Source: a virus. Taken from it: 59,880 bases of DNA. Below the pieces are notes generated by a model. It saw only the letters and a program-made list of their open reading frames with translations. It was not told the origin of the DNA and made no database searches. The translations under genes were made by a program, and so were the position numbers. Positions 1 through 59,880 of the stretch are shown here, piece by piece. Every line of letters begins with the position of its first letter. Positions within the stretch are counted from its first letter, which is position 1. Location of the stretch: IMG/VR virus record IMGVR_UViG_3300008266_000061, positions 1-59,880 of that record; one strand, given 5' to 3'.

Positions 1-120
1 ATGGGGGGGTCGTTGTGCTGCATTCTCGACTTTAACAAGTCGTTAACAATTTATATGTCAATACACAATGTTTTTAAGCTAACCTGTTGAAAATCAGTGG
101 ACAAAAAAGTTAAGGGTTTA

Positions 121-152
121 TTTGGATATGGGGGTGCTATGCCCTATATTTG
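121..152 (+). promoter_or_regulatory. Bacteroidota-type promoter in the gene-free region
   Basis: TTTG at 121-124, a 20-bp spacer and TATATTTG at 145-152 match the Bacteroidota housekeeping promoter (TTTG / TAnnTTTG). A short inverted repeat, GGGGAAATCCCC, lies at the expected transcription start. No gene follows for over 800 bp, so any transcript would be non-coding or a long leader. Confidence 0.5.
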
Positions 153-832
153 GGGAAATCCCCCACAACTTATTGGTTTTCATCGTGTTACATGAGCCCT
201 GCGCCGGTATACCTCGCTGCCTCTATAGGTAATCATATAGCACTAGGTAAGGGACACATAGCGCCAATAGGTATAGGGGCACATAAATGCCTCGTGCACG
301 CCCGCACATTAGGCCTCCCCAAGGTAGGTTGCCCCGACCAAAAGTAACAGGCCCTCTGAACCCCGCGAAAACACACGGAAATCGCTTTAAATCGCATATC
401 TCGGCATGGGTGGTATCTACATACGTCCGAGCCCGAGATAATGCCTCTATGCCCCCTCAAAATGCTATTGAGAATGGTTCTAAATAAGGCGGGAATCCAA
501 GGTAAATAGTCTCTAACACACTGACATGCAGCACGTTACGCAATCACCGCAGCCTGTAGGAATGCAAGAGTAGGCCTGCCCGAGGGCCACAGCGCAGACG
601 CGACAGGGGCTGTTAATGATAAGTTAAATATGGCCCGAGCATGGTCAGTTTGTATAGTTAACCGACGCAAACACGGCACACGATGAGACTTTAGCGGTAT
701 CTTGTTGATAGTCAATGAGTTAGTCTACTTTGCCCACCGAGCGGAGACCGAGACAGGTTGCAGTATGTATGCGCATAATAGTTTACTATCTACACAGGTC
801 GGGCAGGCGGGCGGGCATGGTAGGCGGCATGT

Positions 833-846
833 GTTCCACGTGGAAC
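833..846. other. parS-like: parS-like 14-bp palindrome
   Basis: GTTCCACGTGGAAC is a perfect palindrome identical to the core of the bacterial chromosomal centromere parS that ParB binds. With its flanking bases it matches the 16-mer TGTTCCACGTGGAACA at 15 positions. No parA or parB gene was recognised in the window, so a protein from the host or another element would have to use it. The sequence match is direct; the function is inferred. Confidence 0.5.
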
Positions 847-889
847 GTATTCGACCCCACCCCTTCTGCCAAGGTCACTTCGGAAATTT

Positions 890-923
890 TTTTTTCGCGG
901 GGGGGACTAGGGGGGGACCCCAA
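890..923. other. G-quadruplex-capable tract and hairpin
   Basis: A run of nine T is followed by G7 (899-905), ACTA, and G7 (910-916). This fits a four-tract G3 quadruplex with loops of 1, 4 and 1. CTAGGG and CCCTAG flank the second run and can form a competing hairpin. The position, about 50 bp right of the parS-like site and about 50 bp before the first promoter, suggests a cis-acting element. Confidence 0.4.
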
Positions 924-969
924 CCCTAGTTAGTTTACGGTTGGTGTGTAAAAACAAGGGGTTAAATTA

Positions 970-999
970 TTTGGAGTTATGAAAGTTTATGTATATTTG
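970..999 (+). promoter_or_regulatory. Promoter of the first plus-strand operon
   Basis: TTTG at 970-973, 18 bp, then TATATTTG at 992-999. The predicted start of transcription is a few bases before the ATG at 1015, so the leader is very short. This is the reason for preferring the start at 1015 over the in-frame ATG at 979, which lies inside the promoter. Confidence 0.65.
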
Positions 1000-1014
1000 G
1001 GAAAAATTTTGATT

Positions 1015-1413
1015 ATGACGGACGCATCACGGGACTATCGGGACAACATGTACGGCATGAGTTCGGTTAGCCAGTTTTTAAAGCGGAAGAAGAAGAAGGA
1101 CGACGCGGTAAAGGTTGAGTGCGGCAAGGCGGACGGTGAGGAGTGTGGCTCGACGCTTGGGGGCAACGAGACCGTACGGAAAGCGCCTAAGAAGAAGAGG
1201 GGCATGGACTCTGAGGGGGAGAAGAACGAGGTAATGACCAAGAAGGAGGCTGATGATCGTGCCGTGGATTTTGAAAAGAATCGCCAAGAGGCTGTCCCGA
1301 TGGTAAACAAGACCAGGAAGCAGTTGGAGGAGGAGGACGAGCAGGCTAAGGCGGACTATAAGAAGTATGGCCGCAACAAGCCGGTGTCGGCGTCTAATAA
1401 GTCAAAGTATTGA
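1015..1413 (+). CDS. Highly charged small phage protein (132 aa)
   Basis: I do not recognise this protein. It is dominated by Lys, Glu, Asp and Arg, has a Lys-rich patch near residues 23-28, and lacks membrane segments; the C-terminal half looks helical and possibly coiled-coil. The ATG at 1015 was chosen because the upstream in-frame ATG at 979 overlaps the promoter. It is the first gene of an operon of small, very basic proteins (to 2220). Its composition suggests nucleic-acid or partner binding, but this is only inference. Confidence 0.7.
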   Translation: MTDASRDYRDNMYGMSSVSQFLKRKKKKDDAVKVECGKADGEECGSTLGGNETVRKAPKKKRGMDSEGEKNEVMTKKEADDRAVDFEKNRQEAVPMVNKTRKQLEEEDEQAKADYKKYGRNKPVSASNKSKY

Positions 1414-1416
1414 CGT

Positions 1417-1536
1417 ATGGCAAGGTCACTAGGAAGCGGGGTCAAGCAGACCTTTGGAAAGAGAAAGGACGGCAAGTCGTGTAAGCGTCGTTCCCCTAAA
1501 GATAAAAATGTTAAACCATCAAGAGGACAGGGATGA
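1417..1536 (+). CDS. Tiny basic protein (39 aa)
   Basis: An ATG frame of 39 codons starts three bases after the stop of the previous gene and ends in a TGA that overlaps the next ATG (ATGA). The product is Lys/Arg/Ser/Gly-rich with one Cys. The tight spacing and the four-base overlap with a credible neighbour support translation. No family is recognised. Confidence 0.55.
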   Translation: MARSLGSGVKQTFGKRKDGKSCKRRSPKDKNVKPSRGQG

Positions 1537-1685
1537 AAGCAAAAATGGGACTATATGCAAACATCAACGCCAAGCGTAAGCGAATTGCTGAGGGCTCGGG
1601 CGAGAAGATGAGGAAGCCGGGTACTGCTGGCGCTCCTAAGCTGAGGGACTTTATCAAGTCAAAGCTGACTGCAAAGAAAAAGTAA
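1533..1685 (+). CDS. Small basic phage protein (50 aa)
   Basis: This 50-aa frame begins with the ATGA overlap of the preceding gene. It contains the stretches YANINAKRKRIAEGSGEKMR and KPGTAGAPKL. From memory, very similar short proteins with the order YANI-K-R-K-I-GSGEKMRKPG are common in uncultured aquatic phages, which supports it as a real gene. Function is unknown. The net charge is strongly positive, as in its neighbours. Confidence 0.65.
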   Translation: MKAKMGLYANINAKRKRIAEGSGEKMRKPGTAGAPKLRDFIKSKLTAKKK

Positions 1686-1705
1686 AATTTTAAAAATCAA
1701 ATACA

Positions 1706-1957
1706 ATGGCAATTCGTAAAGCAATGTCTAAGAAGACAGGTCCTCCATTAAAGGGCGCCACAACAGCTGCCGCAAAACCAAAAGGAGGCGCGCAGTTTCT
1801 CCCGAAGGGCATACCTGCTGGAACGGTTGCAAAAGGAGCTTCACTTGCGGAAAAAGTAAAAATAGCAAAGCAGCTTTACAAAGACAATCCGAGTAAAGTT
1901 TATTCGGATGCTGTAAAGAAAGCTGAAAAAAACCTAATGGATTCTAAGAAAAAATAA
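1706..1957 (+). CDS. Small Lys/Ala/Gly-rich basic protein (83 aa)
   Basis: The product is rich in Lys, Ala, Gly and Pro. Its N-terminal 40 residues look disordered and the C-terminal half is an amphipathic helix ending in KKK. It follows an A-rich leader and shares a TAATG stop-start overlap with the next gene, so translation is probably coupled. Function is unknown; the composition resembles small DNA- or RNA-associated phage proteins. Confidence 0.7.
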   Translation: MAIRKAMSKKTGPPLKGATTAAAKPKGGAQFLPKGIPAGTVAKGASLAEKVKIAKQLYKDNPSKVYSDAVKKAEKNLMDSKKK

Positions 1958-2220
1958 TGGCAAGGTCAGCAGCATGGCAACGCAAGGAGGGTAAGAACCC
2001 TGAAGGAGGCTTGAACGCCAAGGGGCGTGCCTCGTATAAGCGCGAGACTGGAGGTACCTTGAAGCCACCGGTTTCTGCTGCCCAGGCCAAGAAATCACCC
2101 AAGTCTGCTGCCAGACGCAAGTCGTTTTGTGCAAGGATGGGTGGAATGCCCGGTCCGATGAAAAAACCTAACGGTAAACCCACAAGAAAGGCACTTGCCC
2201 TTCGCAAGTGGGACTGTTAA
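1957..2220 (+). CDS. DUF6321-like basic phage protein (87 aa)
   Basis: The order AAWQRKEGKNPEGGLN, then KGRASYKRETGG, PVSA, RRKSFCARMGGMPG and a C-terminal KPTRKALALRKW matches, from memory, a widespread small phage domain annotated as DUF6321. The function of the family is not established. The gene is translationally coupled to its neighbour by a TAATG overlap. Its very basic, Gly/Pro-rich make-up matches the whole operon. Confidence 0.75.
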   Translation: MARSAAWQRKEGKNPEGGLNAKGRASYKRETGGTLKPPVSAAQAKKSPKSAARRKSFCARMGGMPGPMKKPNGKPTRKALALRKWDC

Positions 2221-2225
2221 TTAAC

Positions 2226-2233
2226 TATATTTG
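2226..2233 (+). promoter_or_regulatory. Minus-7 promoter element before membrane genes
   Basis: TATATTTG lies nine bases before the ATG at 2243. No well-spaced TTG element is visible upstream, so it is a weaker candidate than the promoters at 970 or 10966. It supports 2243 rather than the TTG at 2231 as the start codon. Confidence 0.4.
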
Positions 2234-2242
2234 CACAGGGCC

Positions 2243-2470
2243 ATGCACTTTAACTTTTTCGCAGATATAGACCTAGCAAAGTCGGGAGAGTCACTACTAA
2301 CGGCTACAGGATTTCTGGCACTTGGGACGATGTTTGAGGGGATGGACTTGCAGCATATGCACATACCACCGATTATCCTTGAATTTGCCAAGTTGTGCGC
2401 CTACCTCGGAGCGGGGATGTCGTTCTTTAAGTTCATAGTCGGGCTGTTCATCAAACGCAAGGAGAAGTGA
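2243..2470 (+). CDS. Small membrane protein, holin candidate (75 aa)
   Basis: Two hydrophobic stretches (about residues 15-35 and 45-70) end in the basic tail KRKEK, giving a short two-pass membrane protein. Size and topology fit small holins, but it sits far from the endolysin, so the assignment is tentative. The ATG at 2243 was chosen because an upstream TTG frame start falls inside a promoter element. Its stop overlaps the GTG of the next gene (GTGA). Confidence 0.65.
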   Translation: MHFNFFADIDLAKSGESLLTATGFLALGTMFEGMDLQHMHIPPIILEFAKLCAYLGAGMSFFKFIVGLFIKRKEK

Positions 2471-2679
2471 TCCTGACTATTATCATATTATTTATCATCG
2501 CGTACTTCGTGTACGACACCTGGGCCGCAAGTAAGATTGTCCAGGAGAGCCAAAACCGTATCCTTGACAAGCTCAACAGCCTAATCGACGGCGTGAAGAC
2601 GTTCTTTACCGTTACCCTAGTGGAAAGGCTTTCGTCTCCCAAGGATACCGAGTCAGAAGACGACGACATCGAGCTATAG
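2467..2679 (+). CDS. Small single-pass membrane protein (70 aa)
   Basis: A GTG start overlaps the stop of the preceding membrane gene. Residues 2-20 form a hydrophobic helix, followed by an amphipathic helix and a strongly acidic tail (ESEDDDIEL). The pairing with another small membrane protein suggests a two-part membrane function such as a holin accessory or superinfection factor. No family is recognised. Confidence 0.6.
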   Translation: MILTIIILFIIAYFVYDTWAASKIVQESQNRILDKLNSLIDGVKTFFTVTLVERLSSPKDTESEDDDIEL

Positions 2680-2692
2680 ACATTAGCAAGAC

Positions 2693-2753
2693 ACGGTTCC
2701 GTGCAGGGACCGTTGTAGTTGCGAAAAGGCCGGGGTGATAGCCGGCTTTTTTT
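2693..2753 (+). terminator. Intrinsic terminator of the first operon
   Basis: An 8-bp stem at 2693-2700/2706-2713 (one G.U pair) is followed by a second hairpin, GCCGG (2729-2733) with CCGGC (2742-2746), and seven T (2747-2753). It ends the plus-strand operon. The T tract runs into the stop codon of the convergent minus-strand gene. Confidence 0.8.
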
Positions 2754-3036
2754 ATAACTCGTAGCTATCCTCGCACCATATCGGCGTCTTTTCCCCCACG
2801 TAAGCACCGGCCACGTTGTACTGAAAGTGTTCGATGGCGTCCTCTGGGTCCATGCCCTCCACCTCGATGAGTATCTCAAGGCACTTCTTGCACGAATAGA
2901 TGAGGCGGGAAGACCCGTAGTCAACGCCAATTACAGCGTCGTCAAACCCGTCGGCGATAAGGAACTCGTCTTCCGGGTATAGTTCGACGAGGAGTTCGAG
3001 GTAGTTCTTGTATTCCTTTATGTTATTCGTGTCCAT
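2752..3036 (-). CDS. Conserved phage protein, acidic (94 aa)
   Basis: This is a small acidic protein whose C-terminal part (DPEDAIEHFQYNVAGAYVGE then TPIWC) I recall from many Bacteroidota phages and prophages; no function is known. Three Cys are present, two in CKKC. I prefer the ATG at 3036, which follows an AAAAATG context and leaves a short overlap with the upstream gene; an ATG at 3063 is also possible. Confidence 0.75.
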   Translation of the reverse strand: MDTNNIKEYKNYLELLVELYPEDEFLIADGFDDAVIGVDYGSSRLIYSCKKCLEILIEVEGMDPEDAIEHFQYNVAGAYVGEKTPIWCEDSYEL

Positions 3037-3310
3037 TTTTCCAAATTTCTTTAGCGATTTCAATTAACTCATCATGGCTGTGAGAGACATACTCTCCCTT
3101 GACGCTGTCTCCCCACCACTTGCCGTCCTTTGGGGACTCAAGGTAGTAGATTACGTCCTTTTCCTCGGCGTCATAGCTCCACGAGGAGACCTTAGCCTTG
3201 TAGATTGCCAGGTGATCGGTTGGTTGGTTGTGGTCGTACCACATCGAGATGGCGTAGACCTCCGTGCCTGGCTCGTAGGCAAAGATTGTGTAGGTTGTTC
3301 TGCTTTTCAT
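3023..3310 (-). CDS. Hypothetical phage protein (95 aa)
   Basis: I do not recognise a family. The sequence alternates predicted strands (TYTIFAYEPGTEVYAISMWY) with a Trp-rich middle and ends in an amphipathic helix. The start is preceded by the repeated A-rich leader AACAAACGAAAT. It overlaps the next gene slightly, as is usual in this minus-strand cluster. Confidence 0.65.
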   Translation of the reverse strand: MKSRTTYTIFAYEPGTEVYAISMWYDHNQPTDHLAIYKAKVSSWSYDAEEKDVIYYLESPKDGKWWGDSVKGEYVSHSHDELIEIAKEIWKNGHE

Positions 3311-3365
3311 TTCGTTTATTTCGTTTGTTTTTGTAACAAATCTGGTAAAATTTTGTTACAGTTAG

Positions 3366-3454
3366 TAGTCAGGACAGGAATCGAACCTGCATACAGGTAG
3401 GTTATGTACACTTACCGTTTGAAGAACCTTGCGATACCATTCCGCCACCTGACT
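3366..3454 (-). tRNA. tRNA-like gene with an unusual anticodon arm
   Basis: The acceptor stem (AGTCAGG with CCTGACT), a four-pair D stem (GCGG/TCGC) with a GG-containing D loop, and the T arm (GCAGG-TTCGATT-CCTGT) are clear. The only good anticodon stem, AGGTT with AACCT, encloses 21 nt instead of 7. The isotype therefore cannot be assigned; readings such as CAA or TCA depend on which bases are looped out. No CCA end is encoded. A class II tRNA with a poor anticodon stem, or a degenerate tRNA, are the alternatives. Confidence 0.6.
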
Positions 3455-3482
3455 ATTGTCACAATTCTTCAAATATTTGTGA

Positions 3483-3710
3483 CTACATCTTCATAATCTT
3501 TTTCAGATACAGCGCAAGGTCAAGCGCCTCCTCGTAAGCGTGTTGCAGCCACTCTCTTGGGGTGAGGTCTTTGCGGTCCATCGTCTGTTTGTACTGCGAG
3601 AATCCTTTCTTCTCACGCATAAGCATATCCATGATTACCTCATTGAGTAGATCAGAGGCGTGTTTTATCGGCTTATTGTCGCTTGTATGTCCCATCGGTA
3701 GGTGTGCCAT
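3483..3710 (-). CDS. Conserved small helical phage protein (75 aa)
   Basis: The C-terminal half (REWLQHAYEEALDLALYLKK) matches a common motif of small phage proteins (E-x-LD-x-x-x-YL-x-K). Its helical pattern recalls MazG-like or other all-alpha proteins, though it is too short for a full pyrophosphohydrolase. The start at 3710 has an AAAACAAATG context. It overlaps the upstream gene by about 46 bp. Confidence 0.65.
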   Translation of the reverse strand: MAHLPMGHTSDNKPIKHASDLLNEVIMDMLMREKKGFSQYKQTMDRKDLTPREWLQHAYEEALDLALYLKKIMKM

Positions 3711-3853
3711 TTGTTTTCTCTTCCCGTTAACTTGTCGAGCTTGTAGCAGTCGTTTAAGACCTTGGTCTTGGCCGAATCAGGACTCTTGGCTCGTGCCTTA
3801 GCGTTGTGGACGAGTTTGTCCCCATCCCAAACCGTTATTACGTAGTTATTCAT
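3665..3853 (-). CDS. Hypothetical small protein (62 aa)
   Basis: No family is recognised. The sequence begins with a beta-like stretch (NNYVITVWDGDKLVHNAKA) followed by a Lys-rich helix. It overlaps its neighbours on both sides in the same direction, which fits the compact early cluster. A short soluble protein of unknown role is the most that can be said. Confidence 0.55.
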   Translation of the reverse strand: MNNYVITVWDGDKLVHNAKARAKSPDSAKTKVLNDCYKLDKLTGRENKWHTYRWDIQATISR

Positions 3854-4040
3854 GTATTCCGTATGTTGAGTTTACCCAAACCCTTACCTGACTGCTCTCA
3901 AAGTGCCTGATCTCCCCGCCCTTGAGCAAAACAACCGTTATCTCGTCGTTCTCATACATCCCGCCGGGCGTTATGTAGAGGATGTATCCGTCACCCAGGG
4001 GTGTTGTCACCGGTATCGGATGCGGAGCGAAGGTCGTCAT
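3846..4040 (-). CDS. Conserved small phage protein (64 aa)
   Basis: The pattern TTFAPHPIPVTTPLGDGYIL followed by VLLKGG and RHF is, from memory, common in phages infecting Bacteroidota: a small beta-rich domain of unknown function. The ATG at 4040 overlaps the stop of the upstream gene (TGATG), indicating coupled translation. A GTG one codon earlier is possible. Confidence 0.65.
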   Translation of the reverse strand: MTTFAPHPIPVTTPLGDGYILYITPGGMYENDEITVVLLKGGEIRHFESSQVRVWVNSTYGIHE

Positions 4041-4200
4041 CACACTTTTTCAATAACTGTTGGATTTCTTGCTGCCTCATCTTCTTTAGCGTCGATATGT
4101 TGGCCATCACCACCTCCATTATCCTTTCCCTCGTTTCTTGGTTGGCCGTCTGGAGCTGTTCCACTAGGTACTCCGTCAGCGCCTGCTTGGTTTTTTTCAT
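3991..4200 (-). CDS. Overprinted helical small protein (69 aa)
   Basis: This frame encodes a protein-like, strongly helical charged sequence (KKTKQALTEYLVEQLQTANQ and onward), although it lies wholly across the end of one minus-strand gene and the start of the next, in another frame. I recall similar short phage proteins of the type TEYL-EQL-A-R-RIM-V. The overlapped tail of the 158-aa gene is low-complexity, which would fit overprinting. Translation is unproven. Confidence 0.5.
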   Translation of the reverse strand: MKKTKQALTEYLVEQLQTANQETRERIMEVVMANISTLKKMRQQEIQQLLKKCDDDLRSASDTGDNTPG

Positions 4201-4516
4201 CTATTTGTCGTTTTATGTCTGATATGCCCTGGTAAACTAACGCCCAATACTCCACGGGGAGGGTTGCCAGGTTTTTTAACGTCTCCTCCATCATCTGGAC
4301 CGCGTTGAGGTAAGAGTCCCCCTCCTGCACGTCCCCAAGCATCTTGAAGAGTGGCATCAACTCTTTTTCAAGCTTTGACACCAAGGTCTTAGAGTGCATC
4401 TTTAAGTCGTGCTTGAAGAACCCGAACTCAATACACTCGTCGTGGCATTGGGCATAGATCTGCTGTGCGGCTAATGCGGTAACAACTAACCGCGCTTTTG
4501 TTTCTCTTTCGTTCAT
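4040..4516 (-). CDS. Hypothetical helical protein with disordered tail (158 aa)
   Basis: Residues 1-110 are helical and lack known motifs. The last 50 residues are Gly/Asp/Glu/Pro-rich and look disordered. The ATG at 4516 follows a promoter (4532-4561) and the leader AACAAAACGAA. It is coupled to the next gene through TGATG. The disordered tail coincides with the overlapping 69-aa frame (3991-4200). Confidence 0.65.
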   Translation of the reverse strand: MNERETKARLVVTALAAQQIYAQCHDECIEFGFFKHDLKMHSKTLVSKLEKELMPLFKMLGDVQEGDSYLNAVQMMEETLKNLATLPVEYWALVYQGISDIKRQIDEKNQAGADGVPSGTAPDGQPRNEGKDNGGGDGQHIDAKEDEAARNPTVIEKV

Positions 4517-4531
4517 TTCGTTTTGTTTGTG

Positions 4532-4561
4532 CAAATATACAACACGTAAGTGTGTTTGCAA
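4532..4561 (-). promoter_or_regulatory. Minus-strand promoter
   Basis: Reading the minus strand, TTG (4561-4559), 19 bp, then TATATTTG (4539-4532) fit the Bacteroidota consensus. A leader of about 12 nt, ending in AAAACGAA, precedes the ATG at 4516. It should drive the early genes from 4516 towards 2752. Confidence 0.65.
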
Positions 4562-4572
4562 CAATTTTAACT

Positions 4573-4827
4573 TTAATTTGCGCTAAAAAGAAAGCTAACG
4601 TCGCTCATAATCATTTCGTCTACCTGCTCCATTGAGAGCCCGACAATAAAGTCGTCACCCCCAGAGCTAATCATGCATAAGTTCTTGTAGTTCTGATAGG
4701 GCCTCACGTTGTCTATCCGATAAAAGATGGCGGGTTCGCACTCATACCTATCCGGCGTAGAGCCAACCAGGTCCGCGATCTTCTTTTCGTCGGTGTCCAC
4801 CACTATTGGAAGAATAACTCTAAGCAT
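4573..4827 (-). CDS. Hypothetical protein (84 aa)
   Basis: This small mixed alpha/beta protein starts with a strand (MLRVILPIVVDTD) and carries a C-terminal helix (LSMEQVDEMIMSD). No family is recognised. It is separated by one base from the upstream metallopeptidase-like gene, so the two are probably co-translated. Confidence 0.6.
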   Translation of the reverse strand: MLRVILPIVVDTDEKKIADLVGSTPDRYECEPAIFYRIDNVRPYQNYKNLCMISSGGDDFIVGLSMEQVDEMIMSDVSFLFSAN

Positions 4828-4828
4828 G

Positions 4829-5071
4829 TCAGTCCAAATTTACTCGCCTATAACCCAATGCCCATAAAAACTCGGAGATTTTTACCCCATACTCTTCAAC
4901 ATACGACTCGTCCCAATGCTTAAACTCGTGGTGTAAATACTCGTGAATCGCTACCTCTAAATGCTCCTTTGCCGGGAGCCGTGGATCAATCTCAATCAAG
5001 CCGTCGTCATGGTAAAGGCCCCTTGCCTTTTCCCTTCCGAGCTTTCTGTATTTGATTCTGAAGTTTTCCAT
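4829..5071 (-). CDS. Minimal zinc-metallopeptidase-like protein (80 aa)
   Basis: The sequence AIHEYLHHEFKHWDE contains HExxH, with Glu residues shortly downstream that could be a third ligand. This is the arrangement of short zincin-like proteins such as minimal SprT/WSS1-type domains. The preceding segment (GLIEIDPRLPAKEHLEVAIH) is also typical of phage M78-type peptidase-like proteins. At 80 aa it is a bare catalytic core. Substrate unknown; activity is inferred from the motif only. Confidence 0.65.
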   Translation of the reverse strand: MENFRIKYRKLGREKARGLYHDDGLIEIDPRLPAKEHLEVAIHEYLHHEFKHWDESYVEEYGVKISEFLWALGYRRVNLD

Positions 5072-5150
5072 TACACGTCACGTTATGCAAAATACAGAAA
5101 AAAATGCACATCCTACGTAACAAAAACACGCATAAAAATGTTACGAGTGA

Positions 5151-6170
5151 TTACTTAATCTTGCCGTCAACAATTCGGTAGTTTGTAACCTCAAAGTCAT
5201 CATTATCAAACACTTTGACGTGTGCAAACCCGTGGGTAAACTTGTTGATTGGCATATAGTCGGGGTGCAGCTCGCAAAGACACGCTACCGACCAGCAGGT
5301 GGTAACCTTTCCGTTGATGTTTGGCTCGGTATGCTCCGATGTTTGGTGGTGGTGTCCGCAGATTGCGTTGTCTTTTGCTCTGAGATAAAGTCCACGAGCG
5401 ATGTTTACCGGGCTGAACATGCTTGACCCAAACTCGTGGCCGTGGAGGGCAACTAGCTTACCCATACGCACAAGCTGCTTGTCTGGGATGAACGTGATGT
5501 TCAGCTTGTCAAGGTGCATGATGGATTGCAGGGAAAACTCCTCGATTCCAACAAGGTCTGACGCGTTGTTGATCAGGTAGTGGTCCCATCGGATGTCGTG
5601 GTTTCCGGCCTTGAAGTATATTGCCTGTGTAGGGAACAATCGTCGCAGAGTGTAGAGGAAGTCCCTTGCCATGTAGATTTCTGACGCGAGGTCGCGCTTG
5701 CGCGGGTCCTTTTGGAATCGGCTGATTGCGTAGAAGTCAATGAGGTCCCCGTTAATGTAGATCGTGTTGACCTCATTTTCAAGACCGTACTTGAGTGCAG
5801 CTGTGAGTGCAGGGATGTTGTGATATGGTACGTGAATGTCGGTGAGAAAGAGTATATCATTGTGGTTGACTGGGAATTTATACGGATTGTACTGATTCTC
5901 CTTGGAGTCAGGAAGACCAAGCGGGTTCGCGTCTGGAGCCAGTTCGTTTACGATTTGCTCAAAGGCGTTCATGATTGCGTCTTGAGACCTCTTTATAGAC
6001 TTTTTGACCTTGGTTTTATTTCTTTTCTTCCAGTCATAAAATGCCCTTTTAAAAGATTCAAGCGTGGCACTGGTTCCCGCCTTGTCCCACTCCTCTTGAA
6101 TTTTTTGGTTTTGACTAATGTCTCGCGTGTCGTTTAAGATGTTGCGATAGTTTTGTACGCTATTTTTCAT
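5151..6170 (-). CDS. Calcineurin-like metallophosphoesterase (339 aa)
   Basis: The metallophosphoesterase motifs occur in order: DIH (about residue 111), GDLIDF, GNHD, HGHEF and GHHH, which bind two metal ions and hydrolyse phosphoester bonds. About 105 residues of helical, basic sequence precede the domain and may bind nucleic acid. The ATG at 6170 is preferred because the upstream in-frame TTG at 6188 lies in the promoter TATATTTG. Phage enzymes of this type act in nucleic-acid processing; the substrate here is unknown. Confidence 0.85.
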   Translation of the reverse strand: MKNSVQNYRNILNDTRDISQNQKIQEEWDKAGTSATLESFKRAFYDWKKRNKTKVKKSIKRSQDAIMNAFEQIVNELAPDANPLGLPDSKENQYNPYKFPVNHNDILFLTDIHVPYHNIPALTAALKYGLENEVNTIYINGDLIDFYAISRFQKDPRKRDLASEIYMARDFLYTLRRLFPTQAIYFKAGNHDIRWDHYLINNASDLVGIEEFSLQSIMHLDKLNITFIPDKQLVRMGKLVALHGHEFGSSMFSPVNIARGLYLRAKDNAICGHHHQTSEHTEPNINGKVTTCWSVACLCELHPDYMPINKFTHGFAHVKVFDNDDFEVTNYRIVDGKIK

Positions 6171-6185
6171 TTGGTTGATATATTG

Positions 6186-6193
6186 CAAATATA
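6186..6193 (-). promoter_or_regulatory. Minus-7 element before the phosphoesterase gene
   Basis: TATATTTG on the minus strand lies 15 bases before the ATG at 6170 and just downstream of a terminator (6205-6235), so this gene begins a new transcript. No convincing TTG element at the usual distance was found. Confidence 0.5.
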
Positions 6194-6197
6194 ATCA

Positions 6198-6235
6198 CTA
6201 CCCACAAAAAAAACCGCCCCTTTTTAGAGGCGGTT
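6198..6235 (-). terminator. Minus-strand intrinsic terminator
   Basis: On the minus strand the stem AACCGCC/GGCGGTT encloses a ten-base loop and runs into a tract of T. It ends the transcript that carries the DnaA-like protein and the small frames at 6235-6807. Confidence 0.8.
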
Positions 6236-6324
6236 CACACAAACGAAATGAATAAAACAAACTGAACTTGCGCTACGAAACGCAACCCAGCAAATGTATC
6301 AACAAACTTTTTTAGTTCGTTCAT
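6235..6324 (-). CDS. Possible 29-aa hydrophobic peptide
   Basis: A 29-codon frame preceded by AAAAGAAA ends at the foot of the terminator. The C-terminal half (RFVAQVQFVLFISFV) is hydrophobic and could sit in the membrane. An 11-codon frame (6321-6356) ends in an ATGA overlap with it. This could be a small toxic or regulatory peptide, or chance; there is no comparative evidence. Confidence 0.25.
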   Translation of the reverse strand: MNELKKFVDTFAGLRFVAQVQFVLFISFV

Positions 6325-6368
6325 TTTCTTTTGTTTACGATGACTTTACGCTCCATTTTGTAAAGTAG

Positions 6369-6515
6369 TTAGTTCCAAAATATAAAATGTGTCCGTGTCC
6401 TTTCGCCCGCCTGCATTATAAGCAGGGTTATCGGAACAAATATGTACATGTCGGTATATTCTAAGCCGTCACCCAGCGTAAACTTTTCGTATGTCACAGA
6501 CTCAATTATCTTCAT
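6369..6515 (-). CDS. Small hypothetical protein (48 aa)
   Basis: This 48-codon ATG frame starts within the last codons of the upstream gene, a common coupling arrangement in this cluster. The middle (MYIFVPITLLIMQ) is hydrophobic, with charged ends. Position and overlap support translation; no family is recognised. Confidence 0.4.
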   Translation of the reverse strand: MKIIESVTYEKFTLGDGLEYTDMYIFVPITLLIMQAGERTRTHFIFWN

Positions 6516-6807
6516 CTAACAGTTTGAACTTTAGTTTGTCGTATTCCCCGACCGGGCGGACAACTTCAAGTTCTTTAAAGTGCCCACCGAGCCAAAGGTA
6601 CATATCGTTTCCTGTCAATTCATACAGTCGGATGTTTATCAACCTCATTAGCGACCGATCTCGCTTGTATTGCTTGTGAGGCTTGTGTGTACCCTTTTTG
6701 GGGCAGCTTACGTCGTCAGTTAGCAGCTTATGCCTCAGAGTCTGGAGGTGTTGCAACTCGGTCAACGTCGATGGCGTAGGTGGTAAGTATATCGGGGTTC
6801 CGTTCAT
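6502..6807 (-). CDS. Hypothetical protein (101 aa)
   Basis: A Lys-rich basic centre (residues 38-50) lies between a leucine-rich N-terminus and a C-terminal half with alternating charged residues. It overlaps the end of the DnaA-like gene by 80 bp, so the true start could be downstream. Co-transcription with a DNA-binding protein suggests a replication or regulatory role, but no domain is recognised. Confidence 0.6.
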   Translation of the reverse strand: MNGTPIYLPPTPSTLTELQHLQTLRHKLLTDDVSCPKKGTHKPHKQYKRDRSLMRLINIRLYELTGNDMYLWLGGHFKELEVVRPVGEYDKLKFKLLDEDN

Positions 6808-7213
6808 TGAAAAAATCTAATAATAGTTCTTGTTTGGCTGGGTCTAAGTCTGCAATGAAGTGTCGTATCTTATTTCTACGAACCGCATTGAACTCATAGT
6901 CTCTCTTTAGAGTTTTAATAGCGTGGCATACGGTTGCGTGATCTTTATTGATTAACCGGGCAACCTCTGCTAAGGTTTTTGTCGTGCATACCTTGACTGT
7001 TGTCATAAACACCTGCCTAGCAAGGACGATGTCTGCAAGTCTTTTGTCACTCTTGATGTCGCTGGTAGCAACAATAAAGTGTTTGCTAACCTTTTGAAGA
7101 AGCTCGTCTCCATCGGCATCCTCCATCTTGTGAATGTACTCGTAAACCTTTGTGAAGTCGGCTCTCTTAGCTGGTGGAACCATGTCCACTAAATCTTTGA
7201 ATGTATATCTCAT
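6728..7213 (-). CDS. DnaA domain IV-like DNA-binding protein (161 aa)
   Basis: Residues 44-107 resemble the DNA-binding domain IV of the replication initiator DnaA: LARQVFM helix, TLAEVARLI helix, then the signature KDHATVCHAIK (90-100), corresponding to GRDHTTVLHA. There is no AAA+ ATPase domain, so this is a stand-alone binding module. It could recognise DnaA boxes or a phage origin, or modulate host DnaA. It lies upstream-linked to the single-strand binding protein and replication genes on the same strand. Confidence 0.75.
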   Translation of the reverse strand: MRYTFKDLVDMVPPAKRADFTKVYEYIHKMEDADGDELLQKVSKHFIVATSDIKSDKRLADIVLARQVFMTTVKVCTTKTLAEVARLINKDHATVCHAIKTLKRDYEFNAVRRNKIRHFIADLDPAKQELLLDFFNERNPDILTTYAIDVDRVATPPDSEA

Positions 7214-7230
7214 GTTCGTTTGTTTATAAA

Positions 7231-7268
7231 GCCGTGGCGGGTTAACCCTTATTAATCCCCCGCCACGA
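7231..7268. other. Inverted repeat between ssb-like and DnaA-like genes
   Basis: A 9-bp stem, CGTGGCGGG with CCCGCCACG, encloses 17-18 bases in the 68-bp gap upstream of the DnaA-like gene. No T tract follows on either strand, so it is a weak terminator at best. It may instead structure the leader of the DnaA-like gene. Confidence 0.4.
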
Positions 7269-7281
7269 CTCTTGGTTAAGG

Positions 7282-7911
7282 TTAGAATGGCAAATCGTCT
7301 CCAGGATGCTCAACGTATTCGGTAGCGTGAGAGTCTAACTTTTTAATTGCACTTACTGACTTGACTTGCGGAAGGAAAATGTCATTAAGATGCTTCTCAA
7401 AGAACTCTTGACGCTCTGAGTCATCCCAAACAACTTGCCCTTTGACCTTTACCTGTTTCATCTCAGGCATATTACCGGGGTTGTCCTTTGTCCACGCCCA
7501 CTTGATGTCCTCTTGTCCTTGACGCAAGTAAAGCATTGTGCGCGTCTTGCCGTCGACCTCCTTTGACCACGGGGTAAGAGTAACCTCCTTCCCCGCATCA
7601 ATGTTAGGCATACACATAAAGAATCCTGATGAGTAACGTGAACTCCACGGCATTTGGATTTGATACTCGCTGTCTTGATCCTTCAGAACTATACAAAGCT
7701 GATCGCCGTAGCCCTGCTCGGAAACACGCTTGAATACGTCTGTGATGTAGCCTGAAAGCGACGTGTAACGCTCCTCGTACCAAATCTTAGTACCGTCTTT
7801 GCTCATGCACTTAATTGAGCCAGCTGTACCCTCAGGAACACGCTTGGCAATCTTACCGCCAGCAATGCTGAGGTAAGTACGGTTTGATGAACCACCTTGA
7901 TTTAATCCCAT
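7282..7911 (-). CDS. Probable single-stranded DNA-binding protein (209 aa)
   Basis: The protein ends in an acidic tip with aromatic terminus (HPGDDLPF), the hallmark by which SSB proteins recruit partners (compare DDDIPF). The preceding 150 residues are beta-rich, consistent with an OB fold. It has its own promoter and precedes the primase-helicase and organiser modules in the same arm. It would coat single strands during phage replication. The family assignment is inferred from the tail, length and context, not from a recognised core motif. Confidence 0.7.
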   Translation of the reverse strand: MGLNQGGSSNRTYLSIAGGKIAKRVPEGTAGSIKCMSKDGTKIWYEERYTSLSGYITDVFKRVSEQGYGDQLCIVLKDQDSEYQIQMPWSSRYSSGFFMCMPNIDAGKEVTLTPWSKEVDGKTRTMLYLRQGQEDIKWAWTKDNPGNMPEMKQVKVKGQVVWDDSERQEFFEKHLNDIFLPQVKSVSAIKKLDSHATEYVEHPGDDLPF

Positions 7912-7943
7912 AATTTTTGATTAATATTTATTGGTTATATTCG

Positions 7944-7974
7944 CAAATGTAGCATATATGTTTCTTTTGTGCAA
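7944..7974 (-). promoter_or_regulatory. Promoter of the SSB-like gene
   Basis: On the minus strand: TTG (7974-7972), 20 bp, TACATTTG (7951-7944). A leader of about 30 nt, AT-rich, precedes the ATG at 7911. High SSB demand would justify a dedicated promoter between the replication genes. Confidence 0.6.
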
Positions 7975-7990
7975 GAAAAAAACTGTTAAA

Positions 7991-9931
7991 TTATTCCCAC
8001 GCTTCTTTGTAGCCGTTTGGATGATCAGTTTCCTCGTTCCATTCCTTGGCATCGCGTGAATCAGTCCAATTTCTGTTCGGCTTGATGACCGATGGCTTCG
8101 GTTCTTCAATTTGAGCCTGTACGTACTTGCCGTCAATCGCCTGTTGCAGGTAGTCAACCCCATCAAATGTAAACCTCCGAGTGTTCCTCTGTAGTTGGAA
8201 CTCAAAGAAGCCCTTTATACCCACGATTTTTTGTCGGCGGATCTTCTTACTATGAAACTCGCAGATAGGGCTTTCTGGGGCCGTCTGGGCAAACGGACGG
8301 TGGTATATGAGGATGTTGTCTGCCTTGTTGTTCCACATCGCTCCGTCGGCAAGGTCAAATACCTCCGGACATGGGTAGTTCCCGTCGTCCCCTTTCCTCA
8401 TCTTGTGCGGGTGGACCACTATGTCAAAGTACACGTTGTTTTTCCGTGCAAAACGAGTACAGTCAGACAAGAAAGTTTCCAAATACTTGTCACTTCTTCC
8501 GCCGCCCTTCGTATAGTCATTCGCCATTTGGTTGAATGGATCAATGATCACCCTTTCCACGCCATGTTTGATAATGAGACTCAAGAAAACTTCTTTAACG
8601 TAATCCGGTGTTGGGCTTACGTCTTTGGGGTATACCATGAAGATATGTTCGCCAATCATCTTGTACACCTTCATGTACAAATCGTAGCTTGGTCGATTTG
8701 GATTGTTTGGCGTACAGTCCTTTCCAAAATAGATTTCCACAAGGTCGTGGTAAAACTGTTCGGCAGGTAACTCCTCCGGGGTAAAGATGGCAACCTTCTC
8801 TCCAAACTTGACTATACGGAATATCATCTCCCACTTCATGAATGATGACTTGCCATAGTTTCCTATTCCGGAAACAATTGTTAAATCCCCCTTCACTCTT
8901 TTGAAGTGTTTGTCAAGTAGTGGAACGCCTAGAGGTTGTGCCGCACGATATCCGTGGAGGTAAATCTCGGAAGCCTTTTCCATAACTTCCTCCGCATAAA
9001 TGACGTCCTGTGCGGCTATATTCTCCGCATCTTCTGCGGTGATTACGATGTCAACCTCCACTCGGTTACTCTTTGTAACCAACTGGTCTTTGGTAAACTC
9101 GGCGGTGTTCCACTGGTTCATGTTGGCCCTGTACGCGCTACGTATCGCCTGTCTGCACTCACGTTGGCTGAAACTAGCGTCAGGAACAACGTAGGTCATC
9201 ATCATGTTATAGCACGTCTCCTCAAGCATCCCGAACCTGCAACAGCTTGCGGCTAACTTGAACACGAAGTGATTTCTTTCCCCCTCACGGAACGCGTCCC
9301 CCTTGGAGGTCATCCATGTCAGCAGGTTGTTAAAAATCTTGTCGTCGTCGTTAATCGTTTCGGTAGTTGTCTGTTGTGGCAACCTTCTGTCGGCCTTCTT
9401 TACTGGCAATTTGTTAAAAACCTCAGCGTTTGGATTGTAATAAATTTCGGGATCATACGACTCAAAGCATAGGCGGGAAACATTTCGACCAGTCTTGTCA
9501 ATGTCTGGGAAATCATTCATTAAGGCATCGAAATGCTCCTTATGCATGGTATTCCATTCAATCCGAACCAAGGCCTTCAGTCCCTTTCCAGAAGGTGATA
9601 CCCAAACAGCCGTAATGTAACTTATAAGTGACAATTCATTTCTTTTTTGGGTGATATTAGGGACATTATCGAAATCAAGCACAATGTAACCAGAGTGTTC
9701 GACAAGCTCTGAGTCCTTACGTTTGTTAAAAACCCCACTAAAGCAAGCTGCTGGAAGTCTCTTCTTTAACTCGTCCGCCTCCTTTTTGGTTTTAGCTTCC
9801 CTCGCCTTCTCGACGAGTTCCTTTGACTTTCCAGTCCTAATTCGTTCAAGTGCGCCCAACACAGTAATCGTGTGTCCTTGCAGGTCGTTGAAGTCTTTGT
9901 AGATTGAGATTTTACCATGTATTGCTGTCAT
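7991..9931 (-). CDS. Primase-helicase fusion protein (646 aa)
   Basis: Residues 1-180 match the VirE_N/BT4734-type primase-related domain: GYIVLDFDNV (81-90) and WVSPSGKGLKALV (110-122). Residues about 200-275 form a helical linker like the PriCT region. Residues about 325-600 are a RecA-like DnaB-type helicase, with Walker A GIGNYGKSS (355-363) and Walker B VIIDPF (D464). The enzyme should prime and unwind DNA at the fork. VirE_N primases are typical of Bacteroidota elements. It overlaps the upstream organiser gene by 20 bp, indicating one operon. Confidence 0.85.
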   Translation of the reverse strand: MTAIHGKISIYKDFNDLQGHTITVLGALERIRTGKSKELVEKAREAKTKKEADELKKRLPAACFSGVFNKRKDSELVEHSGYIVLDFDNVPNITQKRNELSLISYITAVWVSPSGKGLKALVRIEWNTMHKEHFDALMNDFPDIDKTGRNVSRLCFESYDPEIYYNPNAEVFNKLPVKKADRRLPQQTTTETINDDDKIFNNLLTWMTSKGDAFREGERNHFVFKLAASCCRFGMLEETCYNMMMTYVVPDASFSQRECRQAIRSAYRANMNQWNTAEFTKDQLVTKSNRVEVDIVITAEDAENIAAQDVIYAEEVMEKASEIYLHGYRAAQPLGVPLLDKHFKRVKGDLTIVSGIGNYGKSSFMKWEMIFRIVKFGEKVAIFTPEELPAEQFYHDLVEIYFGKDCTPNNPNRPSYDLYMKVYKMIGEHIFMVYPKDVSPTPDYVKEVFLSLIIKHGVERVIIDPFNQMANDYTKGGGRSDKYLETFLSDCTRFARKNNVYFDIVVHPHKMRKGDDGNYPCPEVFDLADGAMWNNKADNILIYHRPFAQTAPESPICEFHSKKIRRQKIVGIKGFFEFQLQRNTRRFTFDGVDYLQQAIDGKYVQAQIEEPKPSVIKPNRNWTDSRDAKEWNEETDHPNGYKEAWE

Positions 9932-10589
9932 CTTGAATAGGCGTTTGTTTTATTGCTTTCGTTTGTGTTTCGTCTTCCCATCTCTTGTCGCGAAGATATC
10001 GAACCGGGTCTTTCCAGTATTTCCGTTCGCGACCCGATTTGTGGTTATTCATGCATTCTACCGCAAGTGTGCGCTCATCAGAAGATAGTTTGTTCCAAGC
10101 AGTTTGTGCTTGTTTCTTATCCACCTTCTTGTCGTAAGCAGTCCAAAAATCCTCAAATGCGTATTTGTATATTATTATTTCTTTGTTTGTATTTGTTTCT
10201 TTATATATATCGAGGTTTTCCGATTCACGGAAATCCCCGACATCGGGAAATCCCGACATCGGGAAATCCGCATCTCGGGAAAGCTGAGGTGCATCATATA
10301 CAATATGGTTCCATCCCACCATCCTGTTGGTGCTTGAATCTATTTGACGGCAACTCAAGATGTACCCCTTCTCTTGCAGGGACTTAAACACCCTGTCTAC
10401 TGCGTTTTTTGCATCTGGCATCTGATTATAAAGATTCTTTTTGTAAAGAACCCAATTCTCCGGAAGGGAAAGAAGAAAGCAAAGCATACCTTTCTCTTCC
10501 ATTGTCAAATCCTTAGACTGTGAGATTTCGTTCGGGATAATAGCAAAGTCATGCTTGCGCTTCCCTTTAACAATTTGTCCTGTATTCAT
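9912..10589 (-). CDS. Replisome organiser (lambda O-like role) (225 aa)
   Basis: The N-terminal 90 residues (HDFAIIPNEISQSKDLTMEE, then LSLPENWVLYKK and a winged-helix pattern) resemble phage replication proteins with a DNA-binding helix-turn-helix domain. A linker (about 110-145) is followed by a C-terminal domain (FEDFWTAYDKKVDKKQAQTA) typical of DnaT/organiser-like proteins. The linker-coding DNA carries four 16-bp iterons and an AT-rich tract. The ATG at 10589 is preferred to a start at 10616 inside the terminator hairpin. It probably loads the downstream primase-helicase. Confidence 0.75.
   Translation of the reverse strand: MNTGQIVKGKRKHDFAIIPNEISQSKDLTMEEKGMLCFLLSLPENWVLYKKNLYNQMPDAKNAVDRVFKSLQEKGYILSCRQIDSSTNRMVGWNHIVYDAPQLSRDADFPMSGFPDVGDFRESENLDIYKETNTNKEIIIYKYAFEDFWTAYDKKVDKKQAQTAWNKLSSDERTLAVECMNNHKSGRERKYWKDPVRYLRDKRWEDETQTKAIKQTPIQDDSNTW
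10158..10212. other. AT-rich unwinding tract of the candidate origin
   Basis: A markedly AT-rich stretch adjoins the iterons at 10221-10284 and encodes the Ile/Tyr/Lys/Asn-rich linker of the organiser. In the lambda origin, an AT-rich tract next to four iterons is the first DNA to melt. Confidence 0.5.
10221..10284. repeat. Four 16-bp iterons: candidate replication origin
   Basis: The core CGGGAAATC, or a close variant, begins at 10228, 10244, 10260 and 10276, exactly 16 bp apart. The middle units carry an internal dyad, CCCGA-CA-TCGGG. Sixteen is not a multiple of three, so each copy is read in a different codon phase; the repetition is therefore maintained at DNA rather than protein level. 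The location, in the linker-coding part of the organiser gene beside an AT-rich tract, parallels the lambda origin. Confidence 0.7.
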
Positions 10590-10594
10590 AAGAT

Positions 10595-10629
10595 AAAAAA
10601 AGCTCGCAAGAACCACTTTGCGAGCTTTT
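10595..10629 (-). terminator. Terminator/attenuator just before the organiser start
   Basis: On the minus strand a perfect 12-bp stem, AAAAGCTCGCAA with TTGCGAGCTTTT, has an 8-nt loop and is followed by more T. It ends five bases before the organiser ATG. The promoter at 10705-10735 reads directly into it, so it probably attenuates the replication operon. The hairpin is near-symmetric and could also act on the other strand. Confidence 0.75.
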
Positions 10630-10704
10630 GAATTGGTAAGTAATTATACCCATCCAACCCTAGTTTACTGTGGTTCGTTAGCAAACGAGGGGTGAAATAT
10701 GTGG

Positions 10705-10735
10705 CAAACATAAACTACCCACGCGAGGATGTCAA
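10705..10735 (-). promoter_or_regulatory. Promoter of the replication operon
   Basis: On the minus strand: TTGAC (10735-10731) and TATGTTTG (10712-10705), 20 bp between TTG and the second box. Transcription should start near 10700 and make a leader of about 110 nt containing TCGTT/AACGA and the terminator at 10595-10629. Confidence 0.6.
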
Positions 10736-10923
10736 GGATTTTCGTCTTTATTTTTCAAGTGCCAGGTTTCGCAGTCCCAGCACATATAGATAATTTGGTC
10801 CGCATCCTTATGAGACTCAGCCTCTTTACGAGTTTTGTATGGGCGCTTGCCACATCCGTATTCGGAGGCTCTTATCATTAGTGCGAGGGATAAAACGGTA
10901 AATATGATTGACAGAATAAACAT
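10732..10923 (-). CDS. Membrane-anchored zinc-ribbon-like protein (63 aa)
   Basis: Residues 1-18 are a hydrophobic signal anchor. The rest (GKRPYKTRKEAESH, then YMCWDC and WHLKN) follows the pattern of small phage/bacterial zinc-ribbon proteins of type C-G-K-x-x-Y-x-T, C-x-x-C, WHL. The ATG lies four bases after TAAATTTG, so the mRNA is probably leaderless. Function unknown. Confidence 0.65.
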   Translation of the reverse strand: MFILSIIFTVLSLALMIRASEYGCGKRPYKTRKEAESHKDADQIIYMCWDCETWHLKNKDENP

Positions 10924-10927
10924 ACTG

Positions 10928-10957
10928 CAAATTTACTCTGTTTAATACTATTTCCAA
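10928..10957 (-). promoter_or_regulatory. Divergent promoter, minus strand
   Basis: TTG (10957-10955), 19 bp, TAAATTTG (10935-10928), then only four bases to the ATG at 10923. It is the mirror partner of the plus-strand promoter 8 bp away. Confidence 0.75.
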
Positions 10958-10965
10958 GCACCAAG

Positions 10966-10995
10966 TTGACACTGTGTTGTTTTTGAGTATATTTG
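10966..10995 (+). promoter_or_regulatory. Divergent promoter, plus strand (packaging operon)
   Basis: TTGAC at 10966-10970 and TATATTTG at 10988-10995, 19 bp from TTG, then four bases (CAGC) to the ATG at 11000. Both members of the divergent pair place the start codon at or next to the expected transcription start. Confidence 0.75.
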
Positions 10996-10999
10996 CAGC

Positions 11000-11215
11000 A
11001 TGAGTAATTTGTTCCCGCCCGACCACCGGGTATTCATTGAAATAGAAAACAAAACAGACAAGCAGATTGACGCGGTAATAACTAAGGTTGGAAACTTTTG
11101 TGAATTTGAGGTTGGTCAGCGCGTTTGCATTGTCGGAAAGGTAGACAAAGTTGAACTGCAAGATGTAACGGAGTACTCCGTACACGAGCGATACATCGTG
11201 ATGGTATATGAATAA
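11000..11215 (+). CDS. GroES-like small protein (71 aa)
   Basis: The order PPDHRVFIEIENKTDK, then ITKVG, FEVGQRVCIVGK and a final strand resembles the co-chaperonin GroES (PLHDRVIVK, then VLAVG, VKVGDIV) but is shorter. It heads the packaging and capsid operon, where a co-chaperonin could help the host GroEL fold capsid protein, as T4 gp31 does. The assignment rests on a remote pattern and should be treated as tentative. It overlaps the next gene by 8 bp. Confidence 0.5.
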   Translation: MSNLFPPDHRVFIEIENKTDKQIDAVITKVGNFCEFEVGQRVCIVGKVDKVELQDVTEYSVHERYIVMVYE

Positions 11216-11510
11216 CGAAAAAAACTGGAAGCGATCCATAGAGCTTGTCAGGCAGATGCTTGATGACAAGATTGAGATATATGAGGTGATGAAGATATTC
11301 ACCCCGATGGCTTCGTCCTCGCGAAGAAACCTTCTTTACTGTAGCCCAAGCATAACGGAGTCTGACCTAGACCAGGTTGAGAAGGCGATCCAAAGGTACA
11401 AGTCCACGCTAGAAGAGATGGGTAAGACACAGGTTGAGACTCGAATCAAGCGTTCGATGTACTTCCAAAAACTGAAAGAACACTATGATAAGGACAAAGA
11501 CAAAAAATAA
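11208..11510 (+). CDS. Hypothetical helical protein (100 aa)
   Basis: This is an all-helical, charged protein with no recognised domain; the C-terminal 30 residues are Lys-rich. Overlaps on both sides (8 and 26 bp) place it firmly in the translationally coupled chain that leads to the terminase. A packaging-accessory role is possible by position only. Confidence 0.6.
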   Translation: MNNEKNWKRSIELVRQMLDDKIEIYEVMKIFTPMASSSRRNLLYCSPSITESDLDQVEKAIQRYKSTLEEMGKTQVETRIKRSMYFQKLKEHYDKDKDKK

Positions 11511-11733
11511 TTACCTCAGAATCATCGAAGTGTACGAGTACTACATCGAGCGAGAGAACACTGATATGAAACAGATTGAGGGACTTATGAGTAATTGGGA
11601 CGCCATAAACCTGTTTGGGACCTACTCCTCACTCCGCCGGGGTGTAAACAAAATCAAGAAGAAGCTGCCTGTAGGCAAGAAGAACTTTGAGACCCAAAAA
11701 AAGCTATTTGAAATCTACAAACACACACTATGA
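11485..11733 (+). CDS. Hypothetical helical protein (82 aa)
   Basis: A small basic helical protein of unknown family, with Tyr-rich N-terminal helix and Lys-rich middle. Its TGA overlaps the ATG of the next gene (ATGA). The first residues overlap the previous gene by 26 bp, so an internal start is possible. Confidence 0.6.
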   Translation: MIRTKTKNNYLRIIEVYEYYIERENTDMKQIEGLMSNWDAINLFGTYSSLRRGVNKIKKKLPVGKKNFETQKKLFEIYKHTL

Positions 11734-12533
11734 ATTTAGCTGGACTAGACTTAGAGAAGCTGCGTTTAGTTAACGGAGAATGTATAATTGAACTACATTC
11801 CTTAACCGAGGATGAGATCGACTTTAATGGAGGTAAACTAAAAATAGTAAACAAGGTTAAGAACTATATTTCTGATGTGGACGATGACGAAATGGTTGCC
11901 GTCATAAAAGCATTAAAAAAATCAGACTATAAAGATAAAAATCTTCTGGAAGAGTACAGTAAAATGGCTGGAGAGGCTCACAGAAAGGCTGACGAGGACA
12001 AGGAGAATATACAAGACAAGCAGGCCGTTAGACGAGGCAAGATAATTAAAATAGCGGAGGCCGAACTGAACTATGGCGGATGGGACTACGACTGTGAGTT
12101 TGATGCTGTTGTTGGAGATGAGGTTTGGTTTGATGCCACATTCACAAGAGAGCTGATTACCGAGGGGGAGGGTGGTTGTGTTATAGACGGTAAAACGTAT
12201 CTCATGATTTCGAAGAGGTCTATATACGCGGCCAAGCGAGGAGACGATATAGTTAGTTTAAATGGTTACATCATAGGAAGGCTGTTGGGCAACGAAAGGA
12301 TGTATGGGTCAGTATATATTCCTGACAATGACATCCAGAGGGTTGAGGTGGTTGTCCCTCCTGCTAGACTTCCAAGATATACCCGTCCAGATATTTGGTC
12401 TAATACGGAGGTAAAAAAAGGGGACGTTGTTTGTGTTCGAAACATATACGCAACAAAACTCGATCCTACACTTGCTAACACTACGGAATATGTTCGTTTC
12501 CAGCCACGAGTAATAATGGCACACGAAAGATGA
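11730..12533 (+). CDS. Protein with GroES-like barrel segments (267 aa)
   Basis: Residues 1-95 are charged and helical. Residues about 102-185 (RRGKIIKI, VVGDEVWFD, DGKTYLMISKRSIYAA, SLNGYIIGRLL) follow the GroES barrel order, and a second partial copy (KKGDVVCVRN and onward) ends the protein. Together with the 71-aa gene at the head of the operon it suggests a phage co-chaperonin function in capsid maturation. The match is by pattern only; another beta-barrel fold is possible. Confidence 0.5.
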   Translation: MNLAGLDLEKLRLVNGECIIELHSLTEDEIDFNGGKLKIVNKVKNYISDVDDDEMVAVIKALKKSDYKDKNLLEEYSKMAGEAHRKADEDKENIQDKQAVRRGKIIKIAEAELNYGGWDYDCEFDAVVGDEVWFDATFTRELITEGEGGCVIDGKTYLMISKRSIYAAKRGDDIVSLNGYIIGRLLGNERMYGSVYIPDNDIQRVEVVVPPARLPRYTRPDIWSNTEVKKGDVVCVRNIYATKLDPTLANTTEYVRFQPRVIMAHER

Positions 12534-13183
12534 TAAAATTAGATTTTAGTAAAATATCGTACAACATTGAAGGTGTCCCGGACGATGAGGCAGTAATATA
12601 CCGTTTCTCGGACCTCGCCAGTCAAGCACATATCCTTGACAGGTCAGACGATCTCCCAGAGGGAGTCAACGCCGACAAGGTTGTACGATACCTGATATAT
12701 ATGTTCGCTCCAGGTACGCCCGTGAAAGATGCGTATCCTGACATCAACCAGCGCAAACGATACACATTGAACAAGCTGAACATCATGGTTGATGACACGG
12801 ATCCAGACAACGGGTACGCCCAGCTCTGCATGATGAATGTGGACTGGGCGGTGGAGCGTTACATAACCTTCACCCGACTGCAATGCTCGGAGGACTACTC
12901 GATCATGAGTACTGCCGACATCCGAATTGCGGCACTTCAAAGGGCCTTGTTGACACAGCCCGTTGACAGGTCGAACGACGACAAGAACTTCCAAGCAGGT
13001 CTTGAGAGTTGGCGCCAGACACTTGTGGACGCCCGTAGCCGAATAATGAACGACGAGGTCAGCATCACGTTACAGAAGGCAATTACCTTCTCTGTACGTG
13101 CTGAGAACCTTGGCATACAACCCGAACACTACGCAAGGGTGTGGCGTGAGAAGAAGGAAATATTCCCGGAGGTAATGCCATGA
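12530..13183 (+). CDS. Protein upstream of TerL; small terminase candidate (217 aa)
   Basis: No motif is recognised. The protein is largely helical in its second half, and it lies directly upstream of the large terminase, coupled by ATGA overlaps on both sides. That is the usual position of the small terminase subunit, which binds DNA at the packaging site. The role is inferred from position alone. Confidence 0.55.
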   Translation: MIKLDFSKISYNIEGVPDDEAVIYRFSDLASQAHILDRSDDLPEGVNADKVVRYLIYMFAPGTPVKDAYPDINQRKRYTLNKLNIMVDDTDPDNGYAQLCMMNVDWAVERYITFTRLQCSEDYSIMSTADIRIAALQRALLTQPVDRSNDDKNFQAGLESWRQTLVDARSRIMNDEVSITLQKAITFSVRAENLGIQPEHYARVWREKKEIFPEVMP

Positions 13184-15642
13184 ATTACGAATACGAGGAG
13201 GAGGATAAGTACGTTTCCTTTCACGAGGACGACGATGAGTTGGATACAATTCGTATCCCACTGCCTCGCTTAGAGGAGTGGTATTCTCATCACCTAAAGC
13301 GTGAAGTTACGCGGGAAGAGGCACTAACTTACGTGGATGGCTATGGCCTTGCTCCAAAGGACCAAAAGTTTCAATATCAGGAAACCCCTGAGAAGATAAA
13401 ATTAATCTATGAGGTTGTGTTCAACAAGAAACACGCAACCAACAAGTCTAAGTACAAGGAGGTAGGGGACGTTCGTCTTGAGGACATTTACGAGGAGGTA
13501 GAGTCCAATCAGAAGTACTACGCGATGGAGATTGAGTGGATGAAGCTCCAAATCAAGCGGAGATACGTGGGATATTGGTGCTTCATTAAAGGAAAGCCGA
13601 CATATCTAAACGGTGCAAATTACTTCTTCTTAAACTTCTGGACGGTAAAGAACTTTGGAAAGAACAACAACCGTCCCGACTATAGGGACTACCAGCGCAA
13701 GATGTTCCATCTGTTCATGTACGCATACACAACAGAGGACGCATTCTACAAGCACAAGATTCTGTATCGGGAAGATGGCGTGGTAAAGACAAGGTATTCA
13801 AACCAAGACGTTAAGAACGTGGTTGACGAAATGAACGAGATGGCGGTTGAGTATTTCGTTGAGCCTAACATCAACATTACCGTTACAAAGGGAAAGCGCA
13901 CTGTACACGGAATCAACTTCGTCTCTGGGCGACGTATTGCTAAGACCGCAATTGCGTGTTGTTTCTGTACGTGGGGAACGCTAAATATGCCCGACCAAAC
14001 ATTCATCATCCAGGCGATGAACGAGGACCAGGCGGTCAACAAGATATTCATAAAACAAATTCAAACACCTGTAAGCAAACTCCCTTTCTTCTTCCGACCT
14101 CATTATCGTGGGCGGATAGAGGCAAAGGAGGGTTTGCGTTTCCAGTATGAGGGAGCAATCGCATCAGCAGCAAGGGCCGGAATCGTCCCCGAACAAATGG
14201 AGTGCTTCATCACGCCGCTCCCTTCGACGGAGAAAGCAGCGGATGGGGAAGCGGAAATTGCTTTTGTCTATCGTGACGAGCCAGCGAAGAAAACGGACGC
14301 AAAGGCGGCGGACCAAAACATCCCGACGTGGTGGTACAACACGATGAAGCCAGCCATCGAGCGAGGCGAAAACATCCGGGGGTTCTGTATCATGCCTTCT
14401 ACCGTGGGAGACATGGATACAGGGGGTGGAGCGCAGTTCTTTGATATTGCTAACGACTCGCACTTCTCGGATCGTAACGAGAACGGCACAACCCCATCTG
14501 GACTCATTAACTTCTTCTTGCCCGGTTACTACGCGGTGGAGGGATATATCGACGAGTTCGGCGCAAGCATTATCGACGACCCCAAGGAGCCTGTTATGTC
14601 TAATGAGGGCAAGTGGATTACTAAAGGTGCTAAGTCGTACCTGTTAAACCAGGCGGACTACTTTGAGCGCAAACGCGAGTGGCAGAAGCTCATCAAGTTG
14701 CAGCAAAACTTCCCTATGAGCTGGAAGCAAGCATTTGCTGTAATACCTAAGGATATGGGTATGCCCATCGAGAAGATGCGCGACCGAATATCGGAACTGA
14801 AGTTCTTGCGGACCCCAATCACCACCAAGATTAATTTCAAGTGGGCGGGCGACAAGTTTGGTGGAGACGTGTATGTAGAAAACGACCCTAAGGGAAGCTG
14901 GACCATGAGCTATCTTCCTCCATTAGAGCAACGTAATAAAAAAACAATTGTTACCGCAGAAGAGGGGTACATACCGCCCAAGGATAGGGGTCTAATATAT
15001 GCACCCGATCCGTCAGTGATGAACAAGTACTTCCTTTGCTGTGACCCGGTAAAGTTCCACAAAAGAAACACGGTAGGTAAAAAGAAATCAAACGCGGCGG
15101 CGGCAGTCTTCTACAAACGAGACAGCCAGGTAGACCCAGACAATAAACCCAGGAATGAGTGGGTAAGCAACGATTGGATACTGATATACAACAGGCAGAC
15201 CGAGGATAAGGCCGAGTACCACGAGGAGTGGCTCAAGGCGGCTGTCTTTCTTGGGGCGTACGTTTACCCCGAATGGCCTGACGGAGAGGCTTTGGTTGAA
15301 TACTTTAGGGACAATGGTTTTGACGGATACCTACTCAAAGACTTAGGGTCAGACGGCAAACAGGACAATCGCCCCGGAGTTTGGGCGGGCGAGGCTGAAA
15401 AAAATGAAATGGCTGGGGACATCATGACCTTCTTCAACAATAATGTTAAGTACGTGAAAATGTGGGAGATAATAGAGGAGTGGAGTCAAATGAGGGGTCT
15501 TGACGACTTGACCAACCATGACTTGTGCGCCGCCACAGGATGGTGTATGAGGGCCATAAAAAGCAGAATGCCAGACCTTTACAAGGAAGTGTATCAACCC
15601 ATAGAGGTCAAAGGGGGCTTTGCAACTTTTGATGTAGAATAA
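13180..15642 (+). CDS. terL: Terminase large subunit (820 aa)
   Basis: The ATPase half carries a Walker A-like SGRRIAKTA (about residue 248) and Walker B IAFVYRDE (about 363). The RNase H-like nuclease half has KYFLCCDP (about 620), a Gly/Asp-rich segment and NHDLCAATG near the C-terminus, supplying acidic metal ligands. TerL pumps DNA into the prohead and cuts concatemers. At 820 aa it is longer than common terminases, with about 200 residues before the ATPase, as seen in some Bacteroidota phages. Confidence 0.9.
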   Translation: MNYEYEEEDKYVSFHEDDDELDTIRIPLPRLEEWYSHHLKREVTREEALTYVDGYGLAPKDQKFQYQETPEKIKLIYEVVFNKKHATNKSKYKEVGDVRLEDIYEEVESNQKYYAMEIEWMKLQIKRRYVGYWCFIKGKPTYLNGANYFFLNFWTVKNFGKNNNRPDYRDYQRKMFHLFMYAYTTEDAFYKHKILYREDGVVKTRYSNQDVKNVVDEMNEMAVEYFVEPNINITVTKGKRTVHGINFVSGRRIAKTAIACCFCTWGTLNMPDQTFIIQAMNEDQAVNKIFIKQIQTPVSKLPFFFRPHYRGRIEAKEGLRFQYEGAIASAARAGIVPEQMECFITPLPSTEKAADGEAEIAFVYRDEPAKKTDAKAADQNIPTWWYNTMKPAIERGENIRGFCIMPSTVGDMDTGGGAQFFDIANDSHFSDRNENGTTPSGLINFFLPGYYAVEGYIDEFGASIIDDPKEPVMSNEGKWITKGAKSYLLNQADYFERKREWQKLIKLQQNFPMSWKQAFAVIPKDMGMPIEKMRDRISELKFLRTPITTKINFKWAGDKFGGDVYVENDPKGSWTMSYLPPLEQRNKKTIVTAEEGYIPPKDRGLIYAPDPSVMNKYFLCCDPVKFHKRNTVGKKKSNAAAAVFYKRDSQVDPDNKPRNEWVSNDWILIYNRQTEDKAEYHEEWLKAAVFLGAYVYPEWPDGEALVEYFRDNGFDGYLLKDLGSDGKQDNRPGVWAGEAEKNEMAGDIMTFFNNNVKYVKMWEIIEEWSQMRGLDDLTNHDLCAATGWCMRAIKSRMPDLYKEVYQPIEVKGGFATFDVE

Positions 15643-15657
15643 TTGTTTTCAACTATT

Positions 15658-15675
15658 TAGTAAAAAAATTTACTA
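15658..15675. other. Inverted repeat at the terL-portal junction
   Basis: TAGTAAA and TTTACTA flank four A. The right arm overlaps a TACATTTG box (15674-15681). It may be a weak terminator for the upstream operon or an operator for the structural promoter. Confidence 0.4.
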
Positions 15676-15692
15676 CATTTGTCGTGGTTAAC

Positions 15693-15700
15693 TAAATTTG
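15693..15700 (+). promoter_or_regulatory. Minus-7 element of the structural operon
   Basis: TAAATTTG lies six bases before the portal ATG at 15707, and TACATTTG lies at 15674-15681. A TTG box at standard spacing is not obvious for either. The position suggests a start for late structural genes with a minimal leader. Confidence 0.45.
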
Positions 15701-15706
15701 TTTGAT

Positions 15707-18103
15707 ATGATATTGCCACAGATAGTTGGTAGTGTGTTGTTTCCAAATGACAACATCCCGGAGGTTGACAAACTAAAACCAGAATACGGTCTGCGTTGTG
15801 CGCGGGCTTTATATACTCGTTTTTGTGCGGGTGGCACGTATTTTACATACACCCAACTACCCGAGATGCAGGAGACTAGAAACTACGGAGCGGGAAATCA
15901 GTCACAGGAGAAGTACAAGAATTGGTTCACTAACGGATCTCCAATTGGAACAAAAGGAATAAGTCAGGGTGAGGCTTCGGCCACCACAAAGGGGATGAGT
16001 AAGGCACAAAGAAAGGCGATGGCTAACATTAGCTACGACATTTTCTCACCAATGCGTAAATTATCAAATGTTCTTCTATCAATTCTTTCAGATAACGATT
16101 ACAAACTTGATTGTGTTTCTCTTGATAAAAACATCATCAATAAAAAGAAGCGTGACAAATATGATGTCTATGCTAAGGCGAATTTTGTAAACCCATTGAT
16201 GCGGGAGCTTGGGCTGCCCGAATACAAACTACCTTTCGTTCCTAAAGACGAGACGATGCTTAACATGGCTGAACGTCTTGGTTTTTTTAAAACTAAGTAC
16301 GAGGTGGCCTTGGAGAAACTTGCAGAGGCAGGTTTTCGTTCATCTAATTGGGCTGGGCAGCGAATGGATCTTAATCGTGACGCGATTGATTTCCATTTCC
16401 GTGCAGCAAAGATTTATAACGACCCAATTACCGGGCAAGTAAAATTTAATTACATTGACCCAGCGCGAATGGTGATGCTTTGGAACGAAGACAACCAAGA
16501 CGAGCCCGTAGCGATTGGACATATTGAGGCTGAAACCGTTCAGTCTATTTTCAGTAAACTAATTGAAGCTGGCTTCAGTGAGGAGCAGATCCAGGCAATG
16601 GCTAAGTCATACGTTCCGTACCAGACGAACGTGTCTACCATCCCGCAGTGGGCATTTGAGCGTAAGGATTCTACGACAAACCGATGGGTTTGGATGGACT
16701 TTAAGATTTACGTGTTAAAATTTGAGTACTTATCTACTGACTATAAGCAGTACGTAGAGCGCGTGAACAAGCAGGGGTACGGAAGCTATGTCCGTAACAA
16801 CAAGCCGGTAGACGAAAAGAAAAAGAATCCCAACGACACATACGACGAGGTTTCTTGCAACTACTGGTATGAGGGTTCTTATATAATCTCCGGCACAGGC
16901 CAGGACCGTATTTACGAGTGGAAGAAGAAGCCTAACCAAATGCAGAAGGGCCTTTCTCCAATGAGTTCGTATGTTGTTCACCGAATCAATGGTCAGTCCC
17001 CAACACGAAGCGTGAAAGGGTTGCTCGATGACTTGATGTTTGCGGTATTGAAGTTACGCGCAGCTGTATGGGCTGCTGCTCCAAAGGGATATAGAATTGA
17101 CGTTGGCGAGGCTGCTAACATCAAGATTGGAGGTGTGGAGTACGACCTGTTCGACCTCATGCACATCCACCGTCAGAACGGTATTCAGATTGTCGCAACC
17201 AAGTTTAACGCGGCAACCGGTAAGTATGTTTCTCAGCCGTTGACAGAAATGGATAACGGTCTCGGTCCTCAAGGGCAGGAATGGCTTGCTCAGATAGCCA
17301 ACCTACAGATGATGATTAAGGACATCATGGGCATACCCGACGCCATGGCTGCAAGTCCCGACCAGTCAGCGGAAAGGTTAGTCGGGGTAATGGAGCAGGA
17401 TTATGTTGCCGGAAATCACGCAAACTGGCCGCTCCGCGAGTCCGAGCGTCAATTTAAACAGAAACTTGGCGAGAGGATTATTCACCAGGCCCGCATAGAC
17501 ATTGAGTTTGACCCTAAGATTAGGGAGTTTTACGAAAGCATTATCGGGCAGCATATGATAAACGCCCTTGATGACATTCAAGGTCTTTCGTTGGACCAAC
17601 TTGCAATTTCGTGCAAGGTGCTTCCAAACGAAAAAGAAAAGACCGCAATACTTCAACGCGCAATGCAGATGTCACAGATGCCGACCAAGGATGGCGCTGT
17701 ACTGCTTAGTCCATCTAGCGTTGAGCGTGTTGCGCAGATGTTAAAGAATGGGGATATTGACGAGGCGCTATGGTTTATGGCCACGGAAGAAACCGAGGCG
17801 CGTCAAAGAGAACAAGAGTATTCCCAGATGATGATGCAGCAGACCATACAGGGACAGCAGCAGTCTGCGCTTGTAACCGAAGAGGCTAAACGTCAGACCA
17901 TGATGCAGAAGATGCAGATGGAGATCGCTATGCACAGGGAGAAGGCGAACCTTGACTTGATGAAGGAACAGCAATTGGCTAAGCTAAAGGCAGATGCTGA
18001 TTATCAAGTACAGGTTCTCAAGGGACAGCAGGCGTTGGATGAAATTAATCTTGAGGCAAATCTTGAGGCTGAATTAGGAAGCGAAATCACAGGTAGAGTA
18101 TAA
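15707..18103 (+). CDS. Portal protein (798 aa)
   Basis: Located directly after terL, it has the length and build of podovirus-type portals: helical N-terminal region, beta-rich middle, the long helical stem region with GIPDAMAASPDQSAERLVGV (about 545-565), and a Gln/Met-rich C-terminal coiled coil forming the barrel. Twelve copies form the ring through which DNA is packaged and ejected. The ATG at 15707 is preferred over a TTG at 15698, which lies next to the promoter. Confidence 0.8.
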   Translation: MILPQIVGSVLFPNDNIPEVDKLKPEYGLRCARALYTRFCAGGTYFTYTQLPEMQETRNYGAGNQSQEKYKNWFTNGSPIGTKGISQGEASATTKGMSKAQRKAMANISYDIFSPMRKLSNVLLSILSDNDYKLDCVSLDKNIINKKKRDKYDVYAKANFVNPLMRELGLPEYKLPFVPKDETMLNMAERLGFFKTKYEVALEKLAEAGFRSSNWAGQRMDLNRDAIDFHFRAAKIYNDPITGQVKFNYIDPARMVMLWNEDNQDEPVAIGHIEAETVQSIFSKLIEAGFSEEQIQAMAKSYVPYQTNVSTIPQWAFERKDSTTNRWVWMDFKIYVLKFEYLSTDYKQYVERVNKQGYGSYVRNNKPVDEKKKNPNDTYDEVSCNYWYEGSYIISGTGQDRIYEWKKKPNQMQKGLSPMSSYVVHRINGQSPTRSVKGLLDDLMFAVLKLRAAVWAAAPKGYRIDVGEAANIKIGGVEYDLFDLMHIHRQNGIQIVATKFNAATGKYVSQPLTEMDNGLGPQGQEWLAQIANLQMMIKDIMGIPDAMAASPDQSAERLVGVMEQDYVAGNHANWPLRESERQFKQKLGERIIHQARIDIEFDPKIREFYESIIGQHMINALDDIQGLSLDQLAISCKVLPNEKEKTAILQRAMQMSQMPTKDGAVLLSPSSVERVAQMLKNGDIDEALWFMATEETEARQREQEYSQMMMQQTIQGQQQSALVTEEAKRQTMMQKMQMEIAMHREKANLDLMKEQQLAKLKADADYQVQVLKGQQALDEINLEANLEAELGSEITGRV

Positions 18104-18108
18104 AACAT

Positions 18109-19170
18109 ATGGAAAACAACGAATTAGAAAATCAGAACGAACAAGTTAACGAGCAAGTTAACGAACAAGTAACCGAACAAGTAAATGAACAAGGCAACCA
18201 GGAGGATATGCCGTGGTTTTCTTCGTATGGCTACGACAGCGAGGATTCATTTAAGAGTGAGTTTGAGCAACTAAAGTCATACAAGAGCCTTGCGGCGGAG
18301 CTTGAGGAAAGGAAGAGGGATGTTGAAGAGGGTCTAGCCTTGTTGCAAGACGCTGACGACCCATTCGCCGGCATTGAAGAGGCCCGCACAATGGTTGCGT
18401 TTGGCAAGAAAGGGATTAGTTCCTCCATAGCCAACCAAATCGTTTCTGCCACCCCGGATAGCTTGATGGAGGACCCATTGAAGGCTTTGGTAATTGCTGA
18501 AGCTGTAAAGAATCCTGACAAGTTCAAGCGACTTGGCCAATCGACTATCGAGGAAGCCATACGTGAAAAATATAACTTAGGTGATGGAGAATATTACGCC
18601 ACAGCTCTTTTAAAGTCTGACGCAATCGACGCAATCGAAATGATTGAAAAGACTAAAAAAGATGTTGAAGTTGTTAAGAATCCTTTTACCTTTGCCAAAG
18701 AGCTAAAGAGCCAGACTCAAAAACAGATTGCGGAAAGACAGACCATAGCACTTGCCGAGGCAGAGACCTACGCCAAGCAGCTGAAGGATGTCCCCTACAA
18801 ATTCGGCGATACGGAAGTTTCGTTACAAGTTTCAAACGAAGAGGTCGAATCGATTTTGAAGTCGCAGTATGCTGGCTATTTAGGTCAAGCCTTTGACACC
18901 ACCACAAAGGAAGGTAAACAAGCGGTGCGTGAATGGCTAACGAACCAAATCCTCATTCATAAGGTTCAGTCTGGGGATCTCGGAGTTCAAATTGCCAAGT
19001 CACTTACGGCTCAAACCGAAAAAAAGGTGGTACGCGAGGTCTATAACGGTCAGCCTAAGACGCCGAACCGTGTAGGCAAAACGGCTGTTGATCAGAAGGG
19101 ATTAACCCCAGCTCAAAGAGATCTAATGGAGCGCGGCATTCCTTTCCCATCGCAGACGCTAAAATCATAA
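18109..19170 (+). CDS. Candidate scaffold protein (353 aa)
   Basis: The protein lies between portal and major capsid protein, is highly charged and helical, and has an acidic N-terminus with about five NEQV/TEQV repeats (residues 8-28; 12-bp DNA repeats 18141-18190). These properties fit an internal scaffold that guides prohead assembly and leaves before packaging. The basic C-terminus (RVGKTAVDQKGLTPAQ) fits capsid binding. Inferred from position and composition. Confidence 0.7.
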   Translation: MENNELENQNEQVNEQVNEQVTEQVNEQGNQEDMPWFSSYGYDSEDSFKSEFEQLKSYKSLAAELEERKRDVEEGLALLQDADDPFAGIEEARTMVAFGKKGISSSIANQIVSATPDSLMEDPLKALVIAEAVKNPDKFKRLGQSTIEEAIREKYNLGDGEYYATALLKSDAIDAIEMIEKTKKDVEVVKNPFTFAKELKSQTQKQIAERQTIALAEAETYAKQLKDVPYKFGDTEVSLQVSNEEVESILKSQYAGYLGQAFDTTTKEGKQAVREWLTNQILIHKVQSGDLGVQIAKSLTAQTEKKVVREVYNGQPKTPNRVGKTAVDQKGLTPAQRDLMERGIPFPSQTLKS

Positions 19171-19193
19171 TTAACTTTTAAAAAAATACTACA

Positions 19194-20660
19194 ATGGGTT
19201 TTGTAATAAACAACCCCACAGGTATTCAGCCGTTATCAACTAGCGGGATGACCTATGGTGGAATCCAGAATAACTGGGATGCTTTGATGGAAGATTTCGA
19301 TTCGGTAGCTTATTTGCCATTTGGTGATGAGTACTGGGACGCGATGAACCAAATCATGAACGCTGTAGGTAATCGCGAGATTGCTAAACAGCCACGCGTT
19401 CGTTGGTTTGAAATGACTCGTATGGAGGCTCCTATCCAACAGGATGGAGCTGCAACAGGTTCAGCGGCTGCTGGTTTCACAGTACCTTTGACAGCCGCAA
19501 GCGCAACAAGCGTTGGTGGTAGTCCATATATGTGGCCAACTGCTGGTGACATTTGGAAAAACGCTGCAACAGGCGCTCTTTACCAAGTTGTTTCAACAGA
19601 CCCAGCTACCCCAAAAATTGTTTTTCTTCCTTTGGTTAGCACCACAACCGCTCCAACTACCGGTACTTATTTCTACTATGTAGGAAACTCAGCTCCAGAA
19701 AATAGTCAGCCATTCGGCGCTAAGTTTACATTTGACACGGTTCACACCTCTTATTTGCAAACTTTCCGTAACGACACGTTGACTAGTTCTGAAGCGCTTT
19801 ACAACCAGCTTTGGTATTCACAATTGGAGAGTGGGGTTCAGACTCCATACTCTAACTCACGCGACATCATCTACTTGCAGCGTGAACACCAAGTTGCTCT
19901 TGTAAACACCTTCTTCGCTGGTCAACCAACCGGAACTGCAAACTACCAATTACCTTCCGGTGCATCGTTCCAAACCACTCAAGGTTTGTATGACGCAATC
20001 CAGAACAACGGGTCAGGCACTAATGGTGGCTCTAGCACGGTGGTAACCACCGGTGGTGTTACTGGTCTTGATTTGGATGACTTTTATGCAATGGAGGCTG
20101 CTTTGACATCACAAGATGGTTCTGTAAAGAACTACATGGTATGGACAAGTGGTTATATGCAAAGTAAACTTGAGCAATACATTCTTGCTGGTCCCGGAGC
20201 TGTAACTCCTCTCACTTACAACGTAAGCACAAACAAAACTCAGATGGAGAAAACATTCTGGGGAGAGGGCGCTTATGCTGACTTGATGAGCCGTACATTC
20301 TCGTTCAACAACCTTGTGTTCAACAACAAGAACTTTGCGTTTGTTCGTATGGGCATCTTTGACAACCCAACTATGTTTGGTGTTGGTTCAAGCACTGCTG
20401 ATAACCAGACTGAAAATACTTGGAAAAACCTTGCGTTCTTCATCCCATTAAGTACTAATGGAGGTGTTGACGACGGTATTGGTAACATGGGTAAATATAT
20501 CCGCGTATGCCATAAGCCAGGTGCATTTATGAATATGTGGCAGACAGGTGGCCGTGCGGCGTCTAACAAGACTCCAAACTGGGAACTTGGTGTTCACATC
20601 GTATCTGAAGTTGGTTACAAGTTTGTAAACGCCAACAAATACGGTATGTTCACTGTATAA
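19194..20660 (+). CDS. Major capsid protein (488 aa)
   Basis: Position after the scaffold, size, and sequence character (long N-terminal arm, Gly/Thr/Ala-rich beta regions, GKYIRVCHKPGAFMNMWQTG near the C-terminus) identify the shell protein, expected to have the HK97 fold. It is followed directly by a strong terminator, consistent with a highly expressed late gene. Confidence 0.8.
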   Translation: MGFVINNPTGIQPLSTSGMTYGGIQNNWDALMEDFDSVAYLPFGDEYWDAMNQIMNAVGNREIAKQPRVRWFEMTRMEAPIQQDGAATGSAAAGFTVPLTAASATSVGGSPYMWPTAGDIWKNAATGALYQVVSTDPATPKIVFLPLVSTTTAPTTGTYFYYVGNSAPENSQPFGAKFTFDTVHTSYLQTFRNDTLTSSEALYNQLWYSQLESGVQTPYSNSRDIIYLQREHQVALVNTFFAGQPTGTANYQLPSGASFQTTQGLYDAIQNNGSGTNGGSSTVVTTGGVTGLDLDDFYAMEAALTSQDGSVKNYMVWTSGYMQSKLEQYILAGPGAVTPLTYNVSTNKTQMEKTFWGEGAYADLMSRTFSFNNLVFNNKNFAFVRMGIFDNPTMFGVGSSTADNQTENTWKNLAFFIPLSTNGGVDDGIGNMGKYIRVCHKPGAFMNMWQTGGRAASNKTPNWELGVHIVSEVGYKFVNANKYGMFTV

Positions 20661-20673
20661 TCTTAGTAAATTC

Positions 20674-20706
20674 AAAACCGGGAGAGGGAAACTTCTCCCG
20701 GTTTTT
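20674..20706 (+). terminator. Terminator after the capsid gene
   Basis: A 12-bp stem, AAAACCGGGAGA with TCTCCCGGTTTT, with an 8-nt loop, runs into T and lies 13 bases after the capsid stop. It would cap the capsid transcript, with read-through feeding the downstream genes. Confidence 0.85.
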
Positions 20707-20729
20707 ATACAAACAAAAAATAAAACGAT

Positions 20730-21659
20730 ATGTTATTTGATCTAAGCAACAACTCGCCTGTTGATATTCCAGGATGGGCGGAAGAAGAATTGAGAAACGA
20801 GTTTCCAGATTTTTTTCAAAACAAACGTCCAGTGGTTTTAAGAGTTAAGGACAGATATAAACTAAAGACGTATAAGGTTCCAAGTAATCAACCTGATTCA
20901 GAGCCTCGCTTGTTTATTCAGGCCCCCGGCCCATCTTCAATCAAGACAAAGGGAAACTTTTACGATAAAGAGACTGAGTCTGAATACACCCTGGCATATA
21001 CAACTATTGCCCCAACAAACATAAACGGGGTAGTTAAGTACTCAAATTCTCGTATTGAAATTGCTGACGGTTTTTCAATTCAACCCCATCAAAAAGACCT
21101 TCTTTTCTACATTCACTATATGTGTCCAATCGTAGACAATAATAAGGCTATGCAGAAGTCAGTGGATGTAAAGTACGAGTATGAAATGAAGCATGTTGAG
21201 GCCAAGACAAAAATCAACGTGGCCAAGGCTGCGCGTGAGCTTGAGAACCTCATTTATTTTGATACTGATTACAAAAACATTTTGAAAGCGGTTGATGGCT
21301 TGGGTATGGCTCCACTTCATACCGAAGATGAGACACGCGTAATGCTTCACGATGCAATCAAGAACGGAAGCGAGACCTTCCGCAAAAACGCGTTTGAGAT
21401 TCTCGGTTCATCAAAACCCGCTCAGACCAAGTCGTCAGAAGGCGAAAGTGTTCACGAGTTGGTAAACAGACTTTTGAGCGAGAATTTTATCAAAAATGAG
21501 GACGGAATGTGGTATATTCGCGACCGTAGAGGTGATGGAACAAAGTGGTTGAAATCACCATTTTTTGAGTCAGCGCAAACGGGTAGCGAAGCTGCATTTG
21601 CATTGATTGACCACCTCAAGGTAAATGAAGAATTATTAGGTAAATTAAGAAAACTATAA
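20730..21659 (+). CDS. Virion-associated protein, unknown role (309 aa)
   Basis: No family is recognised. The N-terminal 130 residues are beta-rich; the middle (VKYEYEMKHVEAKTKINVAK) is helical and charged; the C-terminal region contains a compact WYIRDRRGDG segment. Its place directly after the capsid gene suggests a capsid accessory or decoration protein. The start follows the leader AAAACGAT. Confidence 0.6.
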   Translation: MLFDLSNNSPVDIPGWAEEELRNEFPDFFQNKRPVVLRVKDRYKLKTYKVPSNQPDSEPRLFIQAPGPSSIKTKGNFYDKETESEYTLAYTTIAPTNINGVVKYSNSRIEIADGFSIQPHQKDLLFYIHYMCPIVDNNKAMQKSVDVKYEYEMKHVEAKTKINVAKAARELENLIYFDTDYKNILKAVDGLGMAPLHTEDETRVMLHDAIKNGSETFRKNAFEILGSSKPAQTKSSEGESVHELVNRLLSENFIKNEDGMWYIRDRRGDGTKWLKSPFFESAQTGSEAAFALIDHLKVNEELLGKLRKL

Positions 21660-21663
21660 AAAG

Positions 21664-24255
21664 ATGATTAGCACCGTATCCCTTTCGTTTGATTTATCAT
21701 ACGTAGATCCGATAACTCAGACCGTAGTCCCAAAGGGTATTGTAACGGACTCAACCGATTACATTGGTCTTGGACTATCACCTCTTTTGGGGAAACTAAA
21801 AGGGCTTGGTGTTATCAGTTTTAATGGCGACATCATCGTCAATGAGAATACTGTTGGAAACCCCATGATTGACTTAGAAATCTGGGATTTTGCCAATAAT
21901 GGGGTTCCTACTTATTCTTTTGATTTACCACTTGACGTTAATGGAAACGTGGCAAATGGTATCTATACCTTCACCTATTCCCTGCGTGTTTTAGCAGATC
22001 CGTTTCTTGGGGTTTCCCTTGGTGGCGTGGTTACTGCTCCAAATGTGTTGACAGTTGCATCAAATGAATGGGTGTATCAGTTCCTAGAGTCAGGAAATGG
22101 AATCACTTTAATTGACGGAGCTACAACTGCTACGTCGTTGGTTTCAAGCACATCATACAATGATCCTGATAGTATTGTAATTTTAGCAACCCCTCCAGCC
22201 CCCGCTAACTACGTTATAACCTTTGAATTAACAAATGTTCAACTTAGTGGCGTTTATAGTTATTCGGGCTGTACGCAGACTACCGCTAGTGTAAACTTTG
22301 TTTACGATTGTGAGTATGACAACAGCGGCACTTGGGGTGTTTCAAATACAACTCAATTATCTTCTAATGAAGTCGTTAGCGATTTGAGTTGTACGATAAA
22401 CTATCCATCATGGACTGGATTAAATCCAAACTTTAATCCTCAAGTTTTTACAACGTCTCTTCCGTATCCGACGCTACCCGAATCAACTCCATTAGCAACC
22501 GGCACATACGGTGTTTCATTGACTCAACAAATTCAGCAAACTCAAACAGATGGGTTAATTATTCTTTACACAACATCTGTGGTTAAAGAGTTCGTTGTAA
22601 CCTGTTCGGGTTCGTTGTGTGGACTGTTGCCATGCATTGAAAACTTGCGTGCTGCACATCAAGCAGAACTCGTTAGGAATAGAGTGTCCAAGTACCAAGT
22701 ATATGTAGACAATGTCCTCTTGTATGGTACACAGGCGATAAACTACAGAAGCTGTGGGGAAATCGACAAGTATAACGAGATGCTTGCTAACATTCAAGCA
22801 AATCTCGACTCTTCCGGATGCGAATGTGCTTGTTGCGACGACGAGACATATTACTGGGTTTCAAACAATTCGGCTAGTTCTGTAATTGACAGCTTACTCC
22901 AATCGTTTCAGTTTCGATTGTTTAATCTTACACCCCCCGGACCTGGATCTCCTACACAATATGATGACGAAAGCAAGGGTGTTGAGGTGGGCGCTTTGTG
23001 GGAAAACGTCAACACGAAATTGTTGTATGTCTGCACCAACAACTCGCTCAACAATGCTGTTTGGCAACAATATTATGACCCAAACGCCCCCTTCCCCGGA
23101 TTTAACGCACAGTCTATTAGTTATGCAGGGGCGCCATTGTATCCGGGACCTACAAATGTGAAGGTCGCACTTGACGTCGCTTCTACAAACATAATAAGTC
23201 AAGGGGCGGACATTACAACCTTGCAGGGTGACGTCGTTACGCTTACATCAGCGGTTGCGGGGAAGGTAGACATTCCGGTTCCGCCAGTTGTAGGAGGAAC
23301 TGCGACTAAGGTGACATACAACAACAATGGTCTTATAATTTCTGGTACAACGCTTTCGGCCTCAGATATACCGGCAGGTGTTGACGCTGCTAAGATTTCT
23401 ACGGGATTAGTTAGCAATACAGAGTTTGGGTATTTGAATAATGTTACATCAAACATTCAAACTCAATTAAATGGCAAGCTTCCATTAAATCTTACCGCCA
23501 ATACAACTCTTGACCAAAACAATTACGTTTTAACCTTTTTAACAGGCACTGCTCAGACCGATATAGCCAAGTCTCAGGGCGCAACAAGTTCTGCATCTGC
23601 CCTGACGGTACAGGCAAGAAACGCGGCTGCTGGCAATGGTTTTGGTAGTTCAGTACTGCTAAGTGGAAACATAACAGGTAACAGCACACAGATATCTCTT
23701 TCAAGGCTCTCTTCTTATTGGACAGATGCTGCCGTTGGCAGTTCCGAATTTTCATTGAGTACCACGAAGAGCAGTGTTGAGAGCGTTAAGCTTACTGTAA
23801 ACTCAGATGGTCAGTTAAAATTAACCGAGTACGACGCAACAAATTTTGTTGATCCGTCGCCTGCATATATGCTCGGTGTTGACACGCTGGGAAATGTAGT
23901 TAAGTCTAACAATCCGTTAGTATATGTAGCCCTTTTGACCCAAACAGGTACATCAAACCCGGTCGTGACTGTTATAAAAAACACCACAGGTCAAACACTG
24001 ACCTGGGATCGAGTCGGTGCCGGATATTATCGTTGCCTGACTACAGGCACTCCGTTTACTACCAACAAAACAATTATTACCATATCTTACGGGGCTGGCA
24101 GCACTGATTTTGTTGCGGGAATAAATAGCTACATAAATACCACCAGTTCAGCATACGTTTTAACAACCGGAATGGGTCCACTTGGAGCTGGACCGGCCGC
24201 TTATGCTGACGACTTGTTGGTAGCTGCTTCCGTTAAAATAGAGATTTACTCATAA
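21664..24255 (+). CDS. Virion fiber-like structural protein (863 aa)
   Basis: The N-terminal 330 residues are Thr/Ser/Val-rich beta modules. A helical Cys-containing segment (about 320-395) ends in GCECACCDDET. The C-terminal half contains fiber-type sequence (GLVSNTEFGYLNNVTSNIQT and a terminal beta domain), as in collar or head fibers. It lies between capsid and connector genes, so it may decorate the head or neck rather than the tail tip. The Cys cluster could bind metal or form disulfides. Confidence 0.65.
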   Translation: MISTVSLSFDLSYVDPITQTVVPKGIVTDSTDYIGLGLSPLLGKLKGLGVISFNGDIIVNENTVGNPMIDLEIWDFANNGVPTYSFDLPLDVNGNVANGIYTFTYSLRVLADPFLGVSLGGVVTAPNVLTVASNEWVYQFLESGNGITLIDGATTATSLVSSTSYNDPDSIVILATPPAPANYVITFELTNVQLSGVYSYSGCTQTTASVNFVYDCEYDNSGTWGVSNTTQLSSNEVVSDLSCTINYPSWTGLNPNFNPQVFTTSLPYPTLPESTPLATGTYGVSLTQQIQQTQTDGLIILYTTSVVKEFVVTCSGSLCGLLPCIENLRAAHQAELVRNRVSKYQVYVDNVLLYGTQAINYRSCGEIDKYNEMLANIQANLDSSGCECACCDDETYYWVSNNSASSVIDSLLQSFQFRLFNLTPPGPGSPTQYDDESKGVEVGALWENVNTKLLYVCTNNSLNNAVWQQYYDPNAPFPGFNAQSISYAGAPLYPGPTNVKVALDVASTNIISQGADITTLQGDVVTLTSAVAGKVDIPVPPVVGGTATKVTYNNNGLIISGTTLSASDIPAGVDAAKISTGLVSNTEFGYLNNVTSNIQTQLNGKLPLNLTANTTLDQNNYVLTFLTGTAQTDIAKSQGATSSASALTVQARNAAAGNGFGSSVLLSGNITGNSTQISLSRLSSYWTDAAVGSSEFSLSTTKSSVESVKLTVNSDGQLKLTEYDATNFVDPSPAYMLGVDTLGNVVKSNNPLVYVALLTQTGTSNPVVTVIKNTTGQTLTWDRVGAGYYRCLTTGTPFTTNKTIITISYGAGSTDFVAGINSYINTTSSAYVLTTGMGPLGAGPAAYADDLLVAASVKIEIYS

Positions 24256-25004
24256 TGACTACTAACCTCGGTCAAATATATGATGAGCTTCTCTTCAGGG
24301 CCGGAAAGGATCTGAGGGGCGGCTACATCACGCCCGACGACTTCAATCGGGCTATCAAGATTGTCAATCAACGTTACTTAAACACGCTTGTGGACAACTT
24401 TGAAAAGGACCGAGAGATTACAAGCGACCTTCAGACGTTCATTAAGACTTTAGGTTCACCGCAGTACCCTGCAATGTCGTTTACTCCTGTGCTTCCAGGA
24501 CGGCCTGAGCGCGGGGGCTACGCTACAATTCCTGCGGACATTTGGTATCAGGCAACCGCAAGTTTCCTTGAGCAACTCAACGAGCAATGTTCGTATGACA
24601 CTAACTACCGCAGTGTTGAGTTTGTGAGCCAACACGAGTTTGACGCAAAGATGCGTAACTCAATCACAAGCCCGGTCGATAATCCTAGCGAGAACGACCC
24701 GATCCTTGTAACACGAAACGACAAATACTTTATCTATCCGTATATGCCACGGATAACCTTTACTTACATACGAGAGCCGATTCAGCCTGTATTTGACTAC
24801 GATATTATTAACGGAATTCCCGTATATTTACCTCCGGGTTCCGTTCATACAACAGGTCCAAACGCTGGTCAACCGAGTTCGAGTGTTGAGTTCGAATACC
24901 CCGAAAGCTGCGTGGACCACTTGACTGACTTGATAAAAACCTACGTCGGTATTGGTAACGAGAACCAGTGGAACATTCAAACTCAAATGCCAAGTAAAGT
25001 ATGA
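24255..25004 (+). CDS. Head-tail connector candidate (249 aa)
   Basis: First of three tightly coupled genes (1-bp and 4-bp overlaps) between the fiber-like gene and the nozzle. It has an N-terminal helical segment (IYDELLFRAGKDLRGGYITP) and a central beta region. Context points to adaptor or stopper proteins at the portal. No specific family is recognised. Confidence 0.6.
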   Translation: MTTNLGQIYDELLFRAGKDLRGGYITPDDFNRAIKIVNQRYLNTLVDNFEKDREITSDLQTFIKTLGSPQYPAMSFTPVLPGRPERGGYATIPADIWYQATASFLEQLNEQCSYDTNYRSVEFVSQHEFDAKMRNSITSPVDNPSENDPILVTRNDKYFIYPYMPRITFTYIREPIQPVFDYDIINGIPVYLPPGSVHTTGPNAGQPSSSVEFEYPESCVDHLTDLIKTYVGIGNENQWNIQTQMPSKV

Positions 25005-25621
25005 TAACCAAGCGTCAGGCCATAGAATTAATACAGCACAGGTTGACTGGAGGAGATACTCCAGAGGACTTGCGTCGCTTGTACCCTCGTTCGATTATCT
25101 CTCGTGTTCTGAACCTAGCCCTTGCCGACATTGTATCACGCGATCCGTATGAGGCAAGCGATATGGCGGTTCCATACACCTTTACTATCGCTAATGACGC
25201 CAATGGTTACTATGTGACCTTGAGTCCGCAGCCCATCGCGGGAAGCATGGCAATATTTAGTGTGGAGGATCAGTCTACGGGTGACAACGGATATATAGTT
25301 CAGACCAAAGCTGAGGCCACAGCAATCAACATCCTTCGGGGTAGCAACAGGTCGGCGGCCATCCTGTTCAAGGACAAGCTCCGATTTAACAGAAAGCCTG
25401 AGGGAGATGTGACGGTTACGATGGTTCCCAACGTGTATCAGATGGATGACGACGACATCTTGGTAATCCCAAGCGACGAGACAGGCAAGGGTGAGATGAT
25501 GCTGTTCCAGATGTGTTTACAGGTTCTTTCGAATCAAGGACTCCAAGACGATTTGAATGATGATGCTATTGATGCTCAAGCGCTTGCTCGTGACACCTCA
25601 AGATTATACAATAATCAATGA
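25001..25621 (+). CDS. Head-tail connector candidate (206 aa)
   Basis: A mixed helical/beta protein with a helical N-terminus (TKRQAIELIQHRL) and C-terminus (DDAIDAQALARDTSRLYNNQ). It is coupled by 4-bp overlaps to both neighbours. In short-tailed phages this place is held by ring proteins that join portal and tail. Inferred from position. Confidence 0.6.
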   Translation: MITKRQAIELIQHRLTGGDTPEDLRRLYPRSIISRVLNLALADIVSRDPYEASDMAVPYTFTIANDANGYYVTLSPQPIAGSMAIFSVEDQSTGDNGYIVQTKAEATAINILRGSNRSAAILFKDKLRFNRKPEGDVTVTMVPNVYQMDDDDILVIPSDETGKGEMMLFQMCLQVLSNQGLQDDLNDDAIDAQALARDTSRLYNNQ

Positions 25622-26349
25622 CGATAAAGAACATAAAATACATCGCTACCTCTGCCCTGTATCGTCTTGGCAAAAATCCCGTTGGCCGTGAGTTGACGTG
25701 GATGACTCAGGTAGCTATCGACTACTTGAGCGAGAAGAGTCCGCTTGATGGCAACGTAAGCCTTCGGACTATTTACGGCAAGATTGACAACGGTGCGCGG
25801 GTGTTTACCATGCCCGGAGACTGCATCCGTATCTCTAAGGTGGGCTTGAAGTCGGGACGTCGCATTTGGACGCTAACTCCTGACACTTCGCTGACTTATC
25901 CTGAGAACTTCTTCCAATGCGAGAGTGACCAGAATGATGATGTGGTTCTTGACGGCTTTTTCCCGACAGGATACTTCGGGTATTTTTACAACTACCCAAG
26001 CTATACCGTGGGCGGCGGTCGCAACGAGAACTACTACCGAATAGATGGAAACAACATCATATTCAGCCATAGCATCCCGGAGGGACAGCTCGTAATTGAG
26101 TACTTCTCCAACGGCGCGGATGTGAACGAAAACACATTGATTGACACGGCCTACGCCGAGCCATTTCGCTTATATTTGATGAGTGAGTACTGTCTCCACA
26201 AGGGGAACAGTCGGGATCAGTCAAAGTACAAGGAACTACAAATTCAGTACGAGGCTGCTCAGTGGAGTGCGAATCTTTTGGTTAAGGCTCCACGACTCAG
26301 CGAGATGATTGACGCGCTTGCACAGAGTTCAGAATTTAACTTAGGATAA
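25618..26349 (+). CDS. Tail adaptor (gp11/TTPA-like) candidate (243 aa)
   Basis: The architecture, an N-terminal helix (IKYIATSALYRLGKNP), central beta domain, and C-terminal helices (FRLYLMSEYCLHKGNSRDQS), resembles the tubular A/adaptor proteins of short-tailed phages, such as T7 gp11. It immediately precedes the large nozzle-like gene and shares one base with it. This supports podovirus morphology. Confidence 0.65.
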   Translation: MTIKNIKYIATSALYRLGKNPVGRELTWMTQVAIDYLSEKSPLDGNVSLRTIYGKIDNGARVFTMPGDCIRISKVGLKSGRRIWTLTPDTSLTYPENFFQCESDQNDDVVLDGFFPTGYFGYFYNYPSYTVGGGRNENYYRIDGNNIIFSHSIPEGQLVIEYFSNGADVNENTLIDTAYAEPFRLYLMSEYCLHKGNSRDQSKYKELQIQYEAAQWSANLLVKAPRLSEMIDALAQSSEFNLG

Positions 26350-29300
26350 TGGATTTTAACGAGATCATAAGTTTTGAGGGTGGTATCAATACCGACGACA
26401 CACCACAGGGCGTTCCAAAGGGTGACTATCGTGAGTTTTCGTATTGCCGCTTGGGATACAACTCGGGCAACGCCTATGCCGTTGAAACTTCTGACGGAAC
26501 TCTTGTTATCCCCAACGCGCAGATTGATGACGCGGATCAAATCCTAGGGGCTACCCCATGGTTAAAAAATAATTCAATTGTTTATTTTGTATTCAAGGCT
26601 GACCTTGACCATCAGATATGGGTTTACGACATTACTAATCAGACTCATACACTTGCTGTTCAAGGTTCTGAGCTTAATTTCAGTCGTGATTGGCCGATAT
26701 TTCACTCTAATATCATAGATGATATTTTAAAGTGGACAGACGGACGTTGGGATCCTCAAATGTATGAGGCTGACGGAACTCGTTTATTCAACCCCCCATA
26801 TCAGATAAACTTAGCAAAGGCATTGGAGTCTCCAACGCCAAACGGATATTATCCCGTAATTGACCTTCAAACTATTGACGCCATCAAGTGGCCGTTAGAG
26901 CCACCAATTGTTAGTTATTTTACCGACACAACTCGTCAAGACAATAAACTTCGAAATAAACTATTCAAGTTTATCATCCAGCCGATATATGAAAACGGCG
27001 AGGTGGGTGTTTGGTCAATGTACTCCAAGTTAGATTTGCCTGAGCAGTCAGAACTAATACCCGGTACAAACTGGGTTTATTTAAACAATGATAACGGGAT
27101 AATAATTCAGTTCAATACAGGGCCGAAAATTATCCGTAAGTTTAATATAGCTGTACAGCAGTTTGATAAAAGTAATTTTGGTACAGAGCCTCCGTTTTCG
27201 GTTTTTCTTCAGTTAGACAAGGAACAGGATTCTATTTCAGACAACTCCATACACGCGATTAGTTACTATGGCGGCGTATCAACCGTTCCAGCAATGGACG
27301 TGTTTAAAAATTATGACCGCCTTCCGATCATTGCGGACTGTCAAGAGTATTTGCCTACTAACCAGTTAACTTACGTTAACTTTAGAGAGGGGTATAACAA
27401 GCCGTCCGAGCTGGATGAAGTTTTAGACGTAACGGTTGGATACAGTTTAAATGAGATACGCTGGAACGCATGGGCAGCACTTGATTTTGCAATTGATTAC
27501 AACATTGGAGTTAACGCGTCTACAATAACAAGCGACACTAGTGATTGGGACGCCTTCGGTACATATGCGATGTTTCCATTTTCGGCTGGAATAATTTTTT
27601 ATGGCCCACCCCCATCCAGTGTATCGATTAGACAGATGACGTATCAGTTGACACAATATGATATTGATACAGCACTGGCTTCTGGACCAAATATATGGGA
27701 CTGGAATGTAGCCATAATGCAAATTATTGGCGATGCGTTCATGGATCAAATGGGGTATGCGAACGGCACAGCGGCAATATTTGGCTTGGCCGTAAGATAT
27801 ACATTCACCGCCGGACCTAATGTGGCCGGAGTCCCTTCGCCAAGGGTTAGGACAACAAGGCAAACACTGGCAACGCCATCATTAAAGGCGGGAGCAACGC
27901 ATGAGTTTGGAATTGTGTATGGAGACAGGGCTTATAGGGACAGCACGGTATATACCGCAGACTCTATGAACTTGTTTGTTCCGTGGTTTTACGACATCGA
28001 CAGGTCTGGACTAGATAATCCCGACAACCCGTTTACCATAAATGCTGAATTTACTATTGATCATATACCCCCTGTTTGGGCAACAAAGTATTGGATAGTT
28101 GCAAAACCAGCTACGGAAATTTTAAGTTTTGGTCAATACACAACAAACGCAAACGATTTATCGGCAGGCTTAACGTCTGGCTATATTTCGTCTATTACCT
28201 TAGATGACGACAACATAAATAGATACAAAATCAATATAGATAGGTATTATGAATCGCAGAATATTGGCGCAAAAATACAGCATGAAATCAAGGTAGGCGA
28301 CAAGATAAGGTTTATAAGAAGGCGACTAGACGCCCCAGGAACCGACGCCTCTCAGGTAGCGTATTTACCATACCTTGAGTTAGACGTGGTCGATTACCAA
28401 CCGGCAAGTGGAGAGGAGCAACGTCAAGTGGTATACACTAATATTTTTGACACCGGGCTCATAGAGTCTCCTGCGGGACTGGCCTCAGTTCTTAATCAAT
28501 TATTCGGTCAGTTAATAGAGATATATACCCCCAGACCAGCTGTTGATGACACGGGAAGTATATTTGTAAGTACATGGAAGGATGTTAGTGAGGCCATAGA
28601 TATAATCAATCCTTATACTGAGGATAGGTCACACGCATCCCCTATAGCTTACTATGTCCAAGTTGGTCAGGCTGCAAGTTATTTCCTGTACTTGTCCGGA
28701 GACCAATCCGAATTATTAAACACGGCTTGGAATGCTACCGTTTACAATTTAGACGGTACGACGTCCCAAGTATCAACAATAGTTATAGACGTTAGATATA
28801 ACTCGTTTACGAACGTCACCACCTTAATATTGCAGGGTATAACACCTACATCAAACACGGCATTAGTTACCCTATATTACGTAAACCAGGTTGTAAACAA
28901 CTTGGTAAGCACAACTCCCGCAACATTCACCTTATCTTATGGTGATGTTTATGTGAGACAAAGAAACTACCAGACCGGAATGGGCGGCGGATCTACTCAA
29001 GCGTATTATTTTATTGAGGATCCTAACTATTCAGACTATTGGGCTAGTAATATACATGAAACAGGCAGGATAAGAATAGAGGATCAAAACGCCAAGATGA
29101 CTCACCGTCAGGCAACAGCAATACATTCCGGCACCTTTATATTAGGGACTCAAGTAAACAACCTTTCTTCCTTTGCGCTTGATAACGAGAACATAAAGGA
29201 CATGAACCCTACGTTCGGTCCTGTGATCAAAGCCTTGATGTCGGGCCGCGAGGGTAAGACTCTAAAGTGCCTTCAACAAAAGAAGGAGAACTCAATCTAC

Positions 29301-30680
29301 ATACAGTTCTACCCCAACGAGGTTGGATCGGACTCAACGGTGCGCGTATCCAATGCGACATTCGCGTCCTGGTTCGACTACAAGAGCTTGTTTGGATGCT
29401 CTAATCCAGGCGCTACTGCTATTCTTCCTAACGGTGCTTCCATGTACTTTGACAACAACGCTGGTGTGTTTGTTTACTCTGGCGCTAATGGGCAGATTGT
29501 GGTGAGTGAAATAGACCAGGATAACGGCAAGGACTACAAATTCAGAACAAAGACAAAAGAGCTTGCCAAATCTTACAATGCGAGTGCCAATCCGGTGGTC
29601 AGAACATATATTAACGAGTCTGTTGGCGAGGTAGGTTTTGCGTTCCGATTTGACTCTCCTTACACAGGTGTTGTCTATGGGGCTTATGATGGAGAATTTT
29701 TGCCATATTTTAGAATAGATGGTGACGTTTCGTATCTGTATGGGTATGACATTGTACTATTCTTTGAAGAAAGCGGTAATTCATATAGTGGAAATATCAA
29801 CTATGTTTTTTATGACGAAGAGTCAAATTACACCTTGATTGGCATTGAAGACGTGACTCCAAGTATAGACGACTATAATCAGCCAGGGTATTACTACACG
29901 GCCAGCGGACTATCTTACGATCATGTGGTGTTTGACTACGTAAACATGAGGTGGAGGTCAACCTATGACTATAACTTCCAGCAGTTCTGTAACCTTGGAC
30001 AAACTCTTGTTGGGTGGGGTGTAAACAATCAGCTTTACGTCCATAATCAACCAGAACAGTGGACCTTCCACGGCGATTCGTTTACTCAAAAGGTATCTTT
30101 TGTTTCCAATGAACAACCGTTGATGCTCAAGCGTTATCAAGACATATCCTTAGTATCGGATGATTTATTTTCGATATCAGCTGAGTCAGAACCTAACCGA
30201 AGTTATCCTTTGGGAATGAAGACCACCATGCCCACAAACCTAATTAGCACGTATGAGGGCTACGGCAAGGTAAACTATCGTAAGAATCTTTACGACCCCA
30301 AGTTCTTCAACAACAACAATACCTGCTCTTCATACTACAACCCGCCCTCCCAGCTTATAAATGGGTGGGTGTTTGACTTTGACCAGTCTACGCTTGTGGG
30401 GCAGGTGGTAACAATACTTCAAGCCGGGGGAGATATATTTACGGGCGAGGTTTTAACCGCTGTTTACTACCCTATTAACGACTGGACCCTAGTAACATTG
30501 CAGGGACAACAGCCGGACAGTAACAACATTCCAGGCACTTGGTACTACAGCGACATCGCTATGTGGAACGGAGAAGATATAAGGGCGAATGCTTTAACCC
30601 ACACGTTAGAGTACGACCCCACAATTAATAATACAGGTTCCGTCCTTGTATCGGTTGGAATCAAAGGTGTTTTATCTTAA
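26349..30680 (+). CDS. Tail nozzle / tubular B-like protein (1443 aa)
   Basis: The N-terminus (SFEGGINTDDTPQGVPKGDY followed by a YAVETSDGTLV-type beta strand) is the opening of nozzle proteins in crAss-like and related Bacteroidota podoviruses, and the rest is almost entirely beta structure. It follows the adaptor gene, as gp12 follows gp11 in T7. The nozzle closes the tail tube and anchors fibers. The length is large for this class, suggesting inserted beta domains in the middle. Confidence 0.7.
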   Translation: MDFNEIISFEGGINTDDTPQGVPKGDYREFSYCRLGYNSGNAYAVETSDGTLVIPNAQIDDADQILGATPWLKNNSIVYFVFKADLDHQIWVYDITNQTHTLAVQGSELNFSRDWPIFHSNIIDDILKWTDGRWDPQMYEADGTRLFNPPYQINLAKALESPTPNGYYPVIDLQTIDAIKWPLEPPIVSYFTDTTRQDNKLRNKLFKFIIQPIYENGEVGVWSMYSKLDLPEQSELIPGTNWVYLNNDNGIIIQFNTGPKIIRKFNIAVQQFDKSNFGTEPPFSVFLQLDKEQDSISDNSIHAISYYGGVSTVPAMDVFKNYDRLPIIADCQEYLPTNQLTYVNFREGYNKPSELDEVLDVTVGYSLNEIRWNAWAALDFAIDYNIGVNASTITSDTSDWDAFGTYAMFPFSAGIIFYGPPPSSVSIRQMTYQLTQYDIDTALASGPNIWDWNVAIMQIIGDAFMDQMGYANGTAAIFGLAVRYTFTAGPNVAGVPSPRVRTTRQTLATPSLKAGATHEFGIVYGDRAYRDSTVYTADSMNLFVPWFYDIDRSGLDNPDNPFTINAEFTIDHIPPVWATKYWIVAKPATEILSFGQYTTNANDLSAGLTSGYISSITLDDDNINRYKINIDRYYESQNIGAKIQHEIKVGDKIRFIRRRLDAPGTDASQVAYLPYLELDVVDYQPASGEEQRQVVYTNIFDTGLIESPAGLASVLNQLFGQLIEIYTPRPAVDDTGSIFVSTWKDVSEAIDIINPYTEDRSHASPIAYYVQVGQAASYFLYLSGDQSELLNTAWNATVYNLDGTTSQVSTIVIDVRYNSFTNVTTLILQGITPTSNTALVTLYYVNQVVNNLVSTTPATFTLSYGDVYVRQRNYQTGMGGGSTQAYYFIEDPNYSDYWASNIHETGRIRIEDQNAKMTHRQATAIHSGTFILGTQVNNLSSFALDNENIKDMNPTFGPVIKALMSGREGKTLKCLQQKKENSIYIQFYPNEVGSDSTVRVSNATFASWFDYKSLFGCSNPGATAILPNGASMYFDNNAGVFVYSGANGQIVVSEIDQDNGKDYKFRTKTKELAKSYNASANPVVRTYINESVGEVGFAFRFDSPYTGVVYGAYDGEFLPYFRIDGDVSYLYGYDIVLFFEESGNSYSGNINYVFYDEESNYTLIGIEDVTPSIDDYNQPGYYYTASGLSYDHVVFDYVNMRWRSTYDYNFQQFCNLGQTLVGWGVNNQLYVHNQPEQWTFHGDSFTQKVSFVSNEQPLMLKRYQDISLVSDDLFSISAESEPNRSYPLGMKTTMPTNLISTYEGYGKVNYRKNLYDPKFFNNNNTCSSYYNPPSQLINGWVFDFDQSTLVGQVVTILQAGGDIFTGEVLTAVYYPINDWTLVTLQGQQPDSNNIPGTWYYSDIAMWNGEDIRANALTHTLEYDPTINNTGSVLVSVGIKGVLS

Positions 30681-30685
30681 ATTTG
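30656..30685 (+). promoter_or_regulatory. Promoter of the cargo block
   Basis: TTG at 30656-30658, 19 bp, TAAATTTG at 30678-30685, overlapping the stop codon of the nozzle gene. It would drive the ejection/cargo genes from 30716 onward separately from the structural genes. Confidence 0.65.
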
Positions 30686-30715
30686 CCAATCGTCTAATCT
30701 AATAAAGAAAAAGAT

Positions 30716-31633
30716 ATGCCCATACCGTTAGCTTTAATGGCTGCGCCAGCCGCCATACAAGGCGCAACATCATTAGCACAATTTATTGCGGCAAGGAAAG
30801 CTCAGAAAGGTCTTGGCGAAAGGCCCGACTATGAAATACCAGAGCCCGCAAAGCAGGCGCTTGGCATTTCGCAACGTCTGGCCTCTTCTTACGAGATGCC
30901 GGGCGCTGGGGCAAGAAGGTACTCGCAGGATCTACAGAACCAAAGGTTTGTGGCCGCTGCGTTACAGGCGGGAAATAGTCAAGACGCAATGGCGATGCTT
31001 ACGAAGGGGTTGGAAGGGGCGCAGATGGGCGAGCTTGATTATTCACTACAATCTGCCCAAAACTACCAACAAAGGCAGCAGGACCTGCAACAGGCTCTTG
31101 GAACTTATGCGGGATATGAAGACATGAAGAGTGCCGATGAGTTGACCGCGTTTAATGAAGAGTCTGACAGGATAGCCAAATTAAAAGGTGCCGCCTTAGA
31201 AAACATGATAGGGGCTGCTCAAGGGATTGGCCAGATGGGCATGATGAGCATGATGTATGGGGGGGCGGGTGCTGGCACAAAAGGCTCTATGGCTGACGCG
31301 TTTACCAAGTCTTCTGATTTGCCTAGTTCTTTTGACCACTCCAATATGTCCGGCAAGGACTTGATCAAGTTCATGATGCAAGACAGGCAAGCACCTCCCA
31401 CAGCGGGCGCTCCTGCTTCAAGGGCAACCCAAGGAACATATTCGCCTTCATTTGGCTTAGGTAATAGGAGGGGTAAAAATCCAGGCATGTGGGACGAGAC
31501 ATTCCCTGGCTTATATTCTGGCCTAGGCATGGATAGTTTTTCAATACCAAATTTAAAAAAGTCAGGCGGCTATGGGCTTAATAACTTTAACTCTGGTTTT
31601 TTTAATAACGACTTAACTAATCCGGTGTACTAA
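30716..31633 (+). CDS. Internal virion / ejection protein candidate (305 aa)
   Basis: The start is Ala/Leu-rich (PLALMAAPAAIQGATSLAQF), then a Gln-rich helical region, a hydrophobic Met/Gly segment (MGMMSMMYGGAGAG), and a disordered C-terminus. This mix of amphipathic helix and membrane-seeking sequence is typical of small podovirus ejection proteins such as T7 gp14. Its position after the nozzle and before very large cargo genes fits. Inferred. Confidence 0.6.
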   Translation: MPIPLALMAAPAAIQGATSLAQFIAARKAQKGLGERPDYEIPEPAKQALGISQRLASSYEMPGAGARRYSQDLQNQRFVAAALQAGNSQDAMAMLTKGLEGAQMGELDYSLQSAQNYQQRQQDLQQALGTYAGYEDMKSADELTAFNEESDRIAKLKGAALENMIGAAQGIGQMGMMSMMYGGAGAGTKGSMADAFTKSSDLPSSFDHSNMSGKDLIKFMMQDRQAPPTAGAPASRATQGTYSPSFGLGNRRGKNPGMWDETFPGLYSGLGMDSFSIPNLKKSGGYGLNNFNSGFFNNDLTNPVY

Positions 31634-31635
31634 AA

Positions 31636-32928
31636 ATGGCAACGCCAATACAAGCAAGAGTGGGGTCTGAGGGCGGTGGTGACGCCACCGTGTTTGACAC
31701 GTCTCAATTTTATACGCAGATGTACAACATCCAGAAGGATGTTTTAAGTGAGCGCGATAAAAAGAAAAAAGAACTTGAGCGACAGCAGAAGACTTGGAAC
31801 GCCCTTTTAGAAGACCCCGGCGATGTTTGGCAGGCGGACTATGAGTATGTTAACAAGGCGGTAAATGAGTACAACGACTATATAATCGACCTCCGCTCCC
31901 AGGGCATCGATCCGGAGACAATGGACGCAAACATAATGCGTAAGATGAAGCGGCTTGAGGGGGAGATACGCAAGGCAACATCTGCCGCTAAAGAAAACAA
32001 GACATACTCCGACCAGTCCTTTAACATACTTAACCAGGACAAGCAAAACAAGTATAATAAAGACTACGCCACCGACTGGTTAAAAAAATATGCCGACCCA
32101 AAATTAACCCCTCAAGACAGGGCAAAAATGCGTATAGAGTCAAACCCGTTCAAGGTTAACTACGACCTGATTGAGTTTACGAAAAATACGATACCAGAAA
32201 AAGAGGTGATTGTGGGCAAGGACAAGAAGACGACGCAGCGAAACAGGGAGGCACATCGCGCAGTTGTGTTGGATTACGTAATGAACGACCCGCAGGGGCA
32301 GGACGTGTATGAGTCGCTTAAAAAACCAAACGAGACAGAGCTAGAGTTTTCGGAAAGGGTAGCGGCAAAGGGGCAGGAACTTTTTCCTGTCAACGAGGAG
32401 CCTATTAAAAAGGGCACCTCCAAGGGTTCATCTAGCGGCACGTCTTCGAGTTCAAAGACAAAAAAGCCGACCGTTAAGGTACAGAGCAGAGACACAGACA
32501 CGTTGGACAACAACGGGCAGCCCAAATATGACCAAAGCCTGTCGTACAACAAGTTGTTGCTTGACAACACACCCCCGGTTTATGTAGTCGCTGATGACGG
32601 CACAACAAGGGTAAAGGACTTCATCCCGTCGGGCGGCTTTAAGATCAGGCCAGATGGCCACGTCGAGGCTGTCGGTGAGGGTAAAAGCGAGGCCGACAAC
32701 AGCTTGGTGGAGGTCACTATAAACTATGGCAAAAACCAAGACCAGTTCAATATAGCCGGATATCCAGACATGTTTGTTGCCTTTCAGAAGGGGAAAAAAG
32801 ATACCGGTTCCAAAAAGACAATTAAAAGATCTGAAATACAAGGCAAGGCAACGGCTGCTGGATATAAAAACGTAGCTGAATACGAGGCTATACTCAAAAA
32901 AAATGGTGTAACAATTACAGAGGATTAA
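31636..32928 (+). CDS. Coiled-coil internal virion protein candidate (430 aa)
   Basis: Residues about 25-130 form a charged coiled coil. A Ser/Gly/Thr-rich linker (about 255-275) separates it from a beta-rich C-terminal region. No enzyme motif is seen. It is co-directional with the other cargo genes and starts 3 bases after the previous stop. Structural or ejection role inferred from context. Confidence 0.55.
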   Translation: MATPIQARVGSEGGGDATVFDTSQFYTQMYNIQKDVLSERDKKKKELERQQKTWNALLEDPGDVWQADYEYVNKAVNEYNDYIIDLRSQGIDPETMDANIMRKMKRLEGEIRKATSAAKENKTYSDQSFNILNQDKQNKYNKDYATDWLKKYADPKLTPQDRAKMRIESNPFKVNYDLIEFTKNTIPEKEVIVGKDKKTTQRNREAHRAVVLDYVMNDPQGQDVYESLKKPNETELEFSERVAAKGQELFPVNEEPIKKGTSKGSSSGTSSSSKTKKPTVKVQSRDTDTLDNNGQPKYDQSLSYNKLLLDNTPPVYVVADDGTTRVKDFIPSGGFKIRPDGHVEAVGEGKSEADNSLVEVTINYGKNQDQFNIAGYPDMFVAFQKGKKDTGSKKTIKRSEIQGKATAAGYKNVAEYEAILKKNGVTITED

Positions 32929-32932
32929 TAGC

Positions 32933-35900
32933 ATGGAAGAAGAATTTGACGAGTTCGGGGTTCCGATTAAGCCGTTGGCCAATGAGTCAAAACCAGCCAA
33001 GCCAACGACCGCTAAGGTCGAGGTCGATGAGTATGGCGTGCCTATAAAAAAAAAAGAGGGTACTACACCAGGTTCAGAGCAGCCTGTACAGCCTTCTGCG
33101 ACGAGTGGCGGTCCTGATCAGGCCTCTGTAGACAAGCAAAAGACACTTCTTAGCAATGTAAAGAGGCTATATAAAAACTTCTTAAATGATGCAGACCAGG
33201 CGTTGAATGACGGCTGGGATGTGGACTATACCAAGAAGCACTTTAGCGACAGGCGCGGCCAAATCAGCAGCATGCTTGACGAGATGGACAGTCTCGGCGG
33301 AGATGACGTGCGTAAGTGGACGTCTGGCATGCGCTCCGCGATGGAGAACAGTCAAAACAATGTTGTCGCCCAGCGTGATTCTTACCTTAGCTACTTCAGC
33401 GACCCGGAAAACTTGTACGCAGAAGATAAAGGCAACAGGGAGTGGTTTTCCAAGAATGTCAAGGAGGTTGAGGGTATTTTAAGTGGCAGACAGGCGGCCA
33501 ACCCAAAGGAGGGTTTGCCGTCCGTTAAGGTGCCCAAAAAGAAAGAGTTTGGCAAGGGAGAGGTTCCGTCGTTACGTGAAATTGTGCAGAAGCCTCAAGC
33601 CGAAATGTTTAAACCGGAAGAGGATGACTACACGAGCGAAAGGTTAAAAATCGCCGCGTATCAGGAGGCTAACGATAAATACAAGGACCTCGTAGGGCTT
33701 ACAAAGAATGTCACGGTAACCACCAACAAGGCTGGCAACACAGAGATCGGTAACGTTGTCGTGGACTATAATCTACTCATCCAGAACGAGGAGATGTGGA
33801 AGAAGTATGTTGGCGAAGATTTGCCGTGGCCAGGTGGCGTATACGAGCCAAACCCACAGAAAAGGAAAGATATACGGCTAGAGGCTGAAAATCGTATCAA
33901 GCAAAAAATTCAGAATGCCAGCGACAATGTAGGCGAAACCCTTGACACCAAGATTATAGACAAGATAGTTGAGGAAAACTTTAACGAGAAAACATTCGCC
34001 CACTTCTTAAAGGCCCCGGACGAAGACATCACGCAAACAACTGTTGACTCCAGCAAGTTGGATGAACAGGTAAGAAAAATAATCGAGCAGTATGGCCTTG
34101 ACCCAAACGGGTCTGCTGTAAGCATCCTGTATGACAAGGCCAACGCTGCGGTACAGAGCCAGTCCACGCAATATGACACCGACGAATACTTTAAAGAGGA
34201 ACACCCGGAGGCGTATGCGCTCAGAGAGAAGTACAAGAGCGGTAAGTTCCAAGAGGAAATAAACGCAAGGTACATATCCGATATAGAGGCGATGTACAGC
34301 CAGTACGAGTCCCAGGCAAACACCGAGATTGACGCTATTGTTTCTGTCGCTAAAAAGCAGGCCGACCAGCTTGCTATAAAATATAACGAGCAGACTGACG
34401 CAATAAAGCAAGAGGTCAAGAAACTGGGTGAGGACTATCAAAACGGCGTCATTGATGAGCTGACCTATAACGACGCTTTCAACAAGTACAACCAACAGCT
34501 TGCTGAATTAGGCGATGCCTTCCAGGCCTTGTTGCCGGACCAGTCCCAGTTGATGGAAGAAGCCAACAAGATATACTCGAGGTACAACAGCACCTTTGAG
34601 ATGAGAAAGGCTGAGATGGTAAAGAGGGCTGACGAGGAGTTGAAAAAGTATGCCGCTGGCATCCCAGAGGAGGACCTCAAGACTATCAACACGGCTTATC
34701 AGATGTCCTTTGACAAGGCAATGTCTGAAAGGAATAGTGAGCTGTTCAAGCAGATGAAGATGACCCAGCAGGAGTCGGTAATCCCGCTGTATATAGCCCG
34801 CCGTTCGTTCATGAACGGGCTAGGTTCGTTTATAAAAAACATAGGCAACTACACTGACAGTCAGGACCTTAAAGTGATGGGTGAGACCATGCAGAACGAA
34901 TGGAGTTCTGCCGCCCCTAAGGTGAAAGACATTGGCTTTAATGCCGACGACTTGTACTACAACAGCCAAATCGCGTTAGGCAACATGGGTGGCAACATGG
35001 CCCCGGCATTGCTTGGCACGGGGCTGGTTAGCTACTTCTCTGGCGGGGCCGCTACCGGACAGGCCGTAACCCTAATGGCTGGATGGGTAGGGAACTGGGC
35101 AAGTGAGACCATGTCAATAGCGGGCGAGAATGGCGCCGCTGTTTTGGCGAAGACTGGCGACGTTAGGCGCTCTGAGCAGGCCGTGTCGAGAAGCATTGAC
35201 GCCCAAAAGGACCTGTTCTTTACATACGCCATAGACGGCCTTCCATTTACAAAGGGCGCATACAGGCTCGTGTCTGGTTGGGGCAAAGGGCTTGGTGCTG
35301 ACATATCGGGGAGGGCCGCAAGGGCTGTCGTTGGCGGAGCTGTTGAGGTGTTACAGGAGACTTTCCTGCAAGAACTGCCACAGAATATTGCCCAAGAAAA
35401 TATAGTAGAGAAAGAACGCGATCCATGGACAAACTTTGGCGAAATGTATTCCAGGGAGCGTATCAAGGAGACCCTTGTGGGCGTTGCACCGATAGGTATC
35501 CTGGGTTTCATTGGCGGCGCAAGGACTGGCTCTTTGGCCCAGCAGCGAGTAGACGAGGCACAGGCGTTTAACGACAAGGCAACCCTTGCCGGTGGGTTTG
35601 AAGACCAGCGACGTCAGTACTTACAGGGGCTTGTGTTTGAAAAGAACGAGAAGTACGCAAGGGGTGTGGTGTCCTCACTGTATGCGACCGGCAACATAGA
35701 CGTCAACGAGGCGGCCCAGATGCAGGAGCAGATTACGGACGCGAACCGGATAAAACTTGCCGCAGACAACGCCAAGCTCAACACAAGCCAACGCAACGTG
35801 TATGGGTTCTTTAGTGCCCGGGCGGACGAGGCAAGAAGGAACGCGGACAAGAACTCAAACGACCCTATCCTCGAGAAGATGTACCGCCAACAACAGGCTC

Positions 35901-37744
35901 AATACGAGCGTGTTGGTGCGGAATACTTGCAGGGAAAGTCGCCAGACATGCTTACGCTTACTTACGCGGACGGCACGTCCATGATGATGACCCCGGAGGA
36001 CGCCAAGGGGCTTAGCGAGAACAAAGATTTTTTAACCCTGTTGGCCAAGAAGCGTGTTAGCGTTTCGGGATACGGCAACACCCAGCCTATACTGGACCAG
36101 TTGCAGACAAGTGTAAACAACCACGAGACGTCTACCACGTGGAAGCAGAAGGCTGAGAAATTGACCGGCATGGTCAAGTCTATAGTTGAGCCACGCAGGG
36201 TGGATATTGAGGATAAAAAGCCTATGCCTACCGAGGCGGCACAAAAGCAGGTTGATCAGAACTACAACAACACTGCGGACCTCTTGAAGGCAATGAAGGC
36301 CGGGGACCAGTTCCTGACGACGGTAATTGGAAACCCCTTGTGGGGCAAGTTGGCTGATGACAAACGGAATGCGATAACTTCGCTTTCTGGCCAGATGGCC
36401 AAAGACCGTCAGTTGATGGCCGACAACGATTCGGAGTCAAACGAGTACAAGCAAGCAAAGGAGAGGATTGCCGCCAATGAAAAGGCGGTCTATGACATAT
36501 TAAACGGTAAAGTAGATGATACGAAAAACATCACGGGGGTACCAGGTCAAGTCGGAGTCGGGCAAAAACCTGTCGAAACCCAACCTGTCGAAGGCGCAGG
36601 CACAGAAACGACTACAACAGGTGGAGTACTTCAAGAAGAAGAAGTAGCCGACCCGCGCCAGAGGGTCTTAAACTCTATCACGGAGCAGGACTTCATCGAC
36701 AACGCCCCGGCCATAACCACCCCAGACATTGAGCGAATCAAGTCAGACGACGCATCTAAACAACAGGCCGCCGAGAAGGCGCGAAAGGAGGCCGAGTCAG
36801 CATATGCTTACCTGGACGGACAGAAGACAGCTAAGGAGTTCCTTGCAGACAACGGCTACGACGTGGAGGGCATGAGCGATGAGGACGCTAAAAAGTATGC
36901 GGACTCTGACGCTGAGTACTGGAAAAACAAGCTCACAGCTGAAGAGGCTAAGGGCGGCAAGAAGCCGACAAAGGCTAAGAAACCGGGCCGCACTAAGGGG
37001 GCTAAGATTGCCCAGAAGGAGCAAGAGAAGATGGACCTGCTCGAGAGTGGTGTGCAGTCAAGCCAGGAGAGGATTAAGCAGCTTATAGCCGAGGGTGCCA
37101 CGCCAGACCAGGCGTATGCCATCACCGAGGCCGAATGGAAACAGACCGAGGACGGCAAGAAATATGTCGCCCTACAGGAAGAAATAGCCAAGATGTCTCA
37201 AGAGAAGGAGCCCGCGCCGTCTCGTAAAAAGAAGGAGCCAGAGCCCCTCAAGATGCCAGAGATCCCAACAGGCGGGCAGCAAAGGATCGCGACAATCAAC
37301 AGCCTTGAAGAGGCCGTGTTTAAGAGCGCGACGGGGGAAAGCGATATGAGCCTTGAGGAGGTGAACCAGGCCCAGGCGACTGTAGCCGAAATGAAGAAGC
37401 AGAACAAGGAGGGTGGATTAAACGAGGCAGAGCTTGCCATGAAGAAGGCGCTTGGCGAGAAGGTTGTCACAAGGTCTGACGTGGACAAAATGGTCAAGGA
37501 AAAGAAGGTGAAGGAGAAGTGTCCTCCTAAATCTAAAAAGGCTGAACACGGCATGTCGTTCGGCTTCAAGCCCGGCGGCAAGTGGCAAGTCGTTAAGAAC
37601 TTTAAAGGCAAAAGCCACGAGAACGGGGGTATAGACATCGAGGTGATTGGCGGCAAGTTGAAGTACACCGACAAGGATGCCAGCACCAAGGCAAAAAACG
37701 GCATGTATTGGACAATGAAGGGTGTCGATAGTGACAAGAAATGA
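32933..37744 (+). CDS. Very large cargo protein, 1603 aa
   Basis: The N-terminus has two EYGVPIK/EFGVPIK short repeats (residues 5-45). A long helical region to about 680 is followed by hydrophobic Gly/Ala-rich segments (about 685-880, including GNMGGNMAPALLGTGLVSYF) that could insert into membranes. More coiled coil follows. Near the C-terminus, GKSHENGGIDIEV matches a motif found at the end of large Bacteroidota phage proteins. It probably enters the host with the DNA and helps build an ejection channel. No catalytic domain identified. Confidence 0.65.
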   Translation: MEEEFDEFGVPIKPLANESKPAKPTTAKVEVDEYGVPIKKKEGTTPGSEQPVQPSATSGGPDQASVDKQKTLLSNVKRLYKNFLNDADQALNDGWDVDYTKKHFSDRRGQISSMLDEMDSLGGDDVRKWTSGMRSAMENSQNNVVAQRDSYLSYFSDPENLYAEDKGNREWFSKNVKEVEGILSGRQAANPKEGLPSVKVPKKKEFGKGEVPSLREIVQKPQAEMFKPEEDDYTSERLKIAAYQEANDKYKDLVGLTKNVTVTTNKAGNTEIGNVVVDYNLLIQNEEMWKKYVGEDLPWPGGVYEPNPQKRKDIRLEAENRIKQKIQNASDNVGETLDTKIIDKIVEENFNEKTFAHFLKAPDEDITQTTVDSSKLDEQVRKIIEQYGLDPNGSAVSILYDKANAAVQSQSTQYDTDEYFKEEHPEAYALREKYKSGKFQEEINARYISDIEAMYSQYESQANTEIDAIVSVAKKQADQLAIKYNEQTDAIKQEVKKLGEDYQNGVIDELTYNDAFNKYNQQLAELGDAFQALLPDQSQLMEEANKIYSRYNSTFEMRKAEMVKRADEELKKYAAGIPEEDLKTINTAYQMSFDKAMSERNSELFKQMKMTQQESVIPLYIARRSFMNGLGSFIKNIGNYTDSQDLKVMGETMQNEWSSAAPKVKDIGFNADDLYYNSQIALGNMGGNMAPALLGTGLVSYFSGGAATGQAVTLMAGWVGNWASETMSIAGENGAAVLAKTGDVRRSEQAVSRSIDAQKDLFFTYAIDGLPFTKGAYRLVSGWGKGLGADISGRAARAVVGGAVEVLQETFLQELPQNIAQENIVEKERDPWTNFGEMYSRERIKETLVGVAPIGILGFIGGARTGSLAQQRVDEAQAFNDKATLAGGFEDQRRQYLQGLVFEKNEKYARGVVSSLYATGNIDVNEAAQMQEQITDANRIKLAADNAKLNTSQRNVYGFFSARADEARRNADKNSNDPILEKMYRQQQAQYERVGAEYLQGKSPDMLTLTYADGTSMMMTPEDAKGLSENKDFLTLLAKKRVSVSGYGNTQPILDQLQTSVNNHETSTTWKQKAEKLTGMVKSIVEPRRVDIEDKKPMPTEAAQKQVDQNYNNTADLLKAMKAGDQFLTTVIGNPLWGKLADDKRNAITSLSGQMAKDRQLMADNDSESNEYKQAKERIAANEKAVYDILNGKVDDTKNITGVPGQVGVGQKPVETQPVEGAGTETTTTGGVLQEEEVADPRQRVLNSITEQDFIDNAPAITTPDIERIKSDDASKQQAAEKARKEAESAYAYLDGQKTAKEFLADNGYDVEGMSDEDAKKYADSDAEYWKNKLTAEEAKGGKKPTKAKKPGRTKGAKIAQKEQEKMDLLESGVQSSQERIKQLIAEGATPDQAYAITEAEWKQTEDGKKYVALQEEIAKMSQEKEPAPSRKKKEPEPLKMPEIPTGGQQRIATINSLEEAVFKSATGESDMSLEEVNQAQATVAEMKKQNKEGGLNEAELAMKKALGEKVVTRSDVDKMVKEKKVKEKCPPKSKKAEHGMSFGFKPGGKWQVVKNFKGKSHENGGIDIEVIGGKLKYTDKDASTKAKNGMYWTMKGVDSDKK

Positions 37745-37791
37745 TGTAAATTACGCCCCAATTGATGTAAGGGCTTATCCCTGGTAACACA

Positions 37792-39297
37792 ATGGAAAAG
37801 AAACTGTTAGAAGTAGAAGGTGGAGAGATGGCCATATCCTCATCCAACGGGATCATGGCCATCGTTCCAAAAAACAAGGTTAGTTGGGTTAGAAAAAAAC
37901 TTGACGAGGGTTGCCATGAGTGTATAGACTCGTTGATAGAGACCCTTCCTAGCTTTGATGGGGACGGGCAAATGGCTGAAGATGGGGTTGCCTTAGACAC
38001 AGACCCGCCAAAAAAGAGACTGTTCCGTCGAGACCCACAGCAACTGTTTTACGAAGACGAGACCGAGCCGGGGACCGACACGTATGTGTCCCAATACTCA
38101 ACAAACCCTGTCGAGATAGTGGCCGAGCGCGGGAAGCCAATGAGCGCGTTTCAAAAGGCTATGTCTCACCTCAACCCTAAGAACTGGTTCCTTGAGGACT
38201 ACAGCGACCAGATTACCAAAGACGACGCATACGCTAAGGCACGTGCGGCAGGTCAGGTAGAGTACATGTATCGAGGAAGGCGTTACAACACCAAAATGGA
38301 AGGGACGCCAAAACAACAACTTGAGTGGTCTGGTATAACAGACGAAAGGATACACCGGGGTGTAAACAGACCCGGCGATGGGTTTGGGGTAGGTGCTATT
38401 AAGGAATTTACGGAAGGAAGGCTTGAGGAAAATCTTGACCCCATTAGTTATGAGGACATGGAGTCAAGGTTCTTTAGCACTGTCTTCTTAAACAAAAAGG
38501 AGGCGTCCAGGGTAGCAAGAGATGCCATGGACGAAACTATGGCAAACAGGGCCTACATGGGCCCAAGGACAGACGCTTTTAACCTGTACGTTGGTAAGCC
38601 TCAAAAATATAACACGTTTTCCGTGTCGGACTATAGGCCCTCCAGGGGTAGTGAAAAAGATGCGACATACTATTCATTGAATAAGTTTAAGGAACCCGCA
38701 ATTGCCAGAGACCTTGTTGAAAGATATGAAAGAGACATACAAGACATAAACGACCAGATTGCCTTTAGGAAGTTAACTGAAGACCAGATAAAAGACCTAA
38801 AGAAGCGACATCTATATTTTGAGGACTTGAAAAAGGATGGCGTGATAACGGTTGGTTCGGCAGACGTGAGTGCAACAGTCAGAGACTTGGGAGACTTTAT
38901 TGAGCAATACGACAAGTCTAACCGTTCAATGTCTATGCCACGGGGGCAAATAGAAGTTTTAAGGGATTACGTGAGGCTGATGAATGAGCCAGAGTTGGCC
39001 GAACGAATGGGGAAGGGAGACCTTTCCGAAGAGGACCAAGCGGTTTTGAGAGAGCTAAGAGATTTTGGAGAGACGATGACGGCATATGATCCGGCTACAA
39101 AGTCTTTTAGGTACACCGACTCGGCAGGATGGGCCGGTGTAATGGGCAACTTTAACGTAAGCAAGGGTGTAGACCCGCAGACCGGAAGGGCTTATGTCGC
39201 ATACAGAGACCTGTGGGACTTACAGCCGGCTGACTTTGGTAAGCCTTACGAGATTTATGATAGAATTTATTTGGACCAAATAAAGCCCAGGGAGTAA
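37792..39297 (+). CDS. Cargo-block protein with VEGGE start motif (501 aa)
   Basis: The N-terminus (KLLEVEGGEMAISSSNGIMA) continues a motif that elsewhere directly follows SHENGGI-type sequence, here at the end of the preceding gene. Middle segments (HLNPKNWFLEDYSDQITKDD) and the C-terminal WDLQPADFGKPYEIYDRIY recur, from memory, in other Bacteroidota phage proteins without assigned function. The gene lies between two very large proteins and shares their Lys/Asp-rich composition. Confidence 0.6.
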   Translation: MEKKLLEVEGGEMAISSSNGIMAIVPKNKVSWVRKKLDEGCHECIDSLIETLPSFDGDGQMAEDGVALDTDPPKKRLFRRDPQQLFYEDETEPGTDTYVSQYSTNPVEIVAERGKPMSAFQKAMSHLNPKNWFLEDYSDQITKDDAYAKARAAGQVEYMYRGRRYNTKMEGTPKQQLEWSGITDERIHRGVNRPGDGFGVGAIKEFTEGRLEENLDPISYEDMESRFFSTVFLNKKEASRVARDAMDETMANRAYMGPRTDAFNLYVGKPQKYNTFSVSDYRPSRGSEKDATYYSLNKFKEPAIARDLVERYERDIQDINDQIAFRKLTEDQIKDLKKRHLYFEDLKKDGVITVGSADVSATVRDLGDFIEQYDKSNRSMSMPRGQIEVLRDYVRLMNEPELAERMGKGDLSEEDQAVLRELRDFGETMTAYDPATKSFRYTDSAGWAGVMGNFNVSKGVDPQTGRAYVAYRDLWDLQPADFGKPYEIYDRIYLDQIKPRE

Positions 39298-39319
39298 CCT
39301 TTAATTTTTAAGTTATATA

Positions 39320-42300
39320 ATGGCAAAAGGCTGCGTTTACATACTACAATCAGGCAAGGATGCGGGGAAAATCTTTGGTTCTAAGGACTCCCTTGCCGCG
39401 CACATGAACTACACCCCGGCCATGGCCGACTTGATGGCCAAGTACGAGAAGACGGGTGGCAAGATGGACGCGGGCAATGTGACCAAGTGGTTGACCGACA
39501 ACGGTTACTTGAAGGCTGAGGCTAAGAAGCCAACTACAACAGGTGAGGATATTAAATCTTTCTTCAGCAATATTGGCAACCAAAGTTTAGCAATCATGGA
39601 AGCCGATATACTTAAAGCTGGTAAGTCTGTTATATCTAATATATCTAAAGCTACTTCTGAGCAAAGAAAAAAAATAGATGCTGATATAGAGCAACTTAAA
39701 AATAAATATCCCGAAAGGAATATTACGAGCAAGGTTGAAAATGGTAATTTAATTGTTGAAAGCGGAGTGGCCGCCCCTAAGACAACCCAAAAGCCAACAA
39801 CTAAGAAAGAGTTCCCAAAGGCCCCGGTCACAGACGCGGTAAAGGCTGCGCTCAAGAGCGTGGACAATACCACGGTGGCCATCATGAACCTGGCAAAGGT
39901 ACTCCCGACGGTATACGAGTCTATCACCAAGCAGGTAAAGACAACCCTTGGCAAGCCTGTCTCACAGCAGGTGGCCGAGGCGTACCACAACGCGGTAGAG
40001 AACGGCGTGGAGCCAGAACTGGTAGCGGCGGTAGAGAATGCTGTAGCATTACAGGAGCAGATGAAGTCCAAGCCAAGCCTGGCCGACGACATCGAGACGG
40101 CAGAGACCTTGGAGATGGACGGCGTGCCTAACGGGGTACGCGTCAGCAACAAGTCGTCTTTGGCCGACCTGGAGCGCAAGCATGCGGGGAACGCCACTAA
40201 AAAGGCGACCATTGCCATGGCCCGTGCGGCAGCCAAGACCCTCAAGTCTGTGTTCCCGATGATGGACATCCACCTGCACGAGAACACCTCCGACTACAAC
40301 AACGCTATGGCTAACCTTGGCGCACAGCAGAACAGCGCGGGTAACTTTACATACAGCACCTCGTCCGATGGAACGGTCGTTGGTCGTATCGACATCAACC
40401 TAAACAGGGCTGTTCCACGCACCGTTGTACACGAGGTGAGCCACGCGATAATGCTCAAAACCTTTGGCGACAGTTCTCCTGCCTTCCTTGAGTTCCGTAA
40501 CAACCTTGAGAAGATAATATCAAAGTCCGGCAACGCGAGACTGTCAGCCTTTGCCGACAAGTACAAAGACATAGCCGACGACATAGGCCAGGCGGAGGAA
40601 TATCTCGCCGAGCTGGCCGGTATACTGTCCGACAAAGAGGCTCCGCTTAGTTATGGCGTGATTCGCCGCATCGCTGAGATGATCAACAAAGCGGTGTCTA
40701 CCATAACCTTTGGCCGTATCAAGCCTTTTGAGGACTTGCAAAACCAGAAGGAGACTCTTGAGTTCTTTAACAGCATTGCACAAAGCATTAAGACCGGTAG
40801 CTCACTTGAAAATCTTATGACGGCCGAGCCGTATAGCACGTCAATAGCTATTGAGGTTGATCCAGATGGAACCTTTACGAAGTCAAGTATCAAGACTAAA
40901 GCGGCAATAGGCGATTACATCATACCCAAGGGTAAGAAGGATTTGGCAATTGCTACCGTGCCTACAAAATCACTTGCGGAAGTTATTAAGGAATACAACG
41001 GTCGTGTGGTAATCATTACTAGCGACGCTACTGGATACGGTGTGGATAGTAAGGGACGTGAGATTTATGGTGGACCTGGGTTTGCAAATAATTTGAAGAA
41101 TGTTCTTGACGAAATTGGTTTTGCAAGTTTGAACATAGGTACGGTTAAGTCAACATATACCGCCGCAGAAAATATTTATGGCCAAGGCAAGACTCTTGTT
41201 TTGATCATGGTTCAACCACCTCATACTACAATAAATAATTCCTATGGTACTCGATACTTCATGGAGTCTCTTGTTAAAATTGCAAAAAACAAAGATTGGC
41301 AAGATGTAAAAAATGATATAAAAACCCGCATTTCAACACTTAATAAAATTACGAATGAGATTGGAGATGAAAATGTTGCAAAAATGATGGCGTTTTTTGA
41401 CAAAATAAATTCAAAGTCAGATCCAGATGCCTTAACTGAGGAGTATCTAAATTTTACAACATTCCCAGCCAGATCTGTAATAGCTAAAACATTGATGTTT
41501 GATCATCCCGGAAAGGGCGTGAGTGTAAATACCGCAAAAAGTAAGTTAGCATTTTTAGATATTGGTGTTACTATTTATGATTTCTTAAAAGAATACGGAG
41601 ATCAAACCATCCTCACAGAGGATATGATGAGGGAGGATATAGGCGGGTTTGTTGTGGCTGGATTTGAAATTGATGTCACGGATAAAGACACTAGAGAAAA
41701 ATTAATAGTTGAGACTCAAGGAAAGGGTATAGCACATCCATTGTTTAATGCCAAATTACCTGGTACTAATCATTTTGTATTAGACGGGCTTTATGGCGTG
41801 AACGAAAACTTTGCCCGCTTTTCAAAAACAAACACTGAAATTGCATTACCAACAAAAGAACGCGACCAAATGGTTCGTGAAATATATACAAAAACAAGCA
41901 ATTATGCTAAACCTATACAAAGTAAAATAAATGCAATAGCTCAAGATCCAGCGTTGTCTGACGAAGAAAAAAATGCTCAAATAGAAAAACTTAAAATTTA
42001 TACGAATCTATCAGTAACTAAAAAAGTTGAGTTTAAGGAAAAGTACTTATCAAAAATAAAAGGTGCTTTAGTTACTGTAATGCCCAATGTAGCAACAAGT
42101 GTTGCACAAGGTATAGGATTTATTCCCGAAAAAGGCGCTGAAAAACGTATAGAAAAAGCAGAATACACAAAATCCAGAGAACTTCCACCGTCAAAGATCG
42201 CAAACAAGGCCCAGATTGCAATCAACGAATACGAAGAGGCGCCAGCCAGCGAGAAGCCGGTACTGAAGAGCAAGGCTCAGCTTGCCGTGTTCGACGAGAC

Positions 42301-45133
42301 AGGCTACGTGTCCACAGAGTTTTGGGTAAACAACTTGAGTGCCAACACCAAGTACCTAGACGGCGTGATCAAGTCCATCCTGGACGCACGCAGTGTACTC
42401 AAGAAGGGGAAGGTAAAGCCGGAACAGGTCGTGAAGGCGTACATGATAACGCTCGGCTCTATGGGCAGCGGCGGCACGTATTATGACAGCTGGAAGGAAA
42501 AGACAGGTCAAACAGTTAGCGACCTATTCTTGGAGAAAGAAAAAGGGCGCGACTGGTTAAGACCGGAAGGTGCAGCCGCCGCATACCTTGTGACAGACGA
42601 AGGTAAAAAGTTAGTGGACGACATGATTGCGGGCACGGCCAGTGCAGTGCAGATTAAAAAACTATTTGACTTTATTGGCGTGGGCCGCGAAACACAAAAG
42701 GCTGGATACGCAATCAAGTCAATGCAAAACGGTGGCATAAAGGCCATGACCGACACGTTCAACGAGAACAAGGGTAAGGACTTCGCTCAGCTGTACCAGG
42801 CCGCTATGGACAACCTGGAGGGTATAGGCGAGGGCAAGACCGGGTTCTTCAACCAGTACTTTGGAGTGTCTGGACGTGCTGTGATTGACGCCCGCGAACT
42901 GAATGCATGGATCGCAGGCAGCATGAAGCTCACCCCGGAGCAGACCAGGGCAAAGGAAAAGGCAGCGTCCAGCAAGGCTATCGGAGACATGCTGTTGAAG
43001 CGTATCGAGGAGGTCGGACTGAAGCTGGGTTACTCTGCGGACATGGCTGGGTACATCGCACACCACGCGATTTGGGACGCTGTAAAAGGATCCGTAACTA
43101 CCCACGAGGGTGAATACGCCGTGGTGTCTGGAAAGGCGCCCATCAAGTCAAAGGTGTCCATCAAGTCGAAGGCACAAATCTTCGGCGAGACAGGAGCCAC
43201 GAGGATGGAAAACGCTGAAAAGGTACTCGATAACCTACAGGTGGCAAGGGACATGGAGGCCAAGTTTGAAAAGGAGGAGCGCACAATGAGGTTTGTTGGC
43301 CCGTCAAAGTCGGCTGAAAACGCTCAGAAGATTAGGCTGGCTACTGGATGGGAGAAGGGTGCAGACGGTATGTGGAGATTGGAGATCCCAGACGGTCAGC
43401 TCAAGCCGATTGACCTTGATAACATGTACAAGGACGGCGGGGTTCCAAAGGCATATCTTGACGAGATATACGACTCCAAAGAACTGTACGAGGCTTATCC
43501 AACCGCAAGGGACCTACGGGTGTCTTTTATTGAGGCCGATGATTATAAGGGATCCTACAATCAAAAGGAAGGTCAAATAGAATTGGCTATCAACAATTTT
43601 GATGAGCCGATGGATATGTTGTCTACTCTACTGCACGAGGTTCAGCACCACATACAGTACGTGGAGGGATTTGCAACAGGTTCAAATACTTCCACTGTCG
43701 TTAATAAGATCATGTCTGAGATTCAACAAATAAACAGACAGATAGATACGGTCAAAAAGGAAAAGAAGGAGCCGGGTGCAGATGTTGGTAAGTTGCAAGA
43801 AAAACAAGCTGTCCTTGAGAACAAAAGCAAAAGACTCAACGAAAAGGTGTCAGAAAGCATCATGGGCGCAATGGCCAGGATGAACGTCGAACTCAAGGGA
43901 CCAGAAGAACAAAGGGCCTTTGTGAACCTGGCACTAAAGGATAGAGACGTACAGAGGGAGTTATATATAAAGGTGGCTGGAGAGGTAGAGGCTAGGAACG
44001 TACAAAAGCGTATGGGCCTTAGCGAAGAGGAGCGCATGAATAAACTCCTATCTTCAACAGAGGACGTCCACAGAAGTGACCAATTGGCTTTGGGAGCCGC
44101 ATTGAAAGGGGAGACGCCAACTCTCAAGTCAAAGGCCCAGATGGCACCCGTAGAGGAGACGGCTAAGGCGTTGGATGAGGTAGGAGAGGCGACTGTTAAG
44201 GCTAAAATAGATAGTTTATCGGAGTCTTTAAAAAAGTCTTTTGATCAACAAAAAGCCAAAATAGAGGCATTAGGAAACGCCTCCACAGATAAGGATTTAG
44301 AATCGTATACTAACTTAAAGTCTGCAAGCAGACAAATTGATCGTGTTGCTAAATACGGATCTTTCCCAATAGGCTACGATACAATAAGAGACGAGTTTTC
44401 AGACGTAGACAAACAAATTGAAAAACCAGAGGCCAAGTATAAAAACGGGAAGCAAATTGGCAAGGAGGATTTTGGTAAAACATATGAGGTTGAAGGCAGT
44501 GGTCTTTTATATAGAGGTGTATCAAAAGCCGATTATGAGAGAATAAATAAACAAGGGTTTATTGATACTGATATGAGGGGTGCAATTAGTCGTAGAGAGG
44601 GTATGAACTTGGCTAAGGATCCTGCAACATCTGCTAGTTACCTCCCTAATAATGCTGGCGGATACGTCATAGCTATAAACCCAAAGGGATTGAATCTTTT
44701 TGGTACAGATGCTGACAATTATATAAGAACACGTGATGTTGTACCTATTGAAAACATTGTAAAGGTTTCTGAGTATATCGCCAAAGATGATATGGGCTCG
44801 TTTTTTATGGATTCAAAACTTAATGAATCTATATCTAACGCCTACTACAAGGCTAAAGAAGACGGCTCCAACCCCGAACTTGTAAAAGCTGTTGAAGACC
44901 TAATCGGTAAGCCAGGACTCAAGACCAAGGCCCAGATGGTGGACAACAACGCCAAGGAGGTAGCCGACCTTTATGCCGAGATGCGTGAGGGTGGTGGATG
45001 GGCTGAGCGCCAAAAAATAAACGCTATTTTGGACCAAGACCCCAAACTATCGTACATTTACAACAACTTTAAGGCCATCACTCAGATGCTCGAGGATGCC
45101 AAACTTTTAACGAAATCCGGTAACTGTCCATGA
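39320..45133 (+). CDS. Polyvalent protein: two metallopeptidase motifs and an ART-like domain (1937 aa)
   Basis: A modular protein. Domain 1 (about 280-460) has HEVSH (371-375), a zinc-metallopeptidase motif. A large segment (525-960) contains SDATGYGVDS and GGPG motifs of unknown role. Then a helical domain (990-1270), a second zincin-like domain with LLHEVQHHIQYVEGF (H1439) preceded by an LPD23-like TGWEKGADGMWRLEI stretch, and an ADP-ribosyltransferase-like domain (about 1725-1820, YRGVS with R1732). KSKAQ-like motifs mark the borders. Such polyvalent proteins are known in phages and conjugative elements and are thought to enter the cell with DNA. Confidence 0.75.
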   Translation: MAKGCVYILQSGKDAGKIFGSKDSLAAHMNYTPAMADLMAKYEKTGGKMDAGNVTKWLTDNGYLKAEAKKPTTTGEDIKSFFSNIGNQSLAIMEADILKAGKSVISNISKATSEQRKKIDADIEQLKNKYPERNITSKVENGNLIVESGVAAPKTTQKPTTKKEFPKAPVTDAVKAALKSVDNTTVAIMNLAKVLPTVYESITKQVKTTLGKPVSQQVAEAYHNAVENGVEPELVAAVENAVALQEQMKSKPSLADDIETAETLEMDGVPNGVRVSNKSSLADLERKHAGNATKKATIAMARAAAKTLKSVFPMMDIHLHENTSDYNNAMANLGAQQNSAGNFTYSTSSDGTVVGRIDINLNRAVPRTVVHEVSHAIMLKTFGDSSPAFLEFRNNLEKIISKSGNARLSAFADKYKDIADDIGQAEEYLAELAGILSDKEAPLSYGVIRRIAEMINKAVSTITFGRIKPFEDLQNQKETLEFFNSIAQSIKTGSSLENLMTAEPYSTSIAIEVDPDGTFTKSSIKTKAAIGDYIIPKGKKDLAIATVPTKSLAEVIKEYNGRVVIITSDATGYGVDSKGREIYGGPGFANNLKNVLDEIGFASLNIGTVKSTYTAAENIYGQGKTLVLIMVQPPHTTINNSYGTRYFMESLVKIAKNKDWQDVKNDIKTRISTLNKITNEIGDENVAKMMAFFDKINSKSDPDALTEEYLNFTTFPARSVIAKTLMFDHPGKGVSVNTAKSKLAFLDIGVTIYDFLKEYGDQTILTEDMMREDIGGFVVAGFEIDVTDKDTREKLIVETQGKGIAHPLFNAKLPGTNHFVLDGLYGVNENFARFSKTNTEIALPTKERDQMVREIYTKTSNYAKPIQSKINAIAQDPALSDEEKNAQIEKLKIYTNLSVTKKVEFKEKYLSKIKGALVTVMPNVATSVAQGIGFIPEKGAEKRIEKAEYTKSRELPPSKIANKAQIAINEYEEAPASEKPVLKSKAQLAVFDETGYVSTEFWVNNLSANTKYLDGVIKSILDARSVLKKGKVKPEQVVKAYMITLGSMGSGGTYYDSWKEKTGQTVSDLFLEKEKGRDWLRPEGAAAAYLVTDEGKKLVDDMIAGTASAVQIKKLFDFIGVGRETQKAGYAIKSMQNGGIKAMTDTFNENKGKDFAQLYQAAMDNLEGIGEGKTGFFNQYFGVSGRAVIDARELNAWIAGSMKLTPEQTRAKEKAASSKAIGDMLLKRIEEVGLKLGYSADMAGYIAHHAIWDAVKGSVTTHEGEYAVVSGKAPIKSKVSIKSKAQIFGETGATRMENAEKVLDNLQVARDMEAKFEKEERTMRFVGPSKSAENAQKIRLATGWEKGADGMWRLEIPDGQLKPIDLDNMYKDGGVPKAYLDEIYDSKELYEAYPTARDLRVSFIEADDYKGSYNQKEGQIELAINNFDEPMDMLSTLLHEVQHHIQYVEGFATGSNTSTVVNKIMSEIQQINRQIDTVKKEKKEPGADVGKLQEKQAVLENKSKRLNEKVSESIMGAMARMNVELKGPEEQRAFVNLALKDRDVQRELYIKVAGEVEARNVQKRMGLSEEERMNKLLSSTEDVHRSDQLALGAALKGETPTLKSKAQMAPVEETAKALDEVGEATVKAKIDSLSESLKKSFDQQKAKIEALGNASTDKDLESYTNLKSASRQIDRVAKYGSFPIGYDTIRDEFSDVDKQIEKPEAKYKNGKQIGKEDFGKTYEVEGSGLLYRGVSKADYERINKQGFIDTDMRGAISRREGMNLAKDPATSASYLPNNAGGYVIAINPKGLNLFGTDADNYIRTRDVVPIENIVKVSEYIAKDDMGSFFMDSKLNESISNAYYKAKEDGSNPELVKAVEDLIGKPGLKTKAQMVDNNAKEVADLYAEMREGGGWAERQKINAILDQDPKLSYIYNNFKAITQMLEDAKLLTKSGNCP

Positions 45134-45621
45134 CACCAAACAAGTTAGATAAAGACGTAGTAGACCTACTGTTGCCTCGCCTCAAGGACGAGTACAACGC
45201 ATTTTATTTTTACCGCGCAGCCAGCAACTGGTGCCAGGGCGTGGGTTACTTCAAGGCCGCAGAGTTCTTCGCAAAGGAGTCTGAGGACGAGCTAGGCCAC
45301 GCAAAGAAGATCGAGCAGTACCTCGTGGACTGGAACGTGGACCCGGAGCTTCCCACCGTGGAGCGTCCGCAGATTGTCTTCTCTGGCCTCATGGAAGTTA
45401 TTGAGAACGCCTACACGATCGAGTACGCACTGTACGAAGACTACGAGGGCACCTCAAAGGAGATGTTCAAGAAGGACCTGTGCGTGTTTGACTTCCTACA
45501 GGAGTTCCGCATGCTACAGAAGCAGTCAGTCGCCGAGTATAGCGACAAACTCAACATGCTCGAGGGTGTGGACGGCAAGGACAAGTTCAAGTTACTTTTG
45601 CTAGAGAAAAAGTTATTCTAA
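45130..45621 (+). CDS. Phage-encoded ferritin (163 aa)
   Basis: The sequence aligns end to end with bacterial ferritin FtnA. The ferroxidase ligands are all present: E21, E54 and H57 (in EDELGHA), E98, and Q130, the last at the same spacing from FDFLQ as Q127 from FNFLQ in E. coli FtnA. It should oxidise Fe(II) and, as a 24-mer, store iron. The start overlaps the stop of the polyvalent gene (ATGA) and the next cargo gene begins four bases after the stop, so it is made with the cargo proteins. Confidence 0.85.
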   Translation: MTPNKLDKDVVDLLLPRLKDEYNAFYFYRAASNWCQGVGYFKAAEFFAKESEDELGHAKKIEQYLVDWNVDPELPTVERPQIVFSGLMEVIENAYTIEYALYEDYEGTSKEMFKKDLCVFDFLQEFRMLQKQSVAEYSDKLNMLEGVDGKDKFKLLLLEKKLF

Positions 45622-45625
45622 TTGA

Positions 45626-48600
45626 ATGGCAAAGAATCCCTGTAAGATATTCTTTAAGGACAAGCCTGGCGGCACCGCCACTGAGTACACTTATGATGAG
45701 TTCATGAGTATGCTCAAGGATGGGAGGTTGATAGACTTTATAAACCAGGGCCTGCTTGACGAGGGGCGCATGCGCGGGGAGAACCCGTTCATCGCGGCTG
45801 AGCCACAGCCGGTGAAGCGAGTCGATTTAAAGTCTATGGTAGGGAAGGGCAAGGCCCTCAAGACCCTGTTGACCAGGGCTGTACTAGGTGACAACGACAA
45901 GCGTATCGTTGATGCCTTACGTAAGACCGGTCTTGACCGGGACATTTTGAAGCTTACCGATGCAAGGGCTCGTGCTGAACAGTTTGTGGAAAAGGTTGGC
46001 TTTGACGCGGCCTACCAGGCGGTGTCTGACCACGCCATGAACCCCGGGGTGGCCTCGTACGTCTATGCAAACCTTATCGACAGGCTAGAAAAGGCAAAGC
46101 TTATTTCGCAGGAAGACAGCGGCATGGACCCACAAGAATATGTGGAGGCTCTAAACGACCTGTACGACATGCAGGCCAAGATGATTGGAGAGTTTTCGGC
46201 CATATCCACCGGGTACGGTCAGTTCATAAACTCACTCAAGGACATCTACCGCAACTCGCTGTTTAACTACAGCCTGGACAACCAGATCAACGAATACAAG
46301 AAGGCTAACTTCAACTACATCCCCTCAGAGGTGGAGGAGAAGTACCGCAAGCTTGACGCGCAGATAAAGGAACTGAACCAGCGCATTTCCGACATGGAGA
46401 AGAGGGCGCAGGACGCGGAAGATGCCAGGAACATGGCCGAGGTACAGGCAGCGGTTGAGGGGGACAAGATTGCCAACATCGACATCAAGGACAGCACAAA
46501 CGACGCTGCCGCTGAGGTGATGAAGTTTAAGGCCAAGTCCGTTTCGTTCAAGGACGCCAACGGGAAGCCTATCAACGTGCCCAAGTCCTCGTGGGACAAG
46601 ATAGTAGAGGCCGCAGCAAACGCGGTAAAGAACCTGACCAACAAGCCGTCGCTTGTGTCAAAGGCAAGCCTTTCCGGTTCCGCATCTAACGCCGCCATGA
46701 ACGCGGCCATTGCTGCGGTACAGGCAGAGCCTTGGTATCAGGCACTCAGCGCGGCCGACAAGAAGGCTGTGGAGGACCAGATAAAGGCGCAGTTTCAAAG
46801 CACAACGCCGGGCAAGATATCGATACCATCCAGCGTAATAAGCAAGGCTATCGAAGACGGCGCTGCCACCATGGACGAACTTGTCCAGGCGGTAAAGGCC
46901 GAGATGTCAAAGAAGTACCCCAACGCCACTGATCGCCAGATCCGTGACGCAATAAGCGGATACGGACGTGAGCGGACCAAGACCAAAACCGACTTGCAGG
47001 TGGAGCTTGCAAGGTTGAGGAACATTGGACGCATGGTGTCAAGGCTTGAGGACATCCAGGCAGGCATCATCAAGGCCAAGACTCCCCAAGAAAAGGCCAA
47101 GCTGACCGATCAAGAAAGTCAGTTGAGGTTGGATATACAGGACGCCTACGAGCGTGAAGGTATTGCCGGCGCACAGCGACTCATAAACGCCAAGGAGAAC
47201 GCCAAGAAGCGAATAGCTGAACTGGAGCGCAGACTTAGCGAGGGGGACTTTAGCAAGAAGGAACGCAAGGAGGCGGTAGAAGACGACGAGCTTCGTCAAC
47301 TCCGGGCAGAGCGCCAGACGTTACAGAACCAGTTCGACAAGGAGCTTGACAGGATCAAGAAACAGAACAGTCCAACCAAGTTTTGGGACGGATTAGGAGC
47401 GTTTTGGGAGATTGCTCGTCTGTTGCAGGCAACCTTTGACTTGTCGATGGTGCTTGTGCAGGGTTTGAAGCTGACCGTGTCTCACCCACTTTATGCCGTC
47501 AGGGGATTCAAAAAGGCGTTTGAACACTTGGCGAGTGAAAGCCGGGCACGTAAATGGGGGGAGTTCATCAAGTCTCAGGAACACTACGAGGAGATGATGA
47601 AGGCCGGACTTTCGTTGTCTGAATACGACGCGTCGTTGTCTGAAAAAGAAGAAGGCTTCTTGGGCGGCGTAGGTAACACGATGTGGGACTATTTGGTCCT
47701 CCCGTTCAAGATGTTTGGTCAGGGCGCATACACCCGGGCGGCGTTAGTAAACCCGTTCAAGGCGTTTGAACGTGCTGGTATCGGATACCTAAACACTATG
47801 CGTGTCCTTAGGTACGAGGATGGTCGCAACATGCTTATGAACGCTAAAAAAGGCAAGACGTTTGAGACCGACCCGGAATCGTTTAAGGCTGTGGCAAACA
47901 TGGTCAACACGTTTACCGGAAGGGCGTCCTTGGGGCCACTAGAAAAGAATGCCGGACTCTTGTCAAAGATATTCTACTCGCCAAAGAACTGGGCCTCTCA
48001 GCTCAAGACGTCTACCATAGGGTTTCCTATATACCTGCTCACCTTAAAAGACAAGGGTACGTTTAAGCCGTCGGTAGCCCAGAAGATGGCTGCCAGGGAC
48101 TTTATATCTTGGTTTATCACAACAACTGGTATAGTGTCTATGATTGCGTTCAAGGCAAACGAGGACGACGAGGATGAGGTTGAGGTAGACCTAAACCCGC
48201 TAAGTTCAAGGTTTGGCAAGATCCGTATAGGCAACATTTACGTGGACCCATGGGGTGGATTTATCCAGCACATCGTTTTACAGGCCCGTTTATACAACGA
48301 GGCAATGGTTCGTGGCGGGGAAGAAAAAAAGCTAGGGGACTACAACACCCCCACAAGGGGCGGGCTGATTGCGGAGTTTGCTAAGAACAAGCTACACCCG
48401 ACCGCTAGTCTTTTGGTTGGATATCTTACCACACACGACGAGGACGGCAAGCGCGTAGACGCATACGGCAACGACTTTATATGGAAGGACGAGATACAGG
48501 AGCGTGTATTGCCCATGATTGGAAGCACGCTTGCTGAGATATTTAAGGAGGAGCCCAACCTCAAGGGGGCATTCCTTGGCGCGTATGCATTCCTTGGCGC

Positions 48601-49132
48601 CGGTGTAAACGTGTACAAGAACGAGAATGTTGCCCCTAAGTACGACAGCCCAGAGACGGCCGGAGTTATGAAGGAGTTCAAGCCTAAGGGTATTCCGGAC
48701 ATCAAGAAGGACACGTTTGCTGTAGAGATGACCCCAGAGGAACTTGTGCAGATCAACGTAAACTATCGCAAGAAGGCGACGGCTCTTATCGACCTATATT
48801 CGGCATCCAAGCCTTCACTCGACGACAAGAAGATGTTCCCGGAGAAGTTCAACAAGGTCACGGAAAACCAACTGGAAGAGGCTCGACTAGAGGCCGTAAA
48901 GAAGGGGACGCCGGAGGCGCAGCTCGACGAGGAGTCTAAGCGCATTGCTATCGAGAAGAAGAAGCGTGAAAAGATATCCGACGACATATCAGAACTGGCC
49001 ACGCTTGGTAAAAACGCGGCAGCATACGAATACTTCAAGTCTCTTGGTAAGCGCATCCCGCCCACGATAGAGGACGCTGTAAAGGAATACGAAAAAAAGT
49101 TGAGTAGTTTACAGAAACAACTGGACCGATAG
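45626..49132 (+). CDS. Large polyvalent-type cargo protein (1168 aa)
   Basis: A helical N-terminal half with coiled coils (about 230-290 and 440-580) and an internal LVSKASL motif near residue 345 resembling the KSKAQ motif of the neighbour. The C-terminal half has hydrophobic helices (about 590-640 and 820-840) and the motif SSRFGKIRIGNIYVDPWGGF (about 859-880), characteristic of an LPD38-like large polyvalent domain. It is probably ejected with DNA and may be membrane-associated. Family name is from memory and should be confirmed. Confidence 0.65.
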   Translation: MAKNPCKIFFKDKPGGTATEYTYDEFMSMLKDGRLIDFINQGLLDEGRMRGENPFIAAEPQPVKRVDLKSMVGKGKALKTLLTRAVLGDNDKRIVDALRKTGLDRDILKLTDARARAEQFVEKVGFDAAYQAVSDHAMNPGVASYVYANLIDRLEKAKLISQEDSGMDPQEYVEALNDLYDMQAKMIGEFSAISTGYGQFINSLKDIYRNSLFNYSLDNQINEYKKANFNYIPSEVEEKYRKLDAQIKELNQRISDMEKRAQDAEDARNMAEVQAAVEGDKIANIDIKDSTNDAAAEVMKFKAKSVSFKDANGKPINVPKSSWDKIVEAAANAVKNLTNKPSLVSKASLSGSASNAAMNAAIAAVQAEPWYQALSAADKKAVEDQIKAQFQSTTPGKISIPSSVISKAIEDGAATMDELVQAVKAEMSKKYPNATDRQIRDAISGYGRERTKTKTDLQVELARLRNIGRMVSRLEDIQAGIIKAKTPQEKAKLTDQESQLRLDIQDAYEREGIAGAQRLINAKENAKKRIAELERRLSEGDFSKKERKEAVEDDELRQLRAERQTLQNQFDKELDRIKKQNSPTKFWDGLGAFWEIARLLQATFDLSMVLVQGLKLTVSHPLYAVRGFKKAFEHLASESRARKWGEFIKSQEHYEEMMKAGLSLSEYDASLSEKEEGFLGGVGNTMWDYLVLPFKMFGQGAYTRAALVNPFKAFERAGIGYLNTMRVLRYEDGRNMLMNAKKGKTFETDPESFKAVANMVNTFTGRASLGPLEKNAGLLSKIFYSPKNWASQLKTSTIGFPIYLLTLKDKGTFKPSVAQKMAARDFISWFITTTGIVSMIAFKANEDDEDEVEVDLNPLSSRFGKIRIGNIYVDPWGGFIQHIVLQARLYNEAMVRGGEEKKLGDYNTPTRGGLIAEFAKNKLHPTASLLVGYLTTHDEDGKRVDAYGNDFIWKDEIQERVLPMIGSTLAEIFKEEPNLKGAFLGAYAFLGAGVNVYKNENVAPKYDSPETAGVMKEFKPKGIPDIKKDTFAVEMTPEELVQINVNYRKKATALIDLYSASKPSLDDKKMFPEKFNKVTENQLEEARLEAVKKGTPEAQLDEESKRIAIEKKKREKISDDISELATLGKNAAAYEYFKSLGKRIPPTIEDAVKEYEKKLSSLQKQLDR

Positions 49133-49134
49133 AC

Positions 49135-49142
49135 TATATTTG
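49135..49142 (+). promoter_or_regulatory. Minus-7 element before a small membrane gene
   Basis: TATATTTG lies seven bases before the ATG at 49150 and overlaps the end of the cargo operon. No TTG box at standard spacing is seen. Confidence 0.4.
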
Positions 49143-49149
49143 TAACCAC

Positions 49150-49335
49150 ATGCATCACGACGTAGGACATACAGGCGGCATAAGTTCAGTTTTACTGACG
49201 GTATTCGCCACTGTTGTTTCCTGGCAAGAGCAAGCTGAGTGGTTATTCCGCATCTCGTCTCTCCTCCTCGCCTGTACGGTGTCTGTTGTAGTCCTTTACG
49301 GCCACTACAAGAAGTCCAAGAAAAAGAAAGTCTAG
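49150..49335 (+). CDS. Small membrane protein, holin candidate (61 aa)
   Basis: Two hydrophobic segments (about 12-24 and 33-50) and a Lys-rich C-terminus (YKKSKKKKV) give a class II holin-like topology. It has its own promoter element and a minimal leader. It lies about 6 kb before the endolysin, so a holin role is plausible but not certain. Confidence 0.6.
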   Translation: MHHDVGHTGGISSVLLTVFATVVSWQEQAEWLFRISSLLLACTVSVVVLYGHYKKSKKKKV

Positions 49336-49370
49336 TCCTAAAGAATCTTCCCGATTGTACCTTCTATAAA

Positions 49371-49446
49371 ACACAGAGGGCGGTGATCAGCCCGCCCTCA
49401 AAGTTCTCGTCTCCCGACTGCACTCATTTCGAATGCGCGAACTTGC
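49371..49446 (-). ncRNA. Candidate small RNA, minus strand (~75 nt)
   Basis: Transcription from TATATTTG (49458-49451) would begin near 49445. The RNA folds by pairing AAGTTC (49444-49439) with GAACTT (49406-49401), then forms an 8-bp GC-rich hairpin, GAGGGCGG/CCGCCCTC (49399-49376), followed by a U-rich end (TGTGTTTTA). No open frame longer than nine codons is present. Boundaries are estimates. Confidence 0.45.
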
Positions 49447-49450
49447 ACTG

Positions 49451-49517
49451 CAAATATATGACATTTATTATTTAATGCAAAATAATTTGCATTATGCAAC
49501 TTGTGCATATAACTTTG
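49451..49517. promoter_or_regulatory. Back-to-back promoters sharing a dyad
   Basis: Minus strand: TTG (49480-49478), 19 bp, TATATTTG (49458-49451). Plus strand: TTTG (49486-49489), 20 bp, TAACTTTG (49510-49517). Both upstream boxes lie in the inverted repeat ATGCAAA-ATAA-TTTGCAT (49475-49492), followed by another ATGCAA (49494-49499). A protein binding the dyad would control both directions. Confidence 0.6.
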
Positions 49518-49521
49518 CCCC

Positions 49522-49592
49522 CTGGTTATGGTAATGTAGATAGTGTTTAAGTTATTGTTGTTTAAACCCTCGGCAACGGCTGGGGGTTTTTT
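49522..49592 (+). ncRNA. Candidate small RNA, plus strand (~70 nt)
   Basis: The plus-strand promoter at 49486-49517 is followed about 45 bp later by a strong terminator: CCCTCGGC (49567-49574) with GCTGGGGG (49579-49586) and six T. No frame longer than three codons is present. The next gene has its own TATATTTG directly after the terminator, so this looks like a separate short transcript, or a terminated leader. Confidence 0.45.
49567..49592 (+). terminator. Intrinsic terminator
   Basis: An 8-bp stem (two G.U pairs) with a 4-nt loop, flanked by AA/TT, and followed by TTTTTT (49587-49592). It ends just before the TATATTTG at 49595-49602. Confidence 0.8.
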
Positions 49593-49594
49593 CG

Positions 49595-49602
49595 TATATT
49601 TG
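49595..49602 (+). promoter_or_regulatory. Minus-7 element of the tail-fiber operon
   Basis: TATATTTG begins two bases after the terminator T tract. The leader of about 15 nt ends in AACAAAACGAT before the ATG at 49620. The terminator stem occupies the place of an upstream box. Confidence 0.5.
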
Positions 49603-49619
49603 CATCTCAACAAAACGAT

Positions 49620-50267
49620 ATGATAGAGCTGATGATCGCGGACCCCACCCCGCACGAATTAGGTGAATATAGAGAACTAATTAAGGAGCTAAAGGACAAG
49701 TTCCCAACCGCAATTGTCATGGTGACAAGGGGCGATGGGGACTACGCTATAAGTACTACAATAATCTACATAGACAGTGAGAAGCGCACAGACACCCATT
49801 CCGCAATTTACCCCTCGGTTCCCAACCGTGGAACCGCGCAAATCAAGGCGGACATTCTCTCCCTTACCTTCGCTATGCGTGAACTTGGGTTTGATATCAA
49901 ATTCCTTGACGAGGATCGGCCAGTTCGTGAGAAGGTTGTCATAACCCGTGGGCGTTTGGACTCGTGTGTTTCCCTTCGCCAACTGGTTGAACTGCTCGAA
50001 GAAGCCAACCACGAGAAGGTTACGGAGGTAAAGGTGATGATAGAGAACAAGCGCAAGAACGGCGGTCGTCCAAGCAAGAAGTCTGTGATTGACTTTATCT
50101 TTTCCGGGCCTAAGGAGGAGCGCAAGCAGCAGCCTGTTCGCACCGGGGCAGAGTGGGCGCGTGTCAAGATGGAATGGCGCGATAAATTTGCCACTTCTAA
50201 GTACGCGAAAATGTACAAAAGTCTCGACGAATTTTGTACCTTCGCGACTGAAGAAGAATGTAAATAA
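49620..50267 (+). CDS. Hypothetical protein upstream of the tail fiber (215 aa)
   Basis: Mixed alpha/beta N-terminal half with a DIKFLDEDRPVREKVVITRG stretch, then a basic Lys/Arg-rich region (about 145-190) containing GRPSKKSVIDF. No family is recognised. The basic region suggests nucleic-acid or partner binding. Its stop overlaps the tail-fiber start by one base, so the two are coupled. Confidence 0.6.
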   Translation: MIELMIADPTPHELGEYRELIKELKDKFPTAIVMVTRGDGDYAISTTIIYIDSEKRTDTHSAIYPSVPNRGTAQIKADILSLTFAMRELGFDIKFLDEDRPVREKVVITRGRLDSCVSLRQLVELLEEANHEKVTEVKVMIENKRKNGGRPSKKSVIDFIFSGPKEERKQQPVRTGAEWARVKMEWRDKFATSKYAKMYKSLDEFCTFATEEECK

Positions 50268-53200
50268 TGGCAAACCCGATAATCACTAGAATACAGGTAG
50301 AAGGCAACGACGTTGTGTCGTTTTTAAACGGCACTACACCTCCGTATACCTACGTCCGTTCCATGAGTCAGATTCTCCCGCAGAGTCCGACGTACATCTC
50401 CTACCGATATGACTCTATAACCATCTCACAGGTGGGCGGAGAGGCGTTTACATTCACGGTTTATACGATTACACAGGTTGGCGGCAACGCGTTTACGGCC
50501 CTTAACTTCCAAGACCCCGCTAACGTAGTACAGGCCAAGACTGTTGAGATATACAGGCTTCTTGTAACATCCATCTTCAAGGGATGCTGCGAGTGTGGTA
50601 ACACAGAACCGGAGTGTTCTATTCAGTACACCTATGGAAATTCGGGACTTACTGGCGAGTTTGATTATACTTATGGAACCCCTGGTTTAATCAGGTTTAA
50701 CGATATAACAGGGAACAATCAGGACTTTTCCGGCTTCTTCCCGCTTATACCAGATGGGTCGTGGGTTTTTCTGTTTAGCAAGACGGACCCGACCGTGTAT
50801 GCGGTGCTTCAGTTGTCCAACTACATCAACGCAGGTGGAGCGGCGGCATTCGATGCTATTGAGTTGAATGCCAACGGAACTCCATTTGTGGAAGGCACTC
50901 AGTTCTGCGTGGACTTCACAAGCGTGGGTGGCTCACTCGTACAAGGGTGGCAGGACACGTTGAATATAAATCCCAACCTCAACCAAGACAACACGATTGA
51001 TGGGGGCGGATTTGACTTTGTCTTTGACAACAACAACTCGTTTACCATCAACGGCCCCGGCGGATCTTTTGAGGTAGACGCGTTCGGCCCCGCTATGAAC
51101 GCAGGGACTCAGCAGATACTTGTAACTGCGGGGTACATTGATATAAATACTCCTCTGATAGGTTCGGCGTCTCCGGGGGACGTTCTTACGCTTACCGCGT
51201 CGGGCCATATTGAATATGCTCCGCCTCCCGTGAGTAATGTGTACACCGTTGCAAACGGTCTTCATTATCAAGAAAGTCCTGTGGATCCTAATGTGTTTCA
51301 TTTGGGCGGTAATCTTATTGAAGACACAACCATATACAATCAAGGGTTTGACCTTACCGTAGAAAGGGCAGTTAGCGGTTATGCATTAAAGGTGGAGAAT
51401 ACAGGCACAAGCATCGGGCCTTTTAATCACGCTATTAGGGCTGTTACTACGGATGGATTGGCCGGGGATTTTTATGCTGGTGCAGATTTTTATGCGATAG
51501 ATGAGATAGAGCCTGTGGTGAAGATAACCAGAACAACTATTTTATCACCTGATCCAGAGTTTAATTATGATAACATAGGTTCATCTATAGACATGATGAA
51601 TCCTATGGTTGTTGGGTCTTTTGCTACAGTCGTTCCATACACTAGTAGAATAGCATCAAGGTGGACAAACTCATTAAACCAAGGGGGGTTTGCTGTTAAT
51701 CGCCCAATAGGAAGAACTGAATTTTGGCATTACGATGGAGTTGCAGCTGAATCCTTGACTGCCACATTTAATGCTGACAATCCGTATAGTGGTGGTAATC
51801 GAGGAATGGTTCAGTTCAATCAGTATGGACAGGGAACATTTTATGGTTTGCTTACCCCTGTTTATGGGTTAGCTGTTGATGATCAAGGTAACATATTGGA
51901 AGTTGATTTAGGTGGAGGTGGAACCTACGATGGCGACCAAGGCGTCTACAAAGACACCACGCTAACGAACGACACTTTCATGTTAGGGGCGCCTTACGTT
52001 TTTGGTTCTCCTAACCCAGTTCCGTTTCAAACCTCAAGAGAGGTGGATGTTGCGGGAAATGTTATGATTTTTACCGGAAGCCCTTTTACTGGCTATACTC
52101 TTAATGCGTACAATTCATCTGCCACCTCAAGAGCTGGAGGAGCTATATACGCTGAAGTTGTAAATGGATTTCAAAAAGGCGTGTATTCTAATGCTCCTGC
52201 GGGGATAGGTTTTTATACTACGTCCGGCACTTATGGGCTTATGTCGTATACAACAGGTAGTGATTTTAATACAGTACTTGATGTTACTCCGGCTAATACA
52301 TCTAATGTATCTGAGATGTTAGAGCTTAATAGAAATAATGCTAGTGGAGTAGGAGCGGGTATACGCATAATAAACAGAATAAATTCAACTGGATCTTCCG
52401 CCCTTGTAACAACCGCTCAAGGTTATTCTTCAGGCTCTCCGACTAGTACTAACTTTGAAATACAAACGAAAGGAATTGCCGTAACATTAACATCCAATCT
52501 GACTGTAAAAGGTGTTGATGGTCAACTTCAATTTAATCAATACGGAACCCCTGGGACATTCTACGACGCATCTCCTGTATGGGCGCTTGGAGTAGATGCA
52601 AGTGGTAATGTGGTAGAGTTTACTCCCGGCGGAGGCGGAGGCGGAACTTACGACAGCAACCAGGGTGTTTACAAAGATACCACGCTAACGAACGACACGT
52701 TCATGCTTGGGGCGCCGTCAGGGAGTGGCGGAACAATTCCTTTTTTACAAGATAGAGAAATTTTTACAGGTGAATTTAATTTATCTATAATAGGAAGACC
52801 TCCGTTTTTTGGTAAAAATGTTTTGTATGTTCAGGCTGATGGATTTTCTGGAAGCAATGTTAGTTCTATATTTTCAGATACAAGTTTAACCTTAGGCAAG
52901 ACATACGCTTACAACACTAGCGGAGGTTTGACGAGTGTTGGTTATGGTGGATATACGGGCAAGGGGATTGAGTTAGCTCAAGAGTTTTATTCTGAAATAA
53001 TTACTGGCGAAACTGGTGGACCTTCTGGAATAAACGAATCTCTTAGGTTTGTTAGAGCTTTTGGTGGATCCATTGGGGATGGAACAAGCATAACATTTCA
53101 AGCATCAAGTTCTGTCGATGCCTCTATCGAAAGTTATCTTACTAACGCATCAAATGGTGCTAGTCTTGCTTTTAGAACCAAGGATAATTTGGGTTCTTTA

Positions 53201-54730
53201 ATTAAGGGATTAGAGTTAAAGCAGAATAGCCAACTTCAGTTAAACAACTACACTACCTCTACAGCCTTTCAATCTTCTTCCGGCCCATCGGTCGGGGTCC
53301 TTAACGTGGACAACGCAGGCAACGTGTTTGTAGGAACTGGCGGGACTAGTGCGGGAAGCATCCTATTCGGAACCGCAACAGCTGCGGTAACAGACGTATA
53401 CACAGCCACGATTGGAACAGCTACTACTTATACAGATGGTGACGCTTACATCGTTCGTTTCACGATAGGAAACACGGACGCTGCCACTTTAAATATCAAC
53501 GGAATAGGGGCCAAGTCCCTGTATAGAAACAATGACGGGGCCTTAATCGGCGGAGATATTTGGGACGGCGGAGAGATGCTTTGTATTTACAATGCTGTTC
53601 TCGATGGGTTTGACTGCATCGGAACCTCCCCAAACTCTTTGTTTGCCTACGTGACAAACGATCAGGGGTCAACCATAACAAAGGGTCAGGCCGTATACGC
53701 TGCGGGTGGTACAGGAAACCGAATGACGGTTAAACTTGCCAAGGCTGATACGGACGCAACGTCAGCTCAGACGATTGGATTTGTATTCTCTACGTCCATA
53801 GCCGCTAACCAGAAGGGTATAATTATTATTCAGGGTTACTTTACCGACCTCAACTTATTCCCACCATCTGCGGGTTGGTTAGACGGGGACACGGTATACC
53901 TCAGCCCAACAACTGCGGGGGCTGTTACCCGGACTAAGCCATTGGCCCCTCAGCACCTTGTATACCTCGGAGTTGTGGCAAGCACAAGCCCCGGTGCAGC
54001 TGGTCGTATGTACGTTCGTGTACAGAACGGATACGAGATGAACGAGCTTCACGACGTGGCCTCTACAGGCGCTGTGAACAACGACATCCTATATCGCGAC
54101 ACGACCGTTACTCCTAACCTTTGGAAGCCCGCGTCAATCCCAACCATACTTGGATACACGCCTGTTCCAACGACTCGTTCCATTTCAACCACGTCTCCAC
54201 TAACCGGGGGCGGGGACTTGAGTGCGGATAGGACTATTTCAATACCTGCCGCAACTTCTTCTGTCAATGGGTACTTGACCTCTACTGACTGGACTACGTT
54301 TAACTCTAAGGCAGATAGTGATTACATTACACTACGTATGCAGGTAGCTGGTCAGTCACCAGCGGATAATCAAACTTACTACATAGGTGAAATTAGTGTA
54401 TCATTAAATACAGTTGCTACTCTTTATAGGACAACTGTTCCGTATGCTTGTACGCTTGTAGGTGCGGTTATTACCGCTGTTAACACAAGTGCAGGTTCTA
54501 CTACGGAGGCTTCAACAATTAATTTCCGTTTAAACAATACGACTGATACCTTGCTATCAAATGCGGTTGCGTTTGGTCCTAACCTAACGGTCAATATTTA
54601 TTCGATTACAGGTTTAAATGTAGCCATTGCTGCGGGTGATACTTTTAATATTAAGTGGACTACTCCAATATGGGCAACCAACCCTACAGGAGCAACATTA
54701 TTAGTAACGCTTTATTTAAAACGCACATAA
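50267..54730 (+). CDS. Large modular tail fiber / receptor-binding protein (1487 aa)
   Basis: The N-terminal region is beta-rich with a Cys cluster (GCCECGNTEPEC, about 105). Two similar modules follow, each with QFNQYG, a LGVDASGN-type strand, a Gly run, GVYKDTTLTNDTFMLGAP (starts near 561 and 803) and a variable domain; a third, partial module follows. The C-terminus has LTGGGDLSADRTISIP, common in phage fibers, and a beta domain likely to bind the receptor. The repeated modules could exchange by recombination and alter host range. Confidence 0.75.
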   Translation: MANPIITRIQVEGNDVVSFLNGTTPPYTYVRSMSQILPQSPTYISYRYDSITISQVGGEAFTFTVYTITQVGGNAFTALNFQDPANVVQAKTVEIYRLLVTSIFKGCCECGNTEPECSIQYTYGNSGLTGEFDYTYGTPGLIRFNDITGNNQDFSGFFPLIPDGSWVFLFSKTDPTVYAVLQLSNYINAGGAAAFDAIELNANGTPFVEGTQFCVDFTSVGGSLVQGWQDTLNINPNLNQDNTIDGGGFDFVFDNNNSFTINGPGGSFEVDAFGPAMNAGTQQILVTAGYIDINTPLIGSASPGDVLTLTASGHIEYAPPPVSNVYTVANGLHYQESPVDPNVFHLGGNLIEDTTIYNQGFDLTVERAVSGYALKVENTGTSIGPFNHAIRAVTTDGLAGDFYAGADFYAIDEIEPVVKITRTTILSPDPEFNYDNIGSSIDMMNPMVVGSFATVVPYTSRIASRWTNSLNQGGFAVNRPIGRTEFWHYDGVAAESLTATFNADNPYSGGNRGMVQFNQYGQGTFYGLLTPVYGLAVDDQGNILEVDLGGGGTYDGDQGVYKDTTLTNDTFMLGAPYVFGSPNPVPFQTSREVDVAGNVMIFTGSPFTGYTLNAYNSSATSRAGGAIYAEVVNGFQKGVYSNAPAGIGFYTTSGTYGLMSYTTGSDFNTVLDVTPANTSNVSEMLELNRNNASGVGAGIRIINRINSTGSSALVTTAQGYSSGSPTSTNFEIQTKGIAVTLTSNLTVKGVDGQLQFNQYGTPGTFYDASPVWALGVDASGNVVEFTPGGGGGGTYDSNQGVYKDTTLTNDTFMLGAPSGSGGTIPFLQDREIFTGEFNLSIIGRPPFFGKNVLYVQADGFSGSNVSSIFSDTSLTLGKTYAYNTSGGLTSVGYGGYTGKGIELAQEFYSEIITGETGGPSGINESLRFVRAFGGSIGDGTSITFQASSSVDASIESYLTNASNGASLAFRTKDNLGSLIKGLELKQNSQLQLNNYTTSTAFQSSSGPSVGVLNVDNAGNVFVGTGGTSAGSILFGTATAAVTDVYTATIGTATTYTDGDAYIVRFTIGNTDAATLNINGIGAKSLYRNNDGALIGGDIWDGGEMLCIYNAVLDGFDCIGTSPNSLFAYVTNDQGSTITKGQAVYAAGGTGNRMTVKLAKADTDATSAQTIGFVFSTSIAANQKGIIIIQGYFTDLNLFPPSAGWLDGDTVYLSPTTAGAVTRTKPLAPQHLVYLGVVASTSPGAAGRMYVRVQNGYEMNELHDVASTGAVNNDILYRDTTVTPNLWKPASIPTILGYTPVPTTRSISTTSPLTGGGDLSADRTISIPAATSSVNGYLTSTDWTTFNSKADSDYITLRMQVAGQSPADNQTYYIGEISVSLNTVATLYRTTVPYACTLVGAVITAVNTSAGSTTEASTINFRLNNTTDTLLSNAVAFGPNLTVNIYSITGLNVAIAAGDTFNIKWTTPIWATNPTGATLLVTLYLKRT

Positions 54731-54931
54731 ATGAGAAAGGAATACACATATAAATTACAGGGCGATGGCCGCGATTCGTGGACGGTTACTGAATACAATG
54801 AGTTGGATGAAGTCGTTTCAGTCTACATGGTTTACGAAGATCCGACCACCGAAGTTGGGACGGCATTGAAGGCCGTATTATCAGCGACTCCCGAAGAGAT
54901 TGTTGAGATTAAAAAAATTCTTGGTATTTAA
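54731..54931 (+). CDS. Small acidic protein after the fiber (66 aa)
   Basis: A compact acidic sequence with beta strands (YTYKLQGDGRDSWTVTEYNE) and a C-terminal helix. It starts at the base after the fiber stop codon. It could be a fiber chaperone or accessory by position, but no family is recognised. Confidence 0.55.
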   Translation: MRKEYTYKLQGDGRDSWTVTEYNELDEVVSVYMVYEDPTTEVGTALKAVLSATPEEIVEIKKILGI

Positions 54932-54952
54932 CAAACCATAAATCATAAAAAA

Positions 54953-55351
54953 ATGAAAAGAATAATACGCAAACTTCAACTCTTCGATGGCGTGTGGTCT
55001 ATCCCTGTCGTCTTCTTCCTATTCCTTCTCGCCGGGTCTTACAGCTCGGAGTACTTCGGTGACGGACTCATCTCCATCGAGTACATTCAGCAAGTAATTC
55101 TCGCCGCACTTATACTAATTTTTGGTAACTTTGTGGTGTTCCTTGGCGGGTACTTTAACTTCAGAGGCTTGCAGAGTTACTTCTACTCAAGCCAAGCCAA
55201 GAATGAATTAGATTATACATCAACAGCATGGCAAAAAATCGTATTGTATGTCTGTGTCTACTTTGGACTCTTCTTGTGTTTCCTGTTTATCCTATGGCTT
55301 ATAATGACGGCTACTGTGTCCGTGTCAATGCCTCCTCTTACGTTGGAGTAA
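54953..55351 (+). CDS. Membrane protein overlapping the endolysin, holin candidate (132 aa)
   Basis: Three hydrophobic segments (about 14-28, 43-65 and 96-122) indicate a small integral membrane protein. It overlaps the endolysin gene by 124 bp in another frame. Direct linkage to the endolysin makes it the best-placed holin candidate in the window, though it is longer than most. Confidence 0.6.
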   Translation: MKRIIRKLQLFDGVWSIPVVFFLFLLAGSYSSEYFGDGLISIEYIQQVILAALILIFGNFVVFLGGYFNFRGLQSYFYSSQAKNELDYTSTAWQKIVLYVCVYFGLFLCFLFILWLIMTATVSVSMPPLTLE

Positions 55352-55803
55352 AGGAGAAGGGGGGAAACAACCAGGGCTTTAACGACTGGGAGCTTCAAAA
55401 GATGATGGCCGACGTTGGATGGAGGCCGGGCTATGCCTGGTGTGCGTTCTTTGTCCGCGCCATCCTCGATGACTGCGGCGTGGAGAATAAGATATCGGGA
55501 TGGTCTCCCACGGCCTATAACAAGAAGGACGTAATCTTTACCGACGGAAGGTTCTACCAGACCTACAGCAACAGAGACGTGCTTGTTATGACACTCTCGT
55601 ACTCAAAGTTCAAGAACACGGCAAGGTACAAGGCCATCGGCCACACCGGAATCGTGGATCGCATCGGAGAGCATTCAGTCAGAACAATAGAGGGCAACAC
55701 TAACGAGAGGGGAGATAGAGACTCTCGTTCCAGGGATGGCGTGTACATAAAGATTCGCCCCCTGTCTAAGAACATCCACATTACAAGGTGGAAGAAGGGG
55801 TAA
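55228..55803 (+). CDS. Exported CHAP/NlpC-like endolysin (191 aa)
   Basis: Residues 1-24 form a signal peptide or signal anchor. The catalytic core contains YAWCAFF (C72), GHTGIV (H139) and IEGNTN (E155/N157), the Cys-His-polar triad order of CHAP/NlpC-type peptidoglycan amidases or peptidases. It would cut peptidoglycan at lysis. Sec export would let it accumulate outside the inner membrane, so the holin could act by depolarising the membrane rather than by releasing enzyme. Confidence 0.75.
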   Translation: MAKNRIVCLCLLWTLLVFPVYPMAYNDGYCVRVNASSYVGVKEKGGNNQGFNDWELQKMMADVGWRPGYAWCAFFVRAILDDCGVENKISGWSPTAYNKKDVIFTDGRFYQTYSNRDVLVMTLSYSKFKNTARYKAIGHTGIVDRIGEHSVRTIEGNTNERGDRDSRSRDGVYIKIRPLSKNIHITRWKKG

Positions 55804-55805
55804 AC

Positions 55806-55830
55806 AAAAGTGGGGACAATTTGTCCCCAC
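55806..55830 (-). terminator. Minus-strand terminator of the single-gene unit
   Basis: GTGGGGACAA pairs with TTGTCCCCAC; on the minus strand it is followed by TTTTGTTTA. The plus-strand side lacks a T tract. It ends the 353-aa gene's transcript against the convergent endolysin gene. Confidence 0.65.
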
Positions 55831-55853
55831 CATTGCACAATCTAAATCACACA

Positions 55854-56915
55854 CTAGAACAAATCCTCTGTATATTTTTCGAGGCTGTAGACACGTCCCG
55901 CGTTCTCGTTCTTGCCTCCGGCTGGAGAGAACTCAGCGTAGGCAATGATCTGCGCCTCGTAGCTCAGGTTAGGGTTATAGGTTAGGGTCTTGGTGTTGTT
56001 GTCCCAAGCGTTTGTGGTTCCCGACACCACCTTGATGGTCGAGTCGGCAAGCGGATTGATTCCGATGTTCAGCGTACTTCCGTACACGTTGTCCACCGTC
56101 GCTCCGGGGCCGTTGTTCAGTCTGTATACCCACATATACCCCTCGTAGGTCTTGTCAAACGAGTTGATGAGGGTCTTGTAGTTGAACGTCTGTGCGTCCT
56201 GTCCGTTGATGTAGAACACGCTCTTGATTTGGTCGTTACCAATCTGCTCGATGTCCATAGCAATGTTGTTGATATGGGTTTCGGGGTCGGTGGTCACGCG
56301 GTTGTATGTCCATCGCGTCTTGTACATGAACTCCTCCATGGTCATCCCAGATATCTGAAGGAACTCAGAACGGCGGAGGCGACGCTTGGGGTTGATCGCG
56401 CTACGTGATGTCCACGCAATCATCGGCTTTCCGTCTGGGCCTTTCTTGACCAGGCGGGACTTGTATCCGATACGCATCATCGGGTCTGTCATGTCGTCTA
56501 CCACGCCCTTCCACACGGTCTCGTATGGCTCGTACATCACGTCAACACCTGTCTCGGTTGCTTGAATCTGAGAGTACACGTAGTACACGTTCTGCCCCGC
56601 AAGGCTGCTTGGTGACTCGTGCTTTACGAACTGACCGGGACGAGTGAGAACGGCTGTACCCTCCTCGCTTATCCCCTCGTAAACGTAACCCATGTGATGG
56701 ATGGAGTTAGCAAGGTAGTTGAGCGGATACATTCCGAACGCGTCGGTCTTAGGCTCATCGAACCCAAGGGTGTAATACACGCGGGTTGGAGACGACGAGA
56801 TGTCTGTTACCTCGTAGATCCACGCCATGCGCTGTGTACGGGTCTTGATTTGTCCATCATACTGCGCGAACTCTTCGGGCAGTTCTAATACTTCTAGTGC
56901 TTTCTGTACTGACAT
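55854..56915 (-). CDS. Single-gene cassette protein, unknown function (353 aa)
   Basis: A beta-rich protein with an Ig-like C-terminal segment (ADSTIKVVSGTTNAWDNNTK) and a Tyr-rich middle; no signal peptide or catalytic motif is evident. It lies opposite to the flanking structural operon, with its own promoter element (56950-56957) and terminators on each side. This is the arrangement of a moron gene expressed independently of the lytic programme, or of a highly expressed virion accessory. I cannot assign a function. Confidence 0.65.
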   Translation of the reverse strand: MSVQKALEVLELPEEFAQYDGQIKTRTQRMAWIYEVTDISSSPTRVYYTLGFDEPKTDAFGMYPLNYLANSIHHMGYVYEGISEEGTAVLTRPGQFVKHESPSSLAGQNVYYVYSQIQATETGVDVMYEPYETVWKGVVDDMTDPMMRIGYKSRLVKKGPDGKPMIAWTSRSAINPKRRLRRSEFLQISGMTMEEFMYKTRWTYNRVTTDPETHINNIAMDIEQIGNDQIKSVFYINGQDAQTFNYKTLINSFDKTYEGYMWVYRLNNGPGATVDNVYGSTLNIGINPLADSTIKVVSGTTNAWDNNTKTLTYNPNLSYEAQIIAYAEFSPAGGKNENAGRVYSLEKYTEDLF

Positions 56916-56949
56916 ATATTGATTGGTTTAATTAACGTAATATGCGTGG

Positions 56950-56957
56950 CAAATTTA
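56950..56957 (-). promoter_or_regulatory. Promoter element of the single-gene cassette
   Basis: TAAATTTG on the minus strand, 34 bases before the ATG at 56915 and just downstream of a terminator. No clear TTG box at usual spacing. Confidence 0.45.
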
Positions 56958-56972
56958 TGCAACTTTCTTGAA

Positions 56973-57004
56973 TAAAAAAAAACGGGAATCACGTTTGACT
57001 CCCG
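56973..57004 (-). terminator. Minus-strand intrinsic terminator
   Basis: CGGGAGTC pairs with GATTCCCG (one G.U) on the minus strand, followed by at least nine T. It ends the spanin-like gene pair and insulates the following cassette. Confidence 0.85.
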
Positions 57005-57041
57005 CCCTTTAACAATAAACAACTATAACAACTATAACAAC

Positions 57042-57458
57042 TTAGAACACATAAAAGAATAATGCTGCTGCGGAAGTTACAATGGTTGTACACTTCCAAA
57101 ATATTTTCTTTCTCTTCTCGGACTTCTGCTCCTTCCGGGCATCAGCATACTGAGCCTGTAGAAACTCAATCTCCGCCTCCTGGTTCTTCCTGATCGTGGT
57201 GCATAGCTTACCATTCTCAAGGGCAAGGTCGAGTGCCTGTTGAGACGCTGTGAGCTGGTCACGTAGCATCTTAATCCGCTCTGACCGGGCCTCCATAGTA
57301 ATCTTGTTGTTGCGGATGGTTTCAGCGGCGGCTGATACAACCTCCTGGGCCTCTCTTCCTAACTGAGGTGTATCAGTTACTTGGGATGAGGCGACCGTTG
57401 CGGTACTCATCAAGAAGATAATTCCAAGAACTAATGTAAAGAGTCTTGAGTGAATCAT
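57042..57458 (-). CDS. Spanin-like membrane/coiled-coil protein (138 aa)
   Basis: From the ATG at 57458 the protein has an N-terminal signal sequence (MIHSRLFTLVLGIIFLMSTA), a long coiled coil (about 35-110), and a C-terminal hydrophobic segment (TTIVTSAAALFFYVF). Together with the overlapping upstream gene (86 bp) it resembles an Rz/Rz1-type spanin pair or a unimolecular spanin. No lipobox cysteine is visible, so the outer-membrane link is uncertain. Confidence 0.55.
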   Translation of the reverse strand: MIHSRLFTLVLGIIFLMSTATVASSQVTDTPQLGREAQEVVSAAAETIRNNKITMEARSERIKMLRDQLTASQQALDLALENGKLCTTIRKNQEAEIEFLQAQYADARKEQKSEKRKKIFWKCTTIVTSAAALFFYVF

Positions 57459-57771
57459 TGGACATACGTGGTATTCGTGAAACAAATTTTTGTGACTTGG
57501 CTATGCGCTCCTGTTCGATCAGGAACTGCTGTTGGTCTTGCACCATGAACGAGTCAAGGGCGGCCTTGGTTGCTGCGATAACTACGGTGTTGGAGTCCAT
57601 CTGTGCCTGGTACTCCTTGTTAATCTCGTGTAGCCTTTCGATGGCTATGTTCTCATTCTCTGAGTTCTTCTCGACCGTCCCCATGTGGAAGACGAGGAAG
57701 AACACTCCAACAAGGATCACAACGGACAGGCCGAGGATGATCAGGGTGTATATGTTTTTGGTCTTATCCAT
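57373..57771 (-). CDS. i-spanin-like protein (132 aa)
   Basis: A type II topology: short cytoplasmic Lys-containing start, a hydrophobic helix (about 8-30), and a periplasmic helical/coiled-coil domain. That is the architecture of inner-membrane spanins, which act in the last step of lysis. The ATG at 57771 is preferred over a TTG at 57780, which falls in the TAACTTTG box (57785-57778). The downstream gene begins inside this one. Confidence 0.6.
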   Translation of the reverse strand: MDKTKNIYTLIILGLSVVILVGVFFLVFHMGTVEKNSENENIAIERLHEINKEYQAQMDSNTVVIAATKAALDSFMVQDQQQFLIEQERIAKSQKFVSRIPRMSNDSLKTLYISSWNYLLDEYRNGRLIPSN

Positions 57772-57777
57772 ATTATT

Positions 57778-57785
57778 CAAAGTTA
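57778..57785 (-). promoter_or_regulatory. Minus-7 element before the spanin-like pair
   Basis: TAACTTTG lies six bases before the ATG at 57771, another near-leaderless arrangement. The upstream box is not evident. Confidence 0.4.
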
Positions 57786-57819
57786 GCGTATCCTAGGTCT
57801 TCCCAGGTCGGTGAATCAA

Positions 57820-58359
57820 TCATTTTTTTAACTCCTTTATCTTGTCCTTGTATTCGTATATCAACTCCTTTATCTTGTCAAGCGGCATACTCAGTCGGTC
57901 GTTCCGGAGCGACTTCAGCTCCTCTAGTTTTGCCTTGCCAATTCGCTTCTCAATCCCGATGGCGTACTCAAGGAGGTTGCCATGCTTGTGTTGGTTACAC
58001 GATACACACTGGCCGAAAACGTTCCACTCGTGGAACCTTAGGTTAGGGTAGGAACCAACGGAATAAAAATGCCCGGCATCATACTTCCCTTGCAATGGCC
58101 GACCACAACTGATGCAACCCTTCCCCTGGTCTCTGACCCGAATGAATTGGTTAAACACCTGTTGTAGTTCCTTGCGCCATTGGGAGACGGACTTGTTCCG
58201 CTCCTTTACTTCCTTGAGTTCTCTCTTTATCTTCTTATCCTTCTGCTTGGAGGAGTAAGTTATCATGCACTCGATGTTCTCACACGTTGCTTGCATCGTG
58301 CTGTACTTCGGAATAAACTCCTGTCTACAGATTTTGCACTTCTTATTCCTCACCTTCAT
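57820..58359 (-). CDS. ninG: NinG-like recombination protein (179 aa)
   Basis: The order CKICRQEF, then CENIEC, GCISCGRPL, DAGHFYSVGSYPNLRFHEWN and CVSCNQHKHGN matches the NinG (Rap) family of lambdoid phages, with several zinc-binding Cys and a conserved AGH-Y motif. NinG/Rap is a Holliday-junction nuclease that acts in phage recombination. Length (179 aa) is close to that family. It is one of the surest assignments in the window. Confidence 0.85.
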   Translation of the reverse strand: MKVRNKKCKICRQEFIPKYSTMQATCENIECMITYSSKQKDKKIKRELKEVKERNKSVSQWRKELQQVFNQFIRVRDQGKGCISCGRPLQGKYDAGHFYSVGSYPNLRFHEWNVFGQCVSCNQHKHGNLLEYAIGIEKRIGKAKLEELKSLRNDRLSMPLDKIKELIYEYKDKIKELKK

Positions 58360-58367
58360 ACGCTATC

Positions 58368-58646
58368 TTATTTTGCGGTCGGCTTCCAGTCTGCCTGTTC
58401 TTTAGCCAAGTTTGCCTTGACGGTCTCCTTGAGAGTCTCGACACAGAACGGAACCGATTCCTTGTAGTCCTCAAAGTGTTCATCGAATTGTTTCTCATCA
58501 ATTTCCACGTCAAAGGTAGTGATTCCGTTCGTGGTACGCAAGACCGTGAAGTTCCATTCTTTGTTCTTGACCCCCGGAAAGGACATTGTGATTGTGCCGG
58601 CAAAGTACTCGACTTGCTTGGATGGCTTGTTAGAGATGTTGATCAT
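58368..58646 (-). CDS. Hypothetical protein (92 aa)
   Basis: An N-terminal beta segment (VEYFAGTITMSF) and a helical acidic C-terminus (DEHFEDYKESVPFCVETLKE). No family recognised. The start overlaps the upstream stop by 4 bp and it precedes ninG, so it is in the same operon. Confidence 0.6.
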   Translation of the reverse strand: MINISNKPSKQVEYFAGTITMSFPGVKNKEWNFTVLRTTNGITTFDVEIDEKQFDEHFEDYKESVPFCVETLKETVKANLAKEQADWKPTAK

Positions 58647-58858
58647 AATTTTATGTTATAGTTGTTAATGATTTCAAAGAATTGTTCGTATACCTCATTA
58701 TAGGCTTCCCACATCTTCTCGTCATGGGTGTCGTACTTTACCTTGCCTCTGAGGTACTCTCTGACCCCATCGAGGGCTATCCTCATATCGAGGGCCTTGT
58801 TGCATAGTTCGTACTCGTTCTGGTCTTCGGGCAGATTGAAAGTTAATTGTGCTTGCAT
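58643..58858 (-). CDS. Conserved small phage protein (71 aa)
   Basis: The pattern FNLPEDQNEYELCNKALDMR followed by LREYLRGKVKY-type spacing and a C-terminal E-x-FFEI helix is a common small phage protein of unknown function. Its ATG touches the first of three 13-bp repeats (58859-58911), so the repeats may control it. Confidence 0.65.
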   Translation of the reverse strand: MQAQLTFNLPEDQNEYELCNKALDMRIALDGVREYLRGKVKYDTHDEKMWEAYNEVYEQFFEIINNYNIKL

Positions 58859-58911
58859 GGTGGTGTACTTATTTTTTAGGTGGTGTACTTAAATGTGAGG
58901 TGGTGTACTTA
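58859..58911. repeat. Three 13-bp direct repeats, 20-bp period
   Basis: GGTGGTGTACTTA occurs exactly at 58859, 58879 and 58899. The array spans the junction between two minus-strand genes: the start codon side of one and the last codons of the other. The 20-bp period places copies on roughly the same DNA face at about two helical turns, fitting a protein-binding array. On the minus strand each unit reads TAAGTACACCACC. Confidence 0.75.
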
Positions 58912-59128
58912 CAACCTCCTTCTTTGTTTCTGTTCCGTCATACCAACAAAGGTTTTCTTGGGCTTCTTCCAACGTGTCGTATAAACTCCTCAGGCATTCA
59001 TCACCATAAAGGCTTGCCTCCTTCCACTTATACCCGCCAAAGAGCCGCTTCTTCTTCTGTTCGATGGTGTAGTATTCGCGGCCATTGGGCAGCGTGGTCT
59101 TTATGATGCGGCATTCTATTTTACTCAT
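58889..59128 (-). CDS. Hypothetical small phage protein (79 aa)
   Basis: Contains REYYTIEQKKKRLFGGYKWK, typical of a small conserved phage protein whose function is not known to me. The last residues (VVSTPPHI) are encoded in the repeat array at 58859-58911. It overlaps the upstream gene by 8 bp. Confidence 0.6.
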   Translation of the reverse strand: MSKIECRIIKTTLPNGREYYTIEQKKKRLFGGYKWKEASLYGDECLRSLYDTLEEAQENLCWYDGTETKKEVVSTPPHI

Positions 59129-59384
59129 TGTTTTTTTCTTTAAGTTTCTTTTTGAGATCTTTCAACATTATTTTTGCAGTATCTGTCATGGTGGGTGCGG
59201 GCAATTTTGACAATGCATCAAGCGCTTTTTCCATTTGCTCTTTAGTCATTTCAACCCTCTCTACCTCCTCGCCTATGTGCTTGTGGCCTATTAAATCTGG
59301 TTGCTCTTTCATTTGAAGTTGTACCCTAGTTACCATTGCTCTAATCATAAGTTTCGTAAACTCACTTGTTTTCTTTTTACTCAT
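59121..59384 (-). CDS. Hypothetical helical protein (87 aa)
   Basis: A Lys/Met-rich helical protein. I chose the ATG at 59384, which overlaps the stop of the upstream zinc-ribbon gene by 8 bp and follows a GGAGGT-like sequence; an upstream in-frame start (59486) would add a hydrophobic stretch that coincides with that other gene. No family recognised. Confidence 0.6.
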   Translation of the reverse strand: MSKKKTSEFTKLMIRAMVTRVQLQMKEQPDLIGHKHIGEEVERVEMTKEQMEKALDALSKLPAPTMTDTAKIMLKDLKKKLKEKNNE

Positions 59385-59520
59385 AATTACCTCCTTCAAT
59401 AAATGTGATATGATGACAATTAGGACATTCAAGTTCTGTAGTTTCAATAGGTCTAACAGCAACCCACATGATTCTACATATATCACACTCTACTAATGAT
59501 GTTGTGAATTTCTCATTCAT
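59377..59520 (-). CDS. Small zinc-ribbon protein (47 aa)
   Basis: A 47-codon frame with CDIC (12-15) and CPNC (32-35) followed by HH: two CxxC knuckles spaced as in a zinc ribbon. It lies exactly between two credible genes with short overlaps on both sides (8 bp each), supporting translation. Likely a small nucleic-acid or protein-binding zinc protein. Confidence 0.65.
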   Translation of the reverse strand: MNEKFTTSLVECDICRIMWVAVRPIETTELECPNCHHITFIEGGNYE

Positions 59521-59770
59521 ATTCTTTCAGCATTTCTATATTTCTTTTCTTTCTCTCCTGCTTGGTTAACGTCTCGTGCCTCCTGGCTCTCATGATTGCT
59601 CGTGCGTTCTTGATGACCTTGTTGGTCTCCGGGTCAATTACCTTGAAGTCCATGGAGTGGACAAGGCCGCAGTCGCAACAGGCCATCTTGTATCCCTTCT
59701 CGATGGGCATCTGCCATTCGTTCTTGGGAACCACGTAGAAGTCTACCTTTTTGTTTTCTTTTTTACTCAT
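59513..59770 (-). CDS. Conserved Cys-containing phage protein (85 aa)
   Basis: Contains GYKMACCDCGLVHSMDFKVI, a CCxC motif found in a widespread small phage protein, followed by a basic helical end (ARRHETLTKQERKKRN). The role is unknown; metal binding is plausible. The ATG overlaps the stop of the next upstream gene (ATGA). Confidence 0.65.
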   Translation of the reverse strand: MSKKENKKVDFYVVPKNEWQMPIEKGYKMACCDCGLVHSMDFKVIDPETNKVIKNARAIMRARRHETLTKQERKKRNIEMLKEYE

Positions 59771-59880
59771 TGCTCACCTCCTTTCTTTCTTTGTGCATTC
59801 CAAAATCCTTCAACAAAATCACCAATGTCTTCTATATAAACAATGTATTTACCATCTACAGGCTCTTTGCTTCTCAGTGT
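59767..59880 (-). CDS. Partial CDS cut by the right edge
   Basis: Thirty-seven C-terminal codons are visible, ending in a TGA that overlaps the next ATG. The visible part (YIVYIEDIGDFVEGFWNAQR) looks protein-like. The start lies outside the window. A GGAGGT sequence near its end would serve the following gene. No family recognised. Confidence 0.5.
   Translation of the reverse strand, partial: TLRSKEPVDGKYIVYIEDIGDFVEGFWNAQRKKGGEQ

Follow-up and report, generated by a model that had tools for sequence, protein, structure and literature searches.

Does the initiator gene of this virus contain the origin at which its own product would act? The question is raised by a short run of repeats in IMG/VR record IMGVR_UViG_3300008266_000061, of which positions 1 to 59,880 were analysed (a stretch of 59,880 nucleotides, hereafter the window). 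The preliminary description had read these repeats, together with an AT-rich tract, as a lambda-like origin nested in the organiser gene. Comparison of the layout with relatives and with known systems supports that reading: the segment is very probably a phage replication origin, at which copying would begin, lying within the gene that encodes its own initiator. The features concerned are:

9915-10589, minus strand: replication initiator (replisome organiser) gene, 225 codons, phrog_270, with a match to TP901-1 Rep
10281-10589, minus strand: predicted winged-helix DNA-binding domain at the N-terminus (codons 1-103)
10220-10278, minus strand: four-iteron array, 16-bp period, palindromic core CCG-N4/5-CGG
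10268-10278, minus strand: iteron core 1, CCGCATCTCGG, 11-bp core
10253-10262, minus strand: iteron core 2, CCGACATCGG
10237-10246, minus strand: iteron core 3, CCGACATCGG, identical to the core at 10253-10262
10220-10230, minus strand: iteron core 4, CCGATTCACGG, 11-bp core
10158-10212, minus strand: A+T-rich tract, presumed unwinding element, on the C-terminal side of the iterons, codons 126-144
9915-10157, minus strand: C-terminal domain (FEDFW...RWEDE), common to DNA-binding types I, II and III of the relatives described below
7991-9931, minus strand: 646-aa primase-helicase, presumed partner, encoded by the following gene of the operon

The initiator matched the PHROGs family phrog_270 (replication initiation protein, E 1.6e-19) and, by tblastn, the Rep protein (ORF13) of TP901-1 (32.5% identity over query residues 6-119, E 2e-13). 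Candidate start codons are the ATG at 10589 and an in-frame GTG at 10616, of which the ATG is preferred because both the exchange boundary and the type III relatives point to it. Directly upstream of this ATG lies a terminator-like hairpin (10598-10629, minus strand; a 12-pair stem and a T-run), kept among the relatives listed with changed stem pairs (GCTCGC/GCGAGC, GCCCGC/GCGGGC, CCCGTA/TACGGG) and possibly an attenuator of initiator synthesis. Separately, 26 bp on the plus strand at 6237-6262 match the 3′ end of the initiator gene at 92%, in opposite orientation and adjoining a hairpin. The N-terminal domain is predicted to be a winged helix. In an AlphaFold2 model of modest overall confidence (mean pLDDT 66), this domain had pLDDT values mostly of 70-86, with helices at residues 30-41, 50-56 and 61-73 and strands at 77-84 and 89-97; residues 104-130, coinciding with the iteron-coding part, were of low confidence, and the C-terminal domain was helical. 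A fold search with the N-terminal domain gave weak winged-helix matches only, to MarR-type regulators and the primosome protein DnaB (none at E 0.001 or better), and a search of solved structures by sequence with both domains gave no useful match for either.

Direct reading of the sequence confirmed the four repeats at an exact 16-bp period that had been described, the CGG half-sites starting at 10228, 10244, 10260 and 10276 in the plus-strand reading. The layout was likewise as described, repeats and A+T tract lying between the DNA-binding and C-terminal parts of the gene, with the array at codons 104-124, ~310-370 bp inside the gene. The outer two iterons are imperfect (11-bp cores); an exact CCGAYNTCGG occurs nowhere in the window except at the two perfect cores, and by TRF score (75/71) the array ranks third in the window. 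That protein repetition cannot explain a 16-bp repeat was borne out by randomisation: with the protein kept fixed, codons drawn by phage usage and lag-16 similarity scored, the self-similarity of the linker was unmatched in 1000 random-codon trials (P about 0.001). An in-frame 12-bp repeat encoding NEQV units (18136-18193, ORF 18109-19170) was also considered as an origin and rejected, its period being divisible by three and its position inside an ORF.

Relatives with the initiator's DNA-binding domain were drawn from IMG/VR scans (53-99% identity). Within one DNA-binding family, 54 distinct linkers held 152 CCG-N4/5-CGG cores compared to 1.0 in letter-shuffled linkers, counts to be taken as a sign of consistency and not as a formal probability, as the relatives are non-independent samples. 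The comparison of iteron spacing among relatives that had been proposed gave 16 bp for 84 of the 98 adjacent pairs of cores (otherwise 15 bp, n = 1; 17 bp, n = 7; 32 bp, n = 5; 33 bp, n = 1). Since 16 is a multiple of three plus one, successive iterons fall in different reading frames; all three are used by the first base of the cores (61/46/45), and the iteron DNA encodes R-x-R, P-T-S or T-D-x-G depending on the frame. Across 19 type I genes, iteron codons 104-124 had the lowest amino-acid identity of the gene (0.62), yet their synonymous divergence was 0.136. At the linker, where protein conservation is lowest, synonymous change is thus also low, which places the constraint on the DNA. The preliminary description had set out the reverse case, relatives with the linker protein kept and the 16-bp repeats lost; the opposite was found, with repeats, spacing and synonymous sites kept.

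A low-complexity linker peptide, with the DNA repeats as its by-product, would find a footing in the type II relatives and in TP901-1, where a 15-bp period translates into a repeat of five residues. The 16-bp unit of the window and its family, however, yields different peptides in its three reading frames, the linker protein is the part least conserved while its synonymous sites are constrained, and synonymous codon shuffling destroys the signal. For the 16-bp family this peptide reading is refuted, and for the locus it is scarcely credible. A survey of Firmicutes found significant intragenic repeats in 13 of 68 homologues compared to 0 of 51 next genes, the synonymous test being weak for 15-bp in-frame repeats, which applies to the remaining homologues without a significant signal.

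The adjoining tract (10158-10212) is 80% A+T, the 99.85th percentile of the window, a richness that 12 other spots also reach. Its synonymous divergence across the 19 type I genes was 0.083, compared to 0.25-0.44 elsewhere in the gene outside the iterons, a value that the codon composition of the tract may depress somewhat. Both elements bear on the possibility that the initiator binds its intragenic repeats as an operator, repressing or roadblocking its own operon, with the true origin elsewhere. Palindromic sites would suit a dimeric regulator, and the initiator gene leads into the replication operon; yet sites this deep inside the gene are in no promoter position, the A+T tract conserved alongside them is unneeded by an operator, and characterised homologues use such repeats as an origin (PMC8965321). 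An operator in place of an origin is improbable, and operator and origin roles can coexist.

Other signals in the window were compared with the intragenic segment. GC skew switches near 10.5 kb but is uninformative on the origin, as transcription switches at the same place. The near DnaA box that had been claimed near the iterons (TTATCCACC, 10117-10125) did not hold up: the window holds 89 sites that differ from a DnaA box by at most one base, compared to 123 expected by chance; this one shares bases with the codons of KKVDKK, a conserved C-terminal motif; and the site stays within one mismatch of a DnaA box in only 15 of 44 relatives. No conserved DnaA box was thus found near the iterons, and the proposed box was rejected. 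A phage protein of 161 aa encoded at 6731-7213 (minus strand) matched the C-terminal DNA-binding domain of DnaA (PF08299, E 7e-17) and gave no match to the ATPase domain. Genome contigs searched for the host held no close relative among the loci listed, and a Bacteroidota-type promoter signal was weak (7 sites compared to 1.9 expected).

A 20-bp repeat in 2.7 copies (AAGTACACCACC, minus strand) occupies 58859-58911, directly upstream of a small minus-strand ORF. An origin outside the initiator gene, for instance here, could appeal to the TRF score of this repeat (78), but the unit was absent from 14 of 15 relatives and single-copy in 1 of 15 (some records being possibly partial), and such a placement is very unlikely. 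A second origin, as SPP1 has, may lie elsewhere.

The primase-helicase encoded by the next gene carries PF08800 (E 7e-20) and PriCT_1 (E 8e-5) domains and matched phrog_18375 (primase/helicase, E 1e-50) and the DnaB-like helicase phrog_19 (E 3e-10). At least five kinds of C-terminal domain occur among IMG/VR relatives sharing the DNA-binding domain. The RWEDE-type C-terminus (and its L071 variant) was paired with the 646-aa primase-helicase as next gene, another type with a 582-aa primase-helicase-like protein, and other types with small proteins of about 204-245 aa, a pairing seen by inspection, without a statistic, among next genes that were only partly classified. This pairing fits a partner interface, and the C-terminal domain presumably contacts the phage primase-helicase. 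From this arrangement we infer a course of initiation in which the winged-helix domain would bind the 16-bp palindromic iterons, several bound initiator copies would strain and open the A+T tract, and the C-terminal domain would bring in the primase-helicase, whereupon the origin would fire. Binding to the repeats is suggested indirectly, by the joint exchange of domain and repeats.

Among 44 close relatives, the DNA-binding domain and repeats occurred in three types (I, II and III) on one phage backbone, across which the C-terminal domain was nearly constant and the primase-helicase also stayed. Type I has the 16-bp iterons; type II has 15-bp repeats of a related core (e.g., GGGAAACCCGATGTC) and a domain about 40% identical to that of type I; type III has a different helix-turn-helix and 22/23-bp repeats. 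The iterons were co-inherited with the DNA-binding domain. Window and type II DNA agreed at about 80% identity in two stretches, one running from upstream through codon 8 and the other starting just past the last iteron; codons 9-121 between them, which hold the DNA-binding domain and all iterons, showed no match. In the closest pair, L141 (type I) and L170 (type III), both flanks were 95% identical and the sequence from the ATG to nt 453 was unrelated. A tree built from 2.4 kb of downstream sequence (44 phages) implied about 16 switches of type (minimum needed, 2; shuffled labels, 19.9), with 12 forced changes for type I on starred branches alone, and the upstream tree implied 18; these counts are approximate as the flanks may themselves be mosaic, while the direct pair comparisons are independent of any tree. 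L302 combined a type III-like domain (50%) and its own tandem TACCCCTCCCATTGAAA repeats with a C-terminal domain found with type I in L084, and the modules therefore combine both ways. In L169 (800-1531), a type III variant, domain differences from other type III genes clustered at residues 44-66, the predicted recognition segment, and the repeats had changed together with it, a single case that may represent a natural specificity variant.

Such frequent exchange of the domain is what would be expected if the repeats were recombination sites promoting that exchange and not replication. The breakpoints, however, fall at the start or first codons and beyond the iterons, placing the iterons inside the exchanged piece, and the iterons differ between types where a recombination site is expected to be common to both partners; this explanation is highly improbable. 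With the repeats read as an origin, related phages have repeatedly swapped recognition domain and presumed start site as one unit, and it is the frequency of swapping that stands out. Domain and origin may form a self-contained specificity cassette in one gene, its type nearly uncoupled from the flanks, in which origin-directed antagonists select switching; this is put forward tentatively, as possible rather than probable. The antagonists meant are origin-targeting nucleases, origin decoys, satellites and competing phages, as proposed likewise for PLE satellites. Overall, sequence alone allowed a probable origin to be assigned to an environmental phage lineage, by an approach that includes a test telling DNA-level from protein-level repeats. 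Phages that are almost the same except in a cassette of roughly 340-450 bp, which carries the DNA-binding domain and iterons, form a natural set in which the origin-recognition code (domain compared to iteron spacing and sequence) can be tested directly, as can the reasons for switching.

The initiator and origin of the window join an already known kind, the phage initiator with an intragenic origin of the TP901-1/Tuc2009 Rep type. According to PMC8965321, the organisers of TP901-1 and of Tuc2009 (Rep2009) each bind direct repeats located in the organiser gene itself, and these repeats act as the origin; cloned in trans, such elements confer phage-encoded resistance. The window has in common with this type a homologous N-terminal DNA-binding domain, direct repeats inside the initiator gene that are selected as DNA, and an adjoining A+T-rich tract conserved as DNA; the TP901-1 repeats (TTTTCCAGATGTGGC) also lie in the linker behind the DNA-binding domain. 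The visible repeats of TP901-1 are 15 bp and in frame, whereas those of the window are 16 bp and read in three frames; the C-terminal part of TP901-1 Rep also differs, and the next gene of the window is a fused primase-helicase.

TP901-1 Rep is the homologous precedent, while lambda O shares the plan, being likened by layout. The parallel drawn in the preliminary description, four iterons and an A+T tract within gene O, was found in the same order, with a DNA-binding domain, iterons, A+T tract and partner-binding C-terminus (NC_001416 annotation); in lambda the four iterons occupy codons about 117-144 of 299, with A+T-rich sequence adjacent (PMC3349717). A partner gene follows in both, but in lambda the partner is the loader P. 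The lambda iterons are 18-19 bp long and spaced 20, 24 and 23 bp, compared to the fixed 16 bp of the window, and the window's initiator was set apart from lambda O and ori-lambda by iteron length and spacing rather than by direct comparison with the O protein; lambda was not among the tblastn matches listed for the initiator. In SPP1, gp38 binds direct oriL repeats inside gene 38 beside an A+T unwinding element (PMC6316719), a likeness to the window in layout, but SPP1 also possesses oriR, an intergenic second origin, as well as a separate loader gp39 and helicase gp40.

In lambda, phages are inhibited by iteron-bearing plasmids that match their replication type (PMC3349717). In the PLE satellites of V. 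cholerae and ICP1, the RepA_N DNA-binding domain and its cognate origin are exchanged as a module with the 3′ part of the initiator kept, an exchange that has been tied to evasion of a nuclease directed at the origin (PMC8263062). There the selecting agent is the Odn nuclease, which is without a known counterpart for the phage of the window. By analogy, inhibition by lambda iteron plasmids, the lactococcal resistance elements and PLE nuclease escape could offer a plausible reason for the swapping seen here. The PLE origin lies in a separate noncoding region, whereas that proposed for the window lies inside the initiator gene, so that one short segment would carry both the recognition domain and the origin.

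Follow-up and report, generated by a model that had tools for sequence, protein, structure and literature searches.

A ferritin of an apparently virus-only clade encoded between genes for large virion-type proteins in an uncultured tailed phage

The ferritin gene and its neighbours in the late block

The DNA analysed here (the window) is the complete IMG/VR record IMGVR_UViG_3300008266_000061, with a length of 59,880 bp. Its terminase and portal proteins fall into PHROG families. The terminase is 24–26% identical to terminases of Flavobacterium and Maribacter phages, with more matches in Cellulophaga and Tenacibaculum phages, and the primase contains a BT4734-like domain. Judging from these sequences, the host of this uncultured phage is likely a member of the Bacteroidota. 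The following features of the late block and its surroundings are considered below:

13180–15642, + strand: terminase large subunit, at the start of the late block
15698–18103, + strand: portal protein, at the start of the late block
26349–30680, + strand: 1443-aa homologue of phi38:1 gp97, a virion structural protein
30716–32928, + strand: 305-aa and 430-aa ORFs, equated with phi38:1 gp99 and gp100 on position alone
32933–37744, + strand: 1603-aa late-block protein whose N-terminal 52 aa are 44% identical to phi38:1 gp101
37792–39297, + strand: 501-aa late-block protein
39320–45133, + strand: 1937-aa large polyvalent-type protein with an LPD23 domain, directly upstream of the ferritin
44996–45130, + strand: conserved C-terminal tag of the 1937-aa protein, ending in Cys-Pro
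45130–45621, + strand: ferritin ORF, 163 aa, ATG start
45626–49132, + strand: 1168-aa large protein, directly downstream of the ferritin
45626–45784, + strand: conserved N-terminal module of the 1168-aa protein, MA..C...Y.Y.EF...L..G
49620–50267, + strand: 215-aa conserved marker gene, used for finding relatives

An earlier sequence-only reading of this DNA had described the ferritin gene as overlapping the gene before it by 4 bp and being followed by the next one after 4 bp. Both distances are exact: the ferritin start codon overlaps the stop codon of the 1937-aa ORF in a shared 4-bp ATGA, and the 1168-aa ORF starts at 45626, 4 bp past the ferritin end.

The 1937-aa upstream protein contains two HExxH motifs, and its residues 272–496 are homologous to elemo gp18, recorded as a structural protein (the structural labels of elemo gp18 and of phi38:1 gp101 and gp97 are those given in public records; gp101 is absent from the text of a recent proteomics paper on phi38:1). 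The 1168-aa downstream protein had no match among GenBank phages; its close homologue, encoded directly after the ferritin in the related locus L002, weakly matches phi38:1 gp101. The phages phi38:1 (Pervagoviridae) and elemo (Elemovirus) share homologous structural proteins with the ferritin phage, as well as the order terminase, portal, capsid region, gp97-like protein and giant last gene, but unlike the ferritin phage they have records without a detectable ferritin.

The ferritin gene is located where genes for ejection or cargo proteins are expected, inside the late block and beside homologues of structural proteins. The sequence-only reading went further and had the ferritin made together with virion or injected proteins. 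The shared late block, with neighbours homologous to elemo gp18, phi38:1 gp101 and gp97, speaks for the first part of this claim: gene position and the overlapping ATGA lead us to infer late timing and translational coupling, and late co-expression of the ferritin with ejection-type proteins is a well supported prediction from gene order. As to a place in the particle itself, the ferritin showed no leader or packaging signal, either in this phage or elsewhere in its clade.

A classical ferritin with a two-iron site

The 163-aa protein matches the Pfam family Ferritin (PF00210) with E = 1.4e-19 and 70.9 bits (cut-off 24.5), and its top PDB match is the Helicobacter-type ferritin 5c6f (2e-14), accompanied by other bacterial ferritins. 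The AlphaFold2 model, built from 46 phage homologues, has a pLDDT of 95.7, with predicted helices at residues 8–38, 41–67, 87–115, 117–143 and 152–162, the last corresponding to helix E. Foldseek superimposes this model on FtnA and the H. pylori ferritin with TM scores of 0.89–0.92. The predicted four-helix bundle, long BC loop and short helix E are those of classical ferritins of the 24-mer type. Together with the diiron ligands described below, profile match and predicted fold confirm that the ORF at 45130–45621 encodes a classical ferritin of the PF00210 type, as the sequence-only reading had proposed. Two other members of the superfamily were considered and rejected: Dps, since helix E is present, the BC-loop helix is absent and the ligands are intrasubunit, and rubrerythrin, since the protein has a single ExxH (E54–H57), Q130 at the second place and a weaker Pfam match to that family (25.7 bits).

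In the alignment with 5c6f, the ferroxidase ligand columns are occupied by E21, E54, H57, E98 and Q130 (in the ferritin alignment, the E. coli FtnA row was entered by hand, and the H. pylori row comes from the 5c6f-search alignment). These five residues and Y28 are invariant in 75 of 75 distinct phage homologues and in 34 of 34 bacterial ferritins, and the invariance of the ligands among phage ferritins holds down to about 37% mutual identity. The C-site columns 53, 129 and 133, which correspond to Glu 49, 126 and 130 of FtnA, contain D, L and S in the 163-aa protein. All 34 bacterial rows have Glu at the three columns, whereas Glu occurs in 1/75 phage rows at column 53 and in 0/75 at both 129 and 133. 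Conversely, E50 (75/75) and E136 (74/75) are found in the phage rows and in none of the 34 bacterial ones. With the C-site glutamates lost, the sequences describe an intact two-iron A/B site that lacks the third site of FtnA. The correspondence with the FtnA iron-oxidation site claimed in the sequence-only reading thus stands for the five A/B ligands; the change at the C site was not visible to that reading. Animal H-chain ferritins likewise function without a C site, so that activity would be expected of the phage protein, with kinetics that may differ from those of FtnA; Fe(II) oxidation is the activity expected from the ligands.

Phage ferritins on a branch of their own

A tree was computed from 75 distinct phage ferritins and 34 bacterial ones, the latter comprising the best matches in 395 Bacteroidota genomes, a number of Bacteroidales sequences, and the ferritins of E. 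coli and H. pylori (a Bacteroides query, used solely for fetching loci, was an approximate sequence). All 75 phage ferritins are on one side of a branch with a support of 100/100, and those of T4-type phages are grouped within this phage clade (96/95). Identity is at least 37% for all pairs of phage ferritins and at most 36% between phage and bacterial ferritins over 100 or more columns. The phage ferritins thus appear, on sequence comparison, to form a virus-only clade, separated from the bacterial proteins by a long branch; the phage rows were gathered via shared motifs, and bacterial sampling is thin beyond Bacteroidota, making a donor outside the sample possible. For the sampled hosts, recent acquisition of the gene can be rejected, given the single clade and the low identity. 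A motif scan for the phage family in 84,980 prokaryote genomes produced 108 pattern matches and no relative, and three different queries against 50,697 GenBank phage records returned no match, so that no cultivated phage is known from them to carry a member of this clade.

A conserved slot, in some loci at the division of a giant structural-protein homologue

A protein search of IMG/VR detected 39 ferritin loci, and an alignment search at least 164 contigs with ferritin relatives; the 80 best were taken further. The 215-aa marker gene, located about 4 kb downstream of the ferritin, was found at 28 loci in relatives, and all 25 marker-bearing relatives with records extending as far as the slot have the ferritin. 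In 43 of 45 non-T4-type loci, the ferritin comes immediately after an ORF longer than 500 aa; the bodies of the neighbouring proteins vary widely between loci while the ferritin slot stays. In the phage clade of the window, the ferritin gene is under strong purifying selection, with a median dN/dS of 0.076. That the gene was inserted recently and by chance into just one genome, the finding that the sequence-only reading had named as refuting it, is rejected by this selection, by the synteny in all 25 relatives and by the occurrence of ferritins in at least 164 contigs.

The gene that is split around the ferritin in some relatives exists in elemo, where ferritin was not found, as a single uninterrupted ORF of roughly 3,695 aa (gp18). 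In the loci L066 and L068, the ferritin falls between a gene whose match to gp18 ends at residue 2041 and one whose match starts at residue 2074; one gene further upstream, the match is to residues 1529–1662. L085 and L087 are collinear with gp18 in the same way, with small matches. In three other loci (L091, L096 and L097) the ferritin gene lies two positions ahead of the terminase gene; its immediate upstream neighbour in L097 matches gp18. The collinearity of the flanking genes with gp18 indicates that the ferritin marks a break in a virion-protein gene: at least in L066, L068, L085 and L087, the slot is, on sequence evidence, the division point of a giant virion-protein homologue.

The Cys-Pro tag of the upstream protein and the MA..C module of the downstream one occur together, both being present in 28 of the 45 loci and neither in 17. 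Across the ferritin tree, the tag label switches no more than 5 times, which leaves too few independent pairs for testing. As the tag goes with the downstream module and 17 of 45 ferritin loci are without it, we rejected it as a general docking signal for the ferritin. A search with the tag for ferritin-free relatives yielded none, all 21 loci being on contigs already known to carry ferritin. A gene for a CxxCxxCC iron-chelating protein is found near the ferritin in L014 and L021 only and is absent from the window.

Ferritins of T4-type phages

The second ferritin-bearing group corresponds to T4-type phages, some of them on contigs of 95–256 kb. Of 13 T4-type records inspected, several being fragmentary, 7 encode the gp21 protease and 6 encode gp23. 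Their ferritin genes lie either beside uvsX/gp41-like genes (a call made by eye) or among genes with leader-like N-termini, and several of the ferritins themselves have N-terminal extensions. Short leaders resembling the T4 capsid-targeting sequence, the principle of which has been described (PMC9026906), are present in 28 of 127 genes near the ferritin vs 24 of 195 elsewhere (p = 0.03) and in 2.4% at internal Met. The strict motif was detected in only 3 of 24 T4-type ferritins, and we did not accept that the ferritin itself bears a capsid-targeting leader of the T4 type.

Possible functions of the phage ferritin

Family, predicted fold, ligand conservation, virus clade, purifying selection, position and long-term retention have all been computed. 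The reading that we favour, with a probability of roughly 55%, is that of a catalytically competent ferritin which belongs to a phage-only clade and is produced late in infection, alongside the large ejection-type virion proteins whose genes flank its own. Helix E suggests that the protein would assemble into a cage in the infected cell, and the diiron ligands that its two-iron centre would bind and oxidise Fe(II) and store the ferric mineral. By analogy with ferritin chemistry in general, the simplest purpose would be to keep Fe(II) off the phage DNA late in infection: removal of Fe(II) would spare the concentrated DNA from Fenton chemistry before and during packaging, and the cage may also hold iron for the phage. 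Retention in two lineages with different neighbours, which in some T4-type phages are of the uvsX/gp41 type, fits such an intracellular role. However, protection of DNA does not by itself explain why, in the non-T4 phages, the slot among ejection-type genes is fixed. Sequence does not distinguish the three roles put forward in the sequence-only reading, namely iron for the virion, protection of phage DNA and seizure of host iron.

That slot, at the split of a giant structural-protein homologue and between neighbours with polyvalent-protein features, is what one would expect if the ferritin were itself virion cargo, its subunits being packaged with the flanking ejection-type proteins, refolding in the next host and capturing Fe(II) from the opening minutes of infection onwards. 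Crass-like phages do eject partly unfolded cargo proteins (PMC10136315), and in the T4-type relatives with gp21 and gp23 the N-terminal extensions of the ferritins and the weak enrichment of leaders near them point in the same direction. A folded 24-mer cage, however, would be too wide for a tail channel such as that of crAss001, which measures less than 50 Å (PMC10136315), so that ferritin subunits would have to travel unfolded; the leader missing from the ferritin in the phage studied here and in its clade, the rarity of the strict motif in T4-type ferritins and the location beside replication genes in some T4-type phages also argue against cargo, which we consider possible and rather unlikely. 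We are equally tentative about its strongest form, in which an injected in-particle ferroxidase of a dedicated viral lineage that has lost the third site would capture or disarm the host's Fe(II) as infection begins, and virions would carry protein-bound iron. The ferritin could also be an auxiliary gene that mainly keeps the host alive or stores iron for phage iron enzymes, in a slot that is merely a tolerated boundary; boundaries of modular large-protein genes tolerate insertion, the neighbours are freely swapped, and phage ferritin-like proteins have been interpreted as oxidative-stress genes (PMC6802176, PMC8008677, PMC6669764). Yet such genes come and go, whereas the ferritin is retained in place in every relative that could be scored while its neighbours change, and its phage-only clade has no recent host donor among the sampled genomes, which makes this explanation improbable. 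Finally, the position between modules with conserved Cys-bearing ends, the lost C site and the fixation of the phage-specific E50 and E136 might suggest that the ferritin now serves the particle as a structural part or docking site, its iron chemistry being no longer relevant. A structural role would need neither the five diiron ligands nor Tyr28, all invariant in 75 of 75 sequences, and the Cys-bearing ends are missing from 17 of 45 ferritin loci; we regard it as very improbable.

If the favoured reading of a late, catalytically competent ferritin is true, some tailed phages own a long-established iron-oxidising protein, made with (or inside) the particle, in contrast to the occasional borrowing of such proteins from hosts. 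Fenton damage as a limit on phage DNA late in infection, and protein-bound iron in virions (the Ferrojan Horse idea), would become testable, and the phage ferritin offers enzymology a natural variant with a two-iron centre.

Relation to known ferritins and phage proteins

The phage ferritins share with bacterial FtnA proteins (E. coli 1EUM, H. pylori 3BVE/5C6F) the four-helix bundle, helix E, the A/B ligands and the Tyr, and differ from them by their low identity (at most 36%), the loss of the C-site glutamates, the phage-only E50 and E136 and their separate clade. Phage Dps and Mn-catalase, carried by gut phages (both proteins; PMC8008677) and Lactobacillus phages (Dps; PMC6669764), are likewise phage-borne proteins of the ferritin superfamily proposed to limit oxidative damage, but belong to other branches, the ferritin studied here having helix E and an intrasubunit diiron site.

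The presence of ferritin in phages was already known. Ferritin of freshwater phages was listed in 2019 among genes for oxidative stress and ROS defence (PMC6802176), and these ferritins very likely belong to the same family. That paper gives their presence and ROS role in one sentence, and we found in it no analysis of clade, slot, iron site or neighbours. In the open-licence literature, we did not find phage ferritins linked with ejection proteins. What appears to be new is the virus-only clade, the altered iron site and the fixed slot among virion-protein genes.

A virion-linked ferritin has also been proposed for the Vi01-like phage Sajous1, whose virions contain the putative ferritin gp217, encoded in a tail-protein operon and linked to the Ferrojan Horse idea (PMC10892097). 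That assignment is based on a Phyre2 fold match with 22% identity, and mutants in iron uptake were infected normally (PMC10892097). Finally, a relative is present in BFVD: the entry A0A6J5MFB8 from an uncultured Caudovirales phage, annotated as 'Ftn ferritin-like protein (fragment)', is 48% identical to the ferritin of the window.

Protein ends flanking the ferritin

The ferritin gene of the window lies between two genes whose facing protein ends are conserved:

44996-45130, C-terminal tag of the upstream protein, ending in Cys-Pro
45626-45784, N-terminal MA..C module of the downstream protein

Across the non-T4-type ferritin loci (L002-L097), such a tag, with Cys-Pro or similar at the end, is common to the upstream proteins and the MA..C module, which matches no Pfam family, to the downstream proteins, while the protein bodies between them are exchanged among loci. 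Both elements are present in 28 non-T4-type loci and neither in 17. The tag and the module may interact with each other.

The upstream protein itself carries a domain and two motifs:

39320-45133, 1937-aa protein with an LPD23 domain and two HExxH metallopeptidase-like motifs

Its residues 1333-1597 have further matches in a phage from human faeces and in Pseudomonas phage AF.

In related phages (L066, L068, L085 and L087), the giant structural protein gp18 of Flavobacterium phage elemo (L290, NC_055854.1) is represented by two or three individual genes, indicating that giant virion proteins of this kind split and fuse across lineages.

Other genes of the ferritin-bearing phages

Two relatives encode, in the late block like the ferritin, a 100-aa protein whose CTGCGACC motif resembles the YkgJ-type zinc- or iron-chelating domain; it was not found in the window:

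L014, 4296-4598, 100-aa protein
L021, 4549-4851, 100-aa protein

In the T4-type loci, the second group of ferritin-bearing phages, many small unrelated genes bear short N-terminal leaders, e.g., MKLIDILKE or LIREEVRKVLKE (L022, L030, L101, L110, L113, L116 and others), resembling T4 capsid-targeting sequences. Leaders occur at ~16% of N-termini versus 2.4% at internal Met, and these genes possibly encode a large set of internal head proteins.

Putative replication genes of the window

6728-7213, minus strand, protein of 161 aa that contains the C-terminal DNA-binding domain of DnaA (PF08299, E=7e-17)
7991-9931, BT4734-like primase-helicase

The PF08299 domain and the nearby primase-helicase suggest that the phage itself performs DnaA-like origin recognition.
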